The position numbers were made by a program, and so were the translations under genes. Positions 1 to 64,000 of a stretch of DNA of 64,000 nucleotides are shown here, piece by piece. The DNA is from Sneathiella aquimaris (GTDB taxonomy: Bacteria > Pseudomonadota > Alphaproteobacteria > Sneathiellales > Sneathiellaceae): positions 3,851,501-3,915,500 of the forward strand of contig NZ_CP112881.1 in NCBI RefSeq assembly GCF_026409565.1, read 5' to 3'. Within the stretch, counting starts at the first letter, position 1. Each line of letters begins with the position of its first letter. Below the pieces are notes generated by a model. It made no database searches, had not been told where the DNA came from, and worked only from the letters and a program-made list of their open reading frames with translations.

Positions 1-483
1 TCGCAGACCCACGAGCCGTGGAAGGTAATAAGAGCCCGAACCATCCGGACTGGCACCAATGGCTGCATAGGAAAATTTGAAGAACGCATTATCCGCCGCA
101 ATCGCCAGATCACAAGCCATCATAAAAGACATCCCCGCGCCAACAGCGCCGCCTTCCACACTGGCAATCACCGGTTTTGGCATCCGCTGCAAGGCGAGCA
201 GCATTGGCTGCAACGCCGCGACACGATGCTCAAAATAAATGGCTCGTTCTTTGGCCGTCATTTCCTTGAAATCAGCAAAACCTTTAACATCACCGCCGGC
301 CATGAAATGCCCGCCGGCCCCCTTCAGAACAACACAGCGAATTTGCGGGTCCTGCTCGACATCACCAATGGCGTCGAACATTGCCTGACGCATATCCAGT
401 GACATGGCATTACGAACCTTTGGGCGGTTCATCACCAATTCGGCGACACCCTCATGCTTGGTTAAGAGTAAATGATCGGTCAT
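1..483 (-). CDS. enoyl-CoA hydratase/isomerase family protein, C-terminal part outside window
   Basis: Crotonase-fold protein acting on acyl-CoA thioesters, probably in beta-oxidation-like catabolism. The 161 visible residues start at an ATG (MTDHLLLTKHEG) and remain open at the window edge, so about 90-100 C-terminal residues are missing for a family of about 260. The CoA/oxyanion segments FMAGGDVKGF and GGAVGAGMSFMMACD are present. The two glutamates of classical enoyl-CoA hydratase are not in their usual places. The segment SPDGSGSYYLPRLVG, with an Asp, resembles PaaG-type isomerases instead. It lies 33 bases downstream of the MaoC hydratase gene on the same strand, so the two are probably co-transcribed. 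The family is clear; the substrate is unknown. Confidence 0.9.
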   Translation of the reverse strand, partial: MTDHLLLTKHEGVAELVMNRPKVRNAMSLDMRQAMFDAIGDVEQDPQIRCVVLKGAGGHFMAGGDVKGFADFKEMTAKERAIYFEHRVAALQPMLLALQRMPKPVIASVEGGAVGAGMSFMMACDLAIAADNAFFKFSYAAIGASPDGSGSYYLPRLVGLR

Positions 484-516
484 CTGCTTTTCTTCTCGTA
501 TCATTCATTGCATTGG

Positions 517-1377
517 TTAAGAGGCGCGCTTAAGTGTCAAACGACCGCGGTCCAGCACCACTTCATCCCGGTCTTCCACCACCACCCGAAACTGAAATTC
601 CTGACCTTCTTTCCAAATGTCGGTGCGCACCGTGTCGCCTGGAAAAACCGGCTTGCTAAACCGACAGGACATCCCGGCGAAATTTTGTGGATCACCGCCT
701 GCGCATTCGTTCAGCAGGACATAACCGGCTAATCCCATTGTGCATAAACCATGCAAAATCGGTCGGTCATATCCGGCCTTCGCAGCAATTGGCGGTGAAA
801 TATGGATGGGGTTGTAATCCCCGCTTAAGCGATAAATCAGCGCGGCCCTTGGGTCAATCTGGCGAACATGCGAGGCATCCGCCGGCCGGGAAGGAACAGG
901 TTGAAGGTCCGGCGGCGTCGTCCCGGCATCGCCGCATCCACCATCTCCCCGGCAGAAAACACCGGAAATCACTCGACAATATTCCTCGTCACTTCTGGCA
1001 TTTTTCAGAATTTTCTCATAATACAGAATACAGCCTTTTTCCGGGCCTTTATCCTTCACGCCCAGAACCTGATAACTGGCCTTGATATCGCCGTTGGCAG
1101 GTAATGGCTTGGACAGGGCCAAATATTGTTCTGCATGCAGTATTTTGACCCAGTCAATGTTCAAGTCAGGGTCCTGTAACCAAAAACCGGGATGAGCCAG
1201 GACCATTCCCAAAGTGGGCAACGCTTCCATTCCATCTTCATACAGGTAAGTCAAATCCTGTTCGTCGGTTGGATTTTGCCCCAGATTAATGCCCAAAGCA
1301 TACAAAGCGCTGTCTTTGGAAGAGAACGAGATTTCATTGCTTTTAATTTGATAATTCAGGACTTTTTCTAAGTTCAT
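517..1377 (-). CDS. MaoC family (R)-specific enoyl-CoA hydratase, double hot-dog
   Basis: Two-domain MaoC-like hydratase of 286 residues, the usual length of the eukaryotic-type hydratase 2 family, which hydrates trans-2-enoyl-CoA to (3R)-hydroxyacyl-CoA. The C-terminal hot-dog carries the hydratase-2 signature YRLSGDYNPIH at residues 182-192, with the catalytic Asp187 and His192 pair, followed by HGLCTMG. The N-terminal half is the degenerate acyl-binding hot-dog. A proline/alanine-rich linker joins the two halves near residues 152-170. It is the first gene of a two-gene unit with the downstream enoyl-CoA hydratase. A perfect 18-base palindrome sits about 80 bases upstream of its start and may regulate it. 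Confidence 0.9.
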   Translation of the reverse strand: MNLEKVLNYQIKSNEISFSSKDSALYALGINLGQNPTDEQDLTYLYEDGMEALPTLGMVLAHPGFWLQDPDLNIDWVKILHAEQYLALSKPLPANGDIKASYQVLGVKDKGPEKGCILYYEKILKNARSDEEYCRVISGVFCRGDGGCGDAGTTPPDLQPVPSRPADASHVRQIDPRAALIYRLSGDYNPIHISPPIAAKAGYDRPILHGLCTMGLAGYVLLNECAGGDPQNFAGMSCRFSKPVFPGDTVRTDIWKEGQEFQFRVVVEDRDEVVLDRGRLTLKRAS

Positions 1378-2307
1378 TTCCCGTGCCCATTTATCGAAGA
1401 GACCTTCCTGAAATCGAAGGCCGAGATGTCAATTTTGATCGAGGAAAAAAGGGTGAGTGTAGCGCTACACTCCACTCACCTAGATCAGCAACGCCCGAAT
1501 AATCCGTTCGTCGCACCCCCGTATATTTTTTATTATCGGGTTCGCATTACCGAACCTCTTTCTTAAAACCGAATATAGAAGACTGACATTTTCCGAGTCA
1601 ATATTTTTTTCTTATTTTAGAATCGATTTCGTATATCCGCAAAAATTGTATCTTTTTCTGGCTTTTTTGATGATTTCGGGGCCTTGATATAGAGTTTTCA
1701 AATAAACTCATTACTAATAAACAACCAATTCGGGAAATGACCAGAACAACCTGACGATCAACAAAGGGGGGGCTGGGGGTACGATCCACTTCGCAAATTT
1801 GTCAATAAAACCTGACCGTCCCCTATAAATCGAAAAACCGCAGGCCTGTTTCCCTTATGCCCATCAGGACGGAGAAAGACAGGTTGTTCAGAAAAACGGA
1901 ATTTATCAAATGAAGAAAACGGCAACCCAAAACCCTTTCACACACCAAAGCTCTTGATTAGAAATGAGCAATGGAACAGGTGGTGTTTTTTATTGAGACC
2001 AAACAACCTAAGACATCTCGTGCCCTCTTTCTCCAGAACCATCCGGGGGTCCGCCAATGCGCAATCCTGACTGGACCCGGTTATCTGTTCAGGAAAAGTA
2101 GGATGTGCGTGAAGACCCGTTTCTTTTAGGGTCCGTTTAAAAGTGGGAAGCTGATTTATTCAGCTATAGCCTCATCGGAGCAGGGCAATATTGCAGGAGA
2201 CCGGCGTCCGGCCAACCCAAAATAGGACCAGACCCCATCTAACAGACGATCAGACCTGCCAAAGGGAAAACGCACGGATATCCGATCTGTGTAAAGGAGG
2301 GCGAAGA
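1378..2307. other. long stretch without a recognisable gene
   Basis: About 930 bases with no open frame resembling a known protein. The left part up to about 1800 is AT-rich, with many T and A runs. Apart from the 18-base palindrome at its left end I see one short dyad, GGTTCG-N6-CGAACC, at 1539-1556. The right part (1800-2300) is less AT-rich and may be remnants of decayed genes, but I cannot identify any. Small frames here, for example 1598-1789 on the minus strand, lack codon bias and a ribosome-binding site and are not called. Confidence 0.5.
1455..1472. promoter_or_regulatory. 18-base perfect palindrome, candidate operator of the MaoC unit
   Basis: GAGTGTAGCGCTACACTC reads identically on both strands. 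A second, longer-spaced dyad (GGTGAGTG...CACTCACC) overlaps it between about 1453 and 1480. It is centred about 87 bases upstream of the MaoC start codon and has no flanking T-run, so an operator is more likely than a terminator. No candidate regulator gene is visible nearby, so the protein that binds it is unknown. Confidence 0.5.
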
Positions 2308-4347
2308 CTATTTTTTTTCAGCGAAAAGCCAATAGTCCGATTGCCCGACAATTCGGTAACCTGCATCCGCAAGCAATCTTTGTTGCCAGTCGGTAACCTG
2401 CGTGGGAATACCGGATGGATCAAGAGGCACCGGTCGATCAACCAGAATACGCGCCGGGGCAGCCTTCAGGACTTCCTCAACAATCGCGGTATGTGTCGAA
2501 GCCGTTCTCGCGTAGGCAAATGGATCGGCGTTTGAAAATGACGGCGGTATGCTCGACAATCGGGACAGAAGAAGCGGGGTTCCGCTCAACCATTTGATCT
2601 GCTCAGACGTGACCGCCTTCCGCAATTCGTCGGCTTTTTGTCCGACAAAACGACATAATGGTTCTGATGCCGCAACGCCATCCAGACAAACCTCTTCTTG
2701 TTTATACGTCCAATGGTGTTTGGATTTTTTTACGAAACGACTTGTTTGCTCCAGCATGGAAGGGGCAATCGTCACAAGAATAAGCGCAATTATTCCAAAA
2801 CGCGCCGCTGCAGACCGTGAGACCAGCGCCGGAAGCACCAGTAACAGATAGAGAAGAATAGGAACCCACAAATTCTGCGCGTCAAATCGGTTCACCACAT
2901 AGGGTAGGAACGCGACAATCAAGCCGATCAGGGTCAGGCTTTGCATGTCGAAACGGGTATAGGTTCTTTTCTCGCGGATATGAATAATATGTCCGACGAA
3001 CAAATAAAACACATGCCCGGCAATGACGAAGAAAGGCAAATACCAGGAAAATTTCTTGCCGCCATATCCTTCGGCGAACAAGCCCATTAAATCCCCAAGA
3101 CCGGTGATATCGCTGTCACCCGACCCACTGCCGGAAACCAATAACAGATAGACACATCCCAAAAAGAACGCTGCAAAGAGAACACCTGCCGAAAGTGTGA
3201 CCAAAAGACCGCGTTGAAGGGTGCGGACAAATAAAGCGAAACCAAGACCCAGTGTCAGGACCAGTCCGGTTTCCAGATTATAGCTAACGGCGAAGGCAGA
3301 CAGAACCGCCGCCGCCCCCCACCAAAAAAACAAGGGCCGCCCCGCAAGAGCCGGCGCAAAAATCAATCCAATGAGCAAGAAAAGGAACCGGATCGGGGAT
3401 TGGTTCGGCGCTTCAATCGAAGTGCCTGAGGCGGCCATTAACGGCGCCAGAATAACCAGAATAATCAGGAAGGCGATCATCGCCAAAGGTATATTCGACC
3501 GTCCAAATCGCTGAACCAGGATCCCGAAAACAAGAGCCGCGAAGACCACGTGAATAATCTGCAAAACTGTAACAGTACCAGCAAAACTGCCAAATTCCGG
3601 GTTTGCTGTCGCCCACTCAATCAGTCGGTTCAGATAGATACCATATTCCGGCAAAGAGGCCTGAAAAGCATCTCCAAAGGTCGCCGCCAGAAGACCGTGA
3701 CCAATAACACCGGTCCAGTGATGATCCAGTCCCCACAGGGTCTGATCCGCCACAGCAAAATAGGCGTGAAAGGGCAACACAAAGAAATATCCGAAGACCC
3801 CCAGCGTCACCAGACTGATGATGGCAATTCCTTTGACACTATCGGTGCTGCGCAGCAATCCATAAGCAATTGCAAGAGACCCGACGGCCATCAAGAAACT
3901 GCGCTTTTCAAAAATATTGCCCAGAAAATTGAAAAACAGGGGGAGTGCGAAAAACAGCACCAGGCCAGTTGCCACCGTCATTAACAACAAAGGATGGCGG
4001 CCTCGAAAGGACTGAAAATAAGGAAAACTGAGTTTTCTGCGGGTCAATCCAAGCCAGAGAGACAGGACAAACAGAGAAACCGTAAAAAGCAGATAAACAG
4101 TGCGCTGAAAAGCTGTGTTATCAAAGCCGTATAACGAAGAATGCTCTGGCGCATATTGAGGCGGAGTGGCGGAAAACAATGTTCCCAGTCCCCCTAACAG
4201 GCTACAGGTCACCAAGGCGGCAAAAATTAAATAGATGCGCCGTTCGTCAACAAGCTGGGCAAGGCGAAGGGCCGTATAAAAAACGGGCTGGACAACAATC
4301 AGATAGAAATTTGACGTTCTGTAATCCCGAAGGAATGAGGGTGTCAT
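2308..4347 (-). CDS. large polytopic membrane protein, possible GT-C type glycosyltransferase
   Basis: 679 residues with about 14-16 hydrophobic segments spread over residues 20-550, then a soluble C-terminal region of roughly 130 residues ending in ...YWLFAEKK. This layout resembles GT-C fold glycosyltransferases, which use lipid-linked sugars at the membrane, but I could not identify a diagnostic DE or DxD motif in the first large loop, so the assignment is tentative. It is the last gene of a minus-strand unit after an epimerase, a GmhA-like isomerase and a GT2 glycosyltransferase. The GT2 partner is of the kind that often makes polyprenyl-phosphate sugars for such membrane enzymes. Role inferred from context: transfer or export of a surface glycan. 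Confidence 0.65.
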   Translation of the reverse strand: MTPSFLRDYRTSNFYLIVVQPVFYTALRLAQLVDERRIYLIFAALVTCSLLGGLGTLFSATPPQYAPEHSSLYGFDNTAFQRTVYLLFTVSLFVLSLWLGLTRRKLSFPYFQSFRGRHPLLLMTVATGLVLFFALPLFFNFLGNIFEKRSFLMAVGSLAIAYGLLRSTDSVKGIAIISLVTLGVFGYFFVLPFHAYFAVADQTLWGLDHHWTGVIGHGLLAATFGDAFQASLPEYGIYLNRLIEWATANPEFGSFAGTVTVLQIIHVVFAALVFGILVQRFGRSNIPLAMIAFLIILVILAPLMAASGTSIEAPNQSPIRFLFLLIGLIFAPALAGRPLFFWWGAAAVLSAFAVSYNLETGLVLTLGLGFALFVRTLQRGLLVTLSAGVLFAAFFLGCVYLLLVSGSGSGDSDITGLGDLMGLFAEGYGGKKFSWYLPFFVIAGHVFYLFVGHIIHIREKRTYTRFDMQSLTLIGLIVAFLPYVVNRFDAQNLWVPILLYLLLVLPALVSRSAAARFGIIALILVTIAPSMLEQTSRFVKKSKHHWTYKQEEVCLDGVAASEPLCRFVGQKADELRKAVTSEQIKWLSGTPLLLSRLSSIPPSFSNADPFAYARTASTHTAIVEEVLKAAPARILVDRPVPLDPSGIPTQVTDWQQRLLADAGYRIVGQSDYWLFAEKK

Positions 4348-4370
4348 GCGTCCGTTCCTTTTTGCTTTTG

Positions 4371-5111
4371 TTATCGTCCGAAGTGAATTTTCACACGGTT
4401 AAGCGGCTTCTTCTCGGGCCGCCCCGGCTTCAAATTCAATTCAACAACCAGCATCATGAACACTTTGATCACTTCCAGCATATTGCGCAAGGTCACGGTC
4501 GCACGGGTTGGCTCATCTGCCTGCAGATACATCGGGACTTCGGCAAACTCGAACCCCTTCGTCAAAAGCTTAACGTTCATTTCTGAAATGATGGAAAACC
4601 GGTTTGACATCAAGTCGAGGGCCTTGACCTTTTCCGTTGGCCAGATGCCCGGGCCGTTCAGATACCCGACGGAGGTCCCAAAGAAGATGTTATGCATCAT
4701 CTGGTAAATCATCGAGATAACCTGACGGCCAATAGGGCGGGCTTCCTTATTCAGGGGAACCGTCAGAATGATCTCGGCCTCATCTTTAAAATGCAGCATA
4801 AGGCTGAGCGACTCCGTACTGATGTCGTTATCCCCCGGCACAACAATAAACTGCGGATTAATTGCCTTGTGAATCCCATCCACAATCGAGCGACCCAAAC
4901 CTTTGTTTTCAGGATGGTACACAGGACGAATTCTGCTGTCTTCCTGTGCCAGCTTCTCCATGATCTCTTTTGAATTATCTTCACTGCCGTCATCGATCGG
5001 AATGATTTCGTAGCCCACCAGATCATAGGTGGCCGCAACCGAACGAATGGTCTCAACGGTCAGTCGAATGGCCTCGCCTTCGTTAAAAGCTGGTACAATG
5101 AAGCTGATCAT
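4371..5111 (-). CDS. family 2 glycosyltransferase, polyprenyl-phosphate sugar synthase-like
   Basis: GT-A fold glycosyltransferase of 246 residues. The nucleotide-sugar site is visible as IDDGSEDN (Asp40/Asp41) and GDNDIS near residue 93, the DxD-like metal site. The start MISFIVPAFNEGE is the typical GT2 first strand. There are no clear C-terminal membrane segments, as in soluble dolichol-phosphate-mannose-synthase-like enzymes, which charge an undecaprenyl- or dolichyl-phosphate carrier. It lies 32 bases after the SIS gene and 23 bases before the membrane protein gene, and it may feed that membrane protein. The sugar donor cannot be told from sequence. Confidence 0.85.
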   Translation of the reverse strand: MISFIVPAFNEGEAIRLTVETIRSVAATYDLVGYEIIPIDDGSEDNSKEIMEKLAQEDSRIRPVYHPENKGLGRSIVDGIHKAINPQFIVVPGDNDISTESLSLMLHFKDEAEIILTVPLNKEARPIGRQVISMIYQMMHNIFFGTSVGYLNGPGIWPTEKVKALDLMSNRFSIISEMNVKLLTKGFEFAEVPMYLQADEPTRATVTLRNMLEVIKVFMMLVVELNLKPGRPEKKPLNRVKIHFGR

Positions 5112-5143
5112 GCAAGCACCGGTTTTTTATTCAGCCACATCAT

Positions 5144-5716
5144 TTAAGCGTTAACAGACGCTGCTTTGTCAGCGAGCCACTGCATCGCATAATGCATAAC
5201 CACCAACTGCGTGTCTTCCGATATCTGCATATCATCAATCGCAAAATGCACGGAATGGGCGGCTCGCTCTTTAGCCGCGCCCCCATCATAACCCAGTATG
5301 GCAAAGGTTTCGATGCCATGATCATTCGCATAATCGATCGCCCGCAGGATATTCGCCGAATTCCCGCTGCCCGATAAAACAAGCAGCACGTCGCCCGGAC
5401 GGGCATAAACCGACAGCTGTTTTGCGAAAATTTCGTCATACCCTTCATCATTGGCAAGGCAGGTCAAAATTGACGTATTGGCGGGTAGCGCATGGGCTCT
5501 CATGCCCTTGCCTGTTTTGCGGTCAATGCCATAGATCATGTCATTAGCAATATGAACCGCATTCCCGGCGCTGCCGCCATTTCCACACAAAAAGAACTGC
5601 TTTCCGTCCTTCCAGGCATTGAGAAGGGTTTCGCACAGGGCCTCGATGGCCGCTTCATCCGCACTGGCCAATGTTTTGTTCAGGCGTTCGCTATAATCCA
5701 GAAAGGAAAGTTTCAT
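5144..5716 (-). CDS. SIS-domain sugar isomerase, GmhA-like
   Basis: 190 residues forming a single SIS domain, the length of GmhA (sedoheptulose-7-phosphate isomerase), which makes D-glycero-D-manno-heptose 7-phosphate. The phosphosugar-binding motifs are CGNGGSAGNA (residues 44-53) and LSGSGNSANI (114-123). QLVVMHYAMQWLAD near the C-terminus matches the helix that carries the catalytic residues in GmhA. The gene sits between the epimerase and the GT2 gene in the same unit. A HldE-like kinase/nucleotidyltransferase lies about 11 kb away in the same locus, which supports a heptose-type precursor pathway. No GmhB-type phosphatase is seen in the window. It could be an isomerase for another ketose phosphate. 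Confidence 0.85.
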   Translation of the reverse strand: MKLSFLDYSERLNKTLASADEAAIEALCETLLNAWKDGKQFFLCGNGGSAGNAVHIANDMIYGIDRKTGKGMRAHALPANTSILTCLANDEGYDEIFAKQLSVYARPGDVLLVLSGSGNSANILRAIDYANDHGIETFAILGYDGGAAKERAAHSVHFAIDDMQISEDTQLVVMHYAMQWLADKAASVNA

Positions 5717-5740
5717 AATGTCTACAGTAACCTTAACCGA

Positions 5741-6682
5741 TTAGGCGCTTTGGTTCATATTTTCCATCCAACGCAGATTATACCAGCGATCCTCATCCAT
5801 CAGGTCGCGGCGTTGGTAGGCAGCAATTACTTCTGTTATGGCATCATCAACTGATTTTTCCGGTTTAAACCCGGCCGCCAGAATGCGGTCTGAATTCACC
5901 CGGTAAGAGCGTGGGTCGTTAGACGGTGTTACTTCGATTTCACACGGAATCTTTTCAGCAATCCGTTCTGCAATTTCAATAATTTTCAGATTTTCAAAAC
6001 CGGCATTATACACGCCCGTCACCTGCGGATTATCGAGCAGGAACATATACAGACGGGCAATATCATCAATGTGGATATTGGGCCGTACCTGTTCACCACC
6101 AAAAACGGTAATCTTGCCGTTTTTTATGGCCTGCATGGTCAGCATATTGACCGACACATCCAGACGCATGCGCGGGGAAACACCACAAACGGTCGCCGGG
6201 CGCACAATCTGGACGCACATCTGATCGGCATAGCTGAGCATCACCCGCTCTGCCACCATTTTGGTTTTGTTATATTCAGAGATCGGAAGCAGCTCCAGAT
6301 CCTCGGTAACCTGCTCCTCTTCTTTTACGCCGTAAACGCTACCAGAAGACGCATAAATAAAGCGTTTGATCCCGGCGCGTGCGGCGTTATCTGCCAGCTG
6401 CATTGTGGCAAGCGCACTGATTTCCCAAGTGAGTTTCGGATCAAGATCGCCGCAAGGATCATTGGCAACAGACGCCAAATGAATAATCGCATCAATTCCG
6501 TCCAGCAGCGCCACATCAAAGGACCGGACATCGCCTTGAACGACCGTGAGATTTTCATGCGCTGGCAGGAATTGGCCGAACCATTGAATGTCATAAGCCA
6601 GCACTGTATGGCCCGCTGCCAGCAATTTCGGCACCAGTACAGATCCCTTGTAGCCGCATGCTCCCGTGACGAGTAATCGCAT
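5741..6682 (-). CDS. NAD-dependent nucleotide-sugar epimerase/dehydratase
   Basis: Extended short-chain dehydrogenase of 313 residues. The N-terminal nucleotide-binding motif is TGACGYKGS (residues 6-14). The catalytic triad is visible as SSGSVYG (112-118) and YNKTK (137-141), and the substrate segment RPATVCGVSPRMR follows. This is the first gene of the minus-strand unit that continues with the GmhA-like, GT2 and membrane protein genes. It is transcribed away from the plus-strand SDR gene. Likely role: epimerisation or reduction of a nucleotide-linked sugar for the glycan. The exact sugar is unknown, and it is not clearly HldD-like. Confidence 0.87.
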   Translation of the reverse strand: MRLLVTGACGYKGSVLVPKLLAAGHTVLAYDIQWFGQFLPAHENLTVVQGDVRSFDVALLDGIDAIIHLASVANDPCGDLDPKLTWEISALATMQLADNAARAGIKRFIYASSGSVYGVKEEEQVTEDLELLPISEYNKTKMVAERVMLSYADQMCVQIVRPATVCGVSPRMRLDVSVNMLTMQAIKNGKITVFGGEQVRPNIHIDDIARLYMFLLDNPQVTGVYNAGFENLKIIEIAERIAEKIPCEIEVTPSNDPRSYRVNSDRILAAGFKPEKSVDDAITEVIAAYQRRDLMDEDRWYNLRWMENMNQSA

Positions 6683-6771
6683 TAGAAACTCTAAACCTTC
6701 CTAGCTATGATTGTTCGACTGAAAGACTGTCGAAAAGTCCAGCTTTGTACCCACTTGTCAAAAACCGTAAA

Positions 6772-6784
6772 CTGTGTAACACAG
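6772..6784. promoter_or_regulatory. short palindrome in the divergent glycan promoter region
   Basis: CTGTGT-A-ACACAG is a perfect 6-1-6 dyad in the 200-base region between two divergently transcribed glycan units. Its position suits a shared operator. It is short, so chance occurrence is possible. Confidence 0.3.
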
Positions 6785-6882
6785 GTTAAAAATATTACAA
6801 ACAGCAATATGAAACTTCGCTATTACAGGGCCTTTTGACCCCCCTTGTTGCGACGCCCGATGACAGAGGAAAGGCCAGAAGA

Positions 6883-7734
6883 GTGAGTTCTTCAAAAACC
6901 GTTTTTATCGCCGCAATTTCAAGTGATATTGGCCTGAAACTCGCCGATCTTTATTTGCAGGCCGGGTATAAGGTAATCGGTACATACCGGCAATCCACCC
7001 AGTTGGACAGCCTGAAGAAACAGGACCGGGTTACTTTGGTGCATTGCGACTTGAACCGGGATCAGGATATCGAACAGATTGGCGCCCTGATGCAATCAAA
7101 AGGCCTGATTTGGGACGAATTCATTTCGGCCGTTGGTTTGTTGAGCCCGATCGGGAAATTCACCGAAGTCTCCGCGCAGGAATGGACCCAGTCCATAACC
7201 GTCAATTCATTGCAACAATTGGCCCTCCTTCACGCAATTACCCCGTATAAAAGGGCAGAGACATCCGGAAAGGTGGCGTTTCTTGTGGGCGGAGCGATAA
7301 ACCGGGCGTTTCCTAATTATTCGGCCTATTCTCTAGGCAAGGTGATGCTGGTTAAATTCTGTGAATTGATTAGCGATGAAAATCCTCAATTACATTGTGT
7401 TGCCATCGGAACAGGCTGGGTCGCCAGCAAAATTCACCGGCAAACCCTCGACGCCGGGGCACAGGCAGGGAACAATTTCGAGACAACAAAAGACTTTGTC
7501 ACCTCCGGGGAACAGGGAACGAAAATCGAAGACATTTACGCCCTGATCCAATGGTGTTTCGATCGCCCCCAAACAGCAGGGCGTAACTTCTCTGTGGTTC
7601 ATGATGACTGGCGCGAAGGAGGGGAAGCCCTCAGCAATGCTCTTTGCGATGATCAGGACATGTTCCGATTGCGTCGTCACGGCAATCAGCATAAAACGGT
7701 AGAAAGCAGCACAAAAGCGAAAACCAATTCATGA
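6883..7734 (+). CDS. SDR family NAD(P)-dependent oxidoreductase
   Basis: Short-chain dehydrogenase-like protein of 283 residues from a GTG start. I prefer this start because the Rossmann first strand (KTVFIAAISSDIG) begins just after it and AGAGGAAAGG lies 8 bases upstream. An in-frame TTG at 6835 would add 16 residues with no domain content. The glycine-rich loop is degenerate: AISSDIG instead of TGxxxGxG. The catalytic YxxxK is kept as YSLGK. Its stop overlaps the start of the TPP enzyme gene (ATGA), so the two are translationally coupled. Likely role: reducing a keto-sugar, or reducing the product of the TPP enzyme. The substrate is inferred only from context. Confidence 0.8.
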   Translation: MSSSKTVFIAAISSDIGLKLADLYLQAGYKVIGTYRQSTQLDSLKKQDRVTLVHCDLNRDQDIEQIGALMQSKGLIWDEFISAVGLLSPIGKFTEVSAQEWTQSITVNSLQQLALLHAITPYKRAETSGKVAFLVGGAINRAFPNYSAYSLGKVMLVKFCELISDENPQLHCVAIGTGWVASKIHRQTLDAGAQAGNNFETTKDFVTSGEQGTKIEDIYALIQWCFDRPQTAGRNFSVVHDDWREGGEALSNALCDDQDMFRLRRHGNQHKTVESSTKAKTNS

Positions 7735-9509
7735 AACTATCGACTTATGTAATAAATTTTTTGGCTGAAAAAGGCGTCAGCCAGGTTTTTGGGATGTCTG
7801 GCGGAGCCGCTGTCCATCTTTTGGATTCAGTTTCAAAAAATGACAAAATTGATTTTGTCTGTTCGCAGCATGAACAAAGTGCGGCCATCTCTGCCGATGG
7901 CTATGCCCGAACGACAGGCCGGCTGGGTGTTGCAATCACGACAAGTGGTCCGGGGGCGACAAACCTGCTGACCGGAACCTGCTGCTCCTTCTATGACAGT
8001 GTGCCAACATTGATGCTTACCGGTCAGGTCGCCTCGCACCGATTGAAGGGACAGCTGGATATTCGTCAACGCGGATTTCAGGAAACCGATGTAGTCTCGA
8101 TTTTCGGCAGTGTCACGAAATATGCGGTTCAGCTGGAGAAGCCCGAAGACATTCGTTATTGTCTGGAAAAAGCATATTACATGGCTTTTGAAGGTCGCCC
8201 GGGCAGTGTTTTGGTCGACATACCGGATGATTTCCAACGCGCTGATATTGATCCTGACAAATTGCACGGCTTTACGCCAGATCTTACGACCCAAATGGCG
8301 GCCCAAGTGCTTGAGGGGCAGATTTCATCGGTCATGAAGGCGTTCTTTGGGGCGAAAAGGCCCGTAGTTGTTCTGGGTGGTGGTCTGAAAACCCCGGATT
8401 GCGGATTTGATTTACCGTCTTTGGTCACCGCATTGGGGGCACCGGTTGTCACCAGTTGGGCTGCTGTTGACCTGTTGCCACATGATCATCCACTGAAAAT
8501 GGGCAGTTTTGGTGTCTATGCGCCGCGGCTTGGAAACTATGTTGTTCAAAATGCCGACTTTTTGCTCTGCCTTGGCACGCGCCTTTCACAAAATCTGACC
8601 GGCGGTATTTTACCTTCCTTTGCCCGAGAAGCCGAGATCGCCATGATCGATATCAGTGCGGGTGAAATGGAAAAATTTGATGGCTTTGGGATTAATATAG
8701 CGCACCGGGTTCAGGCCCGCTTGTCAGACGCCCTGCCGCATATACAGGCACGTGCCGAGAAGAGCGGCCCCTGCAAGACACCAGACTGGCAAGCGGTCTT
8801 GGAAAAATGGCAATCCCGGTTTGGTCCGGAAATTTATGATCCAGACGACAAAGATGGCTGCCTGAACGCTTATTCCTTTATTGAAAAGCTGTCTGGTTAT
8901 GTGCCGGCTGAAGAAACTATTTTTGCCGATACGGGCGGAAATCTGACCTGGACCTGCAACGCTTTTCAGTTCAAGCCCGGCCAGCGCCTGCATTCCGCGT
9001 GGAATAACACCCCCATGGGATATTCGTTGCCGGCGGCGATTGGCGCCGCAGCCGCAGAGCCTGACAAACCGGTCACTTGCCTGATCGGTGACGGTGGGTT
9101 GATGATCTGTCTTGCCGAACTTGCGACCGTTGTGAAGCACAGGATGAAAATCAGAACCTTTCTGTTTAACAATCACGGGCATGGTATCCAGAAACAGACC
9201 CTGGAAACCTGGCTTGGCTCCAACTATGTCGGCGTTCATGAGCCGTCGGGCCTTGCCTTTACAGATTTTGCCGCCGTTGCAAACAGCATGGGACTGAAAA
9301 CCGTCACCTTGAACAATAAAGATCGGCTGGAAGCGGATCTTGAAGAAATCTTCGCTTATGAGGGACCCGTTTTTGTGAATGTGGAAATCAATCCAGACCA
9401 AAGACTTTTCCCCGTCCTCAAATTTGGCGCGGCGCTGGAAGATCAATTACCCGCATTGGATCAATCCGACATCGAAGAACACATGGTCATCAAGCCTTTT
9501 TCAATGTAG
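7731..9509 (+). CDS. thiamine-pyrophosphate enzyme, acetolactate synthase-like
   Basis: 592 residues with the three-domain layout of the acetolactate synthase/pyruvate oxidase family. The cofactor-activating glutamate is in SQHEQSAA (Glu48). The TPP/magnesium motif runs from GDGGLM (453) to NN (480-481). These enzymes decarboxylate a 2-oxo acid and transfer the acyl unit to an acceptor. There is no regulatory small-subunit gene nearby and the surroundings are glycan genes, so it is unlikely to be the housekeeping branched-chain amino-acid enzyme. By analogy with YerE, which adds a two-carbon branch to a keto-sugar in yersiniose synthesis, it may make a branched-chain sugar. That role is inference. 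Confidence 0.85.
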   Translation: MKLSTYVINFLAEKGVSQVFGMSGGAAVHLLDSVSKNDKIDFVCSQHEQSAAISADGYARTTGRLGVAITTSGPGATNLLTGTCCSFYDSVPTLMLTGQVASHRLKGQLDIRQRGFQETDVVSIFGSVTKYAVQLEKPEDIRYCLEKAYYMAFEGRPGSVLVDIPDDFQRADIDPDKLHGFTPDLTTQMAAQVLEGQISSVMKAFFGAKRPVVVLGGGLKTPDCGFDLPSLVTALGAPVVTSWAAVDLLPHDHPLKMGSFGVYAPRLGNYVVQNADFLLCLGTRLSQNLTGGILPSFAREAEIAMIDISAGEMEKFDGFGINIAHRVQARLSDALPHIQARAEKSGPCKTPDWQAVLEKWQSRFGPEIYDPDDKDGCLNAYSFIEKLSGYVPAEETIFADTGGNLTWTCNAFQFKPGQRLHSAWNNTPMGYSLPAAIGAAAAEPDKPVTCLIGDGGLMICLAELATVVKHRMKIRTFLFNNHGHGIQKQTLETWLGSNYVGVHEPSGLAFTDFAAVANSMGLKTVTLNNKDRLEADLEEIFAYEGPVFVNVEINPDQRLFPVLKFGAALEDQLPALDQSDIEEHMVIKPFSM

Positions 9510-9557
9510 AGAACAGGCCTAGGGTCAACACAGACGTCCAGAAAACAGGTAAAACCT

Positions 9558-10418
9558 ATGAATATCGCTGAAAACAGTCTTTTTGAAGCTCTTCAAAGCA
9601 CCCCGTCCTTACATGCACGGGACACAGCTTTCTATCAATTGCTGGACAGTTGCTGTCTGGAGTTCATCAAAAATTCCGATTTCCAATCAGAAGAGCCCAC
9701 GCCTGTTCCCTTTGGGCCTTTTGGAGATCTGGTGATGCCGTTCCAGAAAATGGGCGCCATTACTTCGCTGGATCTGTTTGGATTGGATGAGTTAATCCTT
9801 TTCAGCTTTTACCTTGCCAATAAGGGCCGCATTAAGAAGGCTGTCGATATTGGGGCCAATCTGGGGCTGCATTCCATTTTGATGGCGAAATTGGGCATTT
9901 CAGTCACCAGTTACGAGCCAGACGATATCCATTTCACCTGGTTCAATGACCGGCTTGCCCTTAACGAGGTTCTGGACAACGTAACACCGGTAAAAGCGGC
10001 GGTTTCCTCTGAAAACGGTACGGCTGAATTTGTCCGGGTCGAAGGCAATACAACAGGCAGTCACCTCGCCGGTGCCAAAAGCAACCCGTACGGCGATCTT
10101 ACAAAATACATGGTCGACATCAAGGCCGCTGAAGACGTGTTCAAAGACGTGGATTTCGCCAAAATCGATGCAGAAGGCCACGAAACTGTTATTTTGCAGG
10201 CCATTCCCGCCGCTTATTGGGATACGTTGGAAACCGTTGTGGAAGTGGGAACAGCGGAAAATGCCGAACAGATTTACAGCTATTTCACGGATCTGGGGGT
10301 TAATTTATTCTCCCAGAAAACGGGTTGGCAAAAAGCCGCCAGCCTCGATGATGTTCCCGTTTCCTACAAAGAGGGCAGCCTGTTTATTTCAAAACAGCCC
10401 GCGATGGTTTGGGGATAA
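9558..10418 (+). CDS. FkbM family SAM-dependent methyltransferase
   Basis: 286 residues with a class I methyltransferase fold. The SAM-binding loop is VDIGANLGLHS (about residues 96-106), and the FkbM-type acidic motif KIDAEGHE is at 202-209. FkbM enzymes usually O-methylate a sugar or polyketide hydroxyl. It is the third gene of the plus-strand unit after the SDR and TPP enzyme, 48 bases downstream of the latter. Likely role: methylating the glycan or its precursor. It converges on the minus-strand unit that ends at 10439. A short GC-rich hairpin (AGGGG-CCG-CCCCT) lies in the 20-base gap but has no T-run. Confidence 0.87.
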   Translation: MNIAENSLFEALQSTPSLHARDTAFYQLLDSCCLEFIKNSDFQSEEPTPVPFGPFGDLVMPFQKMGAITSLDLFGLDELILFSFYLANKGRIKKAVDIGANLGLHSILMAKLGISVTSYEPDDIHFTWFNDRLALNEVLDNVTPVKAAVSSENGTAEFVRVEGNTTGSHLAGAKSNPYGDLTKYMVDIKAAEDVFKDVDFAKIDAEGHETVILQAIPAAYWDTLETVVEVGTAENAEQIYSYFTDLGVNLFSQKTGWQKAASLDDVPVSYKEGSLFISKQPAMVWG

Positions 10419-10438
10419 ACCGTAAGAAGGGGCCGCCC

Positions 10439-10954
10439 CTAATCGAACTGACTGCCTTTGCCCAGAAGGCCCTGTTTCAAGGCGGAGAAAAAACGCGCCG
10501 CCGTTTTCAGCTTGCCTGATCGCAAATGCCAGTGATTTCGGCCCTGTTCAACGGCCCCGCCTTGGACAAGCCGCTGCATTCGTAAACGGATCAGGGTTTC
10601 ATCGTTATAAATTGCCCGCAGTTCATCAGCGGCCATCTGCCCGCCGTTCTTGCGGATTTCCAGCAACATCCGGATCCGCAAAGACGATTCCACGGCTTGA
10701 ACAACATTAAGATAGATAAACCACCACATCAGACCCAGGCCAAGGCCCAAAACCACTTCAAAAACATCGGTTGTTTTCAAGACAAACACAAAGACCAGCG
10801 GGACCCCGATCAACGTCAGCAGAAAACTGGTTGCATACCCCCGAAGGCGCCGTCCCGTTATGCGGCTTATCAAAAGATCAACAAGCACACTGACAAAAAG
10901 CGTCGCGAAAAGGGCGATGAAAAAGTCAGTCATTTCAGCCCGTTTCCCGTTCAA
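10439..10954 (-). CDS. small membrane protein with C-terminal winged-helix-like domain (second of a pair)
   Basis: 171 residues, family not recognised. The N-terminal half has about three hydrophobic segments (residues 8-28, 38-60 and 62-85). The C-terminal half is soluble and reads like a winged helix: SLRIRMLLEIRKNGGQM, then ADELRAIYNDETLIRLRMQR, then VQGGAVEQGRNHW. It partly resembles the preceding gene's product in length and layout, so the two may be old paralogues. It overlaps that gene by 20 bases and is the last gene of the glycan unit that starts at 19676. A membrane-bound regulator or a structural partner of the flippase-like protein are both possible. Confidence 0.7.
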   Translation of the reverse strand: MNGKRAEMTDFFIALFATLFVSVLVDLLISRITGRRLRGYATSFLLTLIGVPLVFVFVLKTTDVFEVVLGLGLGLMWWFIYLNVVQAVESSLRIRMLLEIRKNGGQMAADELRAIYNDETLIRLRMQRLVQGGAVEQGRNHWHLRSGKLKTAARFFSALKQGLLGKGSQFD

Positions 10955-11438
10955 TTTTTAGAAATCTTTGATAAAGGCTGATCACGGCCACAATAAATCT
11001 AGACCTGGGGGTTAAGGCCAATTGCTCATTTTTTTTCACGACATCGCCTGTCGCCTGCAAAGCATCAACGCGGGAGCGAAAAAAGGGATGAGCCACAATA
11101 AAAGTATCAAAATCCGCTTTGCTTAATCCCATTGGACCAGCTTTCATCAACGCTTTTACAATCGCCAGTGTCGGCGAGTCATTCACGACCCCGATCAGGA
11201 TCAACGCATACACCACAAAAAAGCTTTCCGTGAACAGGGCCATGATAAAAACCCCGGCGGCAGACAAAGTCATCCCCCCCAGAAAACCGATACCAAGCAA
11301 CAGACAAAGGCATCCGTTCAGACAAATAAAGGCTGACAGATACAACCGCTGGCCCTTTGTCAGGCGCGCAATGCCCAAATGCAGGATCAAACCGGATGCC
11401 AGGGTCGCGCATAGAAGATAAAAGGCCGATTCAAACAT
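10935..11438 (-). CDS. small membrane protein with C-terminal winged-helix-like domain (first of a pair)
   Basis: 167 residues from the ATG that follows AGGGATAAT and directly follows the stop of the flippase-like gene. A longer frame would overlap that gene. There are three or four hydrophobic N-terminal segments (from MFESAFYLLCATLASGLIL to about residue 95). A soluble tail follows with LAIVKALMKAGPMGLSKADF and DALQATGDVVKKNEQLALTP, a plausible recognition helix and wing. No family is recognised. Close coupling to the flippase-like gene and to the similar next gene suggests that the three products work together in glycan assembly or its control. Confidence 0.7.
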   Translation of the reverse strand: MFESAFYLLCATLASGLILHLGIARLTKGQRLYLSAFICLNGCLCLLLGIGFLGGMTLSAAGVFIMALFTESFFVVYALILIGVVNDSPTLAIVKALMKAGPMGLSKADFDTFIVAHPFFRSRVDALQATGDVVKKNEQLALTPRSRFIVAVISLYQRFLKIERETG

Positions 11439-11439
11439 A

Positions 11440-12429
11440 TTATCCCTCGTTCTTTTGCAGTTGTTCTTTTTCTTCGCGAACCGCCTGAACGGCCTCACGA
11501 TGGAGTAGAAAAGGGATAACCCCGAAGACCGAGGTGAATAATGTTAAAGTCCGCATCAATAAAAAGATCGAACTATAGGCCATGGTGGTGGGTTCTTTTT
11601 CCAACATATGAGCAACTTGGCCAAAGGCCGCTTCACCGATCCCCAGTCCCCCCGGAGACAGAGGAATTGCATTGGCAAACAGCCCGGCAACGCTGGAAAC
11701 AACATAGCCGACCGGCGATAATCCGCTGACCCCCATGGCATCGCCCAGCAAATAAAGCGCCTCTAAGATCAGCACATACTGAAAAATTGATAGGGCAATG
11801 CCCTTAATCAAGTCCCCTCTGCTTTTCCCGTAACTTTCGAAACAGTCAACTATTGTATCGAAGATACCCATCAGAATACGCGCAACGGGCCTTGGAAAAA
11901 GGGTAATAATGGCGCGGAAAAAAGACTGAAAGCGCACGGCAATAACCGGGGCGAAAAACCCCACAACAAGACCGGAAACAACGATCACGCCGATCCAGAA
12001 TTGAAACTGGTTTGGAATAAACGCCAAAACAGTGACCGCGATAAACAGCAATCCCGCAAGCCCGGTCAACCGATCCACAAGGCTGCTCATCATGATCTCG
12101 CCAATTTTGTCCTTATGCTGACGATAGGCCAAGCCACCCCGAACAAAATCACCTCCGTAGGCCCCCGGCAGGAACACGTTAAAAAACTGGCCGATAAAGG
12201 TATAATTCAAGGACTGGATAAAAGTGATGCGGACGTGTAAAGAGCCCATCAGCACTTTCCAGCGCAACGCCCCGATAAAAACAGTAGACAGAAGGCAGGC
12301 AAAAGCAACGCCCACCAGAACGGGAGAGGTGGCGGCGTTCTGCAACAAATCAAAGTCAATGAAATCGTAATAGAACAAGGCTGAGATGCAGCCCACCCCG
12401 ATTAATATTTTTATCAGCAAAAAGATCAA
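11440..12429 (-). CDS. lysylphosphatidylglycerol synthase TM-region/flippase-like membrane protein
   Basis: 329 residues of the UPF0104 family (the transmembrane region of MprF), with about eight membrane segments. Family hallmarks visible are FLPGAYGGDFVRGGLAYR near residue 88 and LSPGGLGIGEAAFG near residue 258. Members move or hold lipids or lipid-linked sugars at the inner membrane. The catalytic lysyl-transferase domain of MprF is absent, as in most members found in polysaccharide loci. It lies 21 bases after the E1-beta gene and 1 base before the first winged-helix membrane protein. Likely role: flipping or presenting a lipid-linked glycan intermediate. Confidence 0.85.
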   Translation of the reverse strand: MIFLLIKILIGVGCISALFYYDFIDFDLLQNAATSPVLVGVAFACLLSTVFIGALRWKVLMGSLHVRITFIQSLNYTFIGQFFNVFLPGAYGGDFVRGGLAYRQHKDKIGEIMMSSLVDRLTGLAGLLFIAVTVLAFIPNQFQFWIGVIVVSGLVVGFFAPVIAVRFQSFFRAIITLFPRPVARILMGIFDTIVDCFESYGKSRGDLIKGIALSIFQYVLILEALYLLGDAMGVSGLSPVGYVVSSVAGLFANAIPLSPGGLGIGEAAFGQVAHMLEKEPTTMAYSSIFLLMRTLTLFTSVFGVIPFLLHREAVQAVREEKEQLQKNEG

Positions 12430-12450
12430 AATTGTGTCCTAGCCAAGCCT

Positions 12451-13500
12451 TTAGAAAGGGCCTGTAAACCAGTTACCGGGCACATCATGAAATGGCCCTT
12501 TTTTACTCAGGATAGGTTCGACAGAAACCTCTTTACCGACCATTTTACCCACTTGCGCAGCAATATGTTCGGCCCGAATATGATAGTCTTTGGTAAGGGC
12601 CGGACTGGTTGATTCCGGATAATCAGGCGCCGTCAAACGAGCCGGTGCCGCCTTTAATTCGGACCAGCAGCGTTCCGTTACACGCGCCATGATTTCACCC
12701 GCGATACCATTTGATTGAAAGCCTGTATCCAGCACCAGTAATTTACCGGTCTTCTTGACGGATCTTTCAATCTTTTCCCAATCAATGGGGGAGACGGTGC
12801 GCAAATCAATCAAATCACAGTCAATACCCTGATCTTTGAGCACATCAACAGCATGCAGGGCCTCAATGGTCATGTAGGACACGGATACCACGGTGACCGC
12901 ATCCCCTTTGCGAAGCTGATTGGCTTTGCCCAGCGGAATGGGTTCAACCGTATCCGGTGCATCTGTTTGGGCATTATGCAGCCAGCGATGTTCCAGAAAG
13001 ATAACGGGATTAGGGTCCTGAATGCTGGATAATAATAATCCCTTTGCGTCAGATGCCAGGGCGGGCATCACCACCTTTAAGCCCGGAATATGCGCAAACC
13101 AGGATTGAAGATTTTGCGAGTGAGTGGGCCCCTGTCCCCAGCCCCGACCCAAAATCATGCGGATCGTAATGGGAACAGACCGCTGACCGCCAAACATAAA
13201 ATGCCATTTGGCCGCATTATTCACCAACTGGTCCATGCTCAGAAGCGCAAAATCAAGCCGTTGATGGGTCAAAACCGGTTTAAAACCACCAAGGGCTGCG
13301 CCAATGGCGATACCGGTCATGGCATTTTCGGCGGTCGGCATATCGAAAACACGCTTTTCGCCATATTTTTCCTGCAGGCCAAGAGTGGTCCCAAAAACGC
13401 CTTTTGGATCAGGAACACCCAGACCAAAAACCAGAACACTGGGGTCTGTTTCCAATGCGTGATCTAATCCCGCGTTGATTTCGCTGGCAAATGTTCTCAT
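12451..13500 (-). CDS. 2-oxoacid dehydrogenase E1-like beta subunit (transketolase C-terminal type)
   Basis: 349 residues with the transketolase pyrimidine-binding and C-terminal domains of E1-beta subunits. It opens with MRTFASEINAGLDHALETD and contains RMILGRGWGQGPTHSQ and VLDTGFQSNGIAGEI, with the family's TAENAMTGIAIGAALGG segment near residue 56. It overlaps the E1-alpha gene by four bases, so the heterotetramer subunits are co-translated. No lipoyl acyltransferase (E2) or E3 gene is in the window, so it is probably not part of a classical dehydrogenase complex. In glycan loci such pairs are likely stand-alone carboligases or transketolase-like enzymes acting on sugar precursors; that is inference. 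Confidence 0.87.
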   Translation of the reverse strand: MRTFASEINAGLDHALETDPSVLVFGLGVPDPKGVFGTTLGLQEKYGEKRVFDMPTAENAMTGIAIGAALGGFKPVLTHQRLDFALLSMDQLVNNAAKWHFMFGGQRSVPITIRMILGRGWGQGPTHSQNLQSWFAHIPGLKVVMPALASDAKGLLLSSIQDPNPVIFLEHRWLHNAQTDAPDTVEPIPLGKANQLRKGDAVTVVSVSYMTIEALHAVDVLKDQGIDCDLIDLRTVSPIDWEKIERSVKKTGKLLVLDTGFQSNGIAGEIMARVTERCWSELKAAPARLTAPDYPESTSPALTKDYHIRAEHIAAQVGKMVGKEVSVEPILSKKGPFHDVPGNWFTGPF

Positions 13501-14504
13501 TTCAGAAACACACTTTCTTCCATTGTCGGGGCCAGAATATGCTGCGATGCTTCTTGCAACGGCGGAAACTCTGATGCTTTGGCAAACTCAAATGCCGCCT
13601 CAACTTCCCGCTCGATCTCTGTTTGCAAACTGTCAATCTCGCCTTGGGTCAGAAGGTTGTTTTTTAACGCTTCTTTTTCGAAACTATGGATGGCGTCTCG
13701 GGATTGCCATTCTTTCAGCATCGTTTCGGGCCGGTAGCCCAAATCGTCATCATAGTTGGGGCCGCAATGTTCCCGCCAACGGAAGGTTTCAAATTCCAGA
13801 AAGGCAGGACCATTTCCGGCCCTGACATGGGCTATGGCTTTCGCCATTTTTTCATGAACCTCGATCACATTATGGCCATCACCATTATCCGTATAAACCC
13901 CAAACCCAGCGACTTTTTCGTGGATTTCTACGGTATCGTTCTGACGAACGGACAAGGGCGAATAAACTGAATAGAAATTGTTTTCACAAATGAACAGAAC
14001 CGGAAGTTTCTTTAACGCCGCAAAGCTCAGGGATTCAAAGAACACGCCCGTTTCGACAACCGCATCCCCCAGAAAAACACAGGCAATATCGTCGCCGCCC
14101 TTCATCATCTGGCTATAACCCAGCCCAACGCCAACCGGAACCGTTCCGCCGACAATGGCCGTTGATCCCATAAACCCAACCGTCTCGTCAATCAGGTGCA
14201 TGGAGCCACCTTTACCCCGAGCACAGCCGGTTACGCGTCCGTAAATTTCGGCAATCATTGCATTAAGGTTGCCGCCCTTGGCCAGATAATGCGCATGCGC
14301 CCGGTGACCGCTGACCGCCAGATCCGTATGCCGTAGTAATGTCCCGATTACCGCTGACACCCCTTCCTGTCCGGAAGAAAGATGGGTCGGACATCTCATC
14401 TCCTGCTCTGAATAGCGAGCCGCAATTGTTTCTTCAACACTGCGGATACGCCGCATACCCCGCGACAGATCCTGTGCCAGTTTGGCGCCTATGGAATAAA
14501 CCAA
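13497..14504 (-). CDS. 2-oxoacid dehydrogenase E1-like alpha subunit (TPP-binding)
   Basis: 335 residues of the E1-alpha family. The TPP motif appears as FLGDAVVETGVFFESL...CENN, where GDA replaces the usual GDG. HRAHAHYLAKG and GRVTGCARGKGGSMH match the phosphate-binding and partner-binding segments. It works with the beta subunit encoded four bases inside its 3' end. Its own start lies inside the end of the methyltransferase gene (16-base overlap), so the three genes are coupled. The lack of E2/E3 genes and the company of a sugar nucleotidyltransferase and a HldE-like fusion argue for a role in sugar assembly, perhaps transferring an aldehyde unit. Confidence 0.87.
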   Translation of the reverse strand: MVYSIGAKLAQDLSRGMRRIRSVEETIAARYSEQEMRCPTHLSSGQEGVSAVIGTLLRHTDLAVSGHRAHAHYLAKGGNLNAMIAEIYGRVTGCARGKGGSMHLIDETVGFMGSTAIVGGTVPVGVGLGYSQMMKGGDDIACVFLGDAVVETGVFFESLSFAALKKLPVLFICENNFYSVYSPLSVRQNDTVEIHEKVAGFGVYTDNGDGHNVIEVHEKMAKAIAHVRAGNGPAFLEFETFRWREHCGPNYDDDLGYRPETMLKEWQSRDAIHSFEKEALKNNLLTQGEIDSLQTEIEREVEAAFEFAKASEFPPLQEASQHILAPTMEESVFLK

Positions 14505-15169
14505 AAGTAATCCCCTGTATAACCGATCTCTTTAAAGAAGGCCTTCCATTCATCCACATGCAGGATTGTCTTCGCTGTCAAATTCCATGCCTGCATGCGC
14601 TCATATTCTTCATCTGTTCGATATGCATCAACCGTGATGAAGGACTGGCCTTTCGAGACCCGCTCAATTTCCTGTAATGCTTTCCCGCAGTCCGGTTTTT
14701 CAAGATTGTGAACCGTATTAATGGAAATCACCACATCGAAACTGTTATCGCCAAATGGCAGGTCTCGTGCATCGGCAACCGAAACCTGTTCCCGGACCGT
14801 TTCCATGCTGTTTTCAATTGCATAGTCTGACACATCAACGCCCGCAACCGTGATCCCGGGGATAAGCTCTTTCAGATCGTGCAGCATGAAACCCTTTGCG
14901 CAACCCACGTCCAGAAGGCTTGAGTTTTTTGTTAGTCCGAAATGGGACTGAAAAGTCGGAATGACCGGTTGCCAGAATCTTGGAAAATAGGAAAACCCGC
15001 CATATCCATGACGCCGATCTCCATCAAAGAAGTCTTTGCCAAATTGACGCGCAATGGCCCGGTCGGCTTCTGTTTTCTCATTTCCGCGTTGCGTTAAATC
15101 CCGTTTTGTTTTCGGGTAATTCGCAAGCAGGTCGATTTCTTGTCCCATGTCACTCTCAATCGGCATCAA
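14489..15169 (-). CDS. class I SAM-dependent methyltransferase
   Basis: 226 residues, Methyltransf_11 type. The SAM loop is LLDVGCAKGFMLHDL (about residues 75-89). The acidic second strand is GVDVSDYAIENS, and the post-II loop is DARDLPFGDNSFDVV. It probably methylates a small hydroxyl or amine substrate in the glycan pathway. Its 3' end overlaps the E1-alpha start by 16 bases, and it begins 12 bases after the stop of the upstream epimerase gene, so expression is tightly tied to both. Confidence 0.82.
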   Translation of the reverse strand: MMPIESDMGQEIDLLANYPKTKRDLTQRGNEKTEADRAIARQFGKDFFDGDRRHGYGGFSYFPRFWQPVIPTFQSHFGLTKNSSLLDVGCAKGFMLHDLKELIPGITVAGVDVSDYAIENSMETVREQVSVADARDLPFGDNSFDVVISINTVHNLEKPDCGKALQEIERVSKGQSFITVDAYRTDEEYERMQAWNLTAKTILHVDEWKAFFKEIGYTGDYFWFIP

Positions 15170-15181
15170 TATAAGTATAAA

Positions 15182-16174
15182 TTACGGTTTATGGATATAG
15201 GATTGTGGTTGCCCTTTCAGGGTCTCCAGATTTGTTTTCACCCAATCAATGGTCTCGTCAATTCCCTGATCAAGTGAGATTTGATCTGACCATCCAAGGG
15301 TCTCGCGCAGTTTGTTGTCGTTCAAACTGTAGGTTTGATCTTTTCCCTGACGCTCGCCCACAACCTCAACCAGATCAGAGGCCTCGATCCCCAGACGTTC
15401 ACTGATTTTTTCCACCAGATTGCGAATACTGATCAGCTCTGGCGTGGAAATATGATAGCACTCCCCGATTTTACCTTCGAGCGCGATCTTAACGGTCGCA
15501 GCGGAGACATCTTCAATATGAATGAAAGAACGTTCAGAATGTCCCCCGCCGTGCAACTGCAATTTCTGTCCGGTCAAACCATACAGAATTGTTCGCGGAA
15601 TAATCCGGTAAAGTTGCTGACCGGGACCAAACACATTGGCCGCGCGGGTAAAGACCACAGGAAAGTTGTACGCCTTAAAATAGCTCATCAGGCTCATGTC
15701 GCCAGCGGCGCGGGAAACCGCATATGGTGTGCTGGGATTAAAAGGGTGGTGCTCATCCACAAACCCGGATGTATTGCCATATACTTCCGGTGTCGAGATA
15801 TGGACATAGCGTTCCAAAAAGGGAAGTTTCCGCAATTCTTCATGTAGTAAAACAGTCGACAGGGCATTGGTACGGAACCAGTCACCCGGATTATCCCAAC
15901 TCTCACCTACCATACTTTGGGACGCAAAATTCACGACAAACGGAATTTCTTCCTGTTTGATCAGATCAATGATCTCGGGCAGGTTTTCATTCAGGTCCAA
16001 TTGGTGAAACGAAAATTTATCCTGATTTTCTTCCCATCGATAGGGCAGAAAAGCCGAATGCGGTTCGGCCGAACGGCTTCCCCCATAAACCTGAAATCCG
16101 GCGCGCAGCAGATGGGCGCAAAAGCTGGCCCCAGAAAAGGAATTACTCCCAAGAACAAAAAACTTTTTAGACAT
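15182..16174 (-). CDS. NAD-dependent epimerase/dehydratase, GDP-mannose dehydratase-like with altered active site
   Basis: Extended SDR of 330 residues. The nucleotide loop is GSNSFSGASF (9-18). The segment FASQSMVGESW and the C-terminal ETLGWSDQISLDQGI resemble GDP-mannose/dTDP-glucose 4,6-dehydratases. Two active-site positions differ from that family. The TDE motif reads STPEVYG (Pro where dehydratases have Asp), and the YxxxK motif reads YAVSR (Tyr151, Arg155; DNA codon CGC). Such changes make ordinary 4,6-dehydration doubtful. The enzyme may instead oxidise, epimerise or decarboxylate a nucleotide sugar. It sits between the nucleotidyltransferase gene and the methyltransferase gene. Confidence 0.82.
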   Translation of the reverse strand: MSKKFFVLGSNSFSGASFCAHLLRAGFQVYGGSRSAEPHSAFLPYRWEENQDKFSFHQLDLNENLPEIIDLIKQEEIPFVVNFASQSMVGESWDNPGDWFRTNALSTVLLHEELRKLPFLERYVHISTPEVYGNTSGFVDEHHPFNPSTPYAVSRAAGDMSLMSYFKAYNFPVVFTRAANVFGPGQQLYRIIPRTILYGLTGQKLQLHGGGHSERSFIHIEDVSAATVKIALEGKIGECYHISTPELISIRNLVEKISERLGIEASDLVEVVGERQGKDQTYSLNDNKLRETLGWSDQISLDQGIDETIDWVKTNLETLKGQPQSYIHKP

Positions 16175-16269
16175 TCACCTTCCGACCAGAACGATCTGGT
16201 ACGCCCCCTTTTTTGCGGATATGCCCACCAATACAATGTTGGCGCTCAAGCGTCCATCTCAAATCATTT

Positions 16270-17109
16270 TTAACCCAGCATCAAACGACCGACAACCTCT
16301 TCACAAAGGTCTGTCAGGGCAAGCGTCTCGCGGAATTTCTCCGCCATCAGGCGGCGCTCGGGCGTCGGTACCCAGTAACTGTCAACCTGCGCCAGAAGTG
16401 GCGCGGCCATCGCCACACTTTCTATTTCCAGCTGGGCATTTCCAATGGCCGCGACCGTCCCAATATCCCGATGGTAAACCCCGTTATGATAGCTATTCAT
16501 TCGGCCGACAAATTCGGGCAAGATCTGTGTACTGAAATCCGTAATCTGAGGATCCGCATCCAACAACTTTCTTATCACCGAAAAATCCATCATATAGACA
16601 GCACCATTTGCCAGATTGCCAATATACTCTTGCGGCTTCTCCGTAAATGCGACAACCGTACCCGCCTCGTCCAAGGACACAATTCCGCAACTTTGAGGCT
16701 GATCTGTCTCAAACGTCATCATGGTCATTGCGCAATCTGGCGTGCGCTGTTCAAAGGCGCGGATAAACGCAGTCACATCAAACAGTGTCAGGTTATCGGC
16801 ATGTGCCAATAAAAGCGTATCGGAAAACTCATTTCGGAACCGGTTTAATGTACCCGCTGTGCCCAGAAGTTCGGGCTCATCAAGAAACGTCACCTGTTCC
16901 CGATAAGGGCTGTTTTCCACATAAGCGCGCACCAAGGGCGACAAGTAATGCAAATTGATAAAAACCCGATCAAAGCCCCCCTGCTTCAGCATTTCCAGCC
17001 AAATCCCCAACAACGGCCGCCCCTGCACAGGCATCAAACATTTTGGCAAGATATCGGTCAGGGGTCTCAGTCGGGTGCCAAGGCCTGCGGCAAGCAATAA
17101 TGCGTCCAT
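16270..17109 (-). CDS. sugar-phosphate nucleotidyltransferase, HddC/mannose-1-phosphate guanylyltransferase-like
   Basis: 279 residues from the ATG preceded by TAGGA at good spacing. The longer frame would overlap the upstream gene. The N-terminal signature LAAGLGTRLRPLTD is the nucleotide-binding loop, with LPKCLMPVQGRPLL following. The acidic LLAHADNLT corresponds to the metal-binding Asp region, and FTEKP is also conserved. The family activates sugar-1-phosphates as GDP-, UDP- or dTDP-sugars. With the GmhA-like isomerase and the HldE-like kinase of this locus, a GDP-heptose type product is plausible. The base and sugar cannot be decided by eye. Confidence 0.85.
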   Translation of the reverse strand: MDALLLAAGLGTRLRPLTDILPKCLMPVQGRPLLGIWLEMLKQGGFDRVFINLHYLSPLVRAYVENSPYREQVTFLDEPELLGTAGTLNRFRNEFSDTLLLAHADNLTLFDVTAFIRAFEQRTPDCAMTMMTFETDQPQSCGIVSLDEAGTVVAFTEKPQEYIGNLANGAVYMMDFSVIRKLLDADPQITDFSTQILPEFVGRMNSYHNGVYHRDIGTVAAIGNAQLEIESVAMAAPLLAQVDSYWVPTPERRLMAEKFRETLALTDLCEEVVGRLMLG

Positions 17110-17116
17110 CGAATTC

Positions 17117-18607
17117 CTACCAAATACCAAGTTCGTGCCGGATCGTATCCACGCTTAAGGGTCGATTACCAACTGTGGCCACCTGACAACCGGACGCCAC
17201 CGACCCGATATAGGCAGCTTCCCAGATGCTGGCACCCGCGGCGAGCGCCATAGACGCCGTCACGAGCATCGCATCCCCAGCCCCGGCAGGGTCTTTCGGC
17301 GCATCGCAAAAAGCCGGCAATCGATCTGTCATCCATTCGCTTTTGTCTGGATGCAACGTTTGTATCAGGGTGCCTTCAGCGCCCATGGTGAGCAAGATAT
17401 GCGATGGATTACATTTATTGGCGAGCTTCTCAGCAGCACCAACCAAGCCGACATCATGGTCCTGAATGGCCAACCGTGCTTCAATCTCAGTGGGTTTCAA
17501 CAGCAACATATCGTGAAAGCGGGAAATATCCCCGATTTGAGAGGACGACTGGCTATCCGCCACCATCAGAAGATTTTTCTCTTTTCCAAGCGCGATCATT
17601 CTGTCGACGAGCGACTGGGGCAGCACACCGTAATTGAAATCTGAAAAAACCAGCAGATCCAGAGAATCCACGCGCTCCTGAAAGGTTTCAAAAATCTCAT
17701 CCTGCAAAGTCTGATCTATCGCGTGCTGTTTAAGCTTGGACACCCGCAACAGGGTCTTCCCGGACGAACGATACCGTTGTTTCAGCGTCGTCGGACGGCT
17801 GCCATCCCGACCGATAAAGGCCTGCACACCATATTCCTTGAACTTCTCAAGACTGTCTTTCGCTTCCCGGTCATCGCCGCAAACGGTGACATAGGTCGTA
17901 TTTGCCCCTAAGCCATGGGCATGACTGGCGACAATCCCGGCGCCCCCGATAAATTTCTGTTCCAGAACGGGCGTGACAACAACGGTCGGATCTTCCCGTG
18001 ACAACCCAAGAACATCACAGGTGATATATTCATCGACAATCAGGTCTCCGACAACAAGTACGTTAAGGTCACAGAATTTATTCAAAATGGCCGAGAAATT
18101 TTCTGTGCTGATCTGATGACGTTGTAAAAAATTGGGCGAGGCTTTCAAATTGTGGAGCGACTTCTTCGGATCACTCTCTGCCTGAATCAAATCAATCGAG
18201 GAAAAAATCGCGTCACCGGAACTAAACAGCAGTTTCCCACCATATTGAGACAATATGTCAGATTCCGGATTGGGAACGTTCTGATGCTCTTTTCCCTTGA
18301 TGACCAGATCCGGACGCAGCGCATCAATGGTCGCCGTCAGATCCTCTTCCAAAAGAAAGGCATAGTCGACGAAACTGATTGCAACAATATTTTCAAGTCT
18401 TAACTGGGCCGGGACAAGGACACCGGGGTGGCGGTCATCGTTCACCACAACAACCAGGTAATCACAGCAATCCGCTGCGAATTTAAGCAGTCTCAAGTGA
18501 CCGGGATGCACCACATTAAAATTACCGCTGACCATACCGATCTTGAAATCAGGGCCGTTTTCGCTCCGCAGCGCTTTAATATGGGCTGTATGCTCCTTAG
18601 GTGTCAT
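17117..18607 (-). CDS. HldE-like fusion with reversed domains: cytidylyltransferase-like then PfkB kinase
   Basis: 496 residues. Residues about 20-150 are a nucleotidyltransferase of the cytidylyltransferase superfamily with GNFNVVHPGH (28-37), where the usual GxFDxxHxGH has Asn for Asp. Residues about 170-496 are a PfkB/ribokinase-type kinase with FIGGAGIVASHAHGLG and the anion-hole/base motif DPAGAGDAM (439-447). Classical HldE has the kinase first and the adenylyltransferase second, so the order is swapped here. Likely role: phosphorylate a sugar-7-phosphate at C1 and activate it with a nucleotide. It starts five bases before the end of the alcohol dehydrogenase gene is reached and is followed closely by the HddC-like gene. 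Confidence 0.85.
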   Translation of the reverse strand: MTPKEHTAHIKALRSENGPDFKIGMVSGNFNVVHPGHLRLLKFAADCCDYLVVVVNDDRHPGVLVPAQLRLENIVAISFVDYAFLLEEDLTATIDALRPDLVIKGKEHQNVPNPESDILSQYGGKLLFSSGDAIFSSIDLIQAESDPKKSLHNLKASPNFLQRHQISTENFSAILNKFCDLNVLVVGDLIVDEYITCDVLGLSREDPTVVVTPVLEQKFIGGAGIVASHAHGLGANTTYVTVCGDDREAKDSLEKFKEYGVQAFIGRDGSRPTTLKQRYRSSGKTLLRVSKLKQHAIDQTLQDEIFETFQERVDSLDLLVFSDFNYGVLPQSLVDRMIALGKEKNLLMVADSQSSSQIGDISRFHDMLLLKPTEIEARLAIQDHDVGLVGAAEKLANKCNPSHILLTMGAEGTLIQTLHPDKSEWMTDRLPAFCDAPKDPAGAGDAMLVTASMALAAGASIWEAAYIGSVASGCQVATVGNRPLSVDTIRHELGIW

Positions 18608-18611
18608 TATC

Positions 18612-19676
18612 TTATCTTTCAGCCAGCGCAGGATTTATCTCGATCAAGGGCCGCATAACCCGGCCTGTCGCCAGATCATCAAGGGCGTCATTTATCGCAT
18701 CAAGCGAATAGCGTTTGGTGATCATACTTTCCAGCGGCAGATCGTTCTTTTTAAACAGTTCAAAGAAACGCGGCAGATCCTGATCGGGTCGGGTTTTTCC
18801 GCCCCAGCTACCTTTCAGGTTTTTACCATTAATCAATTCGAAAGGGTCAATGGAAATCTTCTGACCAGCTTCGGGATGAGACGCAAAAACGCATTGACCG
18901 CCGTTGCGCCGGGTGACCTGAAAAGCTATTTCAATGGTTGAAATGCGGCCGGCTGCATCAATACAGAGGTCAGCACCCAGACCGTCTGTCAGCTGTACTA
19001 TATCATCAATCAGCGTGTCAGACGCCCCGTCCAAAGCATGGGTTGCCCCAAGGTCCAGCGCCGTTGCTCGTTTCTCTGGATTGATATCCACCGCAATCAG
19101 GGTTTTCGGCTTCTGACAGTTTGCATACATCAACGAAATGGCACCAATACCACCTATGCCAAAAACAACGACAGAATGATGGGGCTGAATATCAAATTCA
19201 TTTTGTGCCATCCCCGCCCCGGTCGGAACAGCGCACCCGAACAGAACGCCAAGATCCATTGGCAATCCTTCGGGTAACTTTGTCAGCCGGTTTTCTGAAA
19301 CAACAGACCGTTCGCTAAACGTTGTAATCCCGCCGGAATTCAAGGTCGTGCCATGCCAGTCGTACAAGGCACCGGCGACATCCTGCCCGTCCCCCTTAAT
19401 CCAGCCCAGAATAACCGCATCACCCGGGGCAACTTTCGTGACGCCGGATCCAATCGCCCGCACAATACCCGTTGCTTCATGGCCTAATAAATGGGGCAGA
19501 TACCGATCTTCGCCGCGCTTTCCCTGAACTTCCATTAATTGACTATGACAAACACCACTAAAGGCGATCTCAACCTCGACCTGACCCGCGGCCAACGGTG
19601 GCAAGGTTACATCATCCAGAATTCGAAGTGGTTTTTGTGTCTCGAAAAGAACAGCGGCTTTCATTCGGTGTATCAC
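18612..19676 (-). CDS. zinc-type alcohol dehydrogenase lacking the structural-zinc cysteines
   Basis: 354 residues, MDR alcohol dehydrogenase family. The catalytic-zinc ligands are visible as SGVCHSQ, LLGHEATG and FGCAVPTGAG. The NAD-binding loop is GIGGIGAISL, and DINPEKR supports NAD(H) preference. The lobe that normally holds four structural-zinc cysteines (after PGDAVILGW) contains none. The start is a GTG with AGGG just upstream; an ATG four codons later (MKAAVLFE) is an alternative. It is the first gene of the ten-gene minus-strand glycan unit. Likely role: oxidising or reducing a polyol or keto-sugar. A catabolic role cannot be excluded. Confidence 0.85.
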   Translation of the reverse strand: MIHRMKAAVLFETQKPLRILDDVTLPPLAAGQVEVEIAFSGVCHSQLMEVQGKRGEDRYLPHLLGHEATGIVRAIGSGVTKVAPGDAVILGWIKGDGQDVAGALYDWHGTTLNSGGITTFSERSVVSENRLTKLPEGLPMDLGVLFGCAVPTGAGMAQNEFDIQPHHSVVVFGIGGIGAISLMYANCQKPKTLIAVDINPEKRATALDLGATHALDGASDTLIDDIVQLTDGLGADLCIDAAGRISTIEIAFQVTRRNGGQCVFASHPEAGQKISIDPFELINGKNLKGSWGGKTRPDQDLPRFFELFKKNDLPLESMITKRYSLDAINDALDDLATGRVMRPLIEINPALAER

Positions 19677-19864
19677 TTATCCCTGTACAGGTTTGTTGCC
19701 TGATTAATATTTGAATAAGGGCCATAACATAATGAGTTACGCAGAGAATAGTAAGTTTAAACATTTCAGAATGATCAAAAAGTACGCCCCTGCTATTTGC
19801 CGATTTACCGCGGCAGACACTATTTCCTGTCGACCTTGGACAGACAACAGGATAGACAGACAGG

Positions 19865-20992
19865 ATGAAATCAGAAAACAAAATGGAAATCCTTCTTGTT
19901 ACCCCTCCGGGACTGGAAGAAGCCTTGCGTCTTGAAGCCATGGAAAAAGGCTTCAAAAAACCAGTTTCCATAACCGGGGGCGTCCAGGTACTGGGCGACT
20001 GGAAAGAGGTCTGGCGGGCCAATCTGGAACTGCGCGGCGCCAGTCGCGTGCTGGTCCGCATCGGATCTTTTCGGGTGGTTCATCTGTCTCAGGTGGATAA
20101 ACGCATGCGGCAGTTTCCATGGGGCGACTATTTGCTCAAAGACCATCCGGTAAAAGTTGAGGTTACATCCAAAAAATCCCGTGTTTATCATCAGAAAGCT
20201 GCCGCCGAACGGATCGAACGGGCGTTGGTTGAGGAGATGGGCATTACGATCTCAGCCGAGGCTGACATTTGCCTGAAAATCCGCATTTTTGATGACATCT
20301 GTACCATCAGCATCGATACGTCGGGCGAAGGCCTGCACAAGCGCGGACATAAAGAAGCCGTTAATAAAGCACCTTTACGGGAAACAATGGCCGCGCTCAT
20401 TTTACGGCAATGCGGCTTTAACGGCAAAGAGCCCGTCGTGGACCCCATGTGCGGATCGGGAACCTTTGTGATCGAGGCTGCCGAAATCGCAGCCCGTAAA
20501 AAACCGGGCCGTACACGCGCCTTTGCGTTTGAGAAACTGGCAACTTTTGAGAACGCTGTTTGGCAGGAAATGCGTGCCGAAAACCGTGAGCATCTTCCTG
20601 ACCTTCATTTTTATGGTTTCGACCGCGATGAAGGGGCAATTAAATTCAGCACCGCAAATGCGAAACGATCCAAAGTTGATATGCTGACAACGTTTGATGC
20701 ACAGCCCATCAGCACCCTTTCCTGTCCTGACGGACCGGCTGGCCTTGTGGTGATTAACCCACCCTACGGCATCCGCATCGGAGACCAGAAAAAACTACGC
20801 CCCCTCTACCAGTCTTTGGGCCAGGTTCTGACGCAAAAATTTCCGGGATGGCGGGTCGGTTTAGTCACAAATAATGCTGGTCTGGCACAAGCAACGGCTC
20901 TTCCGTTCCTGCCCGACCCTGTCAGCATCTCTCATGGCGGTATTCAGGTTAAACTCTATCAGACGGCGGCTCTTCCAATGCCTCAGGATTGA
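19865..20992 (+). CDS. THUMP-domain class I RNA methyltransferase, RlmL/TrmN-like
   Basis: 375 residues with an N-terminal THUMP RNA-binding region (about 45-165) followed by a UPF0020 methyltransferase domain. The SAM motif is VDPMCGSGTFVIEAAEIA near residue 198, and the catalytic NPPY is found in VVINPPYGIRIG, typical of N2-guanine methylation. The family includes the N-terminal half of E. coli RlmL (23S rRNA m2G2445) and tRNA-m2G6 enzymes; which RNA is modified here is unclear. Its last ten bases overlap the convergent GlxA-type regulator gene. Confidence 0.88.
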   Translation: MKSENKMEILLVTPPGLEEALRLEAMEKGFKKPVSITGGVQVLGDWKEVWRANLELRGASRVLVRIGSFRVVHLSQVDKRMRQFPWGDYLLKDHPVKVEVTSKKSRVYHQKAAAERIERALVEEMGITISAEADICLKIRIFDDICTISIDTSGEGLHKRGHKEAVNKAPLRETMAALILRQCGFNGKEPVVDPMCGSGTFVIEAAEIAARKKPGRTRAFAFEKLATFENAVWQEMRAENREHLPDLHFYGFDRDEGAIKFSTANAKRSKVDMLTTFDAQPISTLSCPDGPAGLVVINPPYGIRIGDQKKLRPLYQSLGQVLTQKFPGWRVGLVTNNAGLAQATALPFLPDPVSISHGGIQVKLYQTAALPMPQD

Positions 20993-21948
20993 AATCTTTC
21001 ACGATAGAGCTTTGGTGAAACCCCAAAAATCTTCAAAAATGCCCGGCGCATTCTTTCATATTGGCCAAACCCGGATCGATCCGCGATCCGCTTCATGGGC
21101 AGGTCCGTTTCCATCAGTAATTGCGCCGCGGCTTCCAGGCGGAACCTCTCCAGCGCTTCCGCAGGCCCCATCCCTGTCGCCTGCTTGTATCGGCGTGTAA
21201 AGGTTCGACTGCTCATACCGGTGATATTCGCAAGGTCCAAAACATTCAAACTTGCCGACAGGTTTTCCAGAACCCATTGATGCAACCTGTCAAATTCGCC
21301 TTTCCTGTCTTCGATCTGCACCTTGAGCAAGGCACTATATTGTTGCTGCCCCCCCGGCCGTTTCATGAAAACAACCAGTTCCTGAGCAATGGCCAACGCA
21401 GCCTCACGACCCAAATCCGCTTCGACCAAAGCAAGCGCCAAATCAATACCGGTTGTCACCCCTGCGGATGTCCAGATAGGCCCATCCTGAACAAAAATCG
21501 CATCCTCGCGGATCACGATATTGGGAAACTCACGCCTTAATCGGGAACAGCGACGCCAATGGGTTACTGCATTCCGGCCTTCCAGCAACCCCGCCTGTGC
21601 CAGCATAAAGGCCCCCGTACAAACACTACACACCCGTTTGCTCAAAGAAACCAGACGCTTGACGGCTGCGACTTCCTCTGGTGCCTGATAGGTTTTAAAA
21701 ATGCTGATACCACCGGTCACAAAAACCGTATCAATCTGCTGATCCGGAATGGCATGCACCGGGATGGTTTCAATCCCTATACCCACATCTGTTCTGACGG
21801 TTCCGCCGGTGGCTGAACAAAATCGAAGATCATAAAACGGCGTTTTATCGGCACGGTTTATTGCACTTTTCAAAACCTGTAATGGCCCGGATATATCCAG
21901 CATCAGGGCATCTTCAAACACATAGAAATAAATAAGATGAGGGTTCAT
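20983..21948 (-). CDS. GlxA family transcriptional regulator (DJ-1/PfpI domain plus AraC HTH)
   Basis: 321 residues. The N-terminal half is a DJ-1/PfpI-like domain with VCTGAFMLAQAGLLEGR (nucleophile-elbow Cys) and HWRRCSRL. The C-terminal hundred residues are an AraC double helix-turn-helix: NITGMSSRTFTRRYKQATG and DRSGFGQYERMRRAFLKIFG. Members sense small metabolites such as choline, carnitine or arginine derivatives and usually activate nearby catabolic genes. Divergent from it is only the small DUF1272 gene, and a dyad lies between the two starts, so it may control itself and that gene. Effector unknown. Confidence 0.9.
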   Translation of the reverse strand: MNPHLIYFYVFEDALMLDISGPLQVLKSAINRADKTPFYDLRFCSATGGTVRTDVGIGIETIPVHAIPDQQIDTVFVTGGISIFKTYQAPEEVAAVKRLVSLSKRVCSVCTGAFMLAQAGLLEGRNAVTHWRRCSRLRREFPNIVIREDAIFVQDGPIWTSAGVTTGIDLALALVEADLGREAALAIAQELVVFMKRPGGQQQYSALLKVQIEDRKGEFDRLHQWVLENLSASLNVLDLANITGMSSRTFTRRYKQATGMGPAEALERFRLEAAAQLLMETDLPMKRIADRSGFGQYERMRRAFLKIFGVSPKLYRERFQS

Positions 21949-21968
21949 GGCAGACTTTGGGAATGATT

Positions 21969-22003
21969 TGGCGTAAAAGGTGGCAAGGTATTATTATACG
22001 CCA
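21969..22003. promoter_or_regulatory. TGGCGTA inverted repeat between the GlxA-type regulator and DUF1272 genes
   Basis: TGGCGTA (21969-21975) and its exact complement TACGCCA (21997-22003) are 21 bases apart. A further TGGC direct copy lies at 21981. The site falls inside the 93-base divergent promoter region, 20 bases before the regulator's start. The spacing of about two helical turns suits an AraC-family dimer. Confidence 0.4.
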
Positions 22004-22041
22004 TTTGTCGTTGGTCTACAATAGAGACAGAAAAGGAAATC

Positions 22042-22359
22042 ATGATGCTTGAACTTCGCCCCAACTGTGAACTATGCAATAAAGACCTTCCGCCTGCCTC
22101 ACTTGAGGCCATGATCTGCAGCTATGAATGTACCTATTGCAAGTCCTGCGTTGACAGTATTTTACATAATGTCTGTTTGAAATGCGGGGGTGGTTTTGTC
22201 CCCCGCCCCATTCGGCCCAGGAAAGCCTGGCACACAGATTATTCACTTGGGCTGGGCCATCATCCGGCATCAACAAAGCGGGTGACTGCTTCGTTCTCGG
22301 CAGAAGAAATTGCAAACCATGTTCAGCGGATTGAAAAAATACCGCCAGAAGACCGATAG
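22042..22359 (+). CDS. DUF1272 domain-containing cysteine-rich protein
   Basis: 105 residues. The first 60 match the DUF1272 pattern, with eight conserved cysteines in pairs (CELC, CSYECTYCKSC, CLKCGG), probably binding zinc. The remainder is a poorly conserved tail. AAAAGGA stands five bases before the ATG. The function of the family is unknown. It is divergent from a GlxA-type regulator and precedes a glycosyltransferase gene by 60 bases. Confidence 0.85.
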   Translation: MMLELRPNCELCNKDLPPASLEAMICSYECTYCKSCVDSILHNVCLKCGGGFVPRPIRPRKAWHTDYSLGLGHHPASTKRVTASFSAEEIANHVQRIEKIPPEDR

Positions 22360-22419
22360 CGCCGTTTGCACTGTTCCAAATTCCCCAACTAGATTATGAC
22401 TATAAGGCGAGAGGGTTTT

Positions 22420-23214
22420 ATGGGACTTGGGTTAATGGGAACAGGGAACAGTAAAAAAATCGAAGCCGTGTTTGATGTAGCTGTGGTCATGCCGACTATT
22501 GTAAGACCCAGTCTGCTAGACGCTGTGGCCTCCATTTATCAGCAAAGCTTTGACGGAACCGTACAAATCCTGATCGGCATTGATAGCCTGACCGGTGACC
22601 CGGCCATCCTTGACATGCTGGAAAAAGATATCCCGGACAGAATGACGCTTACGGTGTTTAATCCGGGATATTCCACGGCAACCCGTCACGGCGGTGTCCA
22701 TACGGCGCAGGATGGCGGGGCCCTTCGGACCATTCTTTCTTTTCTGGCGAATAGCCAGTATGTGGCCTATCTGGATGATGATAATTTGTGGCACCAAAAT
22801 CATCTGAAATTTCTCATGCAGGCCATTCAGGGCAAACAATGGGCCTATTCTTATCGCTGGCTGCTCGACGAAGACACCGGCGGCAAGATTACATTGGATA
22901 AATGGCATTCAGTGGGCCCGAATAAGGGGCTTATGCATGGAACGCGGGGCGGGTTTTGTGACCCCAACACCCTATTGATTGATAAACTGGCCTGTGCTGA
23001 CCTTCTGCATTTATGGTCCATGGAAATTGAAGGGGCAAAAAAACTCGCCGGGGCCGACCGCCGTTTTTTTGATGGGCTCAGCGCAACGAAAAGCCATGGC
23101 GCTTCCCACCGGGCAACAGTCTATTACAAAATGCGACGAACAAACATTCTGTGGCAATATTATCAGGCAGAAAAGGCCCACCTCAAAAAAACGACGAAAT
23201 CGCCTACTGACTAG
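22420..23214 (+). CDS. glycosyltransferase family 2-like protein
   Basis: 264 residues from the ATG with GAGAGGG five bases upstream. An ATG eight codons earlier lacks such a site. GT-A fold features are visible: [18 protein letters not shown] (first strand and loop), [11 protein letters not shown], and the metal-binding [12 protein letters not shown] near residue 125. The segment [15 protein letters not shown] may hold the acceptor site. No membrane segments are seen, so it is a cytoplasmic or peripheral enzyme. It ends tail to tail with the UDP-glucuronate decarboxylase-like gene, sharing the palindromic stop CTAG. Confidence 0.8.
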
Positions 23215-24158
23215 TCTGCTAATAACCGGTCGAAATACGCAATTGTCTTTCTCAGACCGTCTTCCAAGGCGATTTCGGGCGTCCAGTTCATGTATTTTTT
23301 CGCACGGCCAATATCCGGGCATCGTTGCAAAGGATCATCCTGTGGTAACGGCTTATAGATCAATTCGGATTTCGATCCCGTCAGATCAATTACGAGACGT
23401 GCCAAAGAAAGGATCGTCACCTCGTCCGGATTGCCCACATTGATCGGACCGGTAACTGTGTCCGGCGTTGCCATCAGGCGAACCATGCCATCAATAAGAT
23501 CATCCACATAACAAAATGACCGGGTTTGCAGGCCATTCCCATAGATGCTGATCGGTTCGTTTTTAAGGGCTTTTACAATAAAGTTGGACACAACGCGGCC
23601 ATCATCCGGATGCATATTCGGACCAAATGTATTGAAGATACGCATCACCTTTATCTGTAGATCATGTTGCGTGTGATAGTCGTAAAACAGCGTTTCCGCA
23701 CACCGCTTTCCTTCGTCATAACAGGCCCGGGGTCCAAAAGTATTTACCCGCCCGCGATACTCTTCAGGTTGCGGATGAATTTCTGGGTCTCCATAAATCT
23801 CGCTGGTCGACGCCTGAAGTATTCTGGCTTTCAGGCGTTTTGCGAGCCCAAGCATATTGATCGCGCCATGAACGCTTGTTTTCGTGGTTTGCACCGGATC
23901 AAACTGATAATGAACCGGGGACGCGGGACAGGCGAGGTTATAGATCTCGTCAACTTCTACAAAAAGGGGCAAGGTCACATCATGCCGCATTAATTCAAAA
24001 TTGGGTTTATCCAGCAAGGACAGGATATTGACTTTCCGGCCGGTGAAAAAATTATCGACACAAAGAACCTCATTGCCCTGTTCAACCAATCGCTGGCACA
24101 GGTGAGACCCTAGAAAACCAGCCCCTCCGGTTACCAGTACTTTTTTATCGATCGTCAT
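23211..24158 (-). CDS. UDP-glucuronic acid decarboxylase-like NAD-dependent sugar epimerase
   Basis: 315 residues from the ATG preceded by GAGGGAC; the frame extends eight codons further without a better site. It is very typical of the UXS family, which converts UDP-glucuronate to UDP-xylose. Visible features are [41 protein letters not shown], catalytic YDEGKR, and [17 protein letters not shown]. The soluble single-domain form lacks the N-terminal membrane region of animal enzymes. It may supply a pentose for the surface glycan encoded to the left. No UDP-glucose dehydrogenase gene is in the window. Confidence 0.9.
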
Positions 24159-24458
24159 GCGGTCCCTCTTCTTCGTCCCCATCAGCCTTTAATTTGGCCG
24201 GTTTATCTTCTTGCAAATCCCGACCAGCATCCCAAAAACTGGCGACCCCTGTGATCCCGATCGTAGAACAGCTCCCTATCCTATCCTGCGTCTGCCCATG
24301 GCGCATCAAACCATTTCTTTTACACCGATAAACTGAAATTATACTCAGAAAAACTCACCTTTTCCGAAATATCCCTTGGCCGATCAGAAGCGCAAACATC
24401 CCTGACAGGTATCCGTCTTTCCTGTAACTGTCCGGCGACGTTCCTAATCCGTTGACTA

Positions 24459-25343
24459 TTAAAACGGCAGTGCCTTTAACGCCTCATGCAAAAAGTCAGA
24501 GACCCGGCGGATCCGCATATTGGTCCGAAGCTCTTGATGAGAGGCGAGCCACATTGGAAGTTCAGGCAATGCTAAATCAGGAAGCAGGCGCACAAGGTTT
24601 GGGCTCTGGCTTGCCAGAAAAACACCGCCGAAACCAATCCCCGCCCCCGCCTTGACTAACTCCCAGTTCACCACCTGATCATCTGTCCGAATTGCAAAAT
24701 CGCTGCGCGTGGCTGAATATCCCATACTGGACATTTGCCGAAGAATAAGATCGTTTCGATCATATCCGACAAGCTGATGGGTGAACAAATCTTCAGCATT
24801 TTTTGGAACGCCCCATCGATCCAGATAAGACCTGGCCGCAAAGCATCCGATAGAAATCTTCGTTATTTTTCGCACGATCACATCATTTTGGGTGGGCTGA
24901 ACCATCCGCAAAGCGATATCCGCATCCCGGGATAAAAGATTGTCTACCTTGTTACTTGCCACAATCTCCAATTCGATCTCTGGCTCCAGACATTTCAGGT
25001 CCGCCAAGATCGGAGGCAGAATATAGGTCGCCACAACCTCACTGGCAGTAATGCGAACGCTTCCCTTCAAACCTTCAGACGTTCCAGCTGCTTTCAACAA
25101 AAACGCGTTCGCGCCCTGTGCCATTTGCCGGGCATCTTCAACCAGGGTGTAGCCCGCCTCGGTCAGTCGCATGCCGCTTCTGCCTCTAACAAATAACGAC
25201 ACGCCCAGCTGGCTTTCCAGCTCATTGATATGCCGACCAAGGGTGGGCTGGCTGATCTTCAGCGCGTCAGCAGCGTGGGTAAGGGTTCCTGTCTCGACGA
25301 CCGCGAGAAAGGAACGAACGAGATTCCAGTCCATATCATTCAT
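24459..25343 (-). CDS. LysR family transcriptional regulator
   Basis: 294 residues. The N-terminal winged helix-turn-helix is seen in NLVRSFLAVVETGTLTHAAD and ALKISQPTLGRHINELESQL. It is followed by a periplasmic-binding-protein-like effector domain (about 90-294). The gene is divergent from the NmrA-like reductase gene with an 85-base AT-rich gap that contains a perfect LysR-type T-N11-A dyad. It therefore probably regulates that gene and itself. Effector unknown. Confidence 0.92.
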   Translation of the reverse strand: MNDMDWNLVRSFLAVVETGTLTHAADALKISQPTLGRHINELESQLGVSLFVRGRSGMRLTEAGYTLVEDARQMAQGANAFLLKAAGTSEGLKGSVRITASEVVATYILPPILADLKCLEPEIELEIVASNKVDNLLSRDADIALRMVQPTQNDVIVRKITKISIGCFAARSYLDRWGVPKNAEDLFTHQLVGYDRNDLILRQMSSMGYSATRSDFAIRTDDQVVNWELVKAGAGIGFGGVFLASQSPNLVRLLPDLALPELPMWLASHQELRTNMRIRRVSDFLHEALKALPF

Positions 25344-25371
25344 TTATGCATATTAAACATCCAATATATCG

Positions 25372-25384
25372 TGAATACCATTCA
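25372..25384. promoter_or_regulatory. LysR-box-like dyad between divergent genes
   Basis: TGAAT-ACC-ATTCA is a perfect 5-3-5 dyad with the T-N11-A spacing of LysR-family recognition sites. It is located in the intergenic region between the lysR-type gene and the divergent reductase gene, 44 bases before the latter. Confidence 0.5.
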
Positions 25385-25428
25385 TTAATAAACATATAAA
25401 TTGGTTACATCTTGTTAGGAGACAACAA

Positions 25429-26391
25429 ATGAAAACAATCATTATATTCGGTGCCCAGGGCAGACTGGGCTTTACAGTAACCAAACATTTCGCATCCGCC
25501 GGCTTTAACGTTGTTGCCGTCAGCCGTTCCGGCCATGTCGACGGGCTTGCATCCTCGATCGAACATCGTCAGGCCGATGCCTTAAATGAGCAAGACGTGA
25601 TCCGAGCCGCGAAAGGGGCTGATTTCATCTTTAACGGTCTCAACCCTCTTTACACAGATTGGCGGACCCACGCCTTGCCGATGGCAGAAAACATCATGAA
25701 AGCGGCTGCGATAGAAAAAGCGGTCCATCTGTTCCCGGGCAATATTTACGGATATGGCGCGGACATGCCTGCGCTTCTCAACGAGCAAACCCCTGATCAG
25801 CCAACAACGGAAAAGGGAAGCATACGGTTGCAAATGGAAACACTTTTTCGGCGGTACGCAGAAAATGGGGCTGTCAGAACACGGATCATTCGTGCCGGTG
25901 ATTTTTTTGGGGGTGAAAAAACGGGCTCGTGGTTTGATTTGATCGTGGTTGCCAAATTGCACAAGAACATCTTTCAATATCCGGGGGATCCCACGATCAA
26001 CCATGCGTGGGCCTATCTTCCTGATCTGGCAGAGGCCTTCGTCAGTCTGGCGGGCCATGATCAAAGCTTTGGCAGTTTCGAATGTTTTACATTTGAAGGT
26101 CATACGCTGACCGGCCACCAGTTGCAGAGTGCCTTGGAACGGCTGACCCAACGATCCCTGAAACGAAAAACGGTTCCCTGGCCGGTTCTGAGACTGGGCG
26201 GCATTGTCATAAAAATGTGGGCGGAAATTGCAAAAATGTCCTACCTTTGGTTTACGCCTCATCGTCTGGATGGCACGCGCCTCTCAAAAATTACCGGTGA
26301 CAAAAAGCAAACACCACTGCCCTTGGCACTAGCCCAAAGCCTGAAAGATCTTGGATATCAGGATTTGGTCGGGAAACAGACAGCGGACTAG
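25429..26391 (+). CDS. NAD(P)-dependent atypical SDR / NmrA-like epimerase family protein
   Basis: 320 residues. The N-terminal dinucleotide site is IIIFGAQGRLGFTV, and VVAVSRSG suggests NADP(H) preference. There is no YxxxK at the usual place; GNIYGYG replaces the catalytic motif, so it is an atypical member. The C-terminal part (after about residue 230) is the less conserved lid. LysR-neighboured proteins of this kind are often quinone or aldehyde reductases, but the substrate is unknown. It is transcribed alone from the divergent LysR promoter, with no terminator visible before the TRAP operon. Confidence 0.82.
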   Translation: MKTIIIFGAQGRLGFTVTKHFASAGFNVVAVSRSGHVDGLASSIEHRQADALNEQDVIRAAKGADFIFNGLNPLYTDWRTHALPMAENIMKAAAIEKAVHLFPGNIYGYGADMPALLNEQTPDQPTTEKGSIRLQMETLFRRYAENGAVRTRIIRAGDFFGGEKTGSWFDLIVVAKLHKNIFQYPGDPTINHAWAYLPDLAEAFVSLAGHDQSFGSFECFTFEGHTLTGHQLQSALERLTQRSLKRKTVPWPVLRLGGIVIKMWAEIAKMSYLWFTPHRLDGTRLSKITGDKKQTPLPLALAQSLKDLGYQDLVGKQTAD

Positions 26392-26449
26392 GGGTTCTTA
26401 TGTTTGTTTGATATCCACCAACTGCTTGTCTTTTTCCTGAAAATCGGGA

Positions 26450-26464
26450 ATGATGCCGCATCAT
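26450..26464. promoter_or_regulatory. 7-1-7 dyad upstream of the TRAP transporter genes
   Basis: ATGATGC-C-GCATCAT is perfect and lies 43 bases before the start codon of the solute-binding protein, where it could overlap the promoter or the 5' leader. No regulator gene is adjacent except the LysR-type gene upstream. Confidence 0.35.
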
Positions 26465-26507
26465 AAAGGCGATAAAGCCAAAGAAACGTACTGTTGGAGG
26501 AAGCATA

Positions 26508-27473
26508 ATGCGTGCTCAAATGATCAAAACTCTGTCCCTCGCTGTGATCGCTGGATCCATGGCCTTTGGAACTGCGGCGCAGGCTGAAACGCGGGTCACC
26601 TATAAATCTGCGAAGAGCTCGTCTTCCTACTACCAGATGGCCGTTCAAATTGCCGAAGGCATGAAAGCAGGCTCTGACGGCGCCATTATCGTGACCGTTG
26701 AAGAGAGTCAGGGATCTGTCCAAAACGTCATGGAAGCCACTGTTCGTCCTGGCAATTATGTCTTCACTACGCCCCCTGTTCTGGTCAAACTGGCCAATGC
26801 GGGCAAAGCGATGTTCAAGGACAAACAGAACCCAAAATTTGCAGATATTCGTGCCTTGTTTCCGATCCCGTCCCTGACCATGCATTTCGTTGTGCGCAGC
26901 GACAGTGGCATTGAGAAATTTTCCGATCTGGAAGGGAAAACCATCCTGATCGGCAAAGGATCCTTCGGTGCCCGCGAAGGCGCAAAATATCTGAAACTGT
27001 TTGGCCTTGAAGGCAAGGTAACACTGGCCGATGTGGAATTATCCAATGCAGTACCAGCCCTTAAAAACAAGCAGATTGATGGCTTCGTAACGGCTGGTTC
27101 CTATCCTGCGCCCAACGTCATTGAAGCCGCAGCGGGTACAGGCGTAAAGGTTCTGTCCCTGTCAGACGATCAGATCAAAAAAACAAAACGGACGAAACTG
27201 ACCATTCCGGCTGATACCTATGCAGGCGTTGGCACCGATATCAATACAACATCCCTGCCGGTTGTCGCCTATACCACGACCAATATGGATGATGCGACCG
27301 CCTATGCCCTTACAAAAACCTATTGGGAACAAAAAGCCAAACTGGGTGAGAATAACGCCTGGTGGAACGGTGTGTCTGGAAAAATGCTGAACAATATCAC
27401 CGGTAAAATTCATCCGGGTGCCCTGAAATACTACAAAGAAGCTGGTATCGACGTTCCGGCATCTGCACAGTAA
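26508..27473 (+). CDS. TAXI family TRAP transporter solute-binding protein
   Basis: 321 residues with a clear signal peptide (cleavage after GTAAQA, about residue 26), so it acts in the periplasm. The mature protein is TAXI-like: YYQMAVQIAEGMK, FVVRSDSGIEKFSDLEGK, LIGKGSFGAREGAKYL and DGFVTAGSYPAPNVIEAAAG. TAXI proteins deliver organic acids such as glutamate or 2-oxoglutarate analogues to the fused TRAP permease. The permease gene follows after 25 bases. GGAGGA stands well placed before the ATG. The substrate cannot be predicted. Confidence 0.92.
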   Translation: MRAQMIKTLSLAVIAGSMAFGTAAQAETRVTYKSAKSSSSYYQMAVQIAEGMKAGSDGAIIVTVEESQGSVQNVMEATVRPGNYVFTTPPVLVKLANAGKAMFKDKQNPKFADIRALFPIPSLTMHFVVRSDSGIEKFSDLEGKTILIGKGSFGAREGAKYLKLFGLEGKVTLADVELSNAVPALKNKQIDGFVTAGSYPAPNVIEAAAGTGVKVLSLSDDQIKKTKRTKLTIPADTYAGVGTDINTTSLPVVAYTTTNMDDATAYALTKTYWEQKAKLGENNAWWNGVSGKMLNNITGKIHPGALKYYKEAGIDVPASAQ

Positions 27474-27498
27474 TCTGTCCCTGTTTGGAGTTTAGAAT

Positions 27499-29265
27499 AT
27501 GTCAGCACCGGGCCGTTATTTCTGGGTGGCGCTCGGTGCTGCCTCCATTCTCTTTCATCTTGGCCTGATTTTTTCAGGCCTGGTTCCCAATCTGCTTTCC
27601 CGTCCGCTGCACATGTTGTTAGCGCTCCCGTGGATTTTCCTGTTTACCAATAGCGGCACCCTGAACCGGCTTTGGGGCCTGCTCATCACGTTTGCAGGAT
27701 CGGCCGCCATCCTTTATGTGGCCCTCAATGAGGCCACCCTTTCCGATCAATACGGTTTCCTGAACAGCCCGCTTCAAACCAGCGTTGCCATCACGCTGGT
27801 GCTGGTCACCCTTGAAATGGCCCGTCGTGCCGTTGGCTGGCCGTTGCCACTGGTTGCCGCACTTGCCCTTTTATACGGCTTATTTGGTCAGCACCTGCCC
27901 GGAGAATTTGGCCATCCCGGTATCCCGCTTCAGAGTTTTCTGGGTAATCTGACCATTGCTGAAGGCGGTCTTTGGGGTAAGTTGACGGGCGTTTCGGTGT
28001 CAATTGTCGCGGTTTTCGTCATTATGGGTGCCGTCCTGAACTCGGGAGAAGCCGGTCAGGGCTTTATGAACCTTGCCACTGCCGCCGCAGGCCGATTGAA
28101 GGGCGGAGCGGCCAAAGTTTCAACCTTATCCTCTGCCCTGTTCGGATCCATTTCAGGCTCTGCCTCGGCCAATGTGGCCTCAACAGGGGCCATCACATTA
28201 CCGGCCATGACACGACTTGGTTATCCCAAAGCACTGGCCGGTGCTGTCGAGGCCGTCGCCTCCTCCGGCGGTCAGATCATGCCCCCCTTAATGGGGGCGG
28301 GCGCCTTTGTTATGGTCGAACTGACCGGCATTCCCTATACCGGCATTATGGCAGCGGCAATATTCCCGGCCATTTTGTATTTTATGACGGTCTGGTTTGG
28401 AATTAATGCCTTTGCCCGCCGGTTTGAATTAAAAGGTCTGCCTGAAGATCAGCAGCCTGCCCGCAAGGAAGTACTGATCACCACGGCTTTCTTTGCAGTT
28501 CCCTTTTTGATCCTGCTGGAGCGGATGTTCATCGGGGGTTTTACACCGCAATATGCCGCGTCCGTTGCCATTCTGGCCGCTTTTCTTTTGCTTTTTATTG
28601 ATGGAAAGCTGAAATTTGATATTCGCAAAACGGCAAAACGGCTGGAAGAGACCTGCCTGAATACAGGCAAACAGGTTTCCATGATCGCATCGATCATTCT
28701 CTGTGCCTCGCTGATCATTGGCGTTTTGGGGGCGACCGGACTTGGGATCAAGATCACTTCCCTTATCCTGTCAGGATCCGGGCAGATGTTATGGCCAGCC
28801 TTGCTTCTGACTGCCGGTGCGTGCCTTATTCTGGGAATGGAAGTACCAACGACGGCGGCCTATGTGATCTGCATTTCCGTTGCCGGGCCTGCGTTGCAAC
28901 AACTGGGTCTGGCCCCCTTGCAAGCCCATCTTTTCGTTTTCTGGTTTGCCTTGCTTTCCACCATTACACCGCCGGTTTGCGGTGCCGTTTTCATAGCTGC
29001 GGGGATGGTCGGTGAAAATTGGCTGAAAGTATCGATTTATGCCATGGCGCTTGGTTTGGGCCTGTATATTATTCCTCTGGCGTTGATTGCAAACCCCGAC
29101 TTGATTGCCATTGCCGATAATCCGGTTTCAGCAGGCATCCAGTTTATAAAAGTGGGGATCAGTCTTGGCGCGATCTCTTATGGGATGATTGCCCCGCTCA
29201 ATATGATGCTGCGGGTGACTTTGGTCGCAAGCGGTTTTATTGGTATCTTTTTGCTTCCCTTCTAG
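27499..29265 (+). CDS. TRAP transporter permease, fused 4TM/12TM subunit
   Basis: 588 residues, almost entirely hydrophobic. It combines the small (DctQ-like, first about 130 residues) and large (DctM-like) subunits in one chain, as usual for TAXI systems. The DctM signature region is visible as FGSISGSASANVASTGAI and SSGGQIMPPLMGAGAFVM, with GMEVPTTAAYVI in the second repeat. It drives sodium- or proton-coupled uptake of the ligand carried by the TAXI protein. It is the last gene of a two-gene operon that ends at a bidirectional terminator. Confidence 0.92.
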   Translation: MSAPGRYFWVALGAASILFHLGLIFSGLVPNLLSRPLHMLLALPWIFLFTNSGTLNRLWGLLITFAGSAAILYVALNEATLSDQYGFLNSPLQTSVAITLVLVTLEMARRAVGWPLPLVAALALLYGLFGQHLPGEFGHPGIPLQSFLGNLTIAEGGLWGKLTGVSVSIVAVFVIMGAVLNSGEAGQGFMNLATAAAGRLKGGAAKVSTLSSALFGSISGSASANVASTGAITLPAMTRLGYPKALAGAVEAVASSGGQIMPPLMGAGAFVMVELTGIPYTGIMAAAIFPAILYFMTVWFGINAFARRFELKGLPEDQQPARKEVLITTAFFAVPFLILLERMFIGGFTPQYAASVAILAAFLLLFIDGKLKFDIRKTAKRLEETCLNTGKQVSMIASIILCASLIIGVLGATGLGIKITSLILSGSGQMLWPALLLTAGACLILGMEVPTTAAYVICISVAGPALQQLGLAPLQAHLFVFWFALLSTITPPVCGAVFIAAGMVGENWLKVSIYAMALGLGLYIIPLALIANPDLIAIADNPVSAGIQFIKVGISLGAISYGMIAPLNMMLRVTLVASGFIGIFLLPF

Positions 29266-29279
29266 AGGACACAGAAAAA

Positions 29280-29308
29280 GGGCCTGGCATGATCCAGACC
29301 CTTTTTTT
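29280..29308 (+). terminator. bidirectional rho-independent terminator
   Basis: Stem GGGCCTGG/CCAGACCC (one mismatch) with a six-base loop and seven T after it. An A-run precedes it, so the minus strand also has a T-run. It serves the TRAP permease gene on the left and the CARDB-like gene on the right. Confidence 0.85.
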
Positions 29309-29331
29309 AGCTTTTACCAGCGCGTCAAAAT

Positions 29332-29877
29332 CTAGTAATTCACGGCATATTTATTGTTGTTTTCTTTCGATTCAGGCACATCATTTTTGTAATCCGCCAT
29401 AAACAGAATACGATCACTTCGTTCAAATTTTGATGTTTTGAAATCAACAAACACAAATTTTGTTTCACCGGCTTTGAATTTCGGCATATAGGCGGTGGCA
29501 CCGCCGCCGCCCTGTCCCATATTCAGGCCTTGCAACAAGCCCCCAGATGTCGCCTGAGTTCCCTGATTTTTGATCTGAACACCAAATTTCGTATCAGAAC
29601 CACCAACCCGTGTGGCTGACAGAATAACGAAGTCTGCTTTCGCACGGGCGGGTTTTTTAACGGCCCCGAATTTGGCAGAACCAGCCTGGTTTTCTGTTTC
29701 CCGGCCCGGTGCTTTGATTGTCAGGTCCTTACAGGTATAAGATCCCATTTCCAAAACTGGAATTTGACCAAACGGACATTTTGGTTTTGGACCGTTTGGA
29801 TTGGCAGCGGTTGCCGTTGTGGCAAAAGTAGCAAGTGTGGCAACGGCGAAGACTGAAGCAAGAAGCATATTTTTCAT
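29332..29877 (-). CDS. secreted CARDB-like domain protein
   Basis: 181 residues with a signal peptide (cleavage after TTATA/ANP, about residue 24). Mature residues 80-181 look like a CARDB immunoglobulin-type domain: ADFVILSATRVGG, FGVQIKNQGTQA, and the typical ending DVPESKENNNKYAV. A loop rich in glycine (NMGQGGGGATAY) interrupts the domain. Two cysteines in the N-terminal part (CPFG, YTCK) may form a disulfide. Such domains bind partners or calcium outside the cell; no function is known here. Single gene with its own terminator. Confidence 0.75.
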   Translation of the reverse strand: MKNMLLASVFAVATLATFATTATAANPNGPKPKCPFGQIPVLEMGSYTCKDLTIKAPGRETENQAGSAKFGAVKKPARAKADFVILSATRVGGSDTKFGVQIKNQGTQATSGGLLQGLNMGQGGGGATAYMPKFKAGETKFVFVDFKTSKFERSDRILFMADYKNDVPESKENNNKYAVNY

Positions 29878-30029
29878 AATTTAGTATCCCTTAATTGAAT
29901 GTGATACCAGTAGGTCGTCGGCGCGCCGTTAATCGTTCAAATTTTTTTTGATTTTTTTTACAGGGCCAAAAAAGACCGGATCTGTGCTATTGGGTAGATC
30001 TTACGCAGTAGTTCGAAAAAGGCAGGGAT

Positions 30030-30458
30030 GTGGGCACCTATCTGGGATTGTTTTTAAGTGCTTTTTTGTCAGCCACCCTGCTTCCCGGATCCTCAGAAGC
30101 GCTTCTGACAACACTTGTTTATAATGGCGGTTATTCCGCCGCTTTATTATTGATCTTTGCAACAGCGGGAAATGTGACGGGATCTGTGTTCAACTGGATC
30201 TGCGGGACATTTTTGATGCAATTTCAGGATAGAAATTGGTTTCCAGTCTCGGCAACACAGATCGAGAAAGCCACCCGATGGTACAACAAATATGGCACAT
30301 GGTCCCTTTTGTTTGCGTGGCTGCCCATTGTCGGGGATCCGCTGACAGTTGTCGCGGGCATTCTGCGGGCGCCTTTCTGGCTTTTCCTGATCCTTGTCAC
30401 TGCCGGGAAACTTTTCCGCTACGGATTGATTATCGCGGGGGTTGAGTTCTTTTTCTGA
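30030..30458 (+). CDS. YqaA family small membrane protein
   Basis: 142 residues from a GTG start preceded by GGCAGG. The VTT/DedA-related YqaA family is recognised from LPGSSEALLTTLVYNGG, ATAGNVTGSVFNW, and FAWLPIVGDPLTVVAGILR (the reentrant loop with Gly-Asp-Pro). There are about four membrane segments. The related DedA proteins are implicated in lipid-carrier recycling and membrane homeostasis; a specific role for YqaA is not established. It stands alone and ends at a terminator shared with the convergent quinone-reductase gene. Confidence 0.87.
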   Translation: MGTYLGLFLSAFLSATLLPGSSEALLTTLVYNGGYSAALLLIFATAGNVTGSVFNWICGTFLMQFQDRNWFPVSATQIEKATRWYNKYGTWSLLFAWLPIVGDPLTVVAGILRAPFWLFLILVTAGKLFRYGLIIAGVEFFF

Positions 30459-30462
30459 CATT

Positions 30463-30497
30463 AAAAAAACCCGGCAGGACAGCCTACCGAGTTTTTT
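30463..30497. terminator. bidirectional rho-independent terminator
   Basis: A-run, stem ACCCGGCAGG/CCTACCGAGT (two mismatches), four-base loop, then six T. It ends the plus-strand YqaA gene, and in the other direction the long minus-strand anthranilate-type gene block. Confidence 0.8.
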
Positions 30498-30514
30498 CAT
30501 TTCTTTTTGACCGA

Positions 30515-31522
<1,008 letters not shown>

Positions 31523-31556
31523 TTAACCGGGGAATAATCGCAAGCCTGTTTCTGAT

Positions 31557-31961
31557 TTAACCGGGCAGAACCGCTGTGGCCTCAATTTCAACCAGTGCTT
31601 CATCTTCCATCAGATCGGCAACCTGAACCATTGCCATTGCCGGAAAATGACGGCCCATAACCTTGCGATAAACGGCGCCCACATCCCGCTGCTTGGCGAT
31701 ATAGTCTTTTTTATCGGTCAGATACCATGTCAGGCGAACGATATCTTCAGCCTTGCCGCCACCGGCTTCAACAACCGCCAGAACATTTTTTAAGGTCTGT
31801 TCCATTTGTCCGATCAGGTCATGAACTTCAAAGACCTGATCTGCGTTCCAGCCGATCTGCCCGCCTACATAGATAACCCGGCCACCCGCAGGGGCCGACA
31901 TTCCGTTGGCATATCCTTTTGCAGCTTTCCAGCCTTCGGGATGAATAATGTCATTGCTCAT
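31557..31961 (-). CDS. Rid (YjgF/YER057c/UK114) family protein without the catalytic arginine
   Basis: 134 residues, the standard Rid length, with VIYVGGQIGWNADQV and LVEIEATAVLPG as family landmarks. Canonical RidA hydrolyses reactive enamines/imines using an Arg in the motif FPxR; here the motif reads FPAMAMVQVADL, with Met. Proteins of the Rid4-7 groups share this loss and generally lack imine deaminase activity. Its start overlaps the thioesterase stop (four bases). The place in a cluster whose ring intermediate is an enamine is suggestive, but the missing Arg argues against simple RidA chemistry. Confidence 0.88.
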   Translation of the reverse strand: MSNDIIHPEGWKAAKGYANGMSAPAGGRVIYVGGQIGWNADQVFEVHDLIGQMEQTLKNVLAVVEAGGGKAEDIVRLTWYLTDKKDYIAKQRDVGAVYRKVMGRHFPAMAMVQVADLMEDEALVEIEATAVLPG

Positions 31962-32377
31962 GATGCTTCTTCCATCAGTTTAGTCAAAACAGTCCGAATA
32001 TCCGTGGGCCAGCCTGTTGGCTTGCCACTGTTCATATCCATATGGACAAGGGTTAAAAATGTCTCAAATCTTGTTTGTGTCTCTGCGGTTGCTGTTAGCG
32101 AAAGATCCAGACTGGCGCCTCCGATTTTTTCAACCGACAGATCAATCATCAGCACGTCCCCCAAACGACTGGGGGCCTTGAAGGTGGTCTTGATCGTCGC
32201 CGTTGGAACCGCCGAATGCCGCTTCATATGCAGATCGGCAAAGGGAACCTTCAGAACTTTTTCAAACCAGTTCTCAACTGTTGCGTTCACCATTTCAAAA
32301 TATCGGGGGTAAAATACAATACCCGCCGGATCACAATGCTGGAACAGAACCTGCTGTTGATATCGAAAAGGTGCCAT
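31958..32377 (-). CDS. acyl-CoA thioesterase, 4-hydroxybenzoyl-CoA thioesterase family
   Basis: 139 residues from the ATG that follows the ABC-protein stop by one base (TGATATG). Single hot-dog domain with the signature VLFQHCDPAGIVFYPRYFE, whose Asp is the catalytic residue of the 4HBT family. It hydrolyses aryl- or acyl-CoA esters, perhaps rescuing CoA from dead-end aromatic thioesters in this pathway. It is co-transcribed between the LivF-like gene and the Rid gene. Confidence 0.88.
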   Translation of the reverse strand: MAPFRYQQQVLFQHCDPAGIVFYPRYFEMVNATVENWFEKVLKVPFADLHMKRHSAVPTATIKTTFKAPSRLGDVLMIDLSVEKIGGASLDLSLTATAETQTRFETFLTLVHMDMNSGKPTGWPTDIRTVLTKLMEEAS

Positions 32378-32378
32378 A

Positions 32379-33068
32379 TCACACGCCCAGATACCGGTTT
32401 TCAATATCCCGTGTCATTTGATCAGGGGTTCCCGCCCAGACAGTCGTTCCTTTTTCCAGAATTACGCATTGATCGGCAATCGGCAACAATTCTGCCAAGG
32501 TTTTATCGACGATCAGAATGGATTGCCCGGTTGCCTTCAGGTTTCGCACCGCCTGCCAGATTTCCTGACGAATAACCGGGGCTAGCCCTTCCGTTGCTTC
32601 ATCCAGTATAAGAAGTTCCGGATTGGTCATCAAAGCCCGACCGACAGCCAGCATCTGTTGTTCACCGCCGGACAGGGTATTTGCATATTGGCTATACCGT
32701 TCTTTCAGGCGCGGAAAGAGATCCGCAACCCGATCCAAAGTCCAGTCTCCTGGCCGCGCCGCGGCGATCAGGTTTTCATAGACTGTCAAATTTGGAAAAC
32801 AGCGCCGTCCTTCCGGAACAAGTCCTACACCCAATCGGGCGATCTTATGAGAGGGAAGCGTCCAAAGATCCTGCCCACGAAAATGAATGCTGCCCTTGCG
32901 GTATTTTTCCAGACCGCAGATCGACGCGATTGTGGTGGTTTTACCCATGCCATTCCGGCCCATCAATGCAACAACCTGTCCTTCACCGACAGTCAAATCG
33001 ACACCAAACAACGCCTGTGATGGTCCATAAAAGGTTTCGATTGCGGATACTTCAAGAAGGTTTGTCAT
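32379..33068 (-). CDS. branched-chain amino acid-type ABC transporter ATP-binding protein (LivF-like)
   Basis: 229 residues. Walker A GRNGMGKTT, signature LSGGEQQMLAVGRAL, and Walker B LLILDEATEGLAP are all intact. LivF-type proteins form a heterodimer with LivG under two LivHM permeases. It overlaps the LivG-like gene by four bases. Together with the solute-binding protein gene the set is a complete HAAT importer, placed inside an aromatic acid cluster, so the cargo is probably the aromatic acid rather than leucine. Confidence 0.92.
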   Translation of the reverse strand: MTNLLEVSAIETFYGPSQALFGVDLTVGEGQVVALMGRNGMGKTTTIASICGLEKYRKGSIHFRGQDLWTLPSHKIARLGVGLVPEGRRCFPNLTVYENLIAAARPGDWTLDRVADLFPRLKERYSQYANTLSGGEQQMLAVGRALMTNPELLILDEATEGLAPVIRQEIWQAVRNLKATGQSILIVDKTLAELLPIADQCVILEKGTTVWAGTPDQMTRDIENRYLGV

Positions 33069-33829
33069 GTGGCTTCACCTCCCAGATATGCTTCTCGCAC
33101 GGCCGGATGCCCTCGTATTTCATCAACCGTACCGCTGGCAATGATCCGACCATAAACCAACACGGAAATCCGATCGGCCAGACTGAAAACAGCGTCCATG
33201 TCATGCTCCACCAAAAGGATCGGGGCCTGCTTGCGCAACCCATCAAGGAAGTTTGTCAGGTTTTTCGACCCTTCCGGTCCCATGCCTGCCATCGGCTCAT
33301 CCAGAAGAAAAACCTTTGGGTCCAACGCAAGCGCGATGGCAATTTCAAGCTGGCGGCGCTCCCCATGGGAGAGTTCCGCCGCCGGAATATCGGCCCGGTC
33401 TTCAAGACCAACCTTTGCCAGCATTGCCCGAGCCTGATCCAACAGGCGTTTGTCGTTCATAACAGATTTGAAAAACCGGAAACTGGATCCGGCTTTCGAC
33501 TGCACAGCCAGCATCACATTCCGCAACGCAGAAAATTCCAGCGCCAGTGACGACACCTGAAAGGTCCGGCCAAGACCAGCTTTGGCCCGTTCTGCAACCC
33601 CCATTCCAGCCATATCCTGACCAAAAAAATGAATGCTGCCGTTATCCGATTGATAGTCACCGGAAATCTGTTTGATCAGGGTGGATTTCCCCGCCCCGTT
33701 TGGCCCGATCAACGCGTGAATTTCACCCGGATACAGTTCCAGCGTTACATCATCCGTCGCCTTTAGGGCGCCAAAGGATTTATACAGGTGTTTTATCGAC
33801 AGAACCGGTAGCGAAGTATCTTCAGTCAT
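33065..33829 (-). CDS. branched-chain amino acid-type ABC transporter ATP-binding protein (LivG-like)
   Basis: 254 residues from the ATG with AAGG seven bases upstream; a longer frame would run further into the permease gene. Walker A GPNGAGKST, signature LSHGERRQLEIAIAL, and Walker B VFLLDEPMAGMGP are intact, with the LivG-type C-terminal tail (HPAVREAYLGGEAT). Partner of the LivF-like ATPase. The 5' end overlaps the LivM-like gene by eight bases. Confidence 0.92.
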   Translation of the reverse strand: MTEDTSLPVLSIKHLYKSFGALKATDDVTLELYPGEIHALIGPNGAGKSTLIKQISGDYQSDNGSIHFFGQDMAGMGVAERAKAGLGRTFQVSSLALEFSALRNVMLAVQSKAGSSFRFFKSVMNDKRLLDQARAMLAKVGLEDRADIPAAELSHGERRQLEIAIALALDPKVFLLDEPMAGMGPEGSKNLTNFLDGLRKQAPILLVEHDMDAVFSLADRISVLVYGRIIASGTVDEIRGHPAVREAYLGGEAT

Positions 33830-34811
33830 GGCGTGCCTTCCCTGCAAAGAACCCAATTAAGCCACCCCGGGCGAACAGAACCACGGTTAAGAGGACCGCC
33901 CCCAGAAACAACATCCAATGTTCGGTTAATCCACCAAAAATGGATTCAAACAAAATGAACATCGCCGCACCAGCCACCGGCCCAAACAATCGGCCAACGC
34001 CCCCCAGAATAACAAAAATCATGATTTCGCCAGACATGTGCCAGGAAAGCATCGTGGGATCAACAAACCTGTTCAGGTCGGCAAACAGGGCCCCGGCAAG
34101 ACCGGTGATCATGGCGGAAATCACAAACGCCACAAGGCGGATGTTAAACGGCGCAATGCCGACTGCGGCCAGACGTTCCTCGTTCTGGCGCGCCGCTTGG
34201 AGGGCCGCGCCAAAACGTGAATTTTTCAGGATATGAACAAGACCAATCACCAGCATCAGGATCACAAAGGTGACAAGAAAGAAACTGATCGGATCAAGTG
34301 TATTGATCACCGGCAGCTTGTTTCGAACGTAAATGGAAAGACCATCTTCCCCGCCATAAGCCGGCCATGAAATCGCGAAATAATAGATCATCTGCGCGAA
34401 AGCCAGCGTAATCATAATGAAATAGACGCCCGCCGTCCGAAGACTGAAAAACCCGATCAGCAAGGCGACCAAACCACTAACCAATAGCGCAATTGGCCAA
34501 ATGATCAGCATCTGGGTTGTGCCGTTCAGCTCAAAAGGTGACAGCATAATGGGTTCGTAATTCAAGGCATGACTGGCCAGAATACCCGCCGCATATCCCC
34601 CAATGCCGAAGAACGCGGCATGCCCGAAAGAAACCAGACCGCCCAATCCAAGCGCCAGGTTCAACCCCACCCCAGCAAGGGCCAAAATGGTGACCTTCGT
34701 TGCCAACGTGATATAAAATGGCTCTTCTACAGCAAGGGCCACAAAGGGAACTGACAACAACAGAACGGCCAACAGGCAATTAATGCCAATTTCTTTATTC
34801 AACTTAACCAT
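33822..34811 (-). CDS. branched-chain amino acid-type ABC transporter permease (LivM-like)
   Basis: 329 residues with about nine or ten membrane segments. LivM hallmarks are GLNLALGLGGLVSFGHAAFFG near the N-terminus and RQNEERLAAVGIAPFNIRL before the conserved GLAGALFADLNRFVDP. It forms the translocation pore with the LivH-like permease, whose gene it overlaps by eight bases. Cargo as for the whole system, likely an aromatic carboxylate. Confidence 0.92.
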   Translation of the reverse strand: MVKLNKEIGINCLLAVLLLSVPFVALAVEEPFYITLATKVTILALAGVGLNLALGLGGLVSFGHAAFFGIGGYAAGILASHALNYEPIMLSPFELNGTTQMLIIWPIALLVSGLVALLIGFFSLRTAGVYFIMITLAFAQMIYYFAISWPAYGGEDGLSIYVRNKLPVINTLDPISFFLVTFVILMLVIGLVHILKNSRFGAALQAARQNEERLAAVGIAPFNIRLVAFVISAMITGLAGALFADLNRFVDPTMLSWHMSGEIMIFVILGGVGRLFGPVAGAAMFILFESIFGGLTEHWMLFLGAVLLTVVLFARGGLIGFFAGKARHD

Positions 34812-35724
34812 TGGCAGGGAATAAACCTCGCGGCTTCACAATAAGAATAAAGGCCATCAATATATATATAAGCATTGAGGCCAGTGCCGATCCGATGGTC
34901 GTGGCCGGAACAGCCTCCATGAACAGCTGGAAAAAAGCGGGCAGCAAAAACCGGCCCATTGTGTCGACGATGCCAACAAGAATGGCCCCCACAAGCGCCC
35001 CTTTAATGGATCCGATCCCGCCAATGACGATCACCACAAAGGCAAGGATCAGGACCGGCTCGCCCATCCCCACCTGCACAGACTGTATTGCGCCCACCAG
35101 AGCACCTGCCAATCCGGCGAGTGCGGCGCCCAGAGCAAACACGATTGTATAAAGAAGCCGGATATCAATCCCCAACGCGGCAATCATCGCCCGATCGGAC
35201 TCGCCCGCCCGGATGCGAATACCCAAACGGGTTTTTGAGATCAACAGGTAAAGCCCTAACGCTACCAGGCCGCCAATGACGATAATAGACAGGCGATAAA
35301 GTGGATATTGAATGCCGCCGGGAAGCATAACGGGACCGGCCAGCAGATCCGGTACGTTCAGGAAAAGAGGGAAAGAGCCAAATAGCCAGCGCGTACCTTC
35401 CGAAAAAATCAGAATAAGCGCAAAGGTCGCCAGGACCTGATCCAGATGATCGCGTTCATATAAACGACGGATCACGGCTATTTCAACAATGGCCCCGGCT
35501 GCTGCTGCGGCGGCAAGAGACGCCATTATTCCCAACCAGAACGATCCAGTAATGTTAGCAACCCATGCACAGGCAAATGCACCAACCATATAGAGGGACC
35601 CGTGAGCCAGGTTGATAAGGCCCATCACTCCAAATACAAGAGTAAGACCCGCTGCCATTAGAAACAGCATCACCCCGAACTGCAGGCCGTTGAGCAATTG
35701 CTCAATAAGAAGCGCTGACGACAT
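34804..35724 (-). CDS. branched-chain amino acid-type ABC transporter permease (LivH-like)
   Basis: 306 residues from the ATG with GGA seven bases before it. The longer frame would add a basic, non-conserved stretch. LivH hallmarks are LMAAGLTLVFGVMGLINLAHG and the EAA-like loop with IRAGESDRAMIAALGID, then GIGSIKGALVGAILVG. About eight membrane segments. It is separated from the binding-protein gene upstream by an 81-base gap that holds a strong hairpin, which may set the ratio of binding protein to permease. Confidence 0.92.
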   Translation of the reverse strand: MSSALLIEQLLNGLQFGVMLFLMAAGLTLVFGVMGLINLAHGSLYMVGAFACAWVANITGSFWLGIMASLAAAAAAGAIVEIAVIRRLYERDHLDQVLATFALILIFSEGTRWLFGSFPLFLNVPDLLAGPVMLPGGIQYPLYRLSIIVIGGLVALGLYLLISKTRLGIRIRAGESDRAMIAALGIDIRLLYTIVFALGAALAGLAGALVGAIQSVQVGMGEPVLILAFVVIVIGGIGSIKGALVGAILVGIVDTMGRFLLPAFFQLFMEAVPATTIGSALASMLIYILMAFILIVKPRGLFPANG

Positions 35725-35761
35725 ACTTAATCCAAATCGGACATAATTTAAGGAAAGAAAG

Positions 35762-35789
35762 CGGGGTTGCAGCACCCACTGCAACCCCG
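35762..35789 (-). other. strong intercistronic hairpin between the binding-protein and permease genes
   Basis: On the minus-strand transcript, CGGGGTTGCAG and CTGCAACCCCG form a perfect 11-base-pair stem with a six-base loop, followed by a C and a pyrimidine-rich run broken by C. It lies after the solute-binding-protein stop and before the LivH-like start. Such structures partly terminate transcription or protect the upstream message, giving more binding protein than permease. It is not a full terminator since the T-run is interrupted. Confidence 0.75.
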
Positions 35790-35805
35790 AAATTGGCGTT
35801 AAAGC

Positions 35806-36948
35806 CTACATTTTACATTTTGCAGCATAGCTGTCCTGATGCTCTTCAAGAGCAACACCGACCACTTTATTTGTGTAGATGTCACCTTCCTTGATCACTT
35901 CACGCACATAGATTTTCTGAATAAGGTGTTGGTTATTTCCAAATTTCAACTTACCGCGTGGAGACTCGAAGTCTGCTTCCTTGATGGCAGCACGGAACGC
36001 ATCTGTATCTTTAATACTTGCCTTTTTCATCGCTGACAAAATCAGGCTCGCAGTATCAAAACCCTGGACGGCATACAATGAAGGCAACCGGCCATATTCC
36101 TTCTGAAAGCTTTCAACAAATTTTTTGTTTCCTGGAAAATCCAGATCTTTCGACCAATGAGACGTATTCATCGCACCAACAGCGGCCTGACCCACTGCTT
36201 TCAGAATGCCCTGATCAAACGAGAAAGCAGGACCCATTACAGGGATATTAACGCCTGACTGCGCATACTGCTTCATGAACGCAATCCCCATACCGCCTGG
36301 CAGGAAGACAAAGACGCTGTCTGCACCAGACGCCCGGATCTGTGCGATTTCGGCCGCATAATCCTTCTGACCGAGTTTTGTGTAAACTTCTTTTGCCACG
36401 TCACCTTTGTAAAAGCGCTTATACCCGTTCAGAACATCGCGGCCCGCTGGATAGTTTGGCGCCATGATGAAGGTTTTTTTCAATCCCGCTTTATTGGCAT
36501 GGGCGCCCATACCTTCCGGCAGGATGTCGTTCTGGAATGATGCATTGAAATAGTTTGCATGACATCCCTGACCCGCCAATTGGGACGGACCGGCATTTGG
36601 CGAAATGTAGATCTTACCTTGTGCAACGGCATTTGGAACAACTGCCATGGCAAGATTTGACCAGATAATACCGGTCAGAATATCCACTTTCTCACTTTGG
36701 ATCATTTTGTCAGCAATTTGCACCGCCGTCGCAGGTTTGCGCGCATCATCTTCAATAACAACGCTCAGGTCCTTATTGCCCGCCTGTTTCACAGCCAGCA
36801 TGAAACCATCACGGACATCAATTCCCAGCCCGGAACCACCACCGGATAATGTCGTGATCATCCCGACTTTAACAGGCTCTGCTAACGCCGATCCTGCAAC
36901 CATGGACAGTCCGACAAGGCCCGCTCCTATCAATTTAGCTATTTTCAT
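35806..36948 (-). CDS. HAAT-type ABC transporter substrate-binding protein (LivK-like)
   Basis: 380 residues with a signal peptide (cleavage after AGSALA, about residue 23), located in the periplasm. The type I periplasmic binding fold (Peripla_BP_6) is seen in VKVGMITTLSGGGSGLGID, DILTGIIWSNLAMAVVPNA, and FVFLPGGMGIAFMKQYAQSG. Members of this branch bind aromatic acids such as benzoate derivatives as well as amino acids. First transporter gene after the aryl-CoA ligase gene, 96 bases downstream. That gap contains two dyads, so it may have its own promoter or a leader structure. Confidence 0.92.
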   Translation of the reverse strand: MKIAKLIGAGLVGLSMVAGSALAEPVKVGMITTLSGGGSGLGIDVRDGFMLAVKQAGNKDLSVVIEDDARKPATAVQIADKMIQSEKVDILTGIIWSNLAMAVVPNAVAQGKIYISPNAGPSQLAGQGCHANYFNASFQNDILPEGMGAHANKAGLKKTFIMAPNYPAGRDVLNGYKRFYKGDVAKEVYTKLGQKDYAAEIAQIRASGADSVFVFLPGGMGIAFMKQYAQSGVNIPVMGPAFSFDQGILKAVGQAAVGAMNTSHWSKDLDFPGNKKFVESFQKEYGRLPSLYAVQGFDTASLILSAMKKASIKDTDAFRAAIKEADFESPRGKLKFGNNQHLIQKIYVREVIKEGDIYTNKVVGVALEEHQDSYAAKCKM

Positions 36949-36978
36949 CTATTCTTCTCCCTGTTTTATTTCCACCGA

Positions 36979-37000
36979 GATTGTTTCTCCCAAAACAATC
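36979..37000. other. inverted repeat in the leader of the substrate-binding protein gene
   Basis: GATTGTTT-CTCCCA-AAACAATC (8-6-8, perfect) lies 30 bases before the LivK-like start codon. A second dyad, TCTGCTT...AAGCAGA, spans 37011-37038 just after the ligase stop. They could be an operator or an RNA leader hairpin; neither has a proper terminator T-run on the minus strand. Confidence 0.35.
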
Positions 37001-37044
37001 AGATTATTCGTCTGCTTTTTTTATATACGATAAGCAGAATGGTA

Positions 37045-38667
37045 TCATCTTTCTTCTGCTCGCAACCGGAATCTTTGAATTTTACCAGTTTGTGTTTTTG
37101 GCAGACTTTCTGTGAATATGACAGATCTTGGATATTTGTAAGGCGCCAATGTCGCCTTCACATGATTTTGAAGCAGTTTTTTCTGCGCCTCATTTTTTTC
37201 AAAACCCGTATTCAACACAATATGCGCTTCCACAATTTGTCCGCGGTCTGCATCTGGCACACCAATAACAGCGCATTCGCTCACGGCGTCATGGGCAAGA
37301 AGCGCGGCCTCGACTTCCGGACCTGCGATATTATAGCCGGACGAAATGATCATATCATCTGAGCGGGCGGCAAAATGAAAGTAACCGTCTTCATCCATTG
37401 AAAAGGAATCGCCGGTCAGGTTCCACCCGTTTCGGACATAATGTTTCTGCCGTTCATCAGCCAGATACCGGCATCCTGTTGGACCCCGAACCGCCAAGCG
37501 ACCGACCTCGCCAGGCGGCAATTCCTGCATCTGTTCATCCACAATCATCGCTTCGTAACCAACAACCGGCTTTCCAGTGCAGGCGGCTTTGGAATCACCA
37601 AACCGGTTTGAAATGAAGATATGCAGCATTTCTGTAGAGCCGATGCCGTCCAGCATCGGCTTTCCTGTTTTTTCAAGCCACGCATCATAAACGGGCGCGG
37701 GCAGCGTTTCGCCGGCCGACACCGCTGCGCGCAAAGACGACAGGTCTGCACCGTCATCCATTGCCTGCATCATCGCCCGATATGCTGTGGGGGCTGTAAA
37801 ACAGATGGTTGCCTTGTAGGTTTCGATAATATCAATCATATCCGCCGGTGCTGCTTTTTCAAGCAGGGTTGCCGCGGCTCCAAAACGCAATGGGAAAATG
37901 GCCAGCCCTCCCAAACCGAACGTAAAAGCCAAAGGCGGAGAGCCAACAAAAATATCGTCTGGCGTTACGTTCAATACTTCACGGGCATATCCATCTGCAA
38001 TGATCAATAAATCCCGGTGAAAATGCATGGTGGCTTTTGGCTCTCCGGTCGTGCCAGAGGTAAATCCAAGCAGCGCCACGTCATCCCGGCCGGTTTTTAC
38101 TGCATCGAAACGAACGGGCTTGTTTAATGCAATCCGATCCAGCTCCGCGTCGAAATTAGCGGTTCCGTCAAATCCGACAACCTTATCCAGATGCGGACTT
38201 GTTTTTGCACAGGAAACCAGCTCGTCCATCAGACGGGTATCACATAGCGCAAAGGAAATTTTGGCTTTTTCAACGATTTGCAAAAGCTCTCCCGCGCGCA
38301 GCATCGGCATGGTATTGACAACAACAGCTCCCGCCTTTGTCGCAGCCAGCCAGCAAGCGACCATCGCCGGATTGTTAGCCGACCGGATCAACACTCGATT
38401 GCCCGGTTTGACCCCGTATTCATCGACCAACGCATGGGCAAGCCGGTTTGTCCAGTCGGACAGCTCTTTATAGGTTCGGCGGCGGCCATTGCCGATCAAC
38501 GCAGTATGATCGCCAAAACCCCGCTCTACCATCCGATCGGTAAGTTCAACACCTACGTTCAGATGTTCAGGATAATTCAGCATTGCCAAATTAATCTCAG
38601 GCCATTGATCTTCCGGTGGCAGACTATCCCGGGTAAAAGTATCCGTATGTGCACTCGGTCCCAGCAT
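37045..38667 (-). CDS. aryl-CoA ligase, benzoate/2-aminobenzoate-CoA ligase type
   Basis: 540 residues, adenylate-forming enzyme. The P-loop-like motif is GFTSGTTGEPKATMHFHRD, then GIGSTEMLHIF, the hinge region FAARSDDMIISSGYNIAG, and the C-terminal catalytic lysine KTQTGKIQR. The benzoate-CoA ligase branch is suggested by length, by the N-terminal NYPEHLNVGVELTDR and by RPIHIF-like segments. It would activate 2-aminobenzoate (anthranilate) or a similar ring acid with ATP and CoA. Neighbouring genes give the next steps: the fused monooxygenase/reductase, acyl-CoA dehydrogenase and hydratase, plus an uptake system directly after it. Confidence 0.87.
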   Translation of the reverse strand: MLGPSAHTDTFTRDSLPPEDQWPEINLAMLNYPEHLNVGVELTDRMVERGFGDHTALIGNGRRRTYKELSDWTNRLAHALVDEYGVKPGNRVLIRSANNPAMVACWLAATKAGAVVVNTMPMLRAGELLQIVEKAKISFALCDTRLMDELVSCAKTSPHLDKVVGFDGTANFDAELDRIALNKPVRFDAVKTGRDDVALLGFTSGTTGEPKATMHFHRDLLIIADGYAREVLNVTPDDIFVGSPPLAFTFGLGGLAIFPLRFGAAATLLEKAAPADMIDIIETYKATICFTAPTAYRAMMQAMDDGADLSSLRAAVSAGETLPAPVYDAWLEKTGKPMLDGIGSTEMLHIFISNRFGDSKAACTGKPVVGYEAMIVDEQMQELPPGEVGRLAVRGPTGCRYLADERQKHYVRNGWNLTGDSFSMDEDGYFHFAARSDDMIISSGYNIAGPEVEAALLAHDAVSECAVIGVPDADRGQIVEAHIVLNTGFEKNEAQKKLLQNHVKATLAPYKYPRSVIFTESLPKTQTGKIQRFRLRAEER

Positions 38668-38705
38668 TTTACCTCCTTATCAGCGCTCCCAAACGCTGGT
38701 TTTCA

Positions 38706-39851
38706 CTATCCGTTCAGCGTCTGACGCGCAATAACGACTTTTTGGACATCTGATGCCCCTTCATAAATCCGCAACGCCCGTATTTCACGATACAGACCTT
38801 CCACGACTGATCCGGAACGAACACCGTCGCCACCATGCAATTGCACGGCTTTATCAATCACCACTTGGGCACGATCGGTTGCATATAATTTTGCCATCGC
38901 CGCTTCCCGTGTGACCCGATCCGCGCCGTTATCCTTGGTCCATGCCGCCCGGTACACAAGCAACGCTGCAGCATCCACATCCAGCGCCATTTCCGCCACA
39001 TGCCCCTGCACCATTTGCAAATCAAACAGCGGCGCCCCAAACAGATCTCGATTTTGCACCCTGTTTACGGTTTCATCCAGTGCCCGGCGGGCAAACCCCA
39101 AGGCTGCCGCGCCAACTGTCGACCGGAAAACATCCAGAACCGCCATCGACAGCTTAAATCCCTGTCCCGACTGCCCGATCAGCGCAGAGGCGGGGATTTT
39201 GACATCCTTAAAAGACAGGGTTGCAAGCGGATGCGGCGCTATCACTTCAAGTCGCTCCTTAACCGTCAAACCCGGCGTCTCCGCTGGCACAAGAAAGGCT
39301 GAAAGACCGCGCGCACCGGGGGCTTCTCCCGTTCTTGCAAAAACACAATAAAGATCGGCAATTCCGCCGTTGGAAATCCAGGTTTTCTCCCCATTAAGAA
39401 AATAATGATCACCGTCCAGAACAGCCTGCATGTCCATATTGGCAACATCAGAACCGGAACGCGGTTCGGACAGTGCAAAGGCCGATAACGCGTGACCGGA
39501 CCGGGTTTTATGCAACCACTGTTGCTGCTCAGGCGTACCAAAGAAACTAATCGCCCCTGTTCCAAGACCCTGCATGGCAAACGCAAAATCAGCCAAACCG
39601 TCATGACGGGCGAGTGTTTCGCGAATAAGACACAGGGACCGCACATCCAGTGGCTGCGGATTGTCAGGGTCGATGGCCGAATAGGTTAAAAACCCCGCCG
39701 CGCCCAGTTTTGCAACCAGGTCTTTACAGGCCTGATCCACATCGGAGTGATCGACCGGTAGGTTTTTGGTGCACCAGCCGTCCAGTTCTTCTGCCAGGCG
39801 GCGATGATGATCGTCAAAAAAGGGCCAATCAAGAAAACTGCGATCTGACAT
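38706..39851 (-). CDS. acyl-CoA dehydrogenase
   Basis: 381 residues, the usual length, with FAD-binding and acyl-CoA segments [16 protein letters not shown] and [15 protein letters not shown]. The catalytic glutamate lies in [17 protein letters not shown] near the C-terminus. It oxidises a CoA thioester between C2 and C3 (or ring equivalents) and passes electrons to ETF. It lies two bases after the hydratase-like gene. In the anthranilate-CoA route it could oxidise the ring or the opened chain; the exact substrate is unknown. Confidence 0.9.
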
Positions 39852-39853
39852 AC

Positions 39854-40666
39854 TCAGTTCCCCTCAAAAACGGGTTTTTCTTTGGCAACAAACGCATGGT
39901 AGGCCCGGTGGAAATCCTGGGTCTGCATACAAATGGCCTGCGCCTGCGCTTCGGCCTCAATGGCCTGCTCCAAGCTCATCGACCATTCATGGTTGAGCTG
40001 CGTTTTAGTGATGGAATGGGCGAAATTCGGTCCGGCAACGATCCGGCCTGCCATCTCCATCGCAGTGTCTTCCAACTGATCCGCGGCCAACAGGCGACTG
40101 TAATATCCCCAGCGCTCCCCTTCTTCGGCGTTCATCACCCGGCCCGTATAAAGAAGATCCGCCGCGCGACCCTGCCCGATAATTCTTGGCAGCATTGCAC
40201 AGGCCCCCATATCACAGCCGGCCAGACCAACCCGGGTGAACAGAAAGGCCGTTTTCGCAGCGGGCGTTGCTATGCGCATATCCGACGCCATGGTGATGAT
40301 CGCCCCCGCGCCCACCGCAACACCATCAACGGCGGATATAATCGGCTTTCCGCAATTGATCATGGCTTTGACAAAGTCGCCTGTCATTCGGGTAAATTTA
40401 AGAAGATCCGCCATATCCATTCGGGTAAGCGGGCCGATAATATCATGAACATCGCCACCAGAACAAAAATTCCCGCCATTGGGCAGAAAGACCACGGCTT
40501 TTACATCGTCTGCATAATGCAAATCCCGAAAGGTATCCCTGAGTTCGGCATAGCTTTCAAACGTCAGCGGGTTTTTACGCTCTGGGTTATTCAGGCGAAT
40601 AACCGCTGTCTCGCCTACCATTTCCCATAGAAAATGTTCTGGTTTAAGGTCTGCCATCTTGGTCAT
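39854..40666 (-). CDS. enoyl-CoA hydratase/isomerase family protein
   Basis: 270 residues with the crotonase fold: oxyanion segments [12 protein letters not shown] and [20 protein letters not shown]. The two glutamates of the classic hydratase are missing; the region reads [20 protein letters not shown], a pattern seen in crotonases that handle cyclic or dienoyl-CoA substrates. It could therefore hydrate or hydrolyse the ring-derived CoA ester. Overlaps the MarR gene by four bases. Confidence 0.87.
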
Positions 40667-41169
40667 TGTTTGTCTCCACCACCAACGTTATTCCCGCGGT
40701 TTGTTGTAATATTAAGATCCAGAAGGCTACTGATCAGAGCGGCATCATCGGGATTAACATCTTGCAAAAGCTCGTTAATCCAGCCTTGATGGACCCGTGC
40801 CATTGCCTTGAATTCGTGACGGCCTTTTTCAGTCAGACATACCCGCATCGCGCGGCGATCGCTTGGAATAGGGGTCCGTTCCACCAGCAACTCACCAACG
40901 AGCCGCTCGATTATTCCGGTCACATTTCCATTGGACACCATAAGGGCGGCCGACAGCTCACTCATCTTAAGACCGTCTTTATGACGATACAGGGCCGACA
41001 TCACATCAAAGCGCGGCAACGTCGATTTGTAGCGGGTCCTTAACCGTTCCCGCAGTTCCGCTTCAATGGCGCGAGAGACTTTCAATATCCGCAGCCACAG
41101 TCGCACACGCTGTTTTTCGCCGTCCGGGACATCTTCTGTAGAAAAGGTTTCTGATCCTAAATCAATCAT
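40663..41169 (-). CDS. MarR family transcriptional regulator
   Basis: 168 residues, winged-helix MarR fold: [20 protein letters not shown] (recognition helix) and [20 protein letters not shown] (wing). In other aromatic-acid clusters MarR regulators such as BadR and CouR respond to the free acid or to its CoA thioester. It is translated within the operon it probably controls, overlapping both neighbours by four bases. The perfect 32-base palindrome upstream of the first gene is the obvious binding site. Confidence 0.9.
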
Positions 41170-41927
41170 ACTTCCCCTCCGGACACTGAAATAGCCTGAC
41201 CGGTTATCGACCCCGAATTGTCATCACACAGCCACAGCACCGTTCGGGCAATTTCTTCGGGTTGAATAAACCGCCCCATTGGGTTGGTTGCCTGCAGCGC
41301 CTTGATGGCCGCCGCTTGATCCATTCCCGTTTTCTTCATGATATTTTCGATGGATTTTTCCAGCATGGGCGTTTCTGTAAAGCCCGGGCAAACCGCATTT
41401 ACCGTGATGCCCTTGGTGGCTAATTCCAAGGCAAGTGATTTGGTCAAACCGATAACCCCATGCTTGGCCGCGCAATAGGCCGACACATATGCATATCCTT
41501 TAAGCCCGGCTGTGGAGGCAATCGAAATCAACCGACCCCATCCCGACCGCTCCATCGCCGGCAATGTTGCTTGAAAACTGTTAAAAACACCGGTGAGGTT
41601 AATCATCAGGGCCTGCGTCCAGTCTTCAGTTGTCATTCTATTGAACGGTTTACTGTCGGCGGCGCCCGCATTTGCGATTGTGATGTCAATCGGCCCCTGA
41701 CGTTTGGCGGCCTCCCGCACCAGGTCCGCCATAGAAGCAGGATCGGTCACATCGGCGGAAATCGCCTGAATTGCCGAATGTTGCGCCGAAACCTCGTCCA
41801 GAGGAGCCTGCCGGCGTCCTGTAACCGTTACCGCAGCCCCTGCCGCGGCAAGCTGCAACGCGATTTCGCGCCCCACACCAGTGCCGCCGCCCGTTATCAG
41901 AATATGCTTTCCTGTTAAGTCCGTCAT
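41166..41927 (-). CDS. SDR family oxidoreductase, 3-hydroxyacyl-CoA dehydrogenase-like
   Basis: 253 residues, classical SDR. The cofactor loop is TGGGTGVGREIA, and the active site is SIAS...YCAAK. Closest in look to FabG/hydroxyacyl-CoA dehydrogenases. In the proposed pathway it would oxidise a ring or chain hydroxyl of the CoA ester. It starts three bases after the stop of the fused monooxygenase and overlaps the MarR gene. Confidence 0.9.
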   Translation of the reverse strand: MTDLTGKHILITGGGTGVGREIALQLAAAGAAVTVTGRRQAPLDEVSAQHSAIQAISADVTDPASMADLVREAAKRQGPIDITIANAGAADSKPFNRMTTEDWTQALMINLTGVFNSFQATLPAMERSGWGRLISIASTAGLKGYAYVSAYCAAKHGVIGLTKSLALELATKGITVNAVCPGFTETPMLEKSIENIMKKTGMDQAAAIKALQATNPMGRFIQPEEIARTVLWLCDDNSGSITGQAISVSGGEV

Positions 41928-41930
41928 GCC

Positions 41931-44225
41931 CTAGACCTTCATGCCGGTAGTTTCGCCCCGCTCTGCCAACCGTTTCAACTGGTCGGCGCCAGGTCCATAA
42001 GGGTCCGGCCAACGCGTCATCTCATCCTTTAGGCCCGCGGCCGCATGCAATGTCCAGTATGGATTGGCTAAGTGAGGTCGGGCCAGACACACAAGGTCCG
42101 CACGCCCTGCAAGCAGGATGGAATTTACATGATCTGGCTCATAGATATTCCCCACTGCCATCGTTGCCATATGGGCTTCGTTCCGGATCCGGTCTGAAAA
42201 AGGAGTTTGGAACATACGACCATAAACCGGTTCTGCCTTGATGGAGGTTTGTCCAGCGGAAACGTCACAAATATCAACGCCTGCCTCTTTAAGAAGTGCG
42301 GCCATTTCAACCGCTTCTGCAGGAGTAACCCCCTGTTCTTCCACCCAGTCATTGGCAGAAATACGAACCGATATGGGTTTTTCATGCGGCCAAACCTCCC
42401 GGACTGCGTGGAATATTTCCAAAGGATACCGCATCCGGTTTTCTAGCGATCCCCCATACGCGTCCTGCCGGTTATTGGTCAGGGGCGTAATAAAGGACGA
42501 CAGCAGATATCCGTGAGCTGCATGGATTTCCAGCATATCAAAACCGGCGGCCTCCGCCCGTTTGGCGGCTGCTACAAATTGATCGCGCACCATATCCATG
42601 TCATTGCGTGTCATGGATTTCGGGGCCTGATTATTGGGGGACCACGGAATGTTCGACGCAGAAAGAAGGGGCCAGTTCCCCTCTTTTAAAGGCGCGTCCA
42701 TTTCTTCCCACCCGAGTTGGGTAGAGCCTTTTGCCCCGGAATGACCAAGCTGGACACATATCTTTGCGTCCGTTTCGGCATGAACAAAATCTGTGATTCT
42801 TTTCCAGGCACCAATATGATCATCATGATAAAGACCCGGACACCCTGGTGTAATGCGGCCCTCGGCACTGACGCAGGTCATTTCGACATAGACCAGCCCG
42901 GCACCGCCTTTGGCCCGCTCTCCATAATGGATCAGATGCCAGTCTGTCGGCGCACCGTCTACCGCTTTATATTGTGCCATGGGAGAGACAACGACCCGGT
43001 TTTTAAGATGCATATCGCGCAGTTGATAAGGCGCAAACATCGGCGCGCGGGTCGGCAGATTACGATCAGCACCGGCTTGCTGTTGGAACCAGTGTTCGGC
43101 CCCTTCCAGCCAATTCGGGTCTCGCAGACGCAAATTTTCATGTGAAATACGCTGTGAACGGGTAAGCAGCGAATAATTGAACTGCACAGGATCCAGATCC
43201 AGATACCGCTCGATCTCTTCAAACCATTCCAGCGAATTCCTGGCGGCCGACTGAAGCTTTAAGACCTCAACCCGGCGGTCGTCTTCATATTTGGCAAAGG
43301 CTGCCTGCAAGGTGGGTTCAGAATGCAGATAATCAGCCAACGCAATCGCACTTTCCACCGCAAGCTTGCTGCCCGAACCAATTGAGAAATGCGCACTTGC
43401 TGCCGCGTCCCCCATCAGAACCAGATTTTCGTGGGACCAGCGCTGACAAAGAACGCGGGGGAAATTAATCCAGGCCGATCCCCGAATATGCCCGGCATTG
43501 GTCATCAACTTATGGCCGCCCAGATGTTTCGCAAAAATCTTTTCACACAGGGCGATGCTTTCCTGCTGGCTTAAATCAGCAAAGCCAAAATTGTCATAGG
43601 TTTCTTCTGAACATTCAACAATGAAAGTTGCCGTATCTTCATCAAACTGATAGGCGTGCACCCAAATCCAGCCTTTATCCGTTTTTTCAAAGATAAATGT
43701 GAAGGCATCGTCAAATTTCTGGTGCGTTCCCAACCAGACAAATTTACATTTGCGAACATCGATATCCGGCTTGAAAACATCTTCAAACCGTGTGCGGGCT
43801 TTGGAATTCAAACCATCCGACGCAATCACCAGATCGAAGTTGGCCATATAATGTTCAACGTCTTCGGCTTCTATTTCGAACTGAAGTTTGATCCCCAGTT
43901 CCTGGGCGCGCGCCTGTAACAGGATTAAGAACTGTTTTCGCCCAATACCGCAAAAGCCATGACCGCTTGAGACAGTTCGCTCGCCCTTATGGACAACCGC
44001 GATATCGTCCCAATAGGCAAAATGCTTGCGGATTTCCTCCGCACTGACAGGGTCGTTTTCCTGAAGGTTAACCAGAGTTTCATCGGAAAGAACCACGCCC
44101 CAGCCAAACGTATCATCAGGCCGGTTCCTTTCAATAACCGTAATGTCATGCGAGGGGTCTCTCAGTTTCATACTGATCGCAAAATATAGGCCAGATGGCC
44201 CGCCTCCCAAACACGCAATCTTCAT
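41931..44225 (-). CDS. fused flavin monooxygenase/old yellow enzyme: 2-aminobenzoyl-CoA monooxygenase/reductase or salicylyl-CoA 5-hydroxylase type
   Basis: 764 residues. Residues 1 to about 385 are a class A FAD monooxygenase ([33 protein letters not shown]). Residues about 395-764 are an old-yellow-enzyme reductase ([42 protein letters not shown]). This exact fusion is known from Azoarcus evansii 2-aminobenzoyl-CoA monooxygenase/reductase, which hydroxylates C5 and then reduces the ring; the salicylyl-CoA 5-hydroxylase name is used for relatives. The ligase, acyl-CoA dehydrogenase and hydratase genes around it, and no gentisate dioxygenase, favour the anthranilate route. First gene of the block. 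Confidence 0.88.
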
Positions 44226-44280
44226 GCAGCACCCATTCGGTTTTTTATTCTAGGCTTAAACCGTGGCAGATGAACGAAAC

Positions 44281-44312
44281 TATTTCAAGTTTAAAATTTT
44301 AAACTTGAAATA
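44281..44312. promoter_or_regulatory. 32-base perfect palindrome, candidate MarR operator of the anthranilate-type operon
   Basis: Each 16-base arm is exact: TATTTCAAGTTTAAAA and its complement. The core TTCAAGTTT/AAACTTGAA is the kind of dyad bound by MarR regulators of aromatic acid operons. It lies 55 bases upstream of the fused monooxygenase start, where it would cover the promoter. A MarR gene is the third gene of that operon. Confidence 0.8.
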
Positions 44313-44408
44313 TATTGTTTTGATTTTGAGCTTTCGTTAACTTTTGTAAGTATTAAACTGGATTACATTCCACTTTAACTTTTGTTCAGCCGATTAAGGC
44401 AAGGATCC

Positions 44409-44900
44409 ATGAATTTCAGATATCTAAGCGTTCTATCAATGTGCCTCGCCTCGTCCCCTCTTATGGCCGAGGAACTAACAGACGAAAAGAAAGCCGTCAT
44501 TGATACCATTTTAACATTAACCAATGCTCAGAAATCCGCTTACGAAGGCATCGACCAAATGTCTGGTCAACTGACGCAAATGCTAAAGGCAGTACCGCAG
44601 CTGAAAAAGCCCGGACTTGCGGAAAAAGTGAGCGACAAATTTGTTCTTTTCGCAAAATCACGCATGAAAAAAGACAGGATGTTAAATGAAATCAGTTACC
44701 CGATTTACCATAAATATTTTACGTTAGAGGAACTGAAAGCACTGCGCGGATTTTACCAGACACCTTTGGGCAAAAAACTGGGCTCTGCAAACCCAGCAAT
44801 TGTTCAGGAAAGCTCGGTCGCAGCAAAGGCATATTTTGCAGGCCTTCAACCTGAAATGCAGGTCATTGTGACTCAGGTTCTACAGAGCGAAGCCGAGTAA
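44409..44900 (+). CDS. DUF2059 domain-containing secreted protein
   Basis: 163 residues from the ATG with AAGGA just upstream; the longer frame would put a basic stretch before the signal peptide. The signal peptide cleaves after SSPLMA (about residue 19), so the protein is periplasmic. Residues about 80-145 form DUF2059 (YPIYHKYFTLEELKALRGFY, TPLGKKL). The family is helical and of unknown role. It has its own promoter region divergent from the anthranilate-type operon. Confidence 0.85.
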   Translation: MNFRYLSVLSMCLASSPLMAEELTDEKKAVIDTILTLTNAQKSAYEGIDQMSGQLTQMLKAVPQLKKPGLAEKVSDKFVLFAKSRMKKDRMLNEISYPIYHKYFTLEELKALRGFYQTPLGKKLGSANPAIVQESSVAAKAYFAGLQPEMQVIVTQVLQSEAE

Positions 44901-44910
44901 TATTTATATA

Positions 44911-44925
44911 ACTAGTTTTATAGTT
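44911..44925. promoter_or_regulatory. operator copy 1 (ACTAGTTTTATAGTT) before the ArsR-type gene
   Basis: An exact inverted copy of this 15-mer lies at 45301-45315 before the permease gene. It overlaps a plausible -10 element and lies 33 bases before the regulator's ATG. Autoregulation by the ArsR-type repressor is inferred. Confidence 0.75.
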
Positions 44926-44958
44926 GTTATTTTGTCTAAAGGCCGCTATGATCCCTTC

Positions 44959-45276
44959 ATGGATACAGTTCATATTGCACAAACATTGGCTGAGCTTGGC
45001 CATCAAACCCGCCTTGAAATTTTCCGCACTCTTGTTAAAGCCGGACCTGCGGGCCTGAGCATTGGCGACATTGGAAGCAAACTTGGCGTTCCCGCGTCAA
45101 CCTTGGGTTTTCATATAAAAGGGTTGGTGTCTGTTGGCTTGATCAGTCAGGAAAAACAGGGCCGCGCGGTTATTTGCCGTCCGGAACTGGCCGCTTTAAC
45201 TACTGTCATTCGAAATCTGGAGGCAGAATGCTGTTCAGAAATGGCGGTTCTTGAAACAGAAAAAGAAGAGGCGTAA
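44959..45276 (+). CDS. ArsR family metalloregulator
   Basis: 105 residues from the ATG (a TTG 27 bases upstream is possible but unneeded). Winged-helix ArsR fold: ALSIGDIG-type helix in GPAGLSIGDIGSKLGVPAST and recognition helix TLGFHIKGLVSVGLI. The vicinal cysteine pair in LEAECCSEMAV near the C-terminus resembles the As(III)-binding CC of arsenic-sensing ArsR proteins. It represses itself and the neighbouring permease, judged by identical operator copies. The terminator stem overlaps its stop codon. Confidence 0.88.
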   Translation: MDTVHIAQTLAELGHQTRLEIFRTLVKAGPAGLSIGDIGSKLGVPASTLGFHIKGLVSVGLISQEKQGRAVICRPELAALTTVIRNLEAECCSEMAVLETEKEEA

Positions 45277-45290
45277 CCGTCTCTTTTTTT
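45266..45290 (+). terminator. rho-independent terminator overlapping the ArsR-type stop codon
   Basis: Stem AAGAGGCG/CGTCTCTT (one G-U pair), loop TAAC containing the stop codon, followed by seven T. It separates the regulator from the permease gene, which therefore needs its own promoter, consistent with its own operator copy. Confidence 0.75.
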
Positions 45291-45300
45291 GTTCATTTAT

Positions 45301-45315
45301 AACTATAAAACTAGT
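45301..45315. promoter_or_regulatory. operator copy 2 (AACTATAAAACTAGT) before the permease gene
   Basis: Exact reverse complement of the 15-mer at 44911-44925, placed 14 bases before the permease start and overlapping a TATAAA-like -10 element. It lets the ArsR-type repressor control both flanking promoters. Confidence 0.75.
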
Positions 45316-45329
45316 GATGTGGAATTAAA

Positions 45330-46397
45330 ATGACGTTTTCTTCTTTGCCAACAGAACCGCAATTCAGATTTCCGGTTTTACTGTCAAAATACATCCGCAA
45401 ACTGGATTTCCCGCTCTCGGTCGGGTTTTTGATCCTCGCCGGGCTTGCTTTCATTCAGCAGGATCAAGCCGTCAAAAGTATCAATTTTACGCTTGATGCC
45501 TTGATCGGTATTCTGCCTTTTCTACTTTTATCCGTTGGTCTTGCCGCCGGCCTTAAAGCCACAGGCGCGGATCAGATCGTTGCGCGCGTTTTTGAAGGAC
45601 GTCCCCTGCAGGCGATCGCGATGGCTTCGCTGTTTGGTGCGTTATCTCCCTTCTGTTCCTGCGGCGTAATCCCGATCGTCGCGGGATTACTGGCCGCTGG
45701 GGTTCCCATCGCTCCGGTTCTCGCCTTCTGTATCGCCTCGCCAATTATGGATCCACAGATGTTTGTTTTAACGGCGGCCAGTCTGGGGATGGAATTCACG
45801 ATTGTTAAAACGGTTGCCGCCGTTGGGATGGGATTAATGACCGGTTACACCACCTTATTGATCTCCCGCTCCGGCGCCCTTGAAAATGCCTTGAAACCAA
45901 TGGCTCAACCTTCTTGCGGCTCGTCTGCGTGCGGTGCACCCAGCACCAGCGAAGCCCAGATCAAATGGGCGTTTTGGCAGGAAAAACCAAGAAATCTGCT
46001 TTTCGTGCAGGAAGCCGGAAAATCCGCTTGGTTCCTTGGCCGCTGGCTGGCCTTCGCATTTTTGCTGGAAAGCCTGATGATTGCCTTCCTTCCCGGTGAA
46101 ATGATCGCCACCTGGTTGGGCGACAGCTCGTTTTTTGCCCTGCCCGCCGCTGTCATTCTGGGTGTCCCCGCCTATCTGAACGGCTTCGCTGCTATTCCCC
46201 TTATTCGAGGATTGATCGATTTAGGAATGAGCCCGGCAACAGGCCTGACATTTATGCTTGCGGGCAGCGTGACCAGCATCCCCGCCGCAGTAGCCGTTTG
46301 GTCCCTTGCAAAGCCAAAACTATTTGCCCTTTACCTTTTCTTCGCCGCAAGCGGATCCTTTCTCTCTGGTTTGTTTTACATGCTCTGGCTTTCATAA
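45330..46397 (+). CDS. ArsP/SO_0444-like permease (UPF0718 family)
   Basis: 355 residues with about eight membrane segments. The conserved FCSCGVIPIVAGLLAAGVP motif near residue 108 holds the cysteines used in this family for metal or organoarsenical handling, and IASPIMDPQMFVLT follows. A cytoplasmic loop carries CGSSACGAP, another possible metal site. The family effluxes trivalent organoarsenicals (ArsP) or copper/zinc (SO_0444). The adjacent ArsR-type regulator with a CC motif favours arsenicals. Its own operator stands directly upstream. Confidence 0.85.
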   Translation: MTFSSLPTEPQFRFPVLLSKYIRKLDFPLSVGFLILAGLAFIQQDQAVKSINFTLDALIGILPFLLLSVGLAAGLKATGADQIVARVFEGRPLQAIAMASLFGALSPFCSCGVIPIVAGLLAAGVPIAPVLAFCIASPIMDPQMFVLTAASLGMEFTIVKTVAAVGMGLMTGYTTLLISRSGALENALKPMAQPSCGSSACGAPSTSEAQIKWAFWQEKPRNLLFVQEAGKSAWFLGRWLAFAFLLESLMIAFLPGEMIATWLGDSSFFALPAAVILGVPAYLNGFAAIPLIRGLIDLGMSPATGLTFMLAGSVTSIPAAVAVWSLAKPKLFALYLFFAASGSFLSGLFYMLWLS

Positions 46398-46471
46398 GAA
46401 TTTCATCAACTGCCGCCTCTATTTGACCGCCTGTTCTGATACAACCTCCTGGCAAATACAAAGCCTCTGGA

Positions 46472-46497
46472 CAAAAGTTCTATTTATAGTACTTTTG
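46472..46497. promoter_or_regulatory. 26-base dyad before the AtuA gene, candidate GntR operator
   Basis: CAAAAGTTCTAT-TT-ATAGTACTTTTG has 12-base arms with one mismatch. It lies 37 bases before the AtuA-family start. The GntR/UTRA regulator encoded as third gene of the same unit would be the natural binder. Confidence 0.6.
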
Positions 46498-46534
46498 ATA
46501 AATAAGATAAAAAGGCGGCAAGCCGGGGGTGAAT

Positions 46535-48316
46535 ATGACGGCAAAAAACACAGACATTTTAAGGGTAGCCAATTGCAGTGGCTTTTACGGTGACCGGTTA
46601 TCCGCCGCCAGGGAGATGGTGGAAGGAGGCCCTATTGATGTGCTGACCGGCGACTATCTGGCCGAACTGACCATGTCGATCCTGTATTCCAAAAAACGTA
46701 AAGACCCGGATCAGGGATATGTCGGGACCTTCCTGAAACAGGCTCAGGATATTTTAAAACCCTGCTTGGAAAAAGGGATTAAGATTGTCACCAATGCCGG
46801 CGGCCTGAACCCCAAAGGCATGGCGGAAGCACTGGAAAAAATGGCCGAAGATATGGGACTGTCCTGCACAGTTGCCTATATTGATGGTGATGATCTGGTT
46901 CCGCGACTTAAGGACCTCCAGGAAAAAGGGGTAACGTTCGAAAATATCGATACAGGTGCGGTATTGCGGGAAACCCACTATCAACCCGCCACGGCCAATG
47001 CCTATCTTGGCGGATGGGGCATCAAACATGCGCTTGATGAGGGCGCCGATATCGTGATCGCACCCCGTGTTACGGATGCCGCCGTCGTTTTAGGCCCTGC
47101 CGCCTGGAAATTTAATTGGGAGCGAGACGATTTTGACGCACTCGCAGGTGCCGTCGCCGCGGGCCACTTGATTGAATGCGGCGCCCAGGTTTGCGGAGGC
47201 AACTACGCGTTTTTTCAAGAAGTACCCAACTTTCATAATGTCGGATATCCCATTGCGGAAATCGAACAGGATGGCAGCTTTACAATTACCAAACATGAAG
47301 GAACGGGTGGCCTGGTCTCGGAAGGGACCGTAACCGCCCAGCTCCTCTACGAGATCAATAGTCCCGCCTATAAGAACCCCGATGTCATCGCCCATTTTGA
47401 TACCCTTACCATCCAGCAGGTTGGCGAGGATCGTGTACGGGTCAGTGGATGCCGGGGAACCAACCCGCCCCCCCAACATAAAGTCTGCATGAACATTCTA
47501 GGCGGTTATCGAAACAGTATGGAATTGGTTCTGACGGGGCTGGATATTGAAGAAAAAGCCGAGATCTTTACCGATGTCCTGTTCAAACTGGTGGGTGGAA
47601 AAGACGTGTTTGATGAAGTATCCATTGATCTCATTCGAACAGACAAACCCGATGCACAGCGTACCGAAGAAGCCTTTGCCAGCTTACGGATTTCTGTAAA
47701 ATCTTCTGATCCAAAGCTTGCCGGTCGAATTTTCTCGGCCAAAATCATCGAACTGGCTCTCGCCACTTTCCCCGGATTTACAGGCCGAACAGCCCCGGGT
47801 GCCGGGGGTCCTTATATCATTCATTGGCCTGCCTTGATTGACAGCCAATTTATCACCGAGAAAGTCCACTTGCGCGGTAAAAGTACTGACATTAAACCCA
47901 CCAGTCAGCTTCAACTGCCGCAGATCCATTATCAAAAACCGCCTTCAAAGCGCGTACCCTCACCGGGCGGAGAAACGATGCAGATTGCGCTAGGACGAGT
48001 GTTCGGCACCCGATCTGGCGACAAAGGCGGCGCGGCGAATATTGGTCTATGGGCGAAAACCGATGCCGCCTATGCCTGGGCTCATGAAAACCTGTCGACA
48101 AACAAACTTAAAGAGTTGATGCCCGATATCGCCCCTTACCGAGTGGAACGTTTTGAACTGGAAAATATCAGATCCCTTAACTTCATGATCTATGGAATTC
48201 TGGGCGAAGGGGTCGCCGCCAATGACCGCATTGATGGTCAGGCAAAAGCCATGGGGGAATATTTACGCAGCAGGCCGATCATCCTTCCCAAATCGCTTGT
48301 CACGAAGGCGGGGTAA
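46535..48316 (+). CDS. acyclic terpene utilisation AtuA family protein (DUF1446)
   Basis: 593 residues from the ATG with GGGGGTG ahead of it. Long AtuA form: DUF1446 region (about 5-450, with IRVANCSGFYGDRLSA, TGDYLAELTMSI, IVTNAGGLNPKGMA) plus a C-terminal AtuA-like ferredoxin-fold domain (about 490-590, with ALGRVFGTRSGDKGG). In Pseudomonas AtuA belongs to citronellol/geranyl catabolism, but its catalytic role is unclear. Here it pairs only with an enoyl-CoA hydratase homologue and a GntR regulator, without a carboxylase, so a different acyl-CoA substrate is likely. Confidence 0.88.
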   Translation: MTAKNTDILRVANCSGFYGDRLSAAREMVEGGPIDVLTGDYLAELTMSILYSKKRKDPDQGYVGTFLKQAQDILKPCLEKGIKIVTNAGGLNPKGMAEALEKMAEDMGLSCTVAYIDGDDLVPRLKDLQEKGVTFENIDTGAVLRETHYQPATANAYLGGWGIKHALDEGADIVIAPRVTDAAVVLGPAAWKFNWERDDFDALAGAVAAGHLIECGAQVCGGNYAFFQEVPNFHNVGYPIAEIEQDGSFTITKHEGTGGLVSEGTVTAQLLYEINSPAYKNPDVIAHFDTLTIQQVGEDRVRVSGCRGTNPPPQHKVCMNILGGYRNSMELVLTGLDIEEKAEIFTDVLFKLVGGKDVFDEVSIDLIRTDKPDAQRTEEAFASLRISVKSSDPKLAGRIFSAKIIELALATFPGFTGRTAPGAGGPYIIHWPALIDSQFITEKVHLRGKSTDIKPTSQLQLPQIHYQKPPSKRVPSPGGETMQIALGRVFGTRSGDKGGAANIGLWAKTDAAYAWAHENLSTNKLKELMPDIAPYRVERFELENIRSLNFMIYGILGEGVAANDRIDGQAKAMGEYLRSRPIILPKSLVTKAG

Positions 48317-48322
48317 CACATC

Positions 48323-49138
48323 ATGACACAAGCAACAGAAAGATTGGATCTTGAAGGGCTGACCTTCGCAACGTTGAAATTGGATAAGACAGGTCATGTC
48401 TTTACCATCACCCTGAACCGGCCAAAGGCCAAAAATGCCATTAATCCGGTTATGAGTGCCGAACTTTTATATGCACTGGACTATGCTAAACAGGAACGTG
48501 CGATCCGGGTAGTTGTCCTTGCGGCTGAAGGGGATGTGTTTTGCGCAGGGGGGGATCTGCGGTCCATGAGCGGTACCGCCTCAACCGAGCCCGCCTCCAA
48601 CGTTCCAAAGCGGGGCGAAACGGACGATATTTCCCTCCGTTTGCGGCATTTGAACAAACCCGTCATTGCCAAGATACAAGGACCTGTTTTGGCCGGCGCG
48701 CTTCTTCTGGTCTGCAACAGTACCCATGCTTACGCTGCTGAACACGCGCATTTTTCGGCACCGGAAATAAAACGTGGAATCTGGCCGTTTATGGTCATGG
48801 CGGGGCTGTTTCGCGTGATGAACAAACGGCAGGGGCTCGACTTCATTATGCGGGGTGAAAGAATAACAGCCTTGGCCGCGGCACAACATGGGTTAATCAA
48901 TCAGGTTGTTCCCGCAGATCAATTGGACGACCATGTCGCAAAGGTTGCAAACGACCTTGCCAGTCTGGCCCCCCAGTCCATGCAGCTGGGTCTTGCCGCG
49001 TATCACGAACAGGAAGATATGGATTTTGATCCTGCATTACCGATGTTGAAGAAAAAATTGGAACAATGCCTGGAAAGCGCGGACGCAAAAGAAGGGATCA
49101 CCGCGTTTCTGGAGAAAAGAACACCAAATTGGGATTAA
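48323..49138 (+). CDS. enoyl-CoA hydratase/isomerase family protein, AtuA-linked
   Basis: 271 residues, crotonase fold: FCAGGDLRSMSG and IQGPVLAGALLLVCN oxyanion segments. One of the two catalytic glutamates seems kept (APEIKRGIWP), while the other position is an aliphatic residue in GALLLVCN, judged by eye. The protein might therefore be an isomerase or a lyase rather than a hydratase. It starts seven bases after the AtuA stop and its stop lies five bases before the GntR start, so the three genes form one unit. Confidence 0.88.
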   Translation: MTQATERLDLEGLTFATLKLDKTGHVFTITLNRPKAKNAINPVMSAELLYALDYAKQERAIRVVVLAAEGDVFCAGGDLRSMSGTASTEPASNVPKRGETDDISLRLRHLNKPVIAKIQGPVLAGALLLVCNSTHAYAAEHAHFSAPEIKRGIWPFMVMAGLFRVMNKRQGLDFIMRGERITALAAAQHGLINQVVPADQLDDHVAKVANDLASLAPQSMQLGLAAYHEQEDMDFDPALPMLKKKLEQCLESADAKEGITAFLEKRTPNWD

Positions 49139-49142
49139 AAAC

Positions 49143-49925
49143 ATGAACACCGTAGATGGTCCATATACGTCCCGCGTTTCCCTATATTTGAAGGTCGCCA
49201 ATATTCTGCGCAGCCGGATTATCAAAGGGCTTTGGCGAAACGGCGAACGGCTTCCGACGATTTCAAGTCTCTGCCAGGAATTTCAGGTCGGCCGCATCAC
49301 AGTGCGGCAGGCGCTTCACCTGTTGGCCGATGAAGGCTTAATCATCAGCAGCCGTGGACGGGGAACTTATGTGTCTGAGGAGGCCCTTTCAAAATCTGGT
49401 CGAAGTGGTCCAACGATTGAACTGGATCAATTGGATCAACTGAAGCACGTTATCAAAGTGCTTGAAATTACCGGACCGGCCCCTCTCCCGCGGGCCATGA
49501 TCAGGGACAATGAAGTCTTTCCTGACTATTATTGTGTTCGCAAACTCAGGTTTCATCAAGACATACCCTACTGTTTGATGGACATCTATGTTGAACGCCA
49601 TCAGTTTGAAGCCATCCCCCGCTCAGACATCTCCCTTATTCCGATTGCCAAACTTATTTCCACCCACGGACCGGAAGCGCTTGGCCATGCCCGGCAAACC
49701 CTGACCGTTGGATCGGCAGATTATGAAACCTCTCAATACTTGGAATGTGCGATGGCCGCCCCTGTAGCAGAAATCCACAGGGAGTTCCGGAACCAGTCAG
49801 GATACGTGGTTTCTTGCGGACATTACCTGTATCGGGGCGATCTATTCTTAATGGAAACAGAACATGTCGGCGATCCGGCAAACGATTTACCGGCCGGCTG
49901 GCTCCCCGATGTCCGAATAGACTGA
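49143..49925 (+). CDS. GntR family transcriptional regulator with UTRA effector domain
   Basis: 260 residues. The N-terminal winged helix (about 12-78) contains LRSRIIKGLWRNGERLPTI and GRITVRQALHLLADEG; the chorismate-lyase-like UTRA domain fills about 95-245 (RKLRFHQDIPYCLMDIYVE). HutC-type regulators usually repress the operon they belong to and release it on binding a pathway intermediate. Likely target: the dyad before the AtuA gene. Converges on the glutathione transferase gene with a 12-base gap. Confidence 0.92.
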   Translation: MNTVDGPYTSRVSLYLKVANILRSRIIKGLWRNGERLPTISSLCQEFQVGRITVRQALHLLADEGLIISSRGRGTYVSEEALSKSGRSGPTIELDQLDQLKHVIKVLEITGPAPLPRAMIRDNEVFPDYYCVRKLRFHQDIPYCLMDIYVERHQFEAIPRSDISLIPIAKLISTHGPEALGHARQTLTVGSADYETSQYLECAMAAPVAEIHREFRNQSGYVVSCGHYLYRGDLFLMETEHVGDPANDLPAGWLPDVRID

Positions 49926-49937
49926 CCTGCGCAACCC

Positions 49938-50558
49938 CTAAAGTTCGTCTTCTATTCCTTCAGCGATCATGGCTTCGCGAACCGCCGGCCGTTGTTTGGC
50001 ACGCACCATAAAATCTGCAAGAAATGGCCAGTTTTCGATCACATTATCGGTCGCAGGCAACCATCGCAGAACTGACAGTAAATACGCATCAGCGACTGAA
50101 AAATTTCGACCCATCAAATAGTCCCGGCCATCTGAAAACTCGTTGTTGATATAGTCAATTTTACGGTTCAATACTGCCTGAACCTTCTGCCGGTTTTCGG
50201 GATCAAGCGGTGGGTGCGCGAAAAACGGGCTAAAGGATTTATGGATTTCAGCCGCAACAAAATTCAGATATCCGTTCATATGCGCCCGCGCAACAGTACC
50301 AGGTTGCGGGGATAGTTTTGCCGCTGGAAAATAATCCGCAATAAAACTTAGAATTGCTGGCCCTTCCGTAATAAAAGCGCCGTTATCCAGCTCCAGTGTT
50401 GGCACATATCCCATTTTATTAATGAGAAGATAGTCTTCACCCGTGGCCGTTTTTTTACTCACGGTGTCAACGATATCAACAAAAAACCGGGCGCCCGCTT
50501 CATGCAATGCAATATGCGGCGCAAGCGAGCCGGACCGTGGTCGGATATACAGTTTCAT
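49938..50558 (-). CDS. glutathione S-transferase family protein
   Basis: 206 residues: N-terminal thioredoxin-like domain (MKLYIRPRSGSLAPHIALHE, with the glutathione-binding ITEGPAILSFIADYF at about residues 64-78) and an all-helical C-terminal domain (VADAYLLSVLRWL). The first-strand position has Ser/Gly where beta-class enzymes have a Cys. Conjugation, peroxide or isomerase roles are all possible. Starts 24 bases after the PAS-protein gene on the same strand. Confidence 0.88.
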   Translation of the reverse strand: MKLYIRPRSGSLAPHIALHEAGARFFVDIVDTVSKKTATGEDYLLINKMGYVPTLELDNGAFITEGPAILSFIADYFPAAKLSPQPGTVARAHMNGYLNFVAAEIHKSFSPFFAHPPLDPENRQKVQAVLNRKIDYINNEFSDGRDYLMGRNFSVADAYLLSVLRWLPATDNVIENWPFLADFMVRAKQRPAVREAMIAEGIEDEL

Positions 50559-50582
50559 GATAATTCAGACAAATTAATCTTA

Positions 50583-51083
50583 TTATTCAGCGTTATAGAT
50601 GAACATACTAAGAATCATATCTACTGTTTTTCCATCAGACGCAAGGGGTAAATGTACCCGTTCAAGATTAGCAAAATCTGTTCGAAACGAGAGACTGGGC
50701 TGTCCGATGCGGTGAACTGGACGACTCTCTTCGGCGACGGTTACCCGGTCCAGATAGGGGTATTGTTCTTCAATATCAGGGAAAATTTCATCGAGATATT
50801 TTCCGGTGCCTTCCAGCTCCATATTATCGGTTACCGTGCTTCCCATTACCCGAAATTTAAAGCGATAAGGATCCCGTTCCACATCAACAAGGGTCAGGTG
50901 TGATAAAAGTCTGGGCAGATGGAACGGATCGAACACTCGGCGGGACGGCATTTGGTCTTTTGGATGAATTTCAAGGTAATAGTCCAGTAACTCAACTATC
51001 CTTGGATCCCTTACTTCTTCGCGAACCTTTTTAGTCTTCTCGTAGCTATGATGCAGGACGTCATCCATAAAATACCAACACAT
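50583..51083 (-). CDS. PAS domain-containing protein (PAS_5 type)
   Basis: 166 residues of the PAS_5 family common in alphaproteobacteria (RIVELLDYYLEIHPKD, PSRRVFDPFHLPRLLSHL, LVDVERDPYRFKFRVMGS, VHLPLASDGKTVDMIL). It has no output domain, so it probably works through protein contacts. An internal ATG five codons later is an alternative start. Ligand and role unknown. Confidence 0.82.
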   Translation of the reverse strand: MCWYFMDDVLHHSYEKTKKVREEVRDPRIVELLDYYLEIHPKDQMPSRRVFDPFHLPRLLSHLTLVDVERDPYRFKFRVMGSTVTDNMELEGTGKYLDEIFPDIEEQYPYLDRVTVAEESRPVHRIGQPSLSFRTDFANLERVHLPLASDGKTVDMILSMFIYNAE

Positions 51084-51168
51084 TTCTACTCATAATTAGT
51101 GATTTCTAGAATGAGTCGGTAAATACTTCAAATTTACCTAAAATACTATATATTTTCTAAAAAAAACG

Positions 51169-51759
51169 TCATGAAATAGTGTGAAGACTTCGATCCCACA
51201 GTTCAAGTTGTACCCCATAGGCATCTTTGACCAGCGTCAGAAAAACGTCACCCTCCTTCCAGGAATAGGAAAGAGGCTGTTCGACAACCCGCGGGGCGCC
51301 ATACAGTTTGGTAAATCGATCAACCAGTTCATTTTGCGAGGCTTGTTCCTGTTCTGAAAGGGACATAGTAATTTTCCAGGCCTTGTGCCCCTTGATCGGA
51401 GACGTGAAATTTACCCAGAATTTCTGGGAGGCCTGTTGATCTGAAGCCCCCTTGAAACAATAAAGCTGCGCTATTTTGCTGTCTGCGGCGTCGCCATATC
51501 TCATTTTTGCGGCACAAATACGCAACCCGGTTTTTTTAACATTCGAAAGGTCCCGTCCAAGAGAAAATCCGGTCAGGCCGGAGAGTGCGGTTTGCAGCGA
51601 CTTGTCCGGGACAACCGCCATTGCAGGATCGGTTTTTACAACGATCACCTTCTCTTTTTTCTCACCTGAACATGACGCAAGCAGCGTGACGAGCACGCCT
51701 GCGGAAATCAATTTCAGGAACCCATTTTTTGCGAGTAAAAACCCCTGATTGGAATACAT
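51169..51759 (-). CDS. putative lipoprotein of unknown function
   Basis: 196 residues from the ATG chosen because the signal peptide follows (KNGFLKLISAGVLVTLLASC). LLASC is a lipobox, so the mature protein is probably lipid-anchored at the Cys near residue 30. The remaining region (about 50-196) has no recognised family. It includes two further cysteines (RICAAKMRYGD, LYCFKGASD) that could pair. Followed by no visible partner; a terminator for the chemoreceptor lies upstream of its start. Confidence 0.75.
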   Translation of the reverse strand: MYSNQGFLLAKNGFLKLISAGVLVTLLASCSGEKKEKVIVVKTDPAMAVVPDKSLQTALSGLTGFSLGRDLSNVKKTGLRICAAKMRYGDAADSKIAQLYCFKGASDQQASQKFWVNFTSPIKGHKAWKITMSLSEQEQASQNELVDRFTKLYGAPRVVEQPLSYSWKEGDVFLTLVKDAYGVQLELWDRSLHTIS

Positions 51760-51847
51760 GCTAACCACTTCTACGCTCTCAAAACCAACTCGTTCGGAGA
51801 AGCTAGGGCCCAAAAATGACGAAATAATGACTGAAAAGGGTTTTCAT

Positions 51848-51885
51848 AAAAAAAGGCAGCGTTCCGTAAAGAACGCTGCCTTTTT
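51848..51885 (-). terminator. strong rho-independent terminator after the chemoreceptor gene
   Basis: Perfect ten-base-pair stem GGCAGCGTTC/GAACGCTGCC with a six-base loop, a run of seven T on the minus strand, and five T on the plus strand. It lies 17 bases downstream of the chemoreceptor stop. Confidence 0.9.
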
Positions 51886-51902
51886 AGAGTATCAGTGGAT
51901 GT

Positions 51903-53681
51903 TTAGGCTGCCCGAACTTCTTTCAGGAACGCCTCGATATCATTTTTCAACGAACCGGACAATTCATCCAGACGGGAAGACGCGGATTGCACCTGTTTGG
52001 CGGCTGTGCCGGTTTCTGATGCTTTTTCAGAAACGGTCCCGATTTTATTGGAAACTTCTGTTGTACCGTTAGAAGCTTCCTGAACATTTCGGGAAATCTC
52101 ATTGGTTGCAGCGCTTTGCTCTTCAATTGCTGAAGAAATACCAACCGTGGATTCGCGAATACTGGAAATCACAGTATCGATATTGCCAATTGCAGAAACG
52201 GCAGTATCCGTCGCACTTTGCATATCAGCAATCTGACCTGCAATTTCTTCTGTTGCTTTGGCGGTCTGCGTTGCCAGACTTTTCACTTCACTGGCCACAA
52301 CCGCAAAGCCTTTACCCGCATCGCCTGCGCGCGCCGCTTCAATTGTCGCGTTCAGAGCCAGCAGATTTGTCTGACCCGCAATATCACTAATCATACTGAC
52401 AACTTCGCTGATCTTCCGAGCCGTATCGGCCAACGCAGAAACAGATCGGGTACTATTGTCAGCTTCAACAACCGCTTTTTCAGAAACTTTGCTCGCCTGT
52501 TGTACCTGACGGCTGATCTCGTTAATCGAGGATGTCAGTTCTTCCGCAGCAGAAGCCACTGTCTGAACGTTTCGGGAGGCATCGCTTGAGGCAACCGCCA
52601 CACCTTCAGACAGGCTCAAGGATTGACCCGCTGTGTCATTCATCAGGTTTGCTGTATCATGCAGGTTCCGAGTGGCCTCAGAGACAGTTTGCAGGACATC
52701 AGAAACACGCACTTCAAACCGACTGATAAGATCAGCGATTTTTTGCGCCCGCTGTTCCTTCTCGGCAGCTTCTGCCTGTTCCCGTTCACGTTCCTGTTGA
52801 GCGCGTTTCTCTTCAGCGTCCCGTGCAGCCTGTTCCTGCTGCGCCTGCTCTTCAGCATGACGATCCGCTTCCAGTTTCATCCGTTCCTGTTCAATGGCGT
52901 TGTTCTTGAACACAAGAACGGCTTTTGCCATGGCACCAATTTCATCGTTTTGATCCTGATTTGGAATCTCGACGGTTTTATCCCCTTCAGACAGTTTCGC
53001 CATCACCTCGGTCAATGATCCGATCGGGCCTTTAATCATCCGAATAATCAGCCAGGTAACAACACTGGCGATCAGGAAAGCAATAATGCCGATAATCAGG
53101 AACTGAGTGACTGTGGCTGACGCGTCTGCTTCGGCCTCATTAAAGGCAGCCTTGCCTTCATTCTGCCAAAGGGTCGCAATTTCCTCGATGGTTTGATACA
53201 TAATCGTAAAACTGTCATCCGCCGCAACCATCATAATAACGGCGGTTGCCCCATCGATTTCAGTCATATCAATAACATCACGAACTGCAACGTTATAAGC
53301 AACGAGCTGGTCGTTAACTCGATTTAGAATTTCCAGTTCGGTTTCATCGAAATTTCCGTTCGCAATGAAATCCGCGATCTGCTTTTCAGATCCGGCTGTA
53401 TATTTCAAAAGACCTTCCCGCTGTGCAGCGAGTTTTTCTTCTTCAACACCTGCGTTCATCTGGGAAATTAAGCGAAACAAACTTCCGTTAAAAGCCTGCA
53501 GATCTCTTTGAAATCGGTATGCGGCACCCGTCATGGACGATTGATTGTCCAACGACACCATTTTTTCATGCCCACGCTGCAATCCTGTAATGGCAACGGC
53601 TCCTAAAACAACCAGTGCCAATGCAAAAATAGCCGGTGAGATGAATAACTTTATTGAAATACTGAGATTCCGCAAGCTCAT
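51903..53681 (-). CDS. methyl-accepting chemotaxis protein
   Basis: 592 residues: TM1 (about 12-32), a helical periplasmic sensor of about 155 residues, TM2 ([20 protein letters not shown]), HAMP, then a charged coiled-coil rich in Glu, Gln and Arg (about 268-320), and the signalling hairpin with tip [20 protein letters not shown]. No C-terminal pentapeptide for CheR is seen (ends KEVRAA). The sensor domain is of the four-helix-bundle type rather than Cache. It follows the secreted Cache protein gene by 26 bases, so the two may form a sensing pair. Confidence 0.93.
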
Positions 53682-53707
53682 AACATTTACTCCAACGAAT
53701 ATTCAGA

Positions 53708-54160
53708 TTATTCGTAATAGCCGCTGATGAACAACACGTCACCAGAGCGGACAATATAGCTTCTTTTAGAGGCAATCTTCTTAGTCACAGGATGTGGCCA
53801 TTTGTAAGAAACCCAACCAGTTTCCTGCTTATTGGCAATCTCAACCATTTCCTGAATGAACGCCTTGCCGTCGGTATCTTTTACTTTCATAAGAGATTTA
53901 CCGTTCAGTTTTGGATTAACCGGGTGAGACATGATCTTGTTGGTTTTCATGGACTGTGTAACGACGTAGAATTCGCCTTTGTAGTATTCTCCGTCTTTTA
54001 CAGCAAAGTCCTTCTGGGCTTGTTCAGCGCCGGCTGTTTCAAAATGCTTCACGGCTTTTGTCAGCAAAGCAACAACAGTCTCTTCTTTATTTTCGGCATG
54101 AGCAACGCCTGAGACCAGTAAAACCATCAGTGAGGTACATACGAGTAGTTTCTTCAACAT
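53708..54160 (-). CDS. secreted single Cache domain protein linked to a chemoreceptor
   Basis: 150 residues from the ATG at the signal peptide (MLKKLLVCTSLMVLLVSG; cleavage after VAHA). The longer frame would hide the signal. The mature part is one Cache_2-like domain: AVKHFETAGAEQAQKDFAV, GEYYKGEFYVVTQSM, KQETGWVSYKWPHP and SYIVRSGDVLFISGYYE. With no membrane anchor or signalling domain, it probably acts in the periplasm as a ligand-binding partner. Its place directly upstream of a chemoreceptor whose own sensor is helical suggests that it hands a signal to it. Confidence 0.85.
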   Translation of the reverse strand: MLKKLLVCTSLMVLLVSGVAHAENKEETVVALLTKAVKHFETAGAEQAQKDFAVKDGEYYKGEFYVVTQSMKTNKIMSHPVNPKLNGKSLMKVKDTDGKAFIQEMVEIANKQETGWVSYKWPHPVTKKIASKRSYIVRSGDVLFISGYYE

Positions 54161-54299
54161 ATACTTGATCCTATAAGCAGTTTTATTAAACTTGCGCCTA
54201 TATTGAGTACACATTGTTAAAAGAATCCTAATCGGCACAGAATAATTTGAGAAACCATAAATTAGTTTTTGGTTATTTGGGTTTTCCCGTTCTGGGCCT

Positions 54300-55235
54300 C
54301 TAGACTGGAACTGTCAAAGCCGCGCAAATTTCGTCTGGCGTCTTAAGCCGACGGATTTCGGTAAATAGATCCGTTGCTTCATCATAACTGCGGGCCAGCA
54401 GTTTAATCCATTGCTTCAATCGGCCGGCTTCTCTTGTATCGTGATCCATTACACGGATAAGGTCCCGGTAATAGACCAGCCATTTCTGAACATGCGCCCA
54501 ATGAAACGGGGCTTGCTCCAAACCGGCAATTTCGAGGGCCAGGCTAGGCCGGGCAATCGCACCGCGACCAACCATAAAATGTGTACAGCCACTGATCTTT
54601 TTACAGGCTTCGTAATCCTGCCGTGTCCAGATTTCACCGTTCGCAACAAGAGGAATAGTCAGAGATTCGCGCAGCGGTGCCAGATATTCCCAATGGGCGG
54701 GTGCCTTGTAGCCTTCCAGCTTTGTACGGGCATGAACCGTCAACTTCATCGCGCCGCCGGACTGAATAGCCTGCGCATTTTCCATATAAAGAGACTTGTC
54801 CATAAAGCCCAGACGCATTTTGGCACTGACCGGAATGGCGGCCGGGACTGCACGGCGGACCGCTGAAACAATGTCATTCAGGCGGTGCGGCCACTGCAAT
54901 AACGTGGCCCCTGCGTCATTGCGATTCACTGTCTTAGCCGGACAGCCAAAATTGATATCGATCCCCGGCGCCCCTAACTCTGCAACAAAAGCCGCGTTTT
55001 CTGCCAAAAGAGAGGGATCTCCGCCCATGAGTTGAACATGAACAGGCACGCCTGCGGCAGTTTTACCGCCGCTTTTCAATTCTGGACAATATTGGTGATA
55101 GACCGACGCGGGCAGAACATGATTGCTCACGCGCACAAATTCGGAAACGCACAGATCAAACCCGCCAATCCGGGTCAGAATATCACGCATATGGACGTCA
55201 ACGACGCCTTCCATGGGGGCCAGAGTTAAAGTCAT
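54300..55235 (-). CDS. tRNA-dihydrouridine synthase, DusC-like
   Basis: 311 residues, FMN TIM-barrel Dus family. Family motifs are LAPMEGVVD at the N-terminus, INFGCPAKTVNRNDAGA with the catalytic Cys, SAKMRLGF, TVHARTKLEGY, and GEIWTRQDYE. KLEGYKAPAHWEYL fits the DusC group, which modifies U16 of tRNA. It reduces uridine to dihydrouridine with NADPH. Single gene, divergent from AMP nucleosidase. Confidence 0.9.
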   Translation of the reverse strand: MTLTLAPMEGVVDVHMRDILTRIGGFDLCVSEFVRVSNHVLPASVYHQYCPELKSGGKTAAGVPVHVQLMGGDPSLLAENAAFVAELGAPGIDINFGCPAKTVNRNDAGATLLQWPHRLNDIVSAVRRAVPAAIPVSAKMRLGFMDKSLYMENAQAIQSGGAMKLTVHARTKLEGYKAPAHWEYLAPLRESLTIPLVANGEIWTRQDYEACKKISGCTHFMVGRGAIARPSLALEIAGLEQAPFHWAHVQKWLVYYRDLIRVMDHDTREAGRLKQWIKLLARSYDEATDLFTEIRRLKTPDEICAALTVPV

Positions 55236-55333
55236 ACCAACAGGATCACAACAAACAGAATCTTTCGTTTAATTCATTTTGCTAAACCTTAAATTTAGCG
55301 GCGCGACCCTATCATATTTCCACGAGGGCCCGC

Positions 55334-55360
55334 TTTATTTATTGAGTTGTCATAAATAAA
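55334..55360. promoter_or_regulatory. 9-9-9 AT-rich inverted repeat upstream of AMP nucleosidase
   Basis: TTTATTTAT and its complement ATAAATAAA are separated by nine bases, in the promoter region about 75 bases before the preferred amn start. Being AT-rich it could be a promoter dyad by chance. Confidence 0.35.
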
Positions 55361-55396
55361 TGATAAATAGAACAGGAAAAAGAGAGAAATGAAATG

Positions 55397-55415
55397 AGTG
55401 ATCATAGGGATCACT
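55397..55415 (+). other. perfect hairpin in the amn leader
   Basis: AGTGATC-ATAGG-GATCACT forms a seven-base-pair stem with a five-base loop, 20 bases before the preferred start of amn. It overlaps the first of three in-frame ATGs, which makes that ATG less likely as the real start. Confidence 0.5.
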
Positions 55416-55435
55416 GTCGGAAAGGAAAGATGAGA

Positions 55436-56929
55436 ATGAGTGGATTTCTATCCAAGACAATAACCGGTCACGGTACAGCGCGTGACTTACAGGAATTCAC
55501 AGATGCCGATAAGGCCGTAGACGCTATCGAAGCGATTTATCTGGAAAACACTGAAAAAGTAAAAAAACGGTTCGAAGCCTTTTCAAAAGGCGACAAAACA
55601 AGCCCTCTGGATACCGGTTTTTACCCCTATCTGGGACTGGATATCGGCCCAAGTGACATCAATTTAAGCGGTAAACTGGCCTACGGAAACCTCCATGCTG
55701 CAGGCTCGTTTGGAACCACACTTACCCACCCTGACCTGTTTCGCAGCTATTATCACGAACAGATCGACCTGATTATCAACAATCATCAGCAACCGGTTTT
55801 GGTGGGCTTAAGCGATCGCCCCATGCCATTACCCTTTGTAATCGAAAAAGCCTCCGCCAATGTGACCGGCGACGATGTTCACCAGTTGCAATCGATCTTT
55901 CCCATGCCAGATCTGGCCAATATTCACGATAACATTGCAAATGGGACCCATGCCCTTGCCGCAGGAGAGCCGCATCCGCTGTCGCTTTTTCCGGCAGAGC
56001 GGGTGGATTATTCATTGTTGCGCCTGTCCCATTACACAGGGACGGCCCCCCGCCATTTTCAGCGGTTTATCCTGTTCACAAACTATCAGCGCTATGTCGA
56101 CGAGTTTATTGAATATGGTCTGGATCAGGTGGAAAATGGCGATGAATTTCGCGCCTTTGTATCGCCGGGCAATGTGATTGTAAACAAACCCGGCACCGAG
56201 ATTGAAAGCCCGCAAGGCGTTGCCCCGACCCATTTACCGCAAATGCCTGCCTATCACCTGGTTCGAAACAAACATGAAGGAATTACTTTGGTCAATATTG
56301 GGGTTGGCCCATCAAATGCCAAAACCATCACGGATCATATCGCTGTCTTGCGACCTCATTGCTGGTTGATGGTCGGCCACTGCGGCGGATTGCGCCGGAC
56401 ACAGCGATTGGGTGATTATGTTCTGGCCCATGCCTATGTGCGCGAAGACCACGTACTGGATGAAGATATTCATCCCTCCGTTCCATTACCAGCCATTGCA
56501 GAAATTCAGGTAGCACTCACCGAAGCTGTGGCCAAAGCCTCCGGAACGCCAGAGGATTTCGCCAACCTGAAAGAGCATTTCAGGACCGGCACCGTCTATA
56601 CCACGGACGACCGGGATTGGGAGCTTCGCCACAAAGAACTAGCCATGCGGTTTAATCAAACCAAGGCAATTGCAATTGATATGGAATCCGCAACCATTGC
56701 CGCCAACGGCTTTCGCTTCCGAGTGCCTTACGGCACCTTATTGTGCGTTTCTGATAAACCGCTGCACGGCGAGATCAAACTACCCGGCATGGCCAACAAG
56801 TTCTATCAGGACAGAACCGCAAAACATTTGCGGATCGGCATTGATACGCTTCGCAGTTTGCGTAATGAGGGCGTCGAAAGTCTTCATTCCCGCAAATTGC
56901 GCAGCTTTGACGAACCGGCGTTTCGGTAA
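55436..56929 (+). CDS. amn: AMP nucleosidase
   Basis: Cleaves AMP to adenine and ribose 5-phosphate. 497 residues from the third in-frame ATG, with AAAGGA nine bases ahead; ATGs at 55394 and 55430 are alternatives. The N-terminal AMN-specific domain (about 1-170) precedes the phosphorylase-like catalytic domain: NIGVGPSNAKTITDHIAVLR, MVGHCGGLRRTQRLGDYVLA, IAIDMESATIAANGF, and CVSDKPLHGEIKLPG, a highly typical set. It acts in the cytoplasm in purine turnover. Its stop abuts the stop of the convergent hydrolase gene with no gap. Confidence 0.93.
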   Translation: MSGFLSKTITGHGTARDLQEFTDADKAVDAIEAIYLENTEKVKKRFEAFSKGDKTSPLDTGFYPYLGLDIGPSDINLSGKLAYGNLHAAGSFGTTLTHPDLFRSYYHEQIDLIINNHQQPVLVGLSDRPMPLPFVIEKASANVTGDDVHQLQSIFPMPDLANIHDNIANGTHALAAGEPHPLSLFPAERVDYSLLRLSHYTGTAPRHFQRFILFTNYQRYVDEFIEYGLDQVENGDEFRAFVSPGNVIVNKPGTEIESPQGVAPTHLPQMPAYHLVRNKHEGITLVNIGVGPSNAKTITDHIAVLRPHCWLMVGHCGGLRRTQRLGDYVLAHAYVREDHVLDEDIHPSVPLPAIAEIQVALTEAVAKASGTPEDFANLKEHFRTGTVYTTDDRDWELRHKELAMRFNQTKAIAIDMESATIAANGFRFRVPYGTLLCVSDKPLHGEIKLPGMANKFYQDRTAKHLRIGIDTLRSLRNEGVESLHSRKLRSFDEPAFR

Positions 56930-57817
56930 CTATCCAGCTGACATCACATGCGGACGGATTAAAGCCGCCAGATGATCACATAGGGGTGGGGATAAATCAT
57001 GCCCCATCCCCTCCACCAGCTCAAAGCGGGCCCCGGGAATATGATCGGCTGTATCCCGACCCGCACTGGGTGGGACCAGACGATCATCTTTTCCGTGAAT
57101 AACCAGCGTTTTGAGCGCGATGGTTTTTAACAACTCCCGGCGTGACCCGGCAGAAAACACAGCGCCCATCTGCCTTAAATATCCGGAGGGGCAATATCCG
57201 CGCTCAAAACAGGCTTCAATATGAGCCTTCAGGGCGGGTCGGTCCCACCGAAATCCCGGGCTTCCGATCGTATCGTTCACCATCAGGCCAAATTCTACAA
57301 TGTCGGATTTTTTCTGGCTTGCCGGCGCCTGCGTCAGCACCGCCATTGCCTCCGGGTGTGGCACAGACACACTGGGCTCACCACTGGAGGACATAATCGA
57401 CGTCAGGCTTGAACATCTTTCAGAAAAATGCGCCCCAAGCAGCTGCACAATCATGCCGCCCATGGACATGCCCACCATATGCGCCTTTTCAAGGCCAAGC
57501 TGATCCAGGAGTGCAATAACATCCTCTGCCATGTCGGATAACCCATAGGGAAGCTCCGGTGCAAGGCCTCCCGCCTTGGCGGCAACCGCTTTTTCAAGAT
57601 CAGGAACGCCTTTAGCCTCAAATTTTTCCGACAATCCCACGTCCCGATTATCAAAACGCAGCACCTGAAACCCACTGTCGGCAAGCTTTCTGCAAAAGGC
57701 TTCTGGCCAGTCAATCAGTTGAAAGCCAAGACCCGCGATCAGAACGAGTGCAGGATCTTCCTGCCGTCCGAACCTCTCGACTTCGAGCGTCACCCTTCCG
57801 GTATCAATCTGTACCAT
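56930..57817 (-). CDS. alpha/beta hydrolase
   Basis: 295 residues from the ATG preceded by AGAGAGG; the longer frame would begin near the trxA terminator stem. The nucleophile elbow is VGMSMGGMIVQ (Ser), the acid is in HGKDDRLVPP (Asp), and the base is in EGMGHDLSP (His). The oxyanion segment LIAGLGFQLIDWP is present. Many such enzymes hydrolyse esters or lactones; no substrate can be predicted. Stands alone between amn and trxA. Confidence 0.88.
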   Translation of the reverse strand: MVQIDTGRVTLEVERFGRQEDPALVLIAGLGFQLIDWPEAFCRKLADSGFQVLRFDNRDVGLSEKFEAKGVPDLEKAVAAKAGGLAPELPYGLSDMAEDVIALLDQLGLEKAHMVGMSMGGMIVQLLGAHFSERCSSLTSIMSSSGEPSVSVPHPEAMAVLTQAPASQKKSDIVEFGLMVNDTIGSPGFRWDRPALKAHIEACFERGYCPSGYLRQMGAVFSAGSRRELLKTIALKTLVIHGKDDRLVPPSAGRDTADHIPGARFELVEGMGHDLSPPLCDHLAALIRPHVMSAG

Positions 57818-57875
57818 TCCCCCGCCTCTCTTTGCTCCATGCCAACCCGACCCGGTCACATCGGGATAATAGCGC

Positions 57876-57903
57876 AAAAAAAACGGGCCTTGAAAGGCCC
57901 GTT
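57876..57903 (-). terminator. rho-independent terminator of trxA
   Basis: Perfect ten-base-pair stem AACGGGCCTT/AAGGCCCGTT with a two-base loop and a run of eight T on the minus strand, 22 bases after the trxA stop. Confidence 0.9.
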
Positions 57904-57925
57904 CCCATGTGTTCTCAAATCCGCT

Positions 57926-58249
57926 TTACGCAGTTGATTTGATCCATTCTTCGATCTGCCCTTTTGGAGAAGCCCCTACTTTCGTACCGGCAACTTCACC
58001 ATCTTTAAACAGGATCATTGTTGGAATACCGCGAACACCGTATTTTGTCGGGGTGTTTGGGTTCTCATCAATGTTGATTTTGGCAATGGTGATATTCCCA
58101 GCCATTTCGTTTGAAAGCTCTTCCAAAGAAGGCGCGATGGTTTTACACGGACCGCACCATTCAGCCCAGAAATCCACCAGAACCAGGCCTTCGTTTTTTA
58201 AAACGTCCTGGTCGAAAGAAGCATCTGTTACATTTGTTGTGGCCATCAT
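57926..58249 (-). CDS. trxA: thioredoxin
   Basis: 107 residues, the standard length. Active site [14 protein letters not shown] with the redox pair CGPC. The cis-proline loop [13 protein letters not shown] is present. Reduces protein disulfides in the cytoplasm, recharged by thioredoxin reductase. It follows addA by 96 bases on the same strand, the usual order in alphaproteobacteria, and ends at a strong terminator. Confidence 0.97.
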
Positions 58250-58345
58250 GTCCTCATTTCAGGCAAAAAATTAAGGCGAAAATCGCCCGTTTGTTAACAG
58301 ATAATGACGTAAATACAGATAGCCCGTCAAGTGATCAGGCATACA

Positions 58346-61300
58346 TCACCCGTCAGAAACAACCATCAAATGCGGACCATCTGTCCATAACAGCCCACAT
58401 TTAATACGTTTTTCAGGATACATTTTTTTCAGGGCATCCTGATAAATTTTCATCTGCCGCAAATAAACCGCAGGCACCTTCTCCAGATCGGTTGGTGACG
58501 GCCGGTTGGTTTTGTAATCGATAATCTGAATTTCATCTTCCTTGATCAGCAACCTGTCAATCTGCCCTGACATCACCTGATCACCAAACAAACCGGTAAG
58601 CGGCACCTCAGCCAAACTGCCGGGGCCAAAAATCTCGGCAAAATCCGGATGGTTCAAGACGGTCAGGGTCTCTTGCAGAATTTGCTGCTGCTGTGCGTCT
58701 GACAAGGCATGAGAGGGTCGGGCCAGCCACGCCCGCGCGGTTTTCTCACGGGCATTCATTGGCACCGCTGGCAGGCTTTCCAACAAACGGTGGATCAGAA
58801 TACCCCGATGAAAACGGCGCCCCTCATCCTGTCCAAGCGGCGAACGAACCGCGGGCTCTTCCTCTTCCCTTGAAGGCGTCAGGGGTTGCGGAGGAAAGGG
58901 CTCCATCTCGGGATTTTCTGTTGCCCATTTAGGCAAGGCAAGCGGTGTAACATCCGAAACCTGCTCCGTTTCAGGCTCACTCACGGGCAGACTTCCTGAA
59001 CTTCGGCGCCGGGCGACATCGCCGCAAGCGAGCTGCACTTCTTCAGTTTTTTCCGAAAAATCCATCCCAAAAGCAGTATCGATCAAATTATACCAGCAAT
59101 CGGACGTCCGACCATTTTTTCCCTCCCAGCCGCAAATATAAAGTCTGTCTTCTGCACGGGTTAGCGCTACATACAAAAGACGTTTTTTCTCTTCATTTTT
59201 GCGTTTTTTCTCGTCGGCCCGTGCCACGGCTGAACAGCTTTCGTCATTCTCTGTTCGGGCGGGCCATAAAGGCGCAGGAACATCATCATCAGACCAGAAG
59301 ACACTGGTTACACCAGAAGCCCGGCTGGACTGACAAGTGTCGGGCAGAAAGACAATCGGGGCCTGCAATCCCTTGGAGCCATGCACTGTCAAAACCCGCA
59401 CTTCGTCGCGAACCTGCTCCATATCCCTTTTGACAATGGCCCCGCCTGCTTCGACCCAATGCAGGAAAGCCTGCAGGGACGTGGCTTCTGTGCGTTGATA
59501 TCCAAGGGCCAGCGACAAAAATTCATCGATCGGATCTGCGGCTTCTGCGCCCAAACGGGTCAGTAATTTGCGACGCCCGTTTTCACGGCCCAGAATATGG
59601 GCGAAAAATTCATATACCGGAACGAAATCCGCCCGGGCCAGCAGGCGTCGCAAAAAGGCGACAGCGTCGGTAAAAACCGGCAAGGCGGGGGTATTTGTCC
59701 GCAGAGCCTGCCACAAGCTGGTGCGCCGGTTATATGCCAGTTGATAAAGCTGATTGTCGTCACAGCCAACAAACGGGCCTTTCAAAATAACCGCCAGGTT
59801 CAAATCATCGTCTGGCATCAACACAAAACGCGCCAGCGCCATCAAATCCATCACGGCCAGTTGCTCCGTCAGAACCATCCGATCCGCGCCAGCGACAGGG
59901 ATATCCGCTTTCTTTAATGCCCGGACCATATTTTCAAAGAAAACATTCCGGCTTTGGACAAGGATCATAACGTCTTTTGGCCGAATACGCTGTCCCGTTG
60001 ACATCAGCCGTTCACCAGACTGAAGCCATGTCTTGATCTGTTCGGCAATACGGTTGGCAAGTTCCGCTGCGGGATCGGTGCTTAGTCCCTGATCCTGCGG
60101 AATTTCCCATGGATCAACCTGTTCCTGATCCGGTGGCTTTACCGTTGGCCAGATTTCCGTAAATCCTTTTTGACCCTCTCGAAAGACAAAATGCTGTATT
60201 TCCGAAAGATCTGCCGTCAGCCCCTCCCGTGCATGTCCTTTCTCAAAAATGTCATCGACCAGAGACAGAACCGCTTCCGTTGAACGAAACGAAAGATCAA
60301 GGGGGACCAGCTCCCATTCTTTTTCAGCGCCCCGGGCTTTTTTCTCAAACGACTGACGCATTTGATCAAACGCGGCCGGGTCAGCACCCTGAAACGAATA
60401 AATCGATTGTTTCTCATCCCCGACAACAAACAGTGTCCGGTGATGATCACGGGCCGCGTCCCCACCAAAGAACTCTTCCGCCAGTGCGCCGATGACATCC
60501 CATTGTTCGGGGCTGGTATCCTGTGCCTCATCCACCAGAATATGGTCAATCCCACCATCCAGTTTGAACATCACCCACGGAGCAACGTCTTCTGCCGTCA
60601 GCAAATCACGGGTGGTTAAAATCAGGTCATCATAGTCCAGCTTGCCCCGCCATGTTTTTTCGCGGTCATATTCGTCAATCAACTGACTGCCAAGCCGCAT
60701 CAACGCCGCCGTGTTTGCATACACCTTAACCCGGTTTCGCCTCTCGCGAACTTCGATCAACCTTTTCGCTTCGCGCTGCATGATGTCAAGCAGGTCTGGA
60801 TTTTTCTTCAAGCTGGCTTTTGTGACCAGATTACGATCTGCTTTAATGTCGCTCGTTTTTGTCAGATAGGCCAAACAATAGTTATCGAATAATTCAACCC
60901 GCTTATCCGCTAACCTCAGCCAAGGCTCCATTTTGGCGGCATTGCTGGTTTCCGTTTTGCTGCCATTGAGGAAAAGTTCAACCCCCTGACGAAGCGCCGG
61001 TCCATCAAATGCGGTTTCTGTGCAAGCCTGCTCAACAATATCCCGCTCCGTCAGGCCCGGATCAATCTGCAATAGATTGGCCAGCGCCTTCAGCGCCGCC
61101 TCAAGCCCCCCTTGCGCTTTTATGTACCGCTTCAAACGCCCTCTTTTGGCGCTTAAGTCCCGCATCAAACTGGAAAAATCCTGCTCGTTCACCTGTCGGC
61201 TGACGACAGAAAGCGCCTCCGCAAGCCGGGTTTGATCTGCCGCCCGACTATTTTCAAGCAAATGGTCCCGCGCAGCTTCCATAATCTCTGCGGCGGTCCG

Positions 61301-61762
61301 TTCATCCATAACATCAAAGTTGGGCGCAATCCCCGATTCCAGCGGGAACCGGCCCAAAACAGACTCGCAGAAGGAATGGATTGTCTGAATTTTCAATCCA
61401 CCCGGCGCATCCAGCACATTGGCAAACAACCGCCGGGCCCGTTTCATTTCATCATCACTGGGCGCGCGGTCCATCAACTCCGTAAGGCTTTTATACAAAA
61501 CCTGATCAGGCTGAACCGACCAGTCTCCCAACAGGCCGTTCAAACGGTTCGACATTTCTGCCGCCGCTGCCTTTGTAAAGGTAATACACAGAATTTTTTC
61601 CGGACGGGTGCCGCTTAGCATCAACCGCAAGGTCCGATCCACAAGAACCCGTGTTTTTCCTGATCCGGCTGAGGCCGATACCCAGACAGACCGGCGCGGA
61701 TCCGCCGCCCGTTTCTGAAGTGCGATCCCCTTTTCCGCAAGGGGGGATAAGGGTTTATTCAT
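58346..61762 (-). CDS. addA: double-strand break repair helicase AddA
   Basis: 1138 residues from the ATG (MNKPLSPLAEKG) preceded by GGGGGAC, inside the end of addB by eight bases. UvrD-type helicase: Walker A SASAGSGKT (about 29-37), LITFTKAAAAEM-like motif Ia, Walker B HILVDEAQDTSPEQW, and FVVGDEKQSIYSFQGADP. The C-terminal nuclease domain has the PD-(D/E)xK core IIDYKTNRPS. With AddB it resects DNA ends and loads RecA for recombination. Forms the addB-addA-trxA unit. Confidence 0.95.
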   Translation of the reverse strand: MNKPLSPLAEKGIALQKRAADPRRSVWVSASAGSGKTRVLVDRTLRLMLSGTRPEKILCITFTKAAAAEMSNRLNGLLGDWSVQPDQVLYKSLTELMDRAPSDDEMKRARRLFANVLDAPGGLKIQTIHSFCESVLGRFPLESGIAPNFDVMDERTAAEIMEAARDHLLENSRAADQTRLAEALSVVSRQVNEQDFSSLMRDLSAKRGRLKRYIKAQGGLEAALKALANLLQIDPGLTERDIVEQACTETAFDGPALRQGVELFLNGSKTETSNAAKMEPWLRLADKRVELFDNYCLAYLTKTSDIKADRNLVTKASLKKNPDLLDIMQREAKRLIEVRERRNRVKVYANTAALMRLGSQLIDEYDREKTWRGKLDYDDLILTTRDLLTAEDVAPWVMFKLDGGIDHILVDEAQDTSPEQWDVIGALAEEFFGGDAARDHHRTLFVVGDEKQSIYSFQGADPAAFDQMRQSFEKKARGAEKEWELVPLDLSFRSTEAVLSLVDDIFEKGHAREGLTADLSEIQHFVFREGQKGFTEIWPTVKPPDQEQVDPWEIPQDQGLSTDPAAELANRIAEQIKTWLQSGERLMSTGQRIRPKDVMILVQSRNVFFENMVRALKKADIPVAGADRMVLTEQLAVMDLMALARFVLMPDDDLNLAVILKGPFVGCDDNQLYQLAYNRRTSLWQALRTNTPALPVFTDAVAFLRRLLARADFVPVYEFFAHILGRENGRRKLLTRLGAEAADPIDEFLSLALGYQRTEATSLQAFLHWVEAGGAIVKRDMEQVRDEVRVLTVHGSKGLQAPIVFLPDTCQSSRASGVTSVFWSDDDVPAPLWPARTENDESCSAVARADEKKRKNEEKKRLLYVALTRAEDRLYICGWEGKNGRTSDCWYNLIDTAFGMDFSEKTEEVQLACGDVARRRSSGSLPVSEPETEQVSDVTPLALPKWATENPEMEPFPPQPLTPSREEEEPAVRSPLGQDEGRRFHRGILIHRLLESLPAVPMNAREKTARAWLARPSHALSDAQQQQILQETLTVLNHPDFAEIFGPGSLAEVPLTGLFGDQVMSGQIDRLLIKEDEIQIIDYKTNRPSPTDLEKVPAVYLRQMKIYQDALKKMYPEKRIKCGLLWTDGPHLMVVSDG

Positions 61763-64000
61763 CTTGTCCCCCGCCTGACCATTCTTTAACGCGGGCCAGG
61801 TGTTCATACTCGTTAAACCTGTCGACAAAGGCCGGTCTTGGTTTCGTCAGATATGGCGTTGCTTCTTTATCAAACTGGGCAATCAAGCGCTGTAACCCCA
61901 TAAATGCCTCTTCAGCAAGGGTCTCAACGCTCAAATCCTTGCCCGCCGGGCGCACGTCCCCCGCCGGATTGCCGCCGCTCAGTTTTATGTAAAGAAGCTC
62001 AATGACACTGTGAGACACATCCCGGCCAAACGCCCCTTTTTCAACCATCGCGGCCTCAAGCGACAATTGGGGCGCCAAACCGCTTTCCACTTCTTTCGTT
62101 GAAGGCGGGCTTCCTGTTTTATAGTCGATGATGGCAATACCGCCATCCTTGTGGCGATCCATTCTGTCGGCTGTGCCAGACAAAACAAATGTGCCACCCG
62201 GTGCGGTGATGTCCAACATTCCTTTTTTCTCAAGCAGCACTGTCTTGTAATTATCCCGCCGGGTGCGTTCAAATGACACAAACCATGCGGCAATCCGTTC
62301 ATAGCGGGGCCACCAAAACGCCCAGACAGCCGGATAGGAAAGCATCTGCCCAAAGGCGTCTCGGCCCATCTGCAAAAGTTCCTCTTCCGCATTGAGCGGT
62401 AAGGTATCCGGATATTTTTTGACAAACTCTTCCAGCGCTTTGTGAATAAAGTTGCCCCTGTCGGCCGCGCCGGGGTCTTCGGCAATGCCCTCCAGTGGTT
62501 TGAGCTTCAAAATCGCATCCGCAAAGATTGAATAAGGATCTTTCAGCCATTTTTCAATGCGCGTCACAGAAAGCCTTCGTGGCCGGGAGGACACGGGCGG
62601 TGTTGGACGGGGGGCAGAGACAGGTGCATATCGATCCGGCCGATCCAGCGCCATCTGCCAGCCGAGGATCTGATCAGACCCTTGGGTCACCAGGCTTTGA
62701 TCAAACTTCTTGAGCAATGTCTGCAAGCGCAGTAACCAGCGGCTGGGCACCATGGGTGTGCCATCGACTTTTTCAGAGCGTGTTAAAATCACTTCTTTCG
62801 AACAGAAGGCCTGCTGAAAGTCATGCGCTGACAAACCGATTTTCTTCTCCGGAGACGGCAACTGGAAGTCCTGCCGCATAGGGCGGCTCATCCAGGGATC
62901 ACTTCCCGGATCCGGCGGCCAGATACCGTCATTCATACCGCCAAGGATCACCAGATCCGCCCGTTGCAGCCGTCCCTCGATCGGTCCCCAAATCTGCAAT
63001 CGGGGATGCAAGCCATACCGGGCCCGCACCATATGACCTGACATCAGATTATCCAGCAAATCAGGCCAGGTTCCGGGGGTTATCGTCTCCATCGCATCGG
63101 CAGATCGCAAAAGCTCTGCCACAAAACCGGCTGCCGCCTCACCAAAATGACCGCGCCACAGACCGGAGGCTTCCGATTGGGCGTCTTTTGCCAGTTGTTC
63201 GGCAAAATGAACATGCGCCTTGAACAAATCGATGAAGGGAACTTCTTTTTGACCAGATAGCGTTTCAAACGGGCGGGCTAATGTTTCAAAATCACTGAAC
63301 CAGTCTAGAAATTCCTCTGGAAAATCCGATGTCCTGATAATGTCGCGAATCCCCGATAATCCGGGTGCAGGGCGAGGCCCGCGCAACACGTTCAATTCAA
63401 GCATGCGAATATAACGACGGAATTTATCCGCAGGCAGCCCCATGGAGGCATAAGGATGTTTTAGCGCCGCCAGAAAGGCAATTGGCGCGCATTTTTCAGC
63501 CATCATGCGGGCCGTCAGCCGTAAAAATACGCCCGGTGGTGATTGATCCAGACTGCTGCCGGCACTATCGTCTACATCAATGTCCCAACGTTTCAGTTCC
63601 GTACTCACCCGGCGGGACAAATCCCGGTCGGGCGTTATCAGAACCGCTGTTTTAGTAGGCTCTTCAAGGGTCTGCCGCATGGCAAGTGCAATGGCCTGCG
63701 CTTCGGCCTGCGGGCCCGGACAATTTATCAGACGGACATTTTCCAGCGCCCCGGCAACCGGGGCCTTGGAGAGTTGCCAAAGATCGGTTGTTTCAGCGGG
63801 TCTTAACGCATCAGATAACAAGGCCGGTCGACCCACAATACAGCTTTGAATAGCTGGGTCCGTCAAATCCGGCACATCCCTGCGCTTCAGTCCCATCCGA
63901 TCCAGCAACACAGCCAATCCAAACTGCGGATGACCTGGCTCCTGGCGAACAAGCTCCCAGCTTTTTTCATCCAAATGGCGATCCAGTCCGGGCAAAATGA
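61755..64000 (-). CDS. addB: double-strand break repair protein AddB, N-terminal part outside window
   Basis: About 748 visible residues open to the right window edge; family members have about 1000, so roughly a quarter at the N-terminus is missing. AddB hallmarks include LVILGGMNDGIWPPDPGSD, WMSRPMRQDFQLPSPEKKIG, and the C-terminal nuclease core IAIIDYKTGSPPS. No C-terminal cysteine cluster is present, unlike the iron-sulfur staple of Bacillus AddB. Partner of AddA, whose gene overlaps its end by eight bases. Confidence 0.93.
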   Translation of the reverse strand, partial: ILPGLDRHLDEKSWELVRQEPGHPQFGLAVLLDRMGLKRRDVPDLTDPAIQSCIVGRPALLSDALRPAETTDLWQLSKAPVAGALENVRLINCPGPQAEAQAIALAMRQTLEEPTKTAVLITPDRDLSRRVSTELKRWDIDVDDSAGSSLDQSPPGVFLRLTARMMAEKCAPIAFLAALKHPYASMGLPADKFRRYIRMLELNVLRGPRPAPGLSGIRDIIRTSDFPEEFLDWFSDFETLARPFETLSGQKEVPFIDLFKAHVHFAEQLAKDAQSEASGLWRGHFGEAAAGFVAELLRSADAMETITPGTWPDLLDNLMSGHMVRARYGLHPRLQIWGPIEGRLQRADLVILGGMNDGIWPPDPGSDPWMSRPMRQDFQLPSPEKKIGLSAHDFQQAFCSKEVILTRSEKVDGTPMVPSRWLLRLQTLLKKFDQSLVTQGSDQILGWQMALDRPDRYAPVSAPRPTPPVSSRPRRLSVTRIEKWLKDPYSIFADAILKLKPLEGIAEDPGAADRGNFIHKALEEFVKKYPDTLPLNAEEELLQMGRDAFGQMLSYPAVWAFWWPRYERIAAWFVSFERTRRDNYKTVLLEKKGMLDITAPGGTFVLSGTADRMDRHKDGGIAIIDYKTGSPPSTKEVESGLAPQLSLEAAMVEKGAFGRDVSHSVIELLYIKLSGGNPAGDVRPAGKDLSVETLAEEAFMGLQRLIAQFDKEATPYLTKPRPAFVDRFNEYEHLARVKEWSGGGQDE

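Follow-up and report, generated by a model that had tools for sequence, protein, structure and literature searches.

Why does a glycan locus of the marine bacterium Sneathiella aquimaris encode two TPP enzymes of different types, and what do they make? The window considered here, i.e. the whole stretch of DNA that was analysed (64,000 nucleotides; contig NZ_CP112881.1, positions 3,851,501 to 3,915,500), contains an acetolactate synthase (ALS)-like gene next to an SDR gene and, on the opposite strand, genes for an E1-alpha/beta pair. The initial annotation described these as two independent TPP modules between positions 6883 and 14504 and suggested that they serve an undescribed pathway for branched-chain or higher-carbon sugars.

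Extent and conservation of the module

All features described between 6883 and 14504 are present, but they form only the middle of one module of 17 collinear genes that spans positions 2308-19676 and holds both the ALS-like/SDR genes and the E1-alpha/beta pair:

2308..4347, minus strand: TM679, polytopic membrane protein without family match (some 12 hydrophobic segments); first gene of the module
4371..5111, minus strand: soluble GT2 glycosyltransferase, weakly similar to polyprenyl-phosphate sugar transferases
5144..5716, minus strand: SIS isomerase resembling GmhA (phosphoheptose isomerase), though under the curated cut-off
5741..6682, minus strand: epim1, extended SDR with retained S-Y-K triad and PRxRLD motif, candidate NDP-heptose C4-dehydrogenase; best solved relative 6vo6/6vo8
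6883..7734, plus strand: SDR reductase and candidate ketoreductase for the new branch, in translational coupling with the YerE-like gene
7731..9509, plus strand: putative YerE-like (ALS-like) ThDP carboligase, 592 aa (Pfam TPP_enzyme_N/M/C)
9558..10418, plus strand: FkbM-family methyltransferase
10439..10954, minus strand: small membrane protein, no family match
10935..11441, minus strand: small membrane protein, no family match
11440..12429, minus strand: flippase-like membrane protein (TIGR00374 / LPG_synthase_TM)
12451..13500, minus strand: E1-beta of an E2-less subfamily (Transket_pyr and Transketolase_C), with C-terminal WFTGPF and residues R81, W121-G122-Q123 and R172
13497..14504, minus strand: E1-alpha of the E2-less subfamily (E1_dh)
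14489..15169, minus strand: class I SAM methyltransferase, overlapping E1-alpha
15182..16174, minus strand: epim2, extended SDR related to dTDP-glucose 4,6-dehydratase, with STPEVYG lacking the usual catalytic Asp
16270..17130, minus strand: sugar-1-phosphate nucleotidylyltransferase
17117..18607, minus strand: HldE-like fusion with its domains in reverse (the nucleotidyltransferase precedes the PfkB sugar kinase)
18612..19676, minus strand: zinc-dependent alcohol dehydrogenase; final gene of the module

Six further Sneathiella genomes contain the collinear module, which is complete in five of them and interrupted by a contig end in the sixth. Both TPP enzymes are encoded in 7 of 26 genomes of the family and neither in the rest; no genome has just one. 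This co-occurrence is far beyond chance, though the genomes are related, and the two TPP modules are thus parts of a single unit and not independent as first described. The gene-neighbourhood search proposed with the initial annotation recovered 12 module genes in a second family (G345), where they stand in a different order, and parts of the set in two more families (G328 and G389); in G345 and G328 the ALS/SDR pair remains with the E1 set despite the changed gene order.

The reading frames of both TPP modules are all intact. The flanks of the module differ among Sneathiella genomes wherever they are visible, and are short in some loci. Base composition across the region is flat (GC about 0.48-0.54), which rules out a foreign island by this measure, and no tRNA was found near the module; the case for mobility is therefore made by the differing flanks only. 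Structure predictions from three sequences gave pLDDT values of 42 and 51, too low for use.

Relationships of the two thiamine enzymes

The SDR and ALS-like ORFs overlap by 4 nt (6883-9509, plus strand), in agreement with the coupling noted initially. Among solved structures, the ALS-like protein matches 8rph, which is JanthE (PMC12188165), and 5ahk best; in the tree it forms one clade (100/99) with these two and with proteins from RfbF/G/H clusters, and ilvB falls outside. The ilvB gene of this genome is located elsewhere (at 1323005) and its product is about 29% identical to the ALS-like protein, which scores 374.7 bits against TIGR00118, below the curated cut-off of 538.35. Tree placement, the separate ilvB and this score led us to reject a housekeeping acetolactate synthase, and the best reading of the sequence comparisons is a YerE-like sugar-branching enzyme. 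With YerE, ErwE, JanthE and PpYerE the protein has fold, clade and an LPS-type sugar locus in common, and likely also the partner reductase. However, the characterised YerE and ErwE use CDP-3,6-dideoxy-4-keto hexoses, whereas the Sneathiella gene lies in a sugar cluster without RfbF/G/H or other CDP-3,6-dideoxyhexose genes and with heptose-type activation genes instead. YerE-like genes lacking an E1 pair were found in classical CDP-3,6-dideoxyhexose clusters, and most YerE-like loci have no E1 pair.

The E1-beta and E1-alpha ORFs (12451-14504, minus strand) also overlap by 4 nt, and, as initially noted, no E2 or E3 genes were found in the locus. In the whole genome there are only two E2 genes, one (2181283) adjoining PDH E1-alpha/beta and the other (591871) adjoining a large E1 at 589057; as both belong to other E1s, no E2 is free for the module's pair. 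Nor was an E2 found nearby in any of 31 related E1 loci of Alphaproteobacteria. The pair shares its fold and cofactor residues with the E1 of pyruvate and acetoin dehydrogenases, and E1-alpha has retained D147, N175/N176 and H246. It differs from them in the missing E2 partner, in its pocket residues, in a C-terminal FxGP[FY] extension and in the natural alpha-beta fusions among its relatives (10/17 E1 loci from other classes). In the alignment, subfamily-invariant residues (in E1-alpha P39, Y73, R187, E245 and G248-P249) set the E2-less E1 apart from E2-linked E1s. The tail (F-x-G-P-[F/Y]) ends 39 of 41 E1-beta sequences of the subfamily but none of 15 E2-linked or PDH E1-beta, and another five E2-linked E1-beta, from as many genera, lack it too. 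In the tree, the module's E1-beta belongs to a 25-member clade (99/98) separate from the PDH/acetoin clade (100/99). A pyruvate or acetoin dehydrogenase E1 was rejected by the E2 census, the tree and the subfamily residues; judged by its sequence, the pair is not a pyruvate dehydrogenase and is a member of an E2-less E1 subfamily.

The neighbours of this subfamily in Pseudomonadota are overwhelmingly sugar genes. In the 31 alphaproteobacterial loci, SIS, HldE-like or HddA-like genes are near the E1 pair in 24 and a class I SAM methyltransferase gene is present in 12. The pair was also found again with C4-dehydrogenase-like and RfbH-like genes. Two Streptomyces E1 pairs have the same tail in clusters that are not for sugar; the tail thus marks independence of E2 and not work on sugars. 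Since most E1 loci lack a YerE-like gene, the two enzymes are not obligate partners.

A proposed pathway and its alternatives

The SIS protein reaches 115.7 bits against the GmhA profile (curated cut-off 209.45) and has an HxxND motif that aligns with HFxxEL in two phosphoheptose isomerases, an Asp replacing the active-site Glu; its substrate may therefore not be sedoheptulose 7-phosphate. The genome has its housekeeping hldE at 21942; the module's HldE-like protein, a second copy, also scores below its curated cut-off. We did not adopt a 4,6-dehydratase function for epim2, as its catalytic Asp is replaced by Pro. TM679 is a candidate lipid-linked (GT-C-like) glycosyltransferase. For epim1 (SSGSVYG, YNKTK and SPRMRLD motifs; 93-94% identity in four other Sneathiella genomes, 88% in a fifth), the best and only match to a solved structure at E<=1e-25 is 6vo6, which we take to be Cj1427. 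Cj1427 oxidises GDP-heptose at C4 (PMC10680097). With the GDP-heptose pathway of Campylobacter jejuni (GmhA, HddA, HddC, Cj1427), the module has an isomerase, a kinase, a nucleotidyltransferase and a C4-dehydrogenase-like enzyme in common; unlike it, the module includes TPP enzymes, a reversed HldE-like fusion in place of HddA and an altered SIS active site.

Module conservation, the subfamily placement of both TPP enzymes, the absence of E2, the retained cofactor residues and the neighbour associations are directly established; we infer substrates, donor, product, step order, the identity of the heptose and the action of both enzymes on one sugar. On balance we hold it just about probable that genes 2308-19676 are one dedicated cassette, which builds and attaches a single unusual C-branched, probably heptose-derived nucleotide sugar by means of two carboligations. 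The SIS isomerase, HldE-like kinase and nucleotidyltransferase would provide a nucleotide-activated sugar, probably a heptose, which epim1 would oxidise to a 4-keto sugar as Cj1427 does. The E1 pair would act as a free carboligase without E2/E3, decarboxylating a 2-oxo acid (probably pyruvate) and joining the two-carbon fragment to the sugar at its keto group. A second C-C bond would be formed through the same chemistry by the YerE-like enzyme, using another donor or another keto group, which the alcohol dehydrogenase or epim2 could create, and the coupled SDR would reduce the resulting branch. The methyltransferases may complete the sugar, and its transfer via a lipid carrier to a surface glycan may fall to GT2, TM679 and the flippase-like protein. 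Branching of keto sugars is known for both YerE-like and alphaKADH2 enzymes (PMC12247030, PMC4753412). Among the latter, AviB1/AviB2, Pau11/Pau12 and KbDH-alpha/beta of antibiotic pathways are, by their descriptions, likewise E1-alpha/beta pairs proposed or shown to be sugar-pathway carboligases transferring two carbons, although these belong to Gram-positive secondary metabolism.

It is rather unlikely that the E1 pair instead acts early, as a two-subunit transketolase-like enzyme yielding an unusual ketose phosphate (of higher carbon number or from an unusual donor), which the SIS isomerase would convert to the aldose phosphate that the HldE-like kinase uses, leaving the YerE-like enzyme as the only branching enzyme. 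The relationship of the E1 family to transketolase and DXS, its occurrence mainly alongside SIS and sugar-kinase genes and the altered SIS active site, which hints at an unusual substrate, would fit such a role. However, the carboligating alpha-KADH2 enzymes reviewed use ketones (PMC12247030), isomerisation to an aldose is impossible for a 1-deoxy-ketose made from pyruvate, and the C4-dehydrogenase-like and RfbH-like genes recurring with the pair indicate keto-sugar chemistry. We likewise see only a small chance that two sugars are made, a branched heptose by the E1 pair and another sugar by the YerE-like enzyme, with the pathways packed together as both sugars enter one glycan. Although most loci of either enzyme lack the other, and the SDR-ALS-FkbM operon is transcribed opposite to the E1 operon, the module has a single soluble glycosyltransferase, a single separate sugar-1-phosphate nucleotidylyltransferase gene and a single kinase, contains no CDP-dideoxyhexose genes, and keeps the ALS/SDR pair with the E1 set when re-ordered. 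Production of a small-molecule donor or acyl group by the E1 pair, e.g. an acyloin or a carrier-transferred acyl, rather than attack on a sugar is improbable: the tailed Streptomyces pairs, on plasmids, do have genes for acyl carriers, condensation domains or efflux as neighbours and not sugar genes, but no acyl carrier protein or acyltransferase genes were found within the 17-gene module, and sugar genes dominate in Pseudomonadota. That the glycan locus simply houses a surplus pyruvate/acetoin dehydrogenase E1 and a surplus acetolactate synthase of ordinary metabolism is highly improbable and already largely refuted. The best general profiles do carry those names, but all score below curated cut-offs; no E2 is free, the E1 residues and tail do not occur in E2-linked E1s, the tree places the ALS-like protein among YerE-like enzymes and not with ilvB, and the module is strictly conserved.

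The branched or higher-carbon sugar suggested initially is thus the best reading, given that neither a dedicated E2/E3 nor a housekeeping role came to light and that the same gene set recurs elsewhere; its product and substrates are proposals. More tentatively, and as a possibility rather than a probability, the two thiamine carboligases, which belong to different superfamilies but would be parallel in mechanism, might act successively on the same nucleotide-linked keto-heptose to give a doubly C-branched sugar of at least 11 carbons and, more generally, the uncharacterised E2-independent, FxGP[FY]-tailed E1 family might be what Pseudomonadota use as standard to branch their heptose-type surface glycans.

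Novelty and implications

In the open literature that we searched, E1 pairs in heptose loci are not described, although the in silico survey of branching enzymes by Krug et al. 2024, cited in PMC12247030, may list some members. Neither the E1 subfamily nor the joint use of the two enzymes on a heptose-type scaffold is described within that literature, as the initial annotation thought possible for the whole pathway; each of the two enzyme kinds, however, has known sugar-branching precedents.

If the proposal is true, 'pyruvate dehydrogenase E1' genes that occur without a dehydrogenase complex in many bacteria would be explained as sugar-branching carboligases that a simple motif at the C-terminus identifies, and a common misannotation would be corrected. 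Biocatalysis would gain a class of enzymes that form C-C bonds and may take keto-heptoses as substrates, and the conserved 17-gene cassette is a compact gene set for reconstitution of the pathway. The proposal would also point to branched or higher-carbon sugars, as yet undescribed, on environmental bacteria.

TPP-enzyme modules in a probable accessory cassette

Two TPP-enzyme modules lie in the glycan locus of Sneathiella aquimaris, and the facts of the initial annotation concerning them were correct: an acetolactate synthase (ALS)-like gene is coupled to an SDR gene by a 4-base overlap (6883-9509, + strand), and an E1-beta/E1-alpha pair, which also shares a 4-base overlap (12451-14504, - strand), is accompanied by neither an E2 nor an E3 gene in the locus.

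5741-6682, - strand: extended SDR (epim1)
6883-7734, + strand: SDR coupled to the ALS-like gene
7731-9509, + strand: ALS-like gene, YerE-like carboligase
12451-13500, - strand: E1-beta
13497-14504, - strand: E1-alpha
15182-16174, - strand: extended SDR (epim2)

The unit extends beyond the coordinates originally annotated. A block of 17 genes (2308-19676) is kept in the same order in six other Sneathiella genomes, complete in five and interrupted by a contig end in the sixth. Orthologues of E1-beta and the ALS-like protein occur in the identical 7 of 26 genomes of the family, neither ever alone, and the flanks of the block in the window match none of those fetched from the other genomes (short at several loci). 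The block, whose base composition is unremarkable, thus behaves like a discrete accessory cassette. A neighbourhood search recovered the same gene set outside the genus, re-ordered in G345, a genome of another family (FkbM, ALS, SDR, E1-beta, E1-alpha, nucleotidyltransferase, HldE-like, ADH, MT, epim2, SIS, epim1), and for the most part in G328 and G389, the latter with E1 and ALS genes on separate contigs. Exactly these three genomes hold the three best ALS matches outside the genus in a class-wide search.

A YerE-like carboligase and an E1 pair without E2

The second-best solved relative of the ALS-like protein, 5ahk, is annotated as acetolactate synthase II and is presumably PpYerE. The best is 8rph, the YerE-like enzyme JanthE, whose reaction joins 2-oxo acids and ketones (PMC12188165). 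Maximum-likelihood analysis places the window protein in one clade (support 100/99) with JanthE, 5ahk and proteins of classical RfbF/RfbG/RfbH clusters; inside this clade, copies adjacent to E1 pairs form a moderately supported group (87/95). The genome's own ilvB lies at another site, outside this clade, with about 29% identity to the ALS-like protein, which scores 374.7 bits against a curated acetolactate synthase cut-off of 538.35. The concern that it might be the housekeeping enzyme is thereby removed.

An E2 pairing specifically with the window E1 was looked for genome-wide; both E2 genes present adjoin other E1s, which leaves none to serve the window pair. Both subunits keep their cofactor and catalytic residues (E1-alpha D147, N175/N176, H246; E1-beta E58, H127), and further positions are near-invariant in this subfamily only (E1-beta R81, W121-G122-Q123, R172; E1-alpha P39, Y73, R187, E245, G248-P249). 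The beta chain has an extension terminating at the very C-terminus in F-x-G-P-[F/Y], a tail found in 39 of 41 standalone E1-beta sequences versus 0 of 15 of PDH or acetoin type; the two exceptions are L101, cut by a contig end, and L149 from Solidesulfovibrio. The tail is also absent from five E2-linked E1-beta of other genera and from two Sphingobium E1-beta without visible E2. In a tree computed with the tail left out, the window clade (99/98) is separate from the E2-linked clade (100/99). In solved PDH structures E2 binds where the beta chain ends at its C-terminus, and the tail would therefore fit an enzyme no longer using E2.

In other classes of the phylum, alpha and beta form a single open frame in 10 of 17 fetched loci, ending in the same or a slightly varied tail. 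These fusions (L166, L168, L171, L173, L176, L178-L182) are 650-724 aa long with an FxGPF-type ending, and an HldE-like gene is present in 9 of the 17 loci. Other Sneathiella genomes (loci L043-L047) encode an E2-linked acetoin-type E1 pair, its E1-beta about 42% identical, that is absent from the window genome.

Gene neighbours and the probable heptose

The nearest solved relative of epim1 is 6vo6/6vo8, with an S-Y-K triad and a shared SPRMRLD motif; we take 6vo6 to be Cj1427, a GDP-heptose C4-dehydrogenase. The GDP-heptose pathway of C. jejuni has been described (PMC10680097). In the GmhA-like isomerase (SIS), Asp replaces the Glu of aligned phosphoheptose isomerases, and its score is under the cut-off; the module sugar is therefore only probably a heptose. 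As the genome also has a separate hldE over the cut-off, the HldE-like copy of the module is a dedicated one. The second extended SDR, epim2, is related to dTDP-glucose 4,6-dehydratase and carries STPEVYG in place of the dehydratase Asp; its Pro-Glu is retained in closer relatives.

An E2 gene is missing from all 31 E1 loci fetched, which represent nearly all class-wide matches at E<=1e-80. Within about 10 kb, 24 of them encode a SIS, HldE-like or HddA-like protein, and a sugar kinase occurs in 22; several of the seven loci outside the 24 are truncated by a contig end. Two arrangements recur. Type A, which includes the window, combines E1 with SIS, HldE-like, epim1, epim2 and methyltransferase genes; type B combines E1 with RfbH-like, epimerase, HddA-like and HddC-like genes, and a B12 radical SAM gene is a frequent addition (type B loci are L131-L137 and L151, several encoding a B12-binding radical SAM protein). 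The type B set suggests a pathway to a 3-deoxy, branched, perhaps C-methylated heptose. Heptose-type genes occur in none of seven E1-less YerE-like loci compared (Fisher p = 0.0003, uncorrected for relatedness); genes for CDP-glucose cytidylyltransferase or dehydratase were verified in four of them. This comparison omits the YerE-like locus of G146, which has SIS, epim1, epim2 and HldE-like genes and lacks E1 in the part seen.

The tail-less E1 pair of L149 (Solidesulfovibrio magneticus plasmid pDMC1) belongs to a type-B-like cluster. An L-2-hydroxyglutarate oxidase encoded there could recycle what a 2-oxoglutarate-dependent C4-dehydrogenase produces. On two Streptomyces plasmids (L150, L152), tailed E1 pairs occur in clusters that contain no sugar genes, which indicates that the subfamily also serves other natural-product chemistry.

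A model for sugar branching

YerE-like enzymes in LPS and alphaKADH2 (E1-type) pairs in antibiotics are known sugar branchers (PMC12247030). In the part of the literature covered, we found no description of a YerE-like enzyme and an E1 pair in one conserved cassette, of a link of both to heptose-type activation, or of an E2-less, tailed E1 subfamily across glycan loci of Pseudomonadota. Sugar-branching TPP enzymes act on 4-keto sugars (PMC12247030, PMC4753412). In the simplest model, which beyond the subfamily placement we infer throughout, the sugar would be activated and oxidized at C4, whereupon the E1 pair would transfer an acetyl unit; the YerE-like enzyme would perform a second carboligation, followed by reduction by the coupled SDR and methylation, and the GT2 and membrane proteins would finally move the sugar via a lipid carrier.
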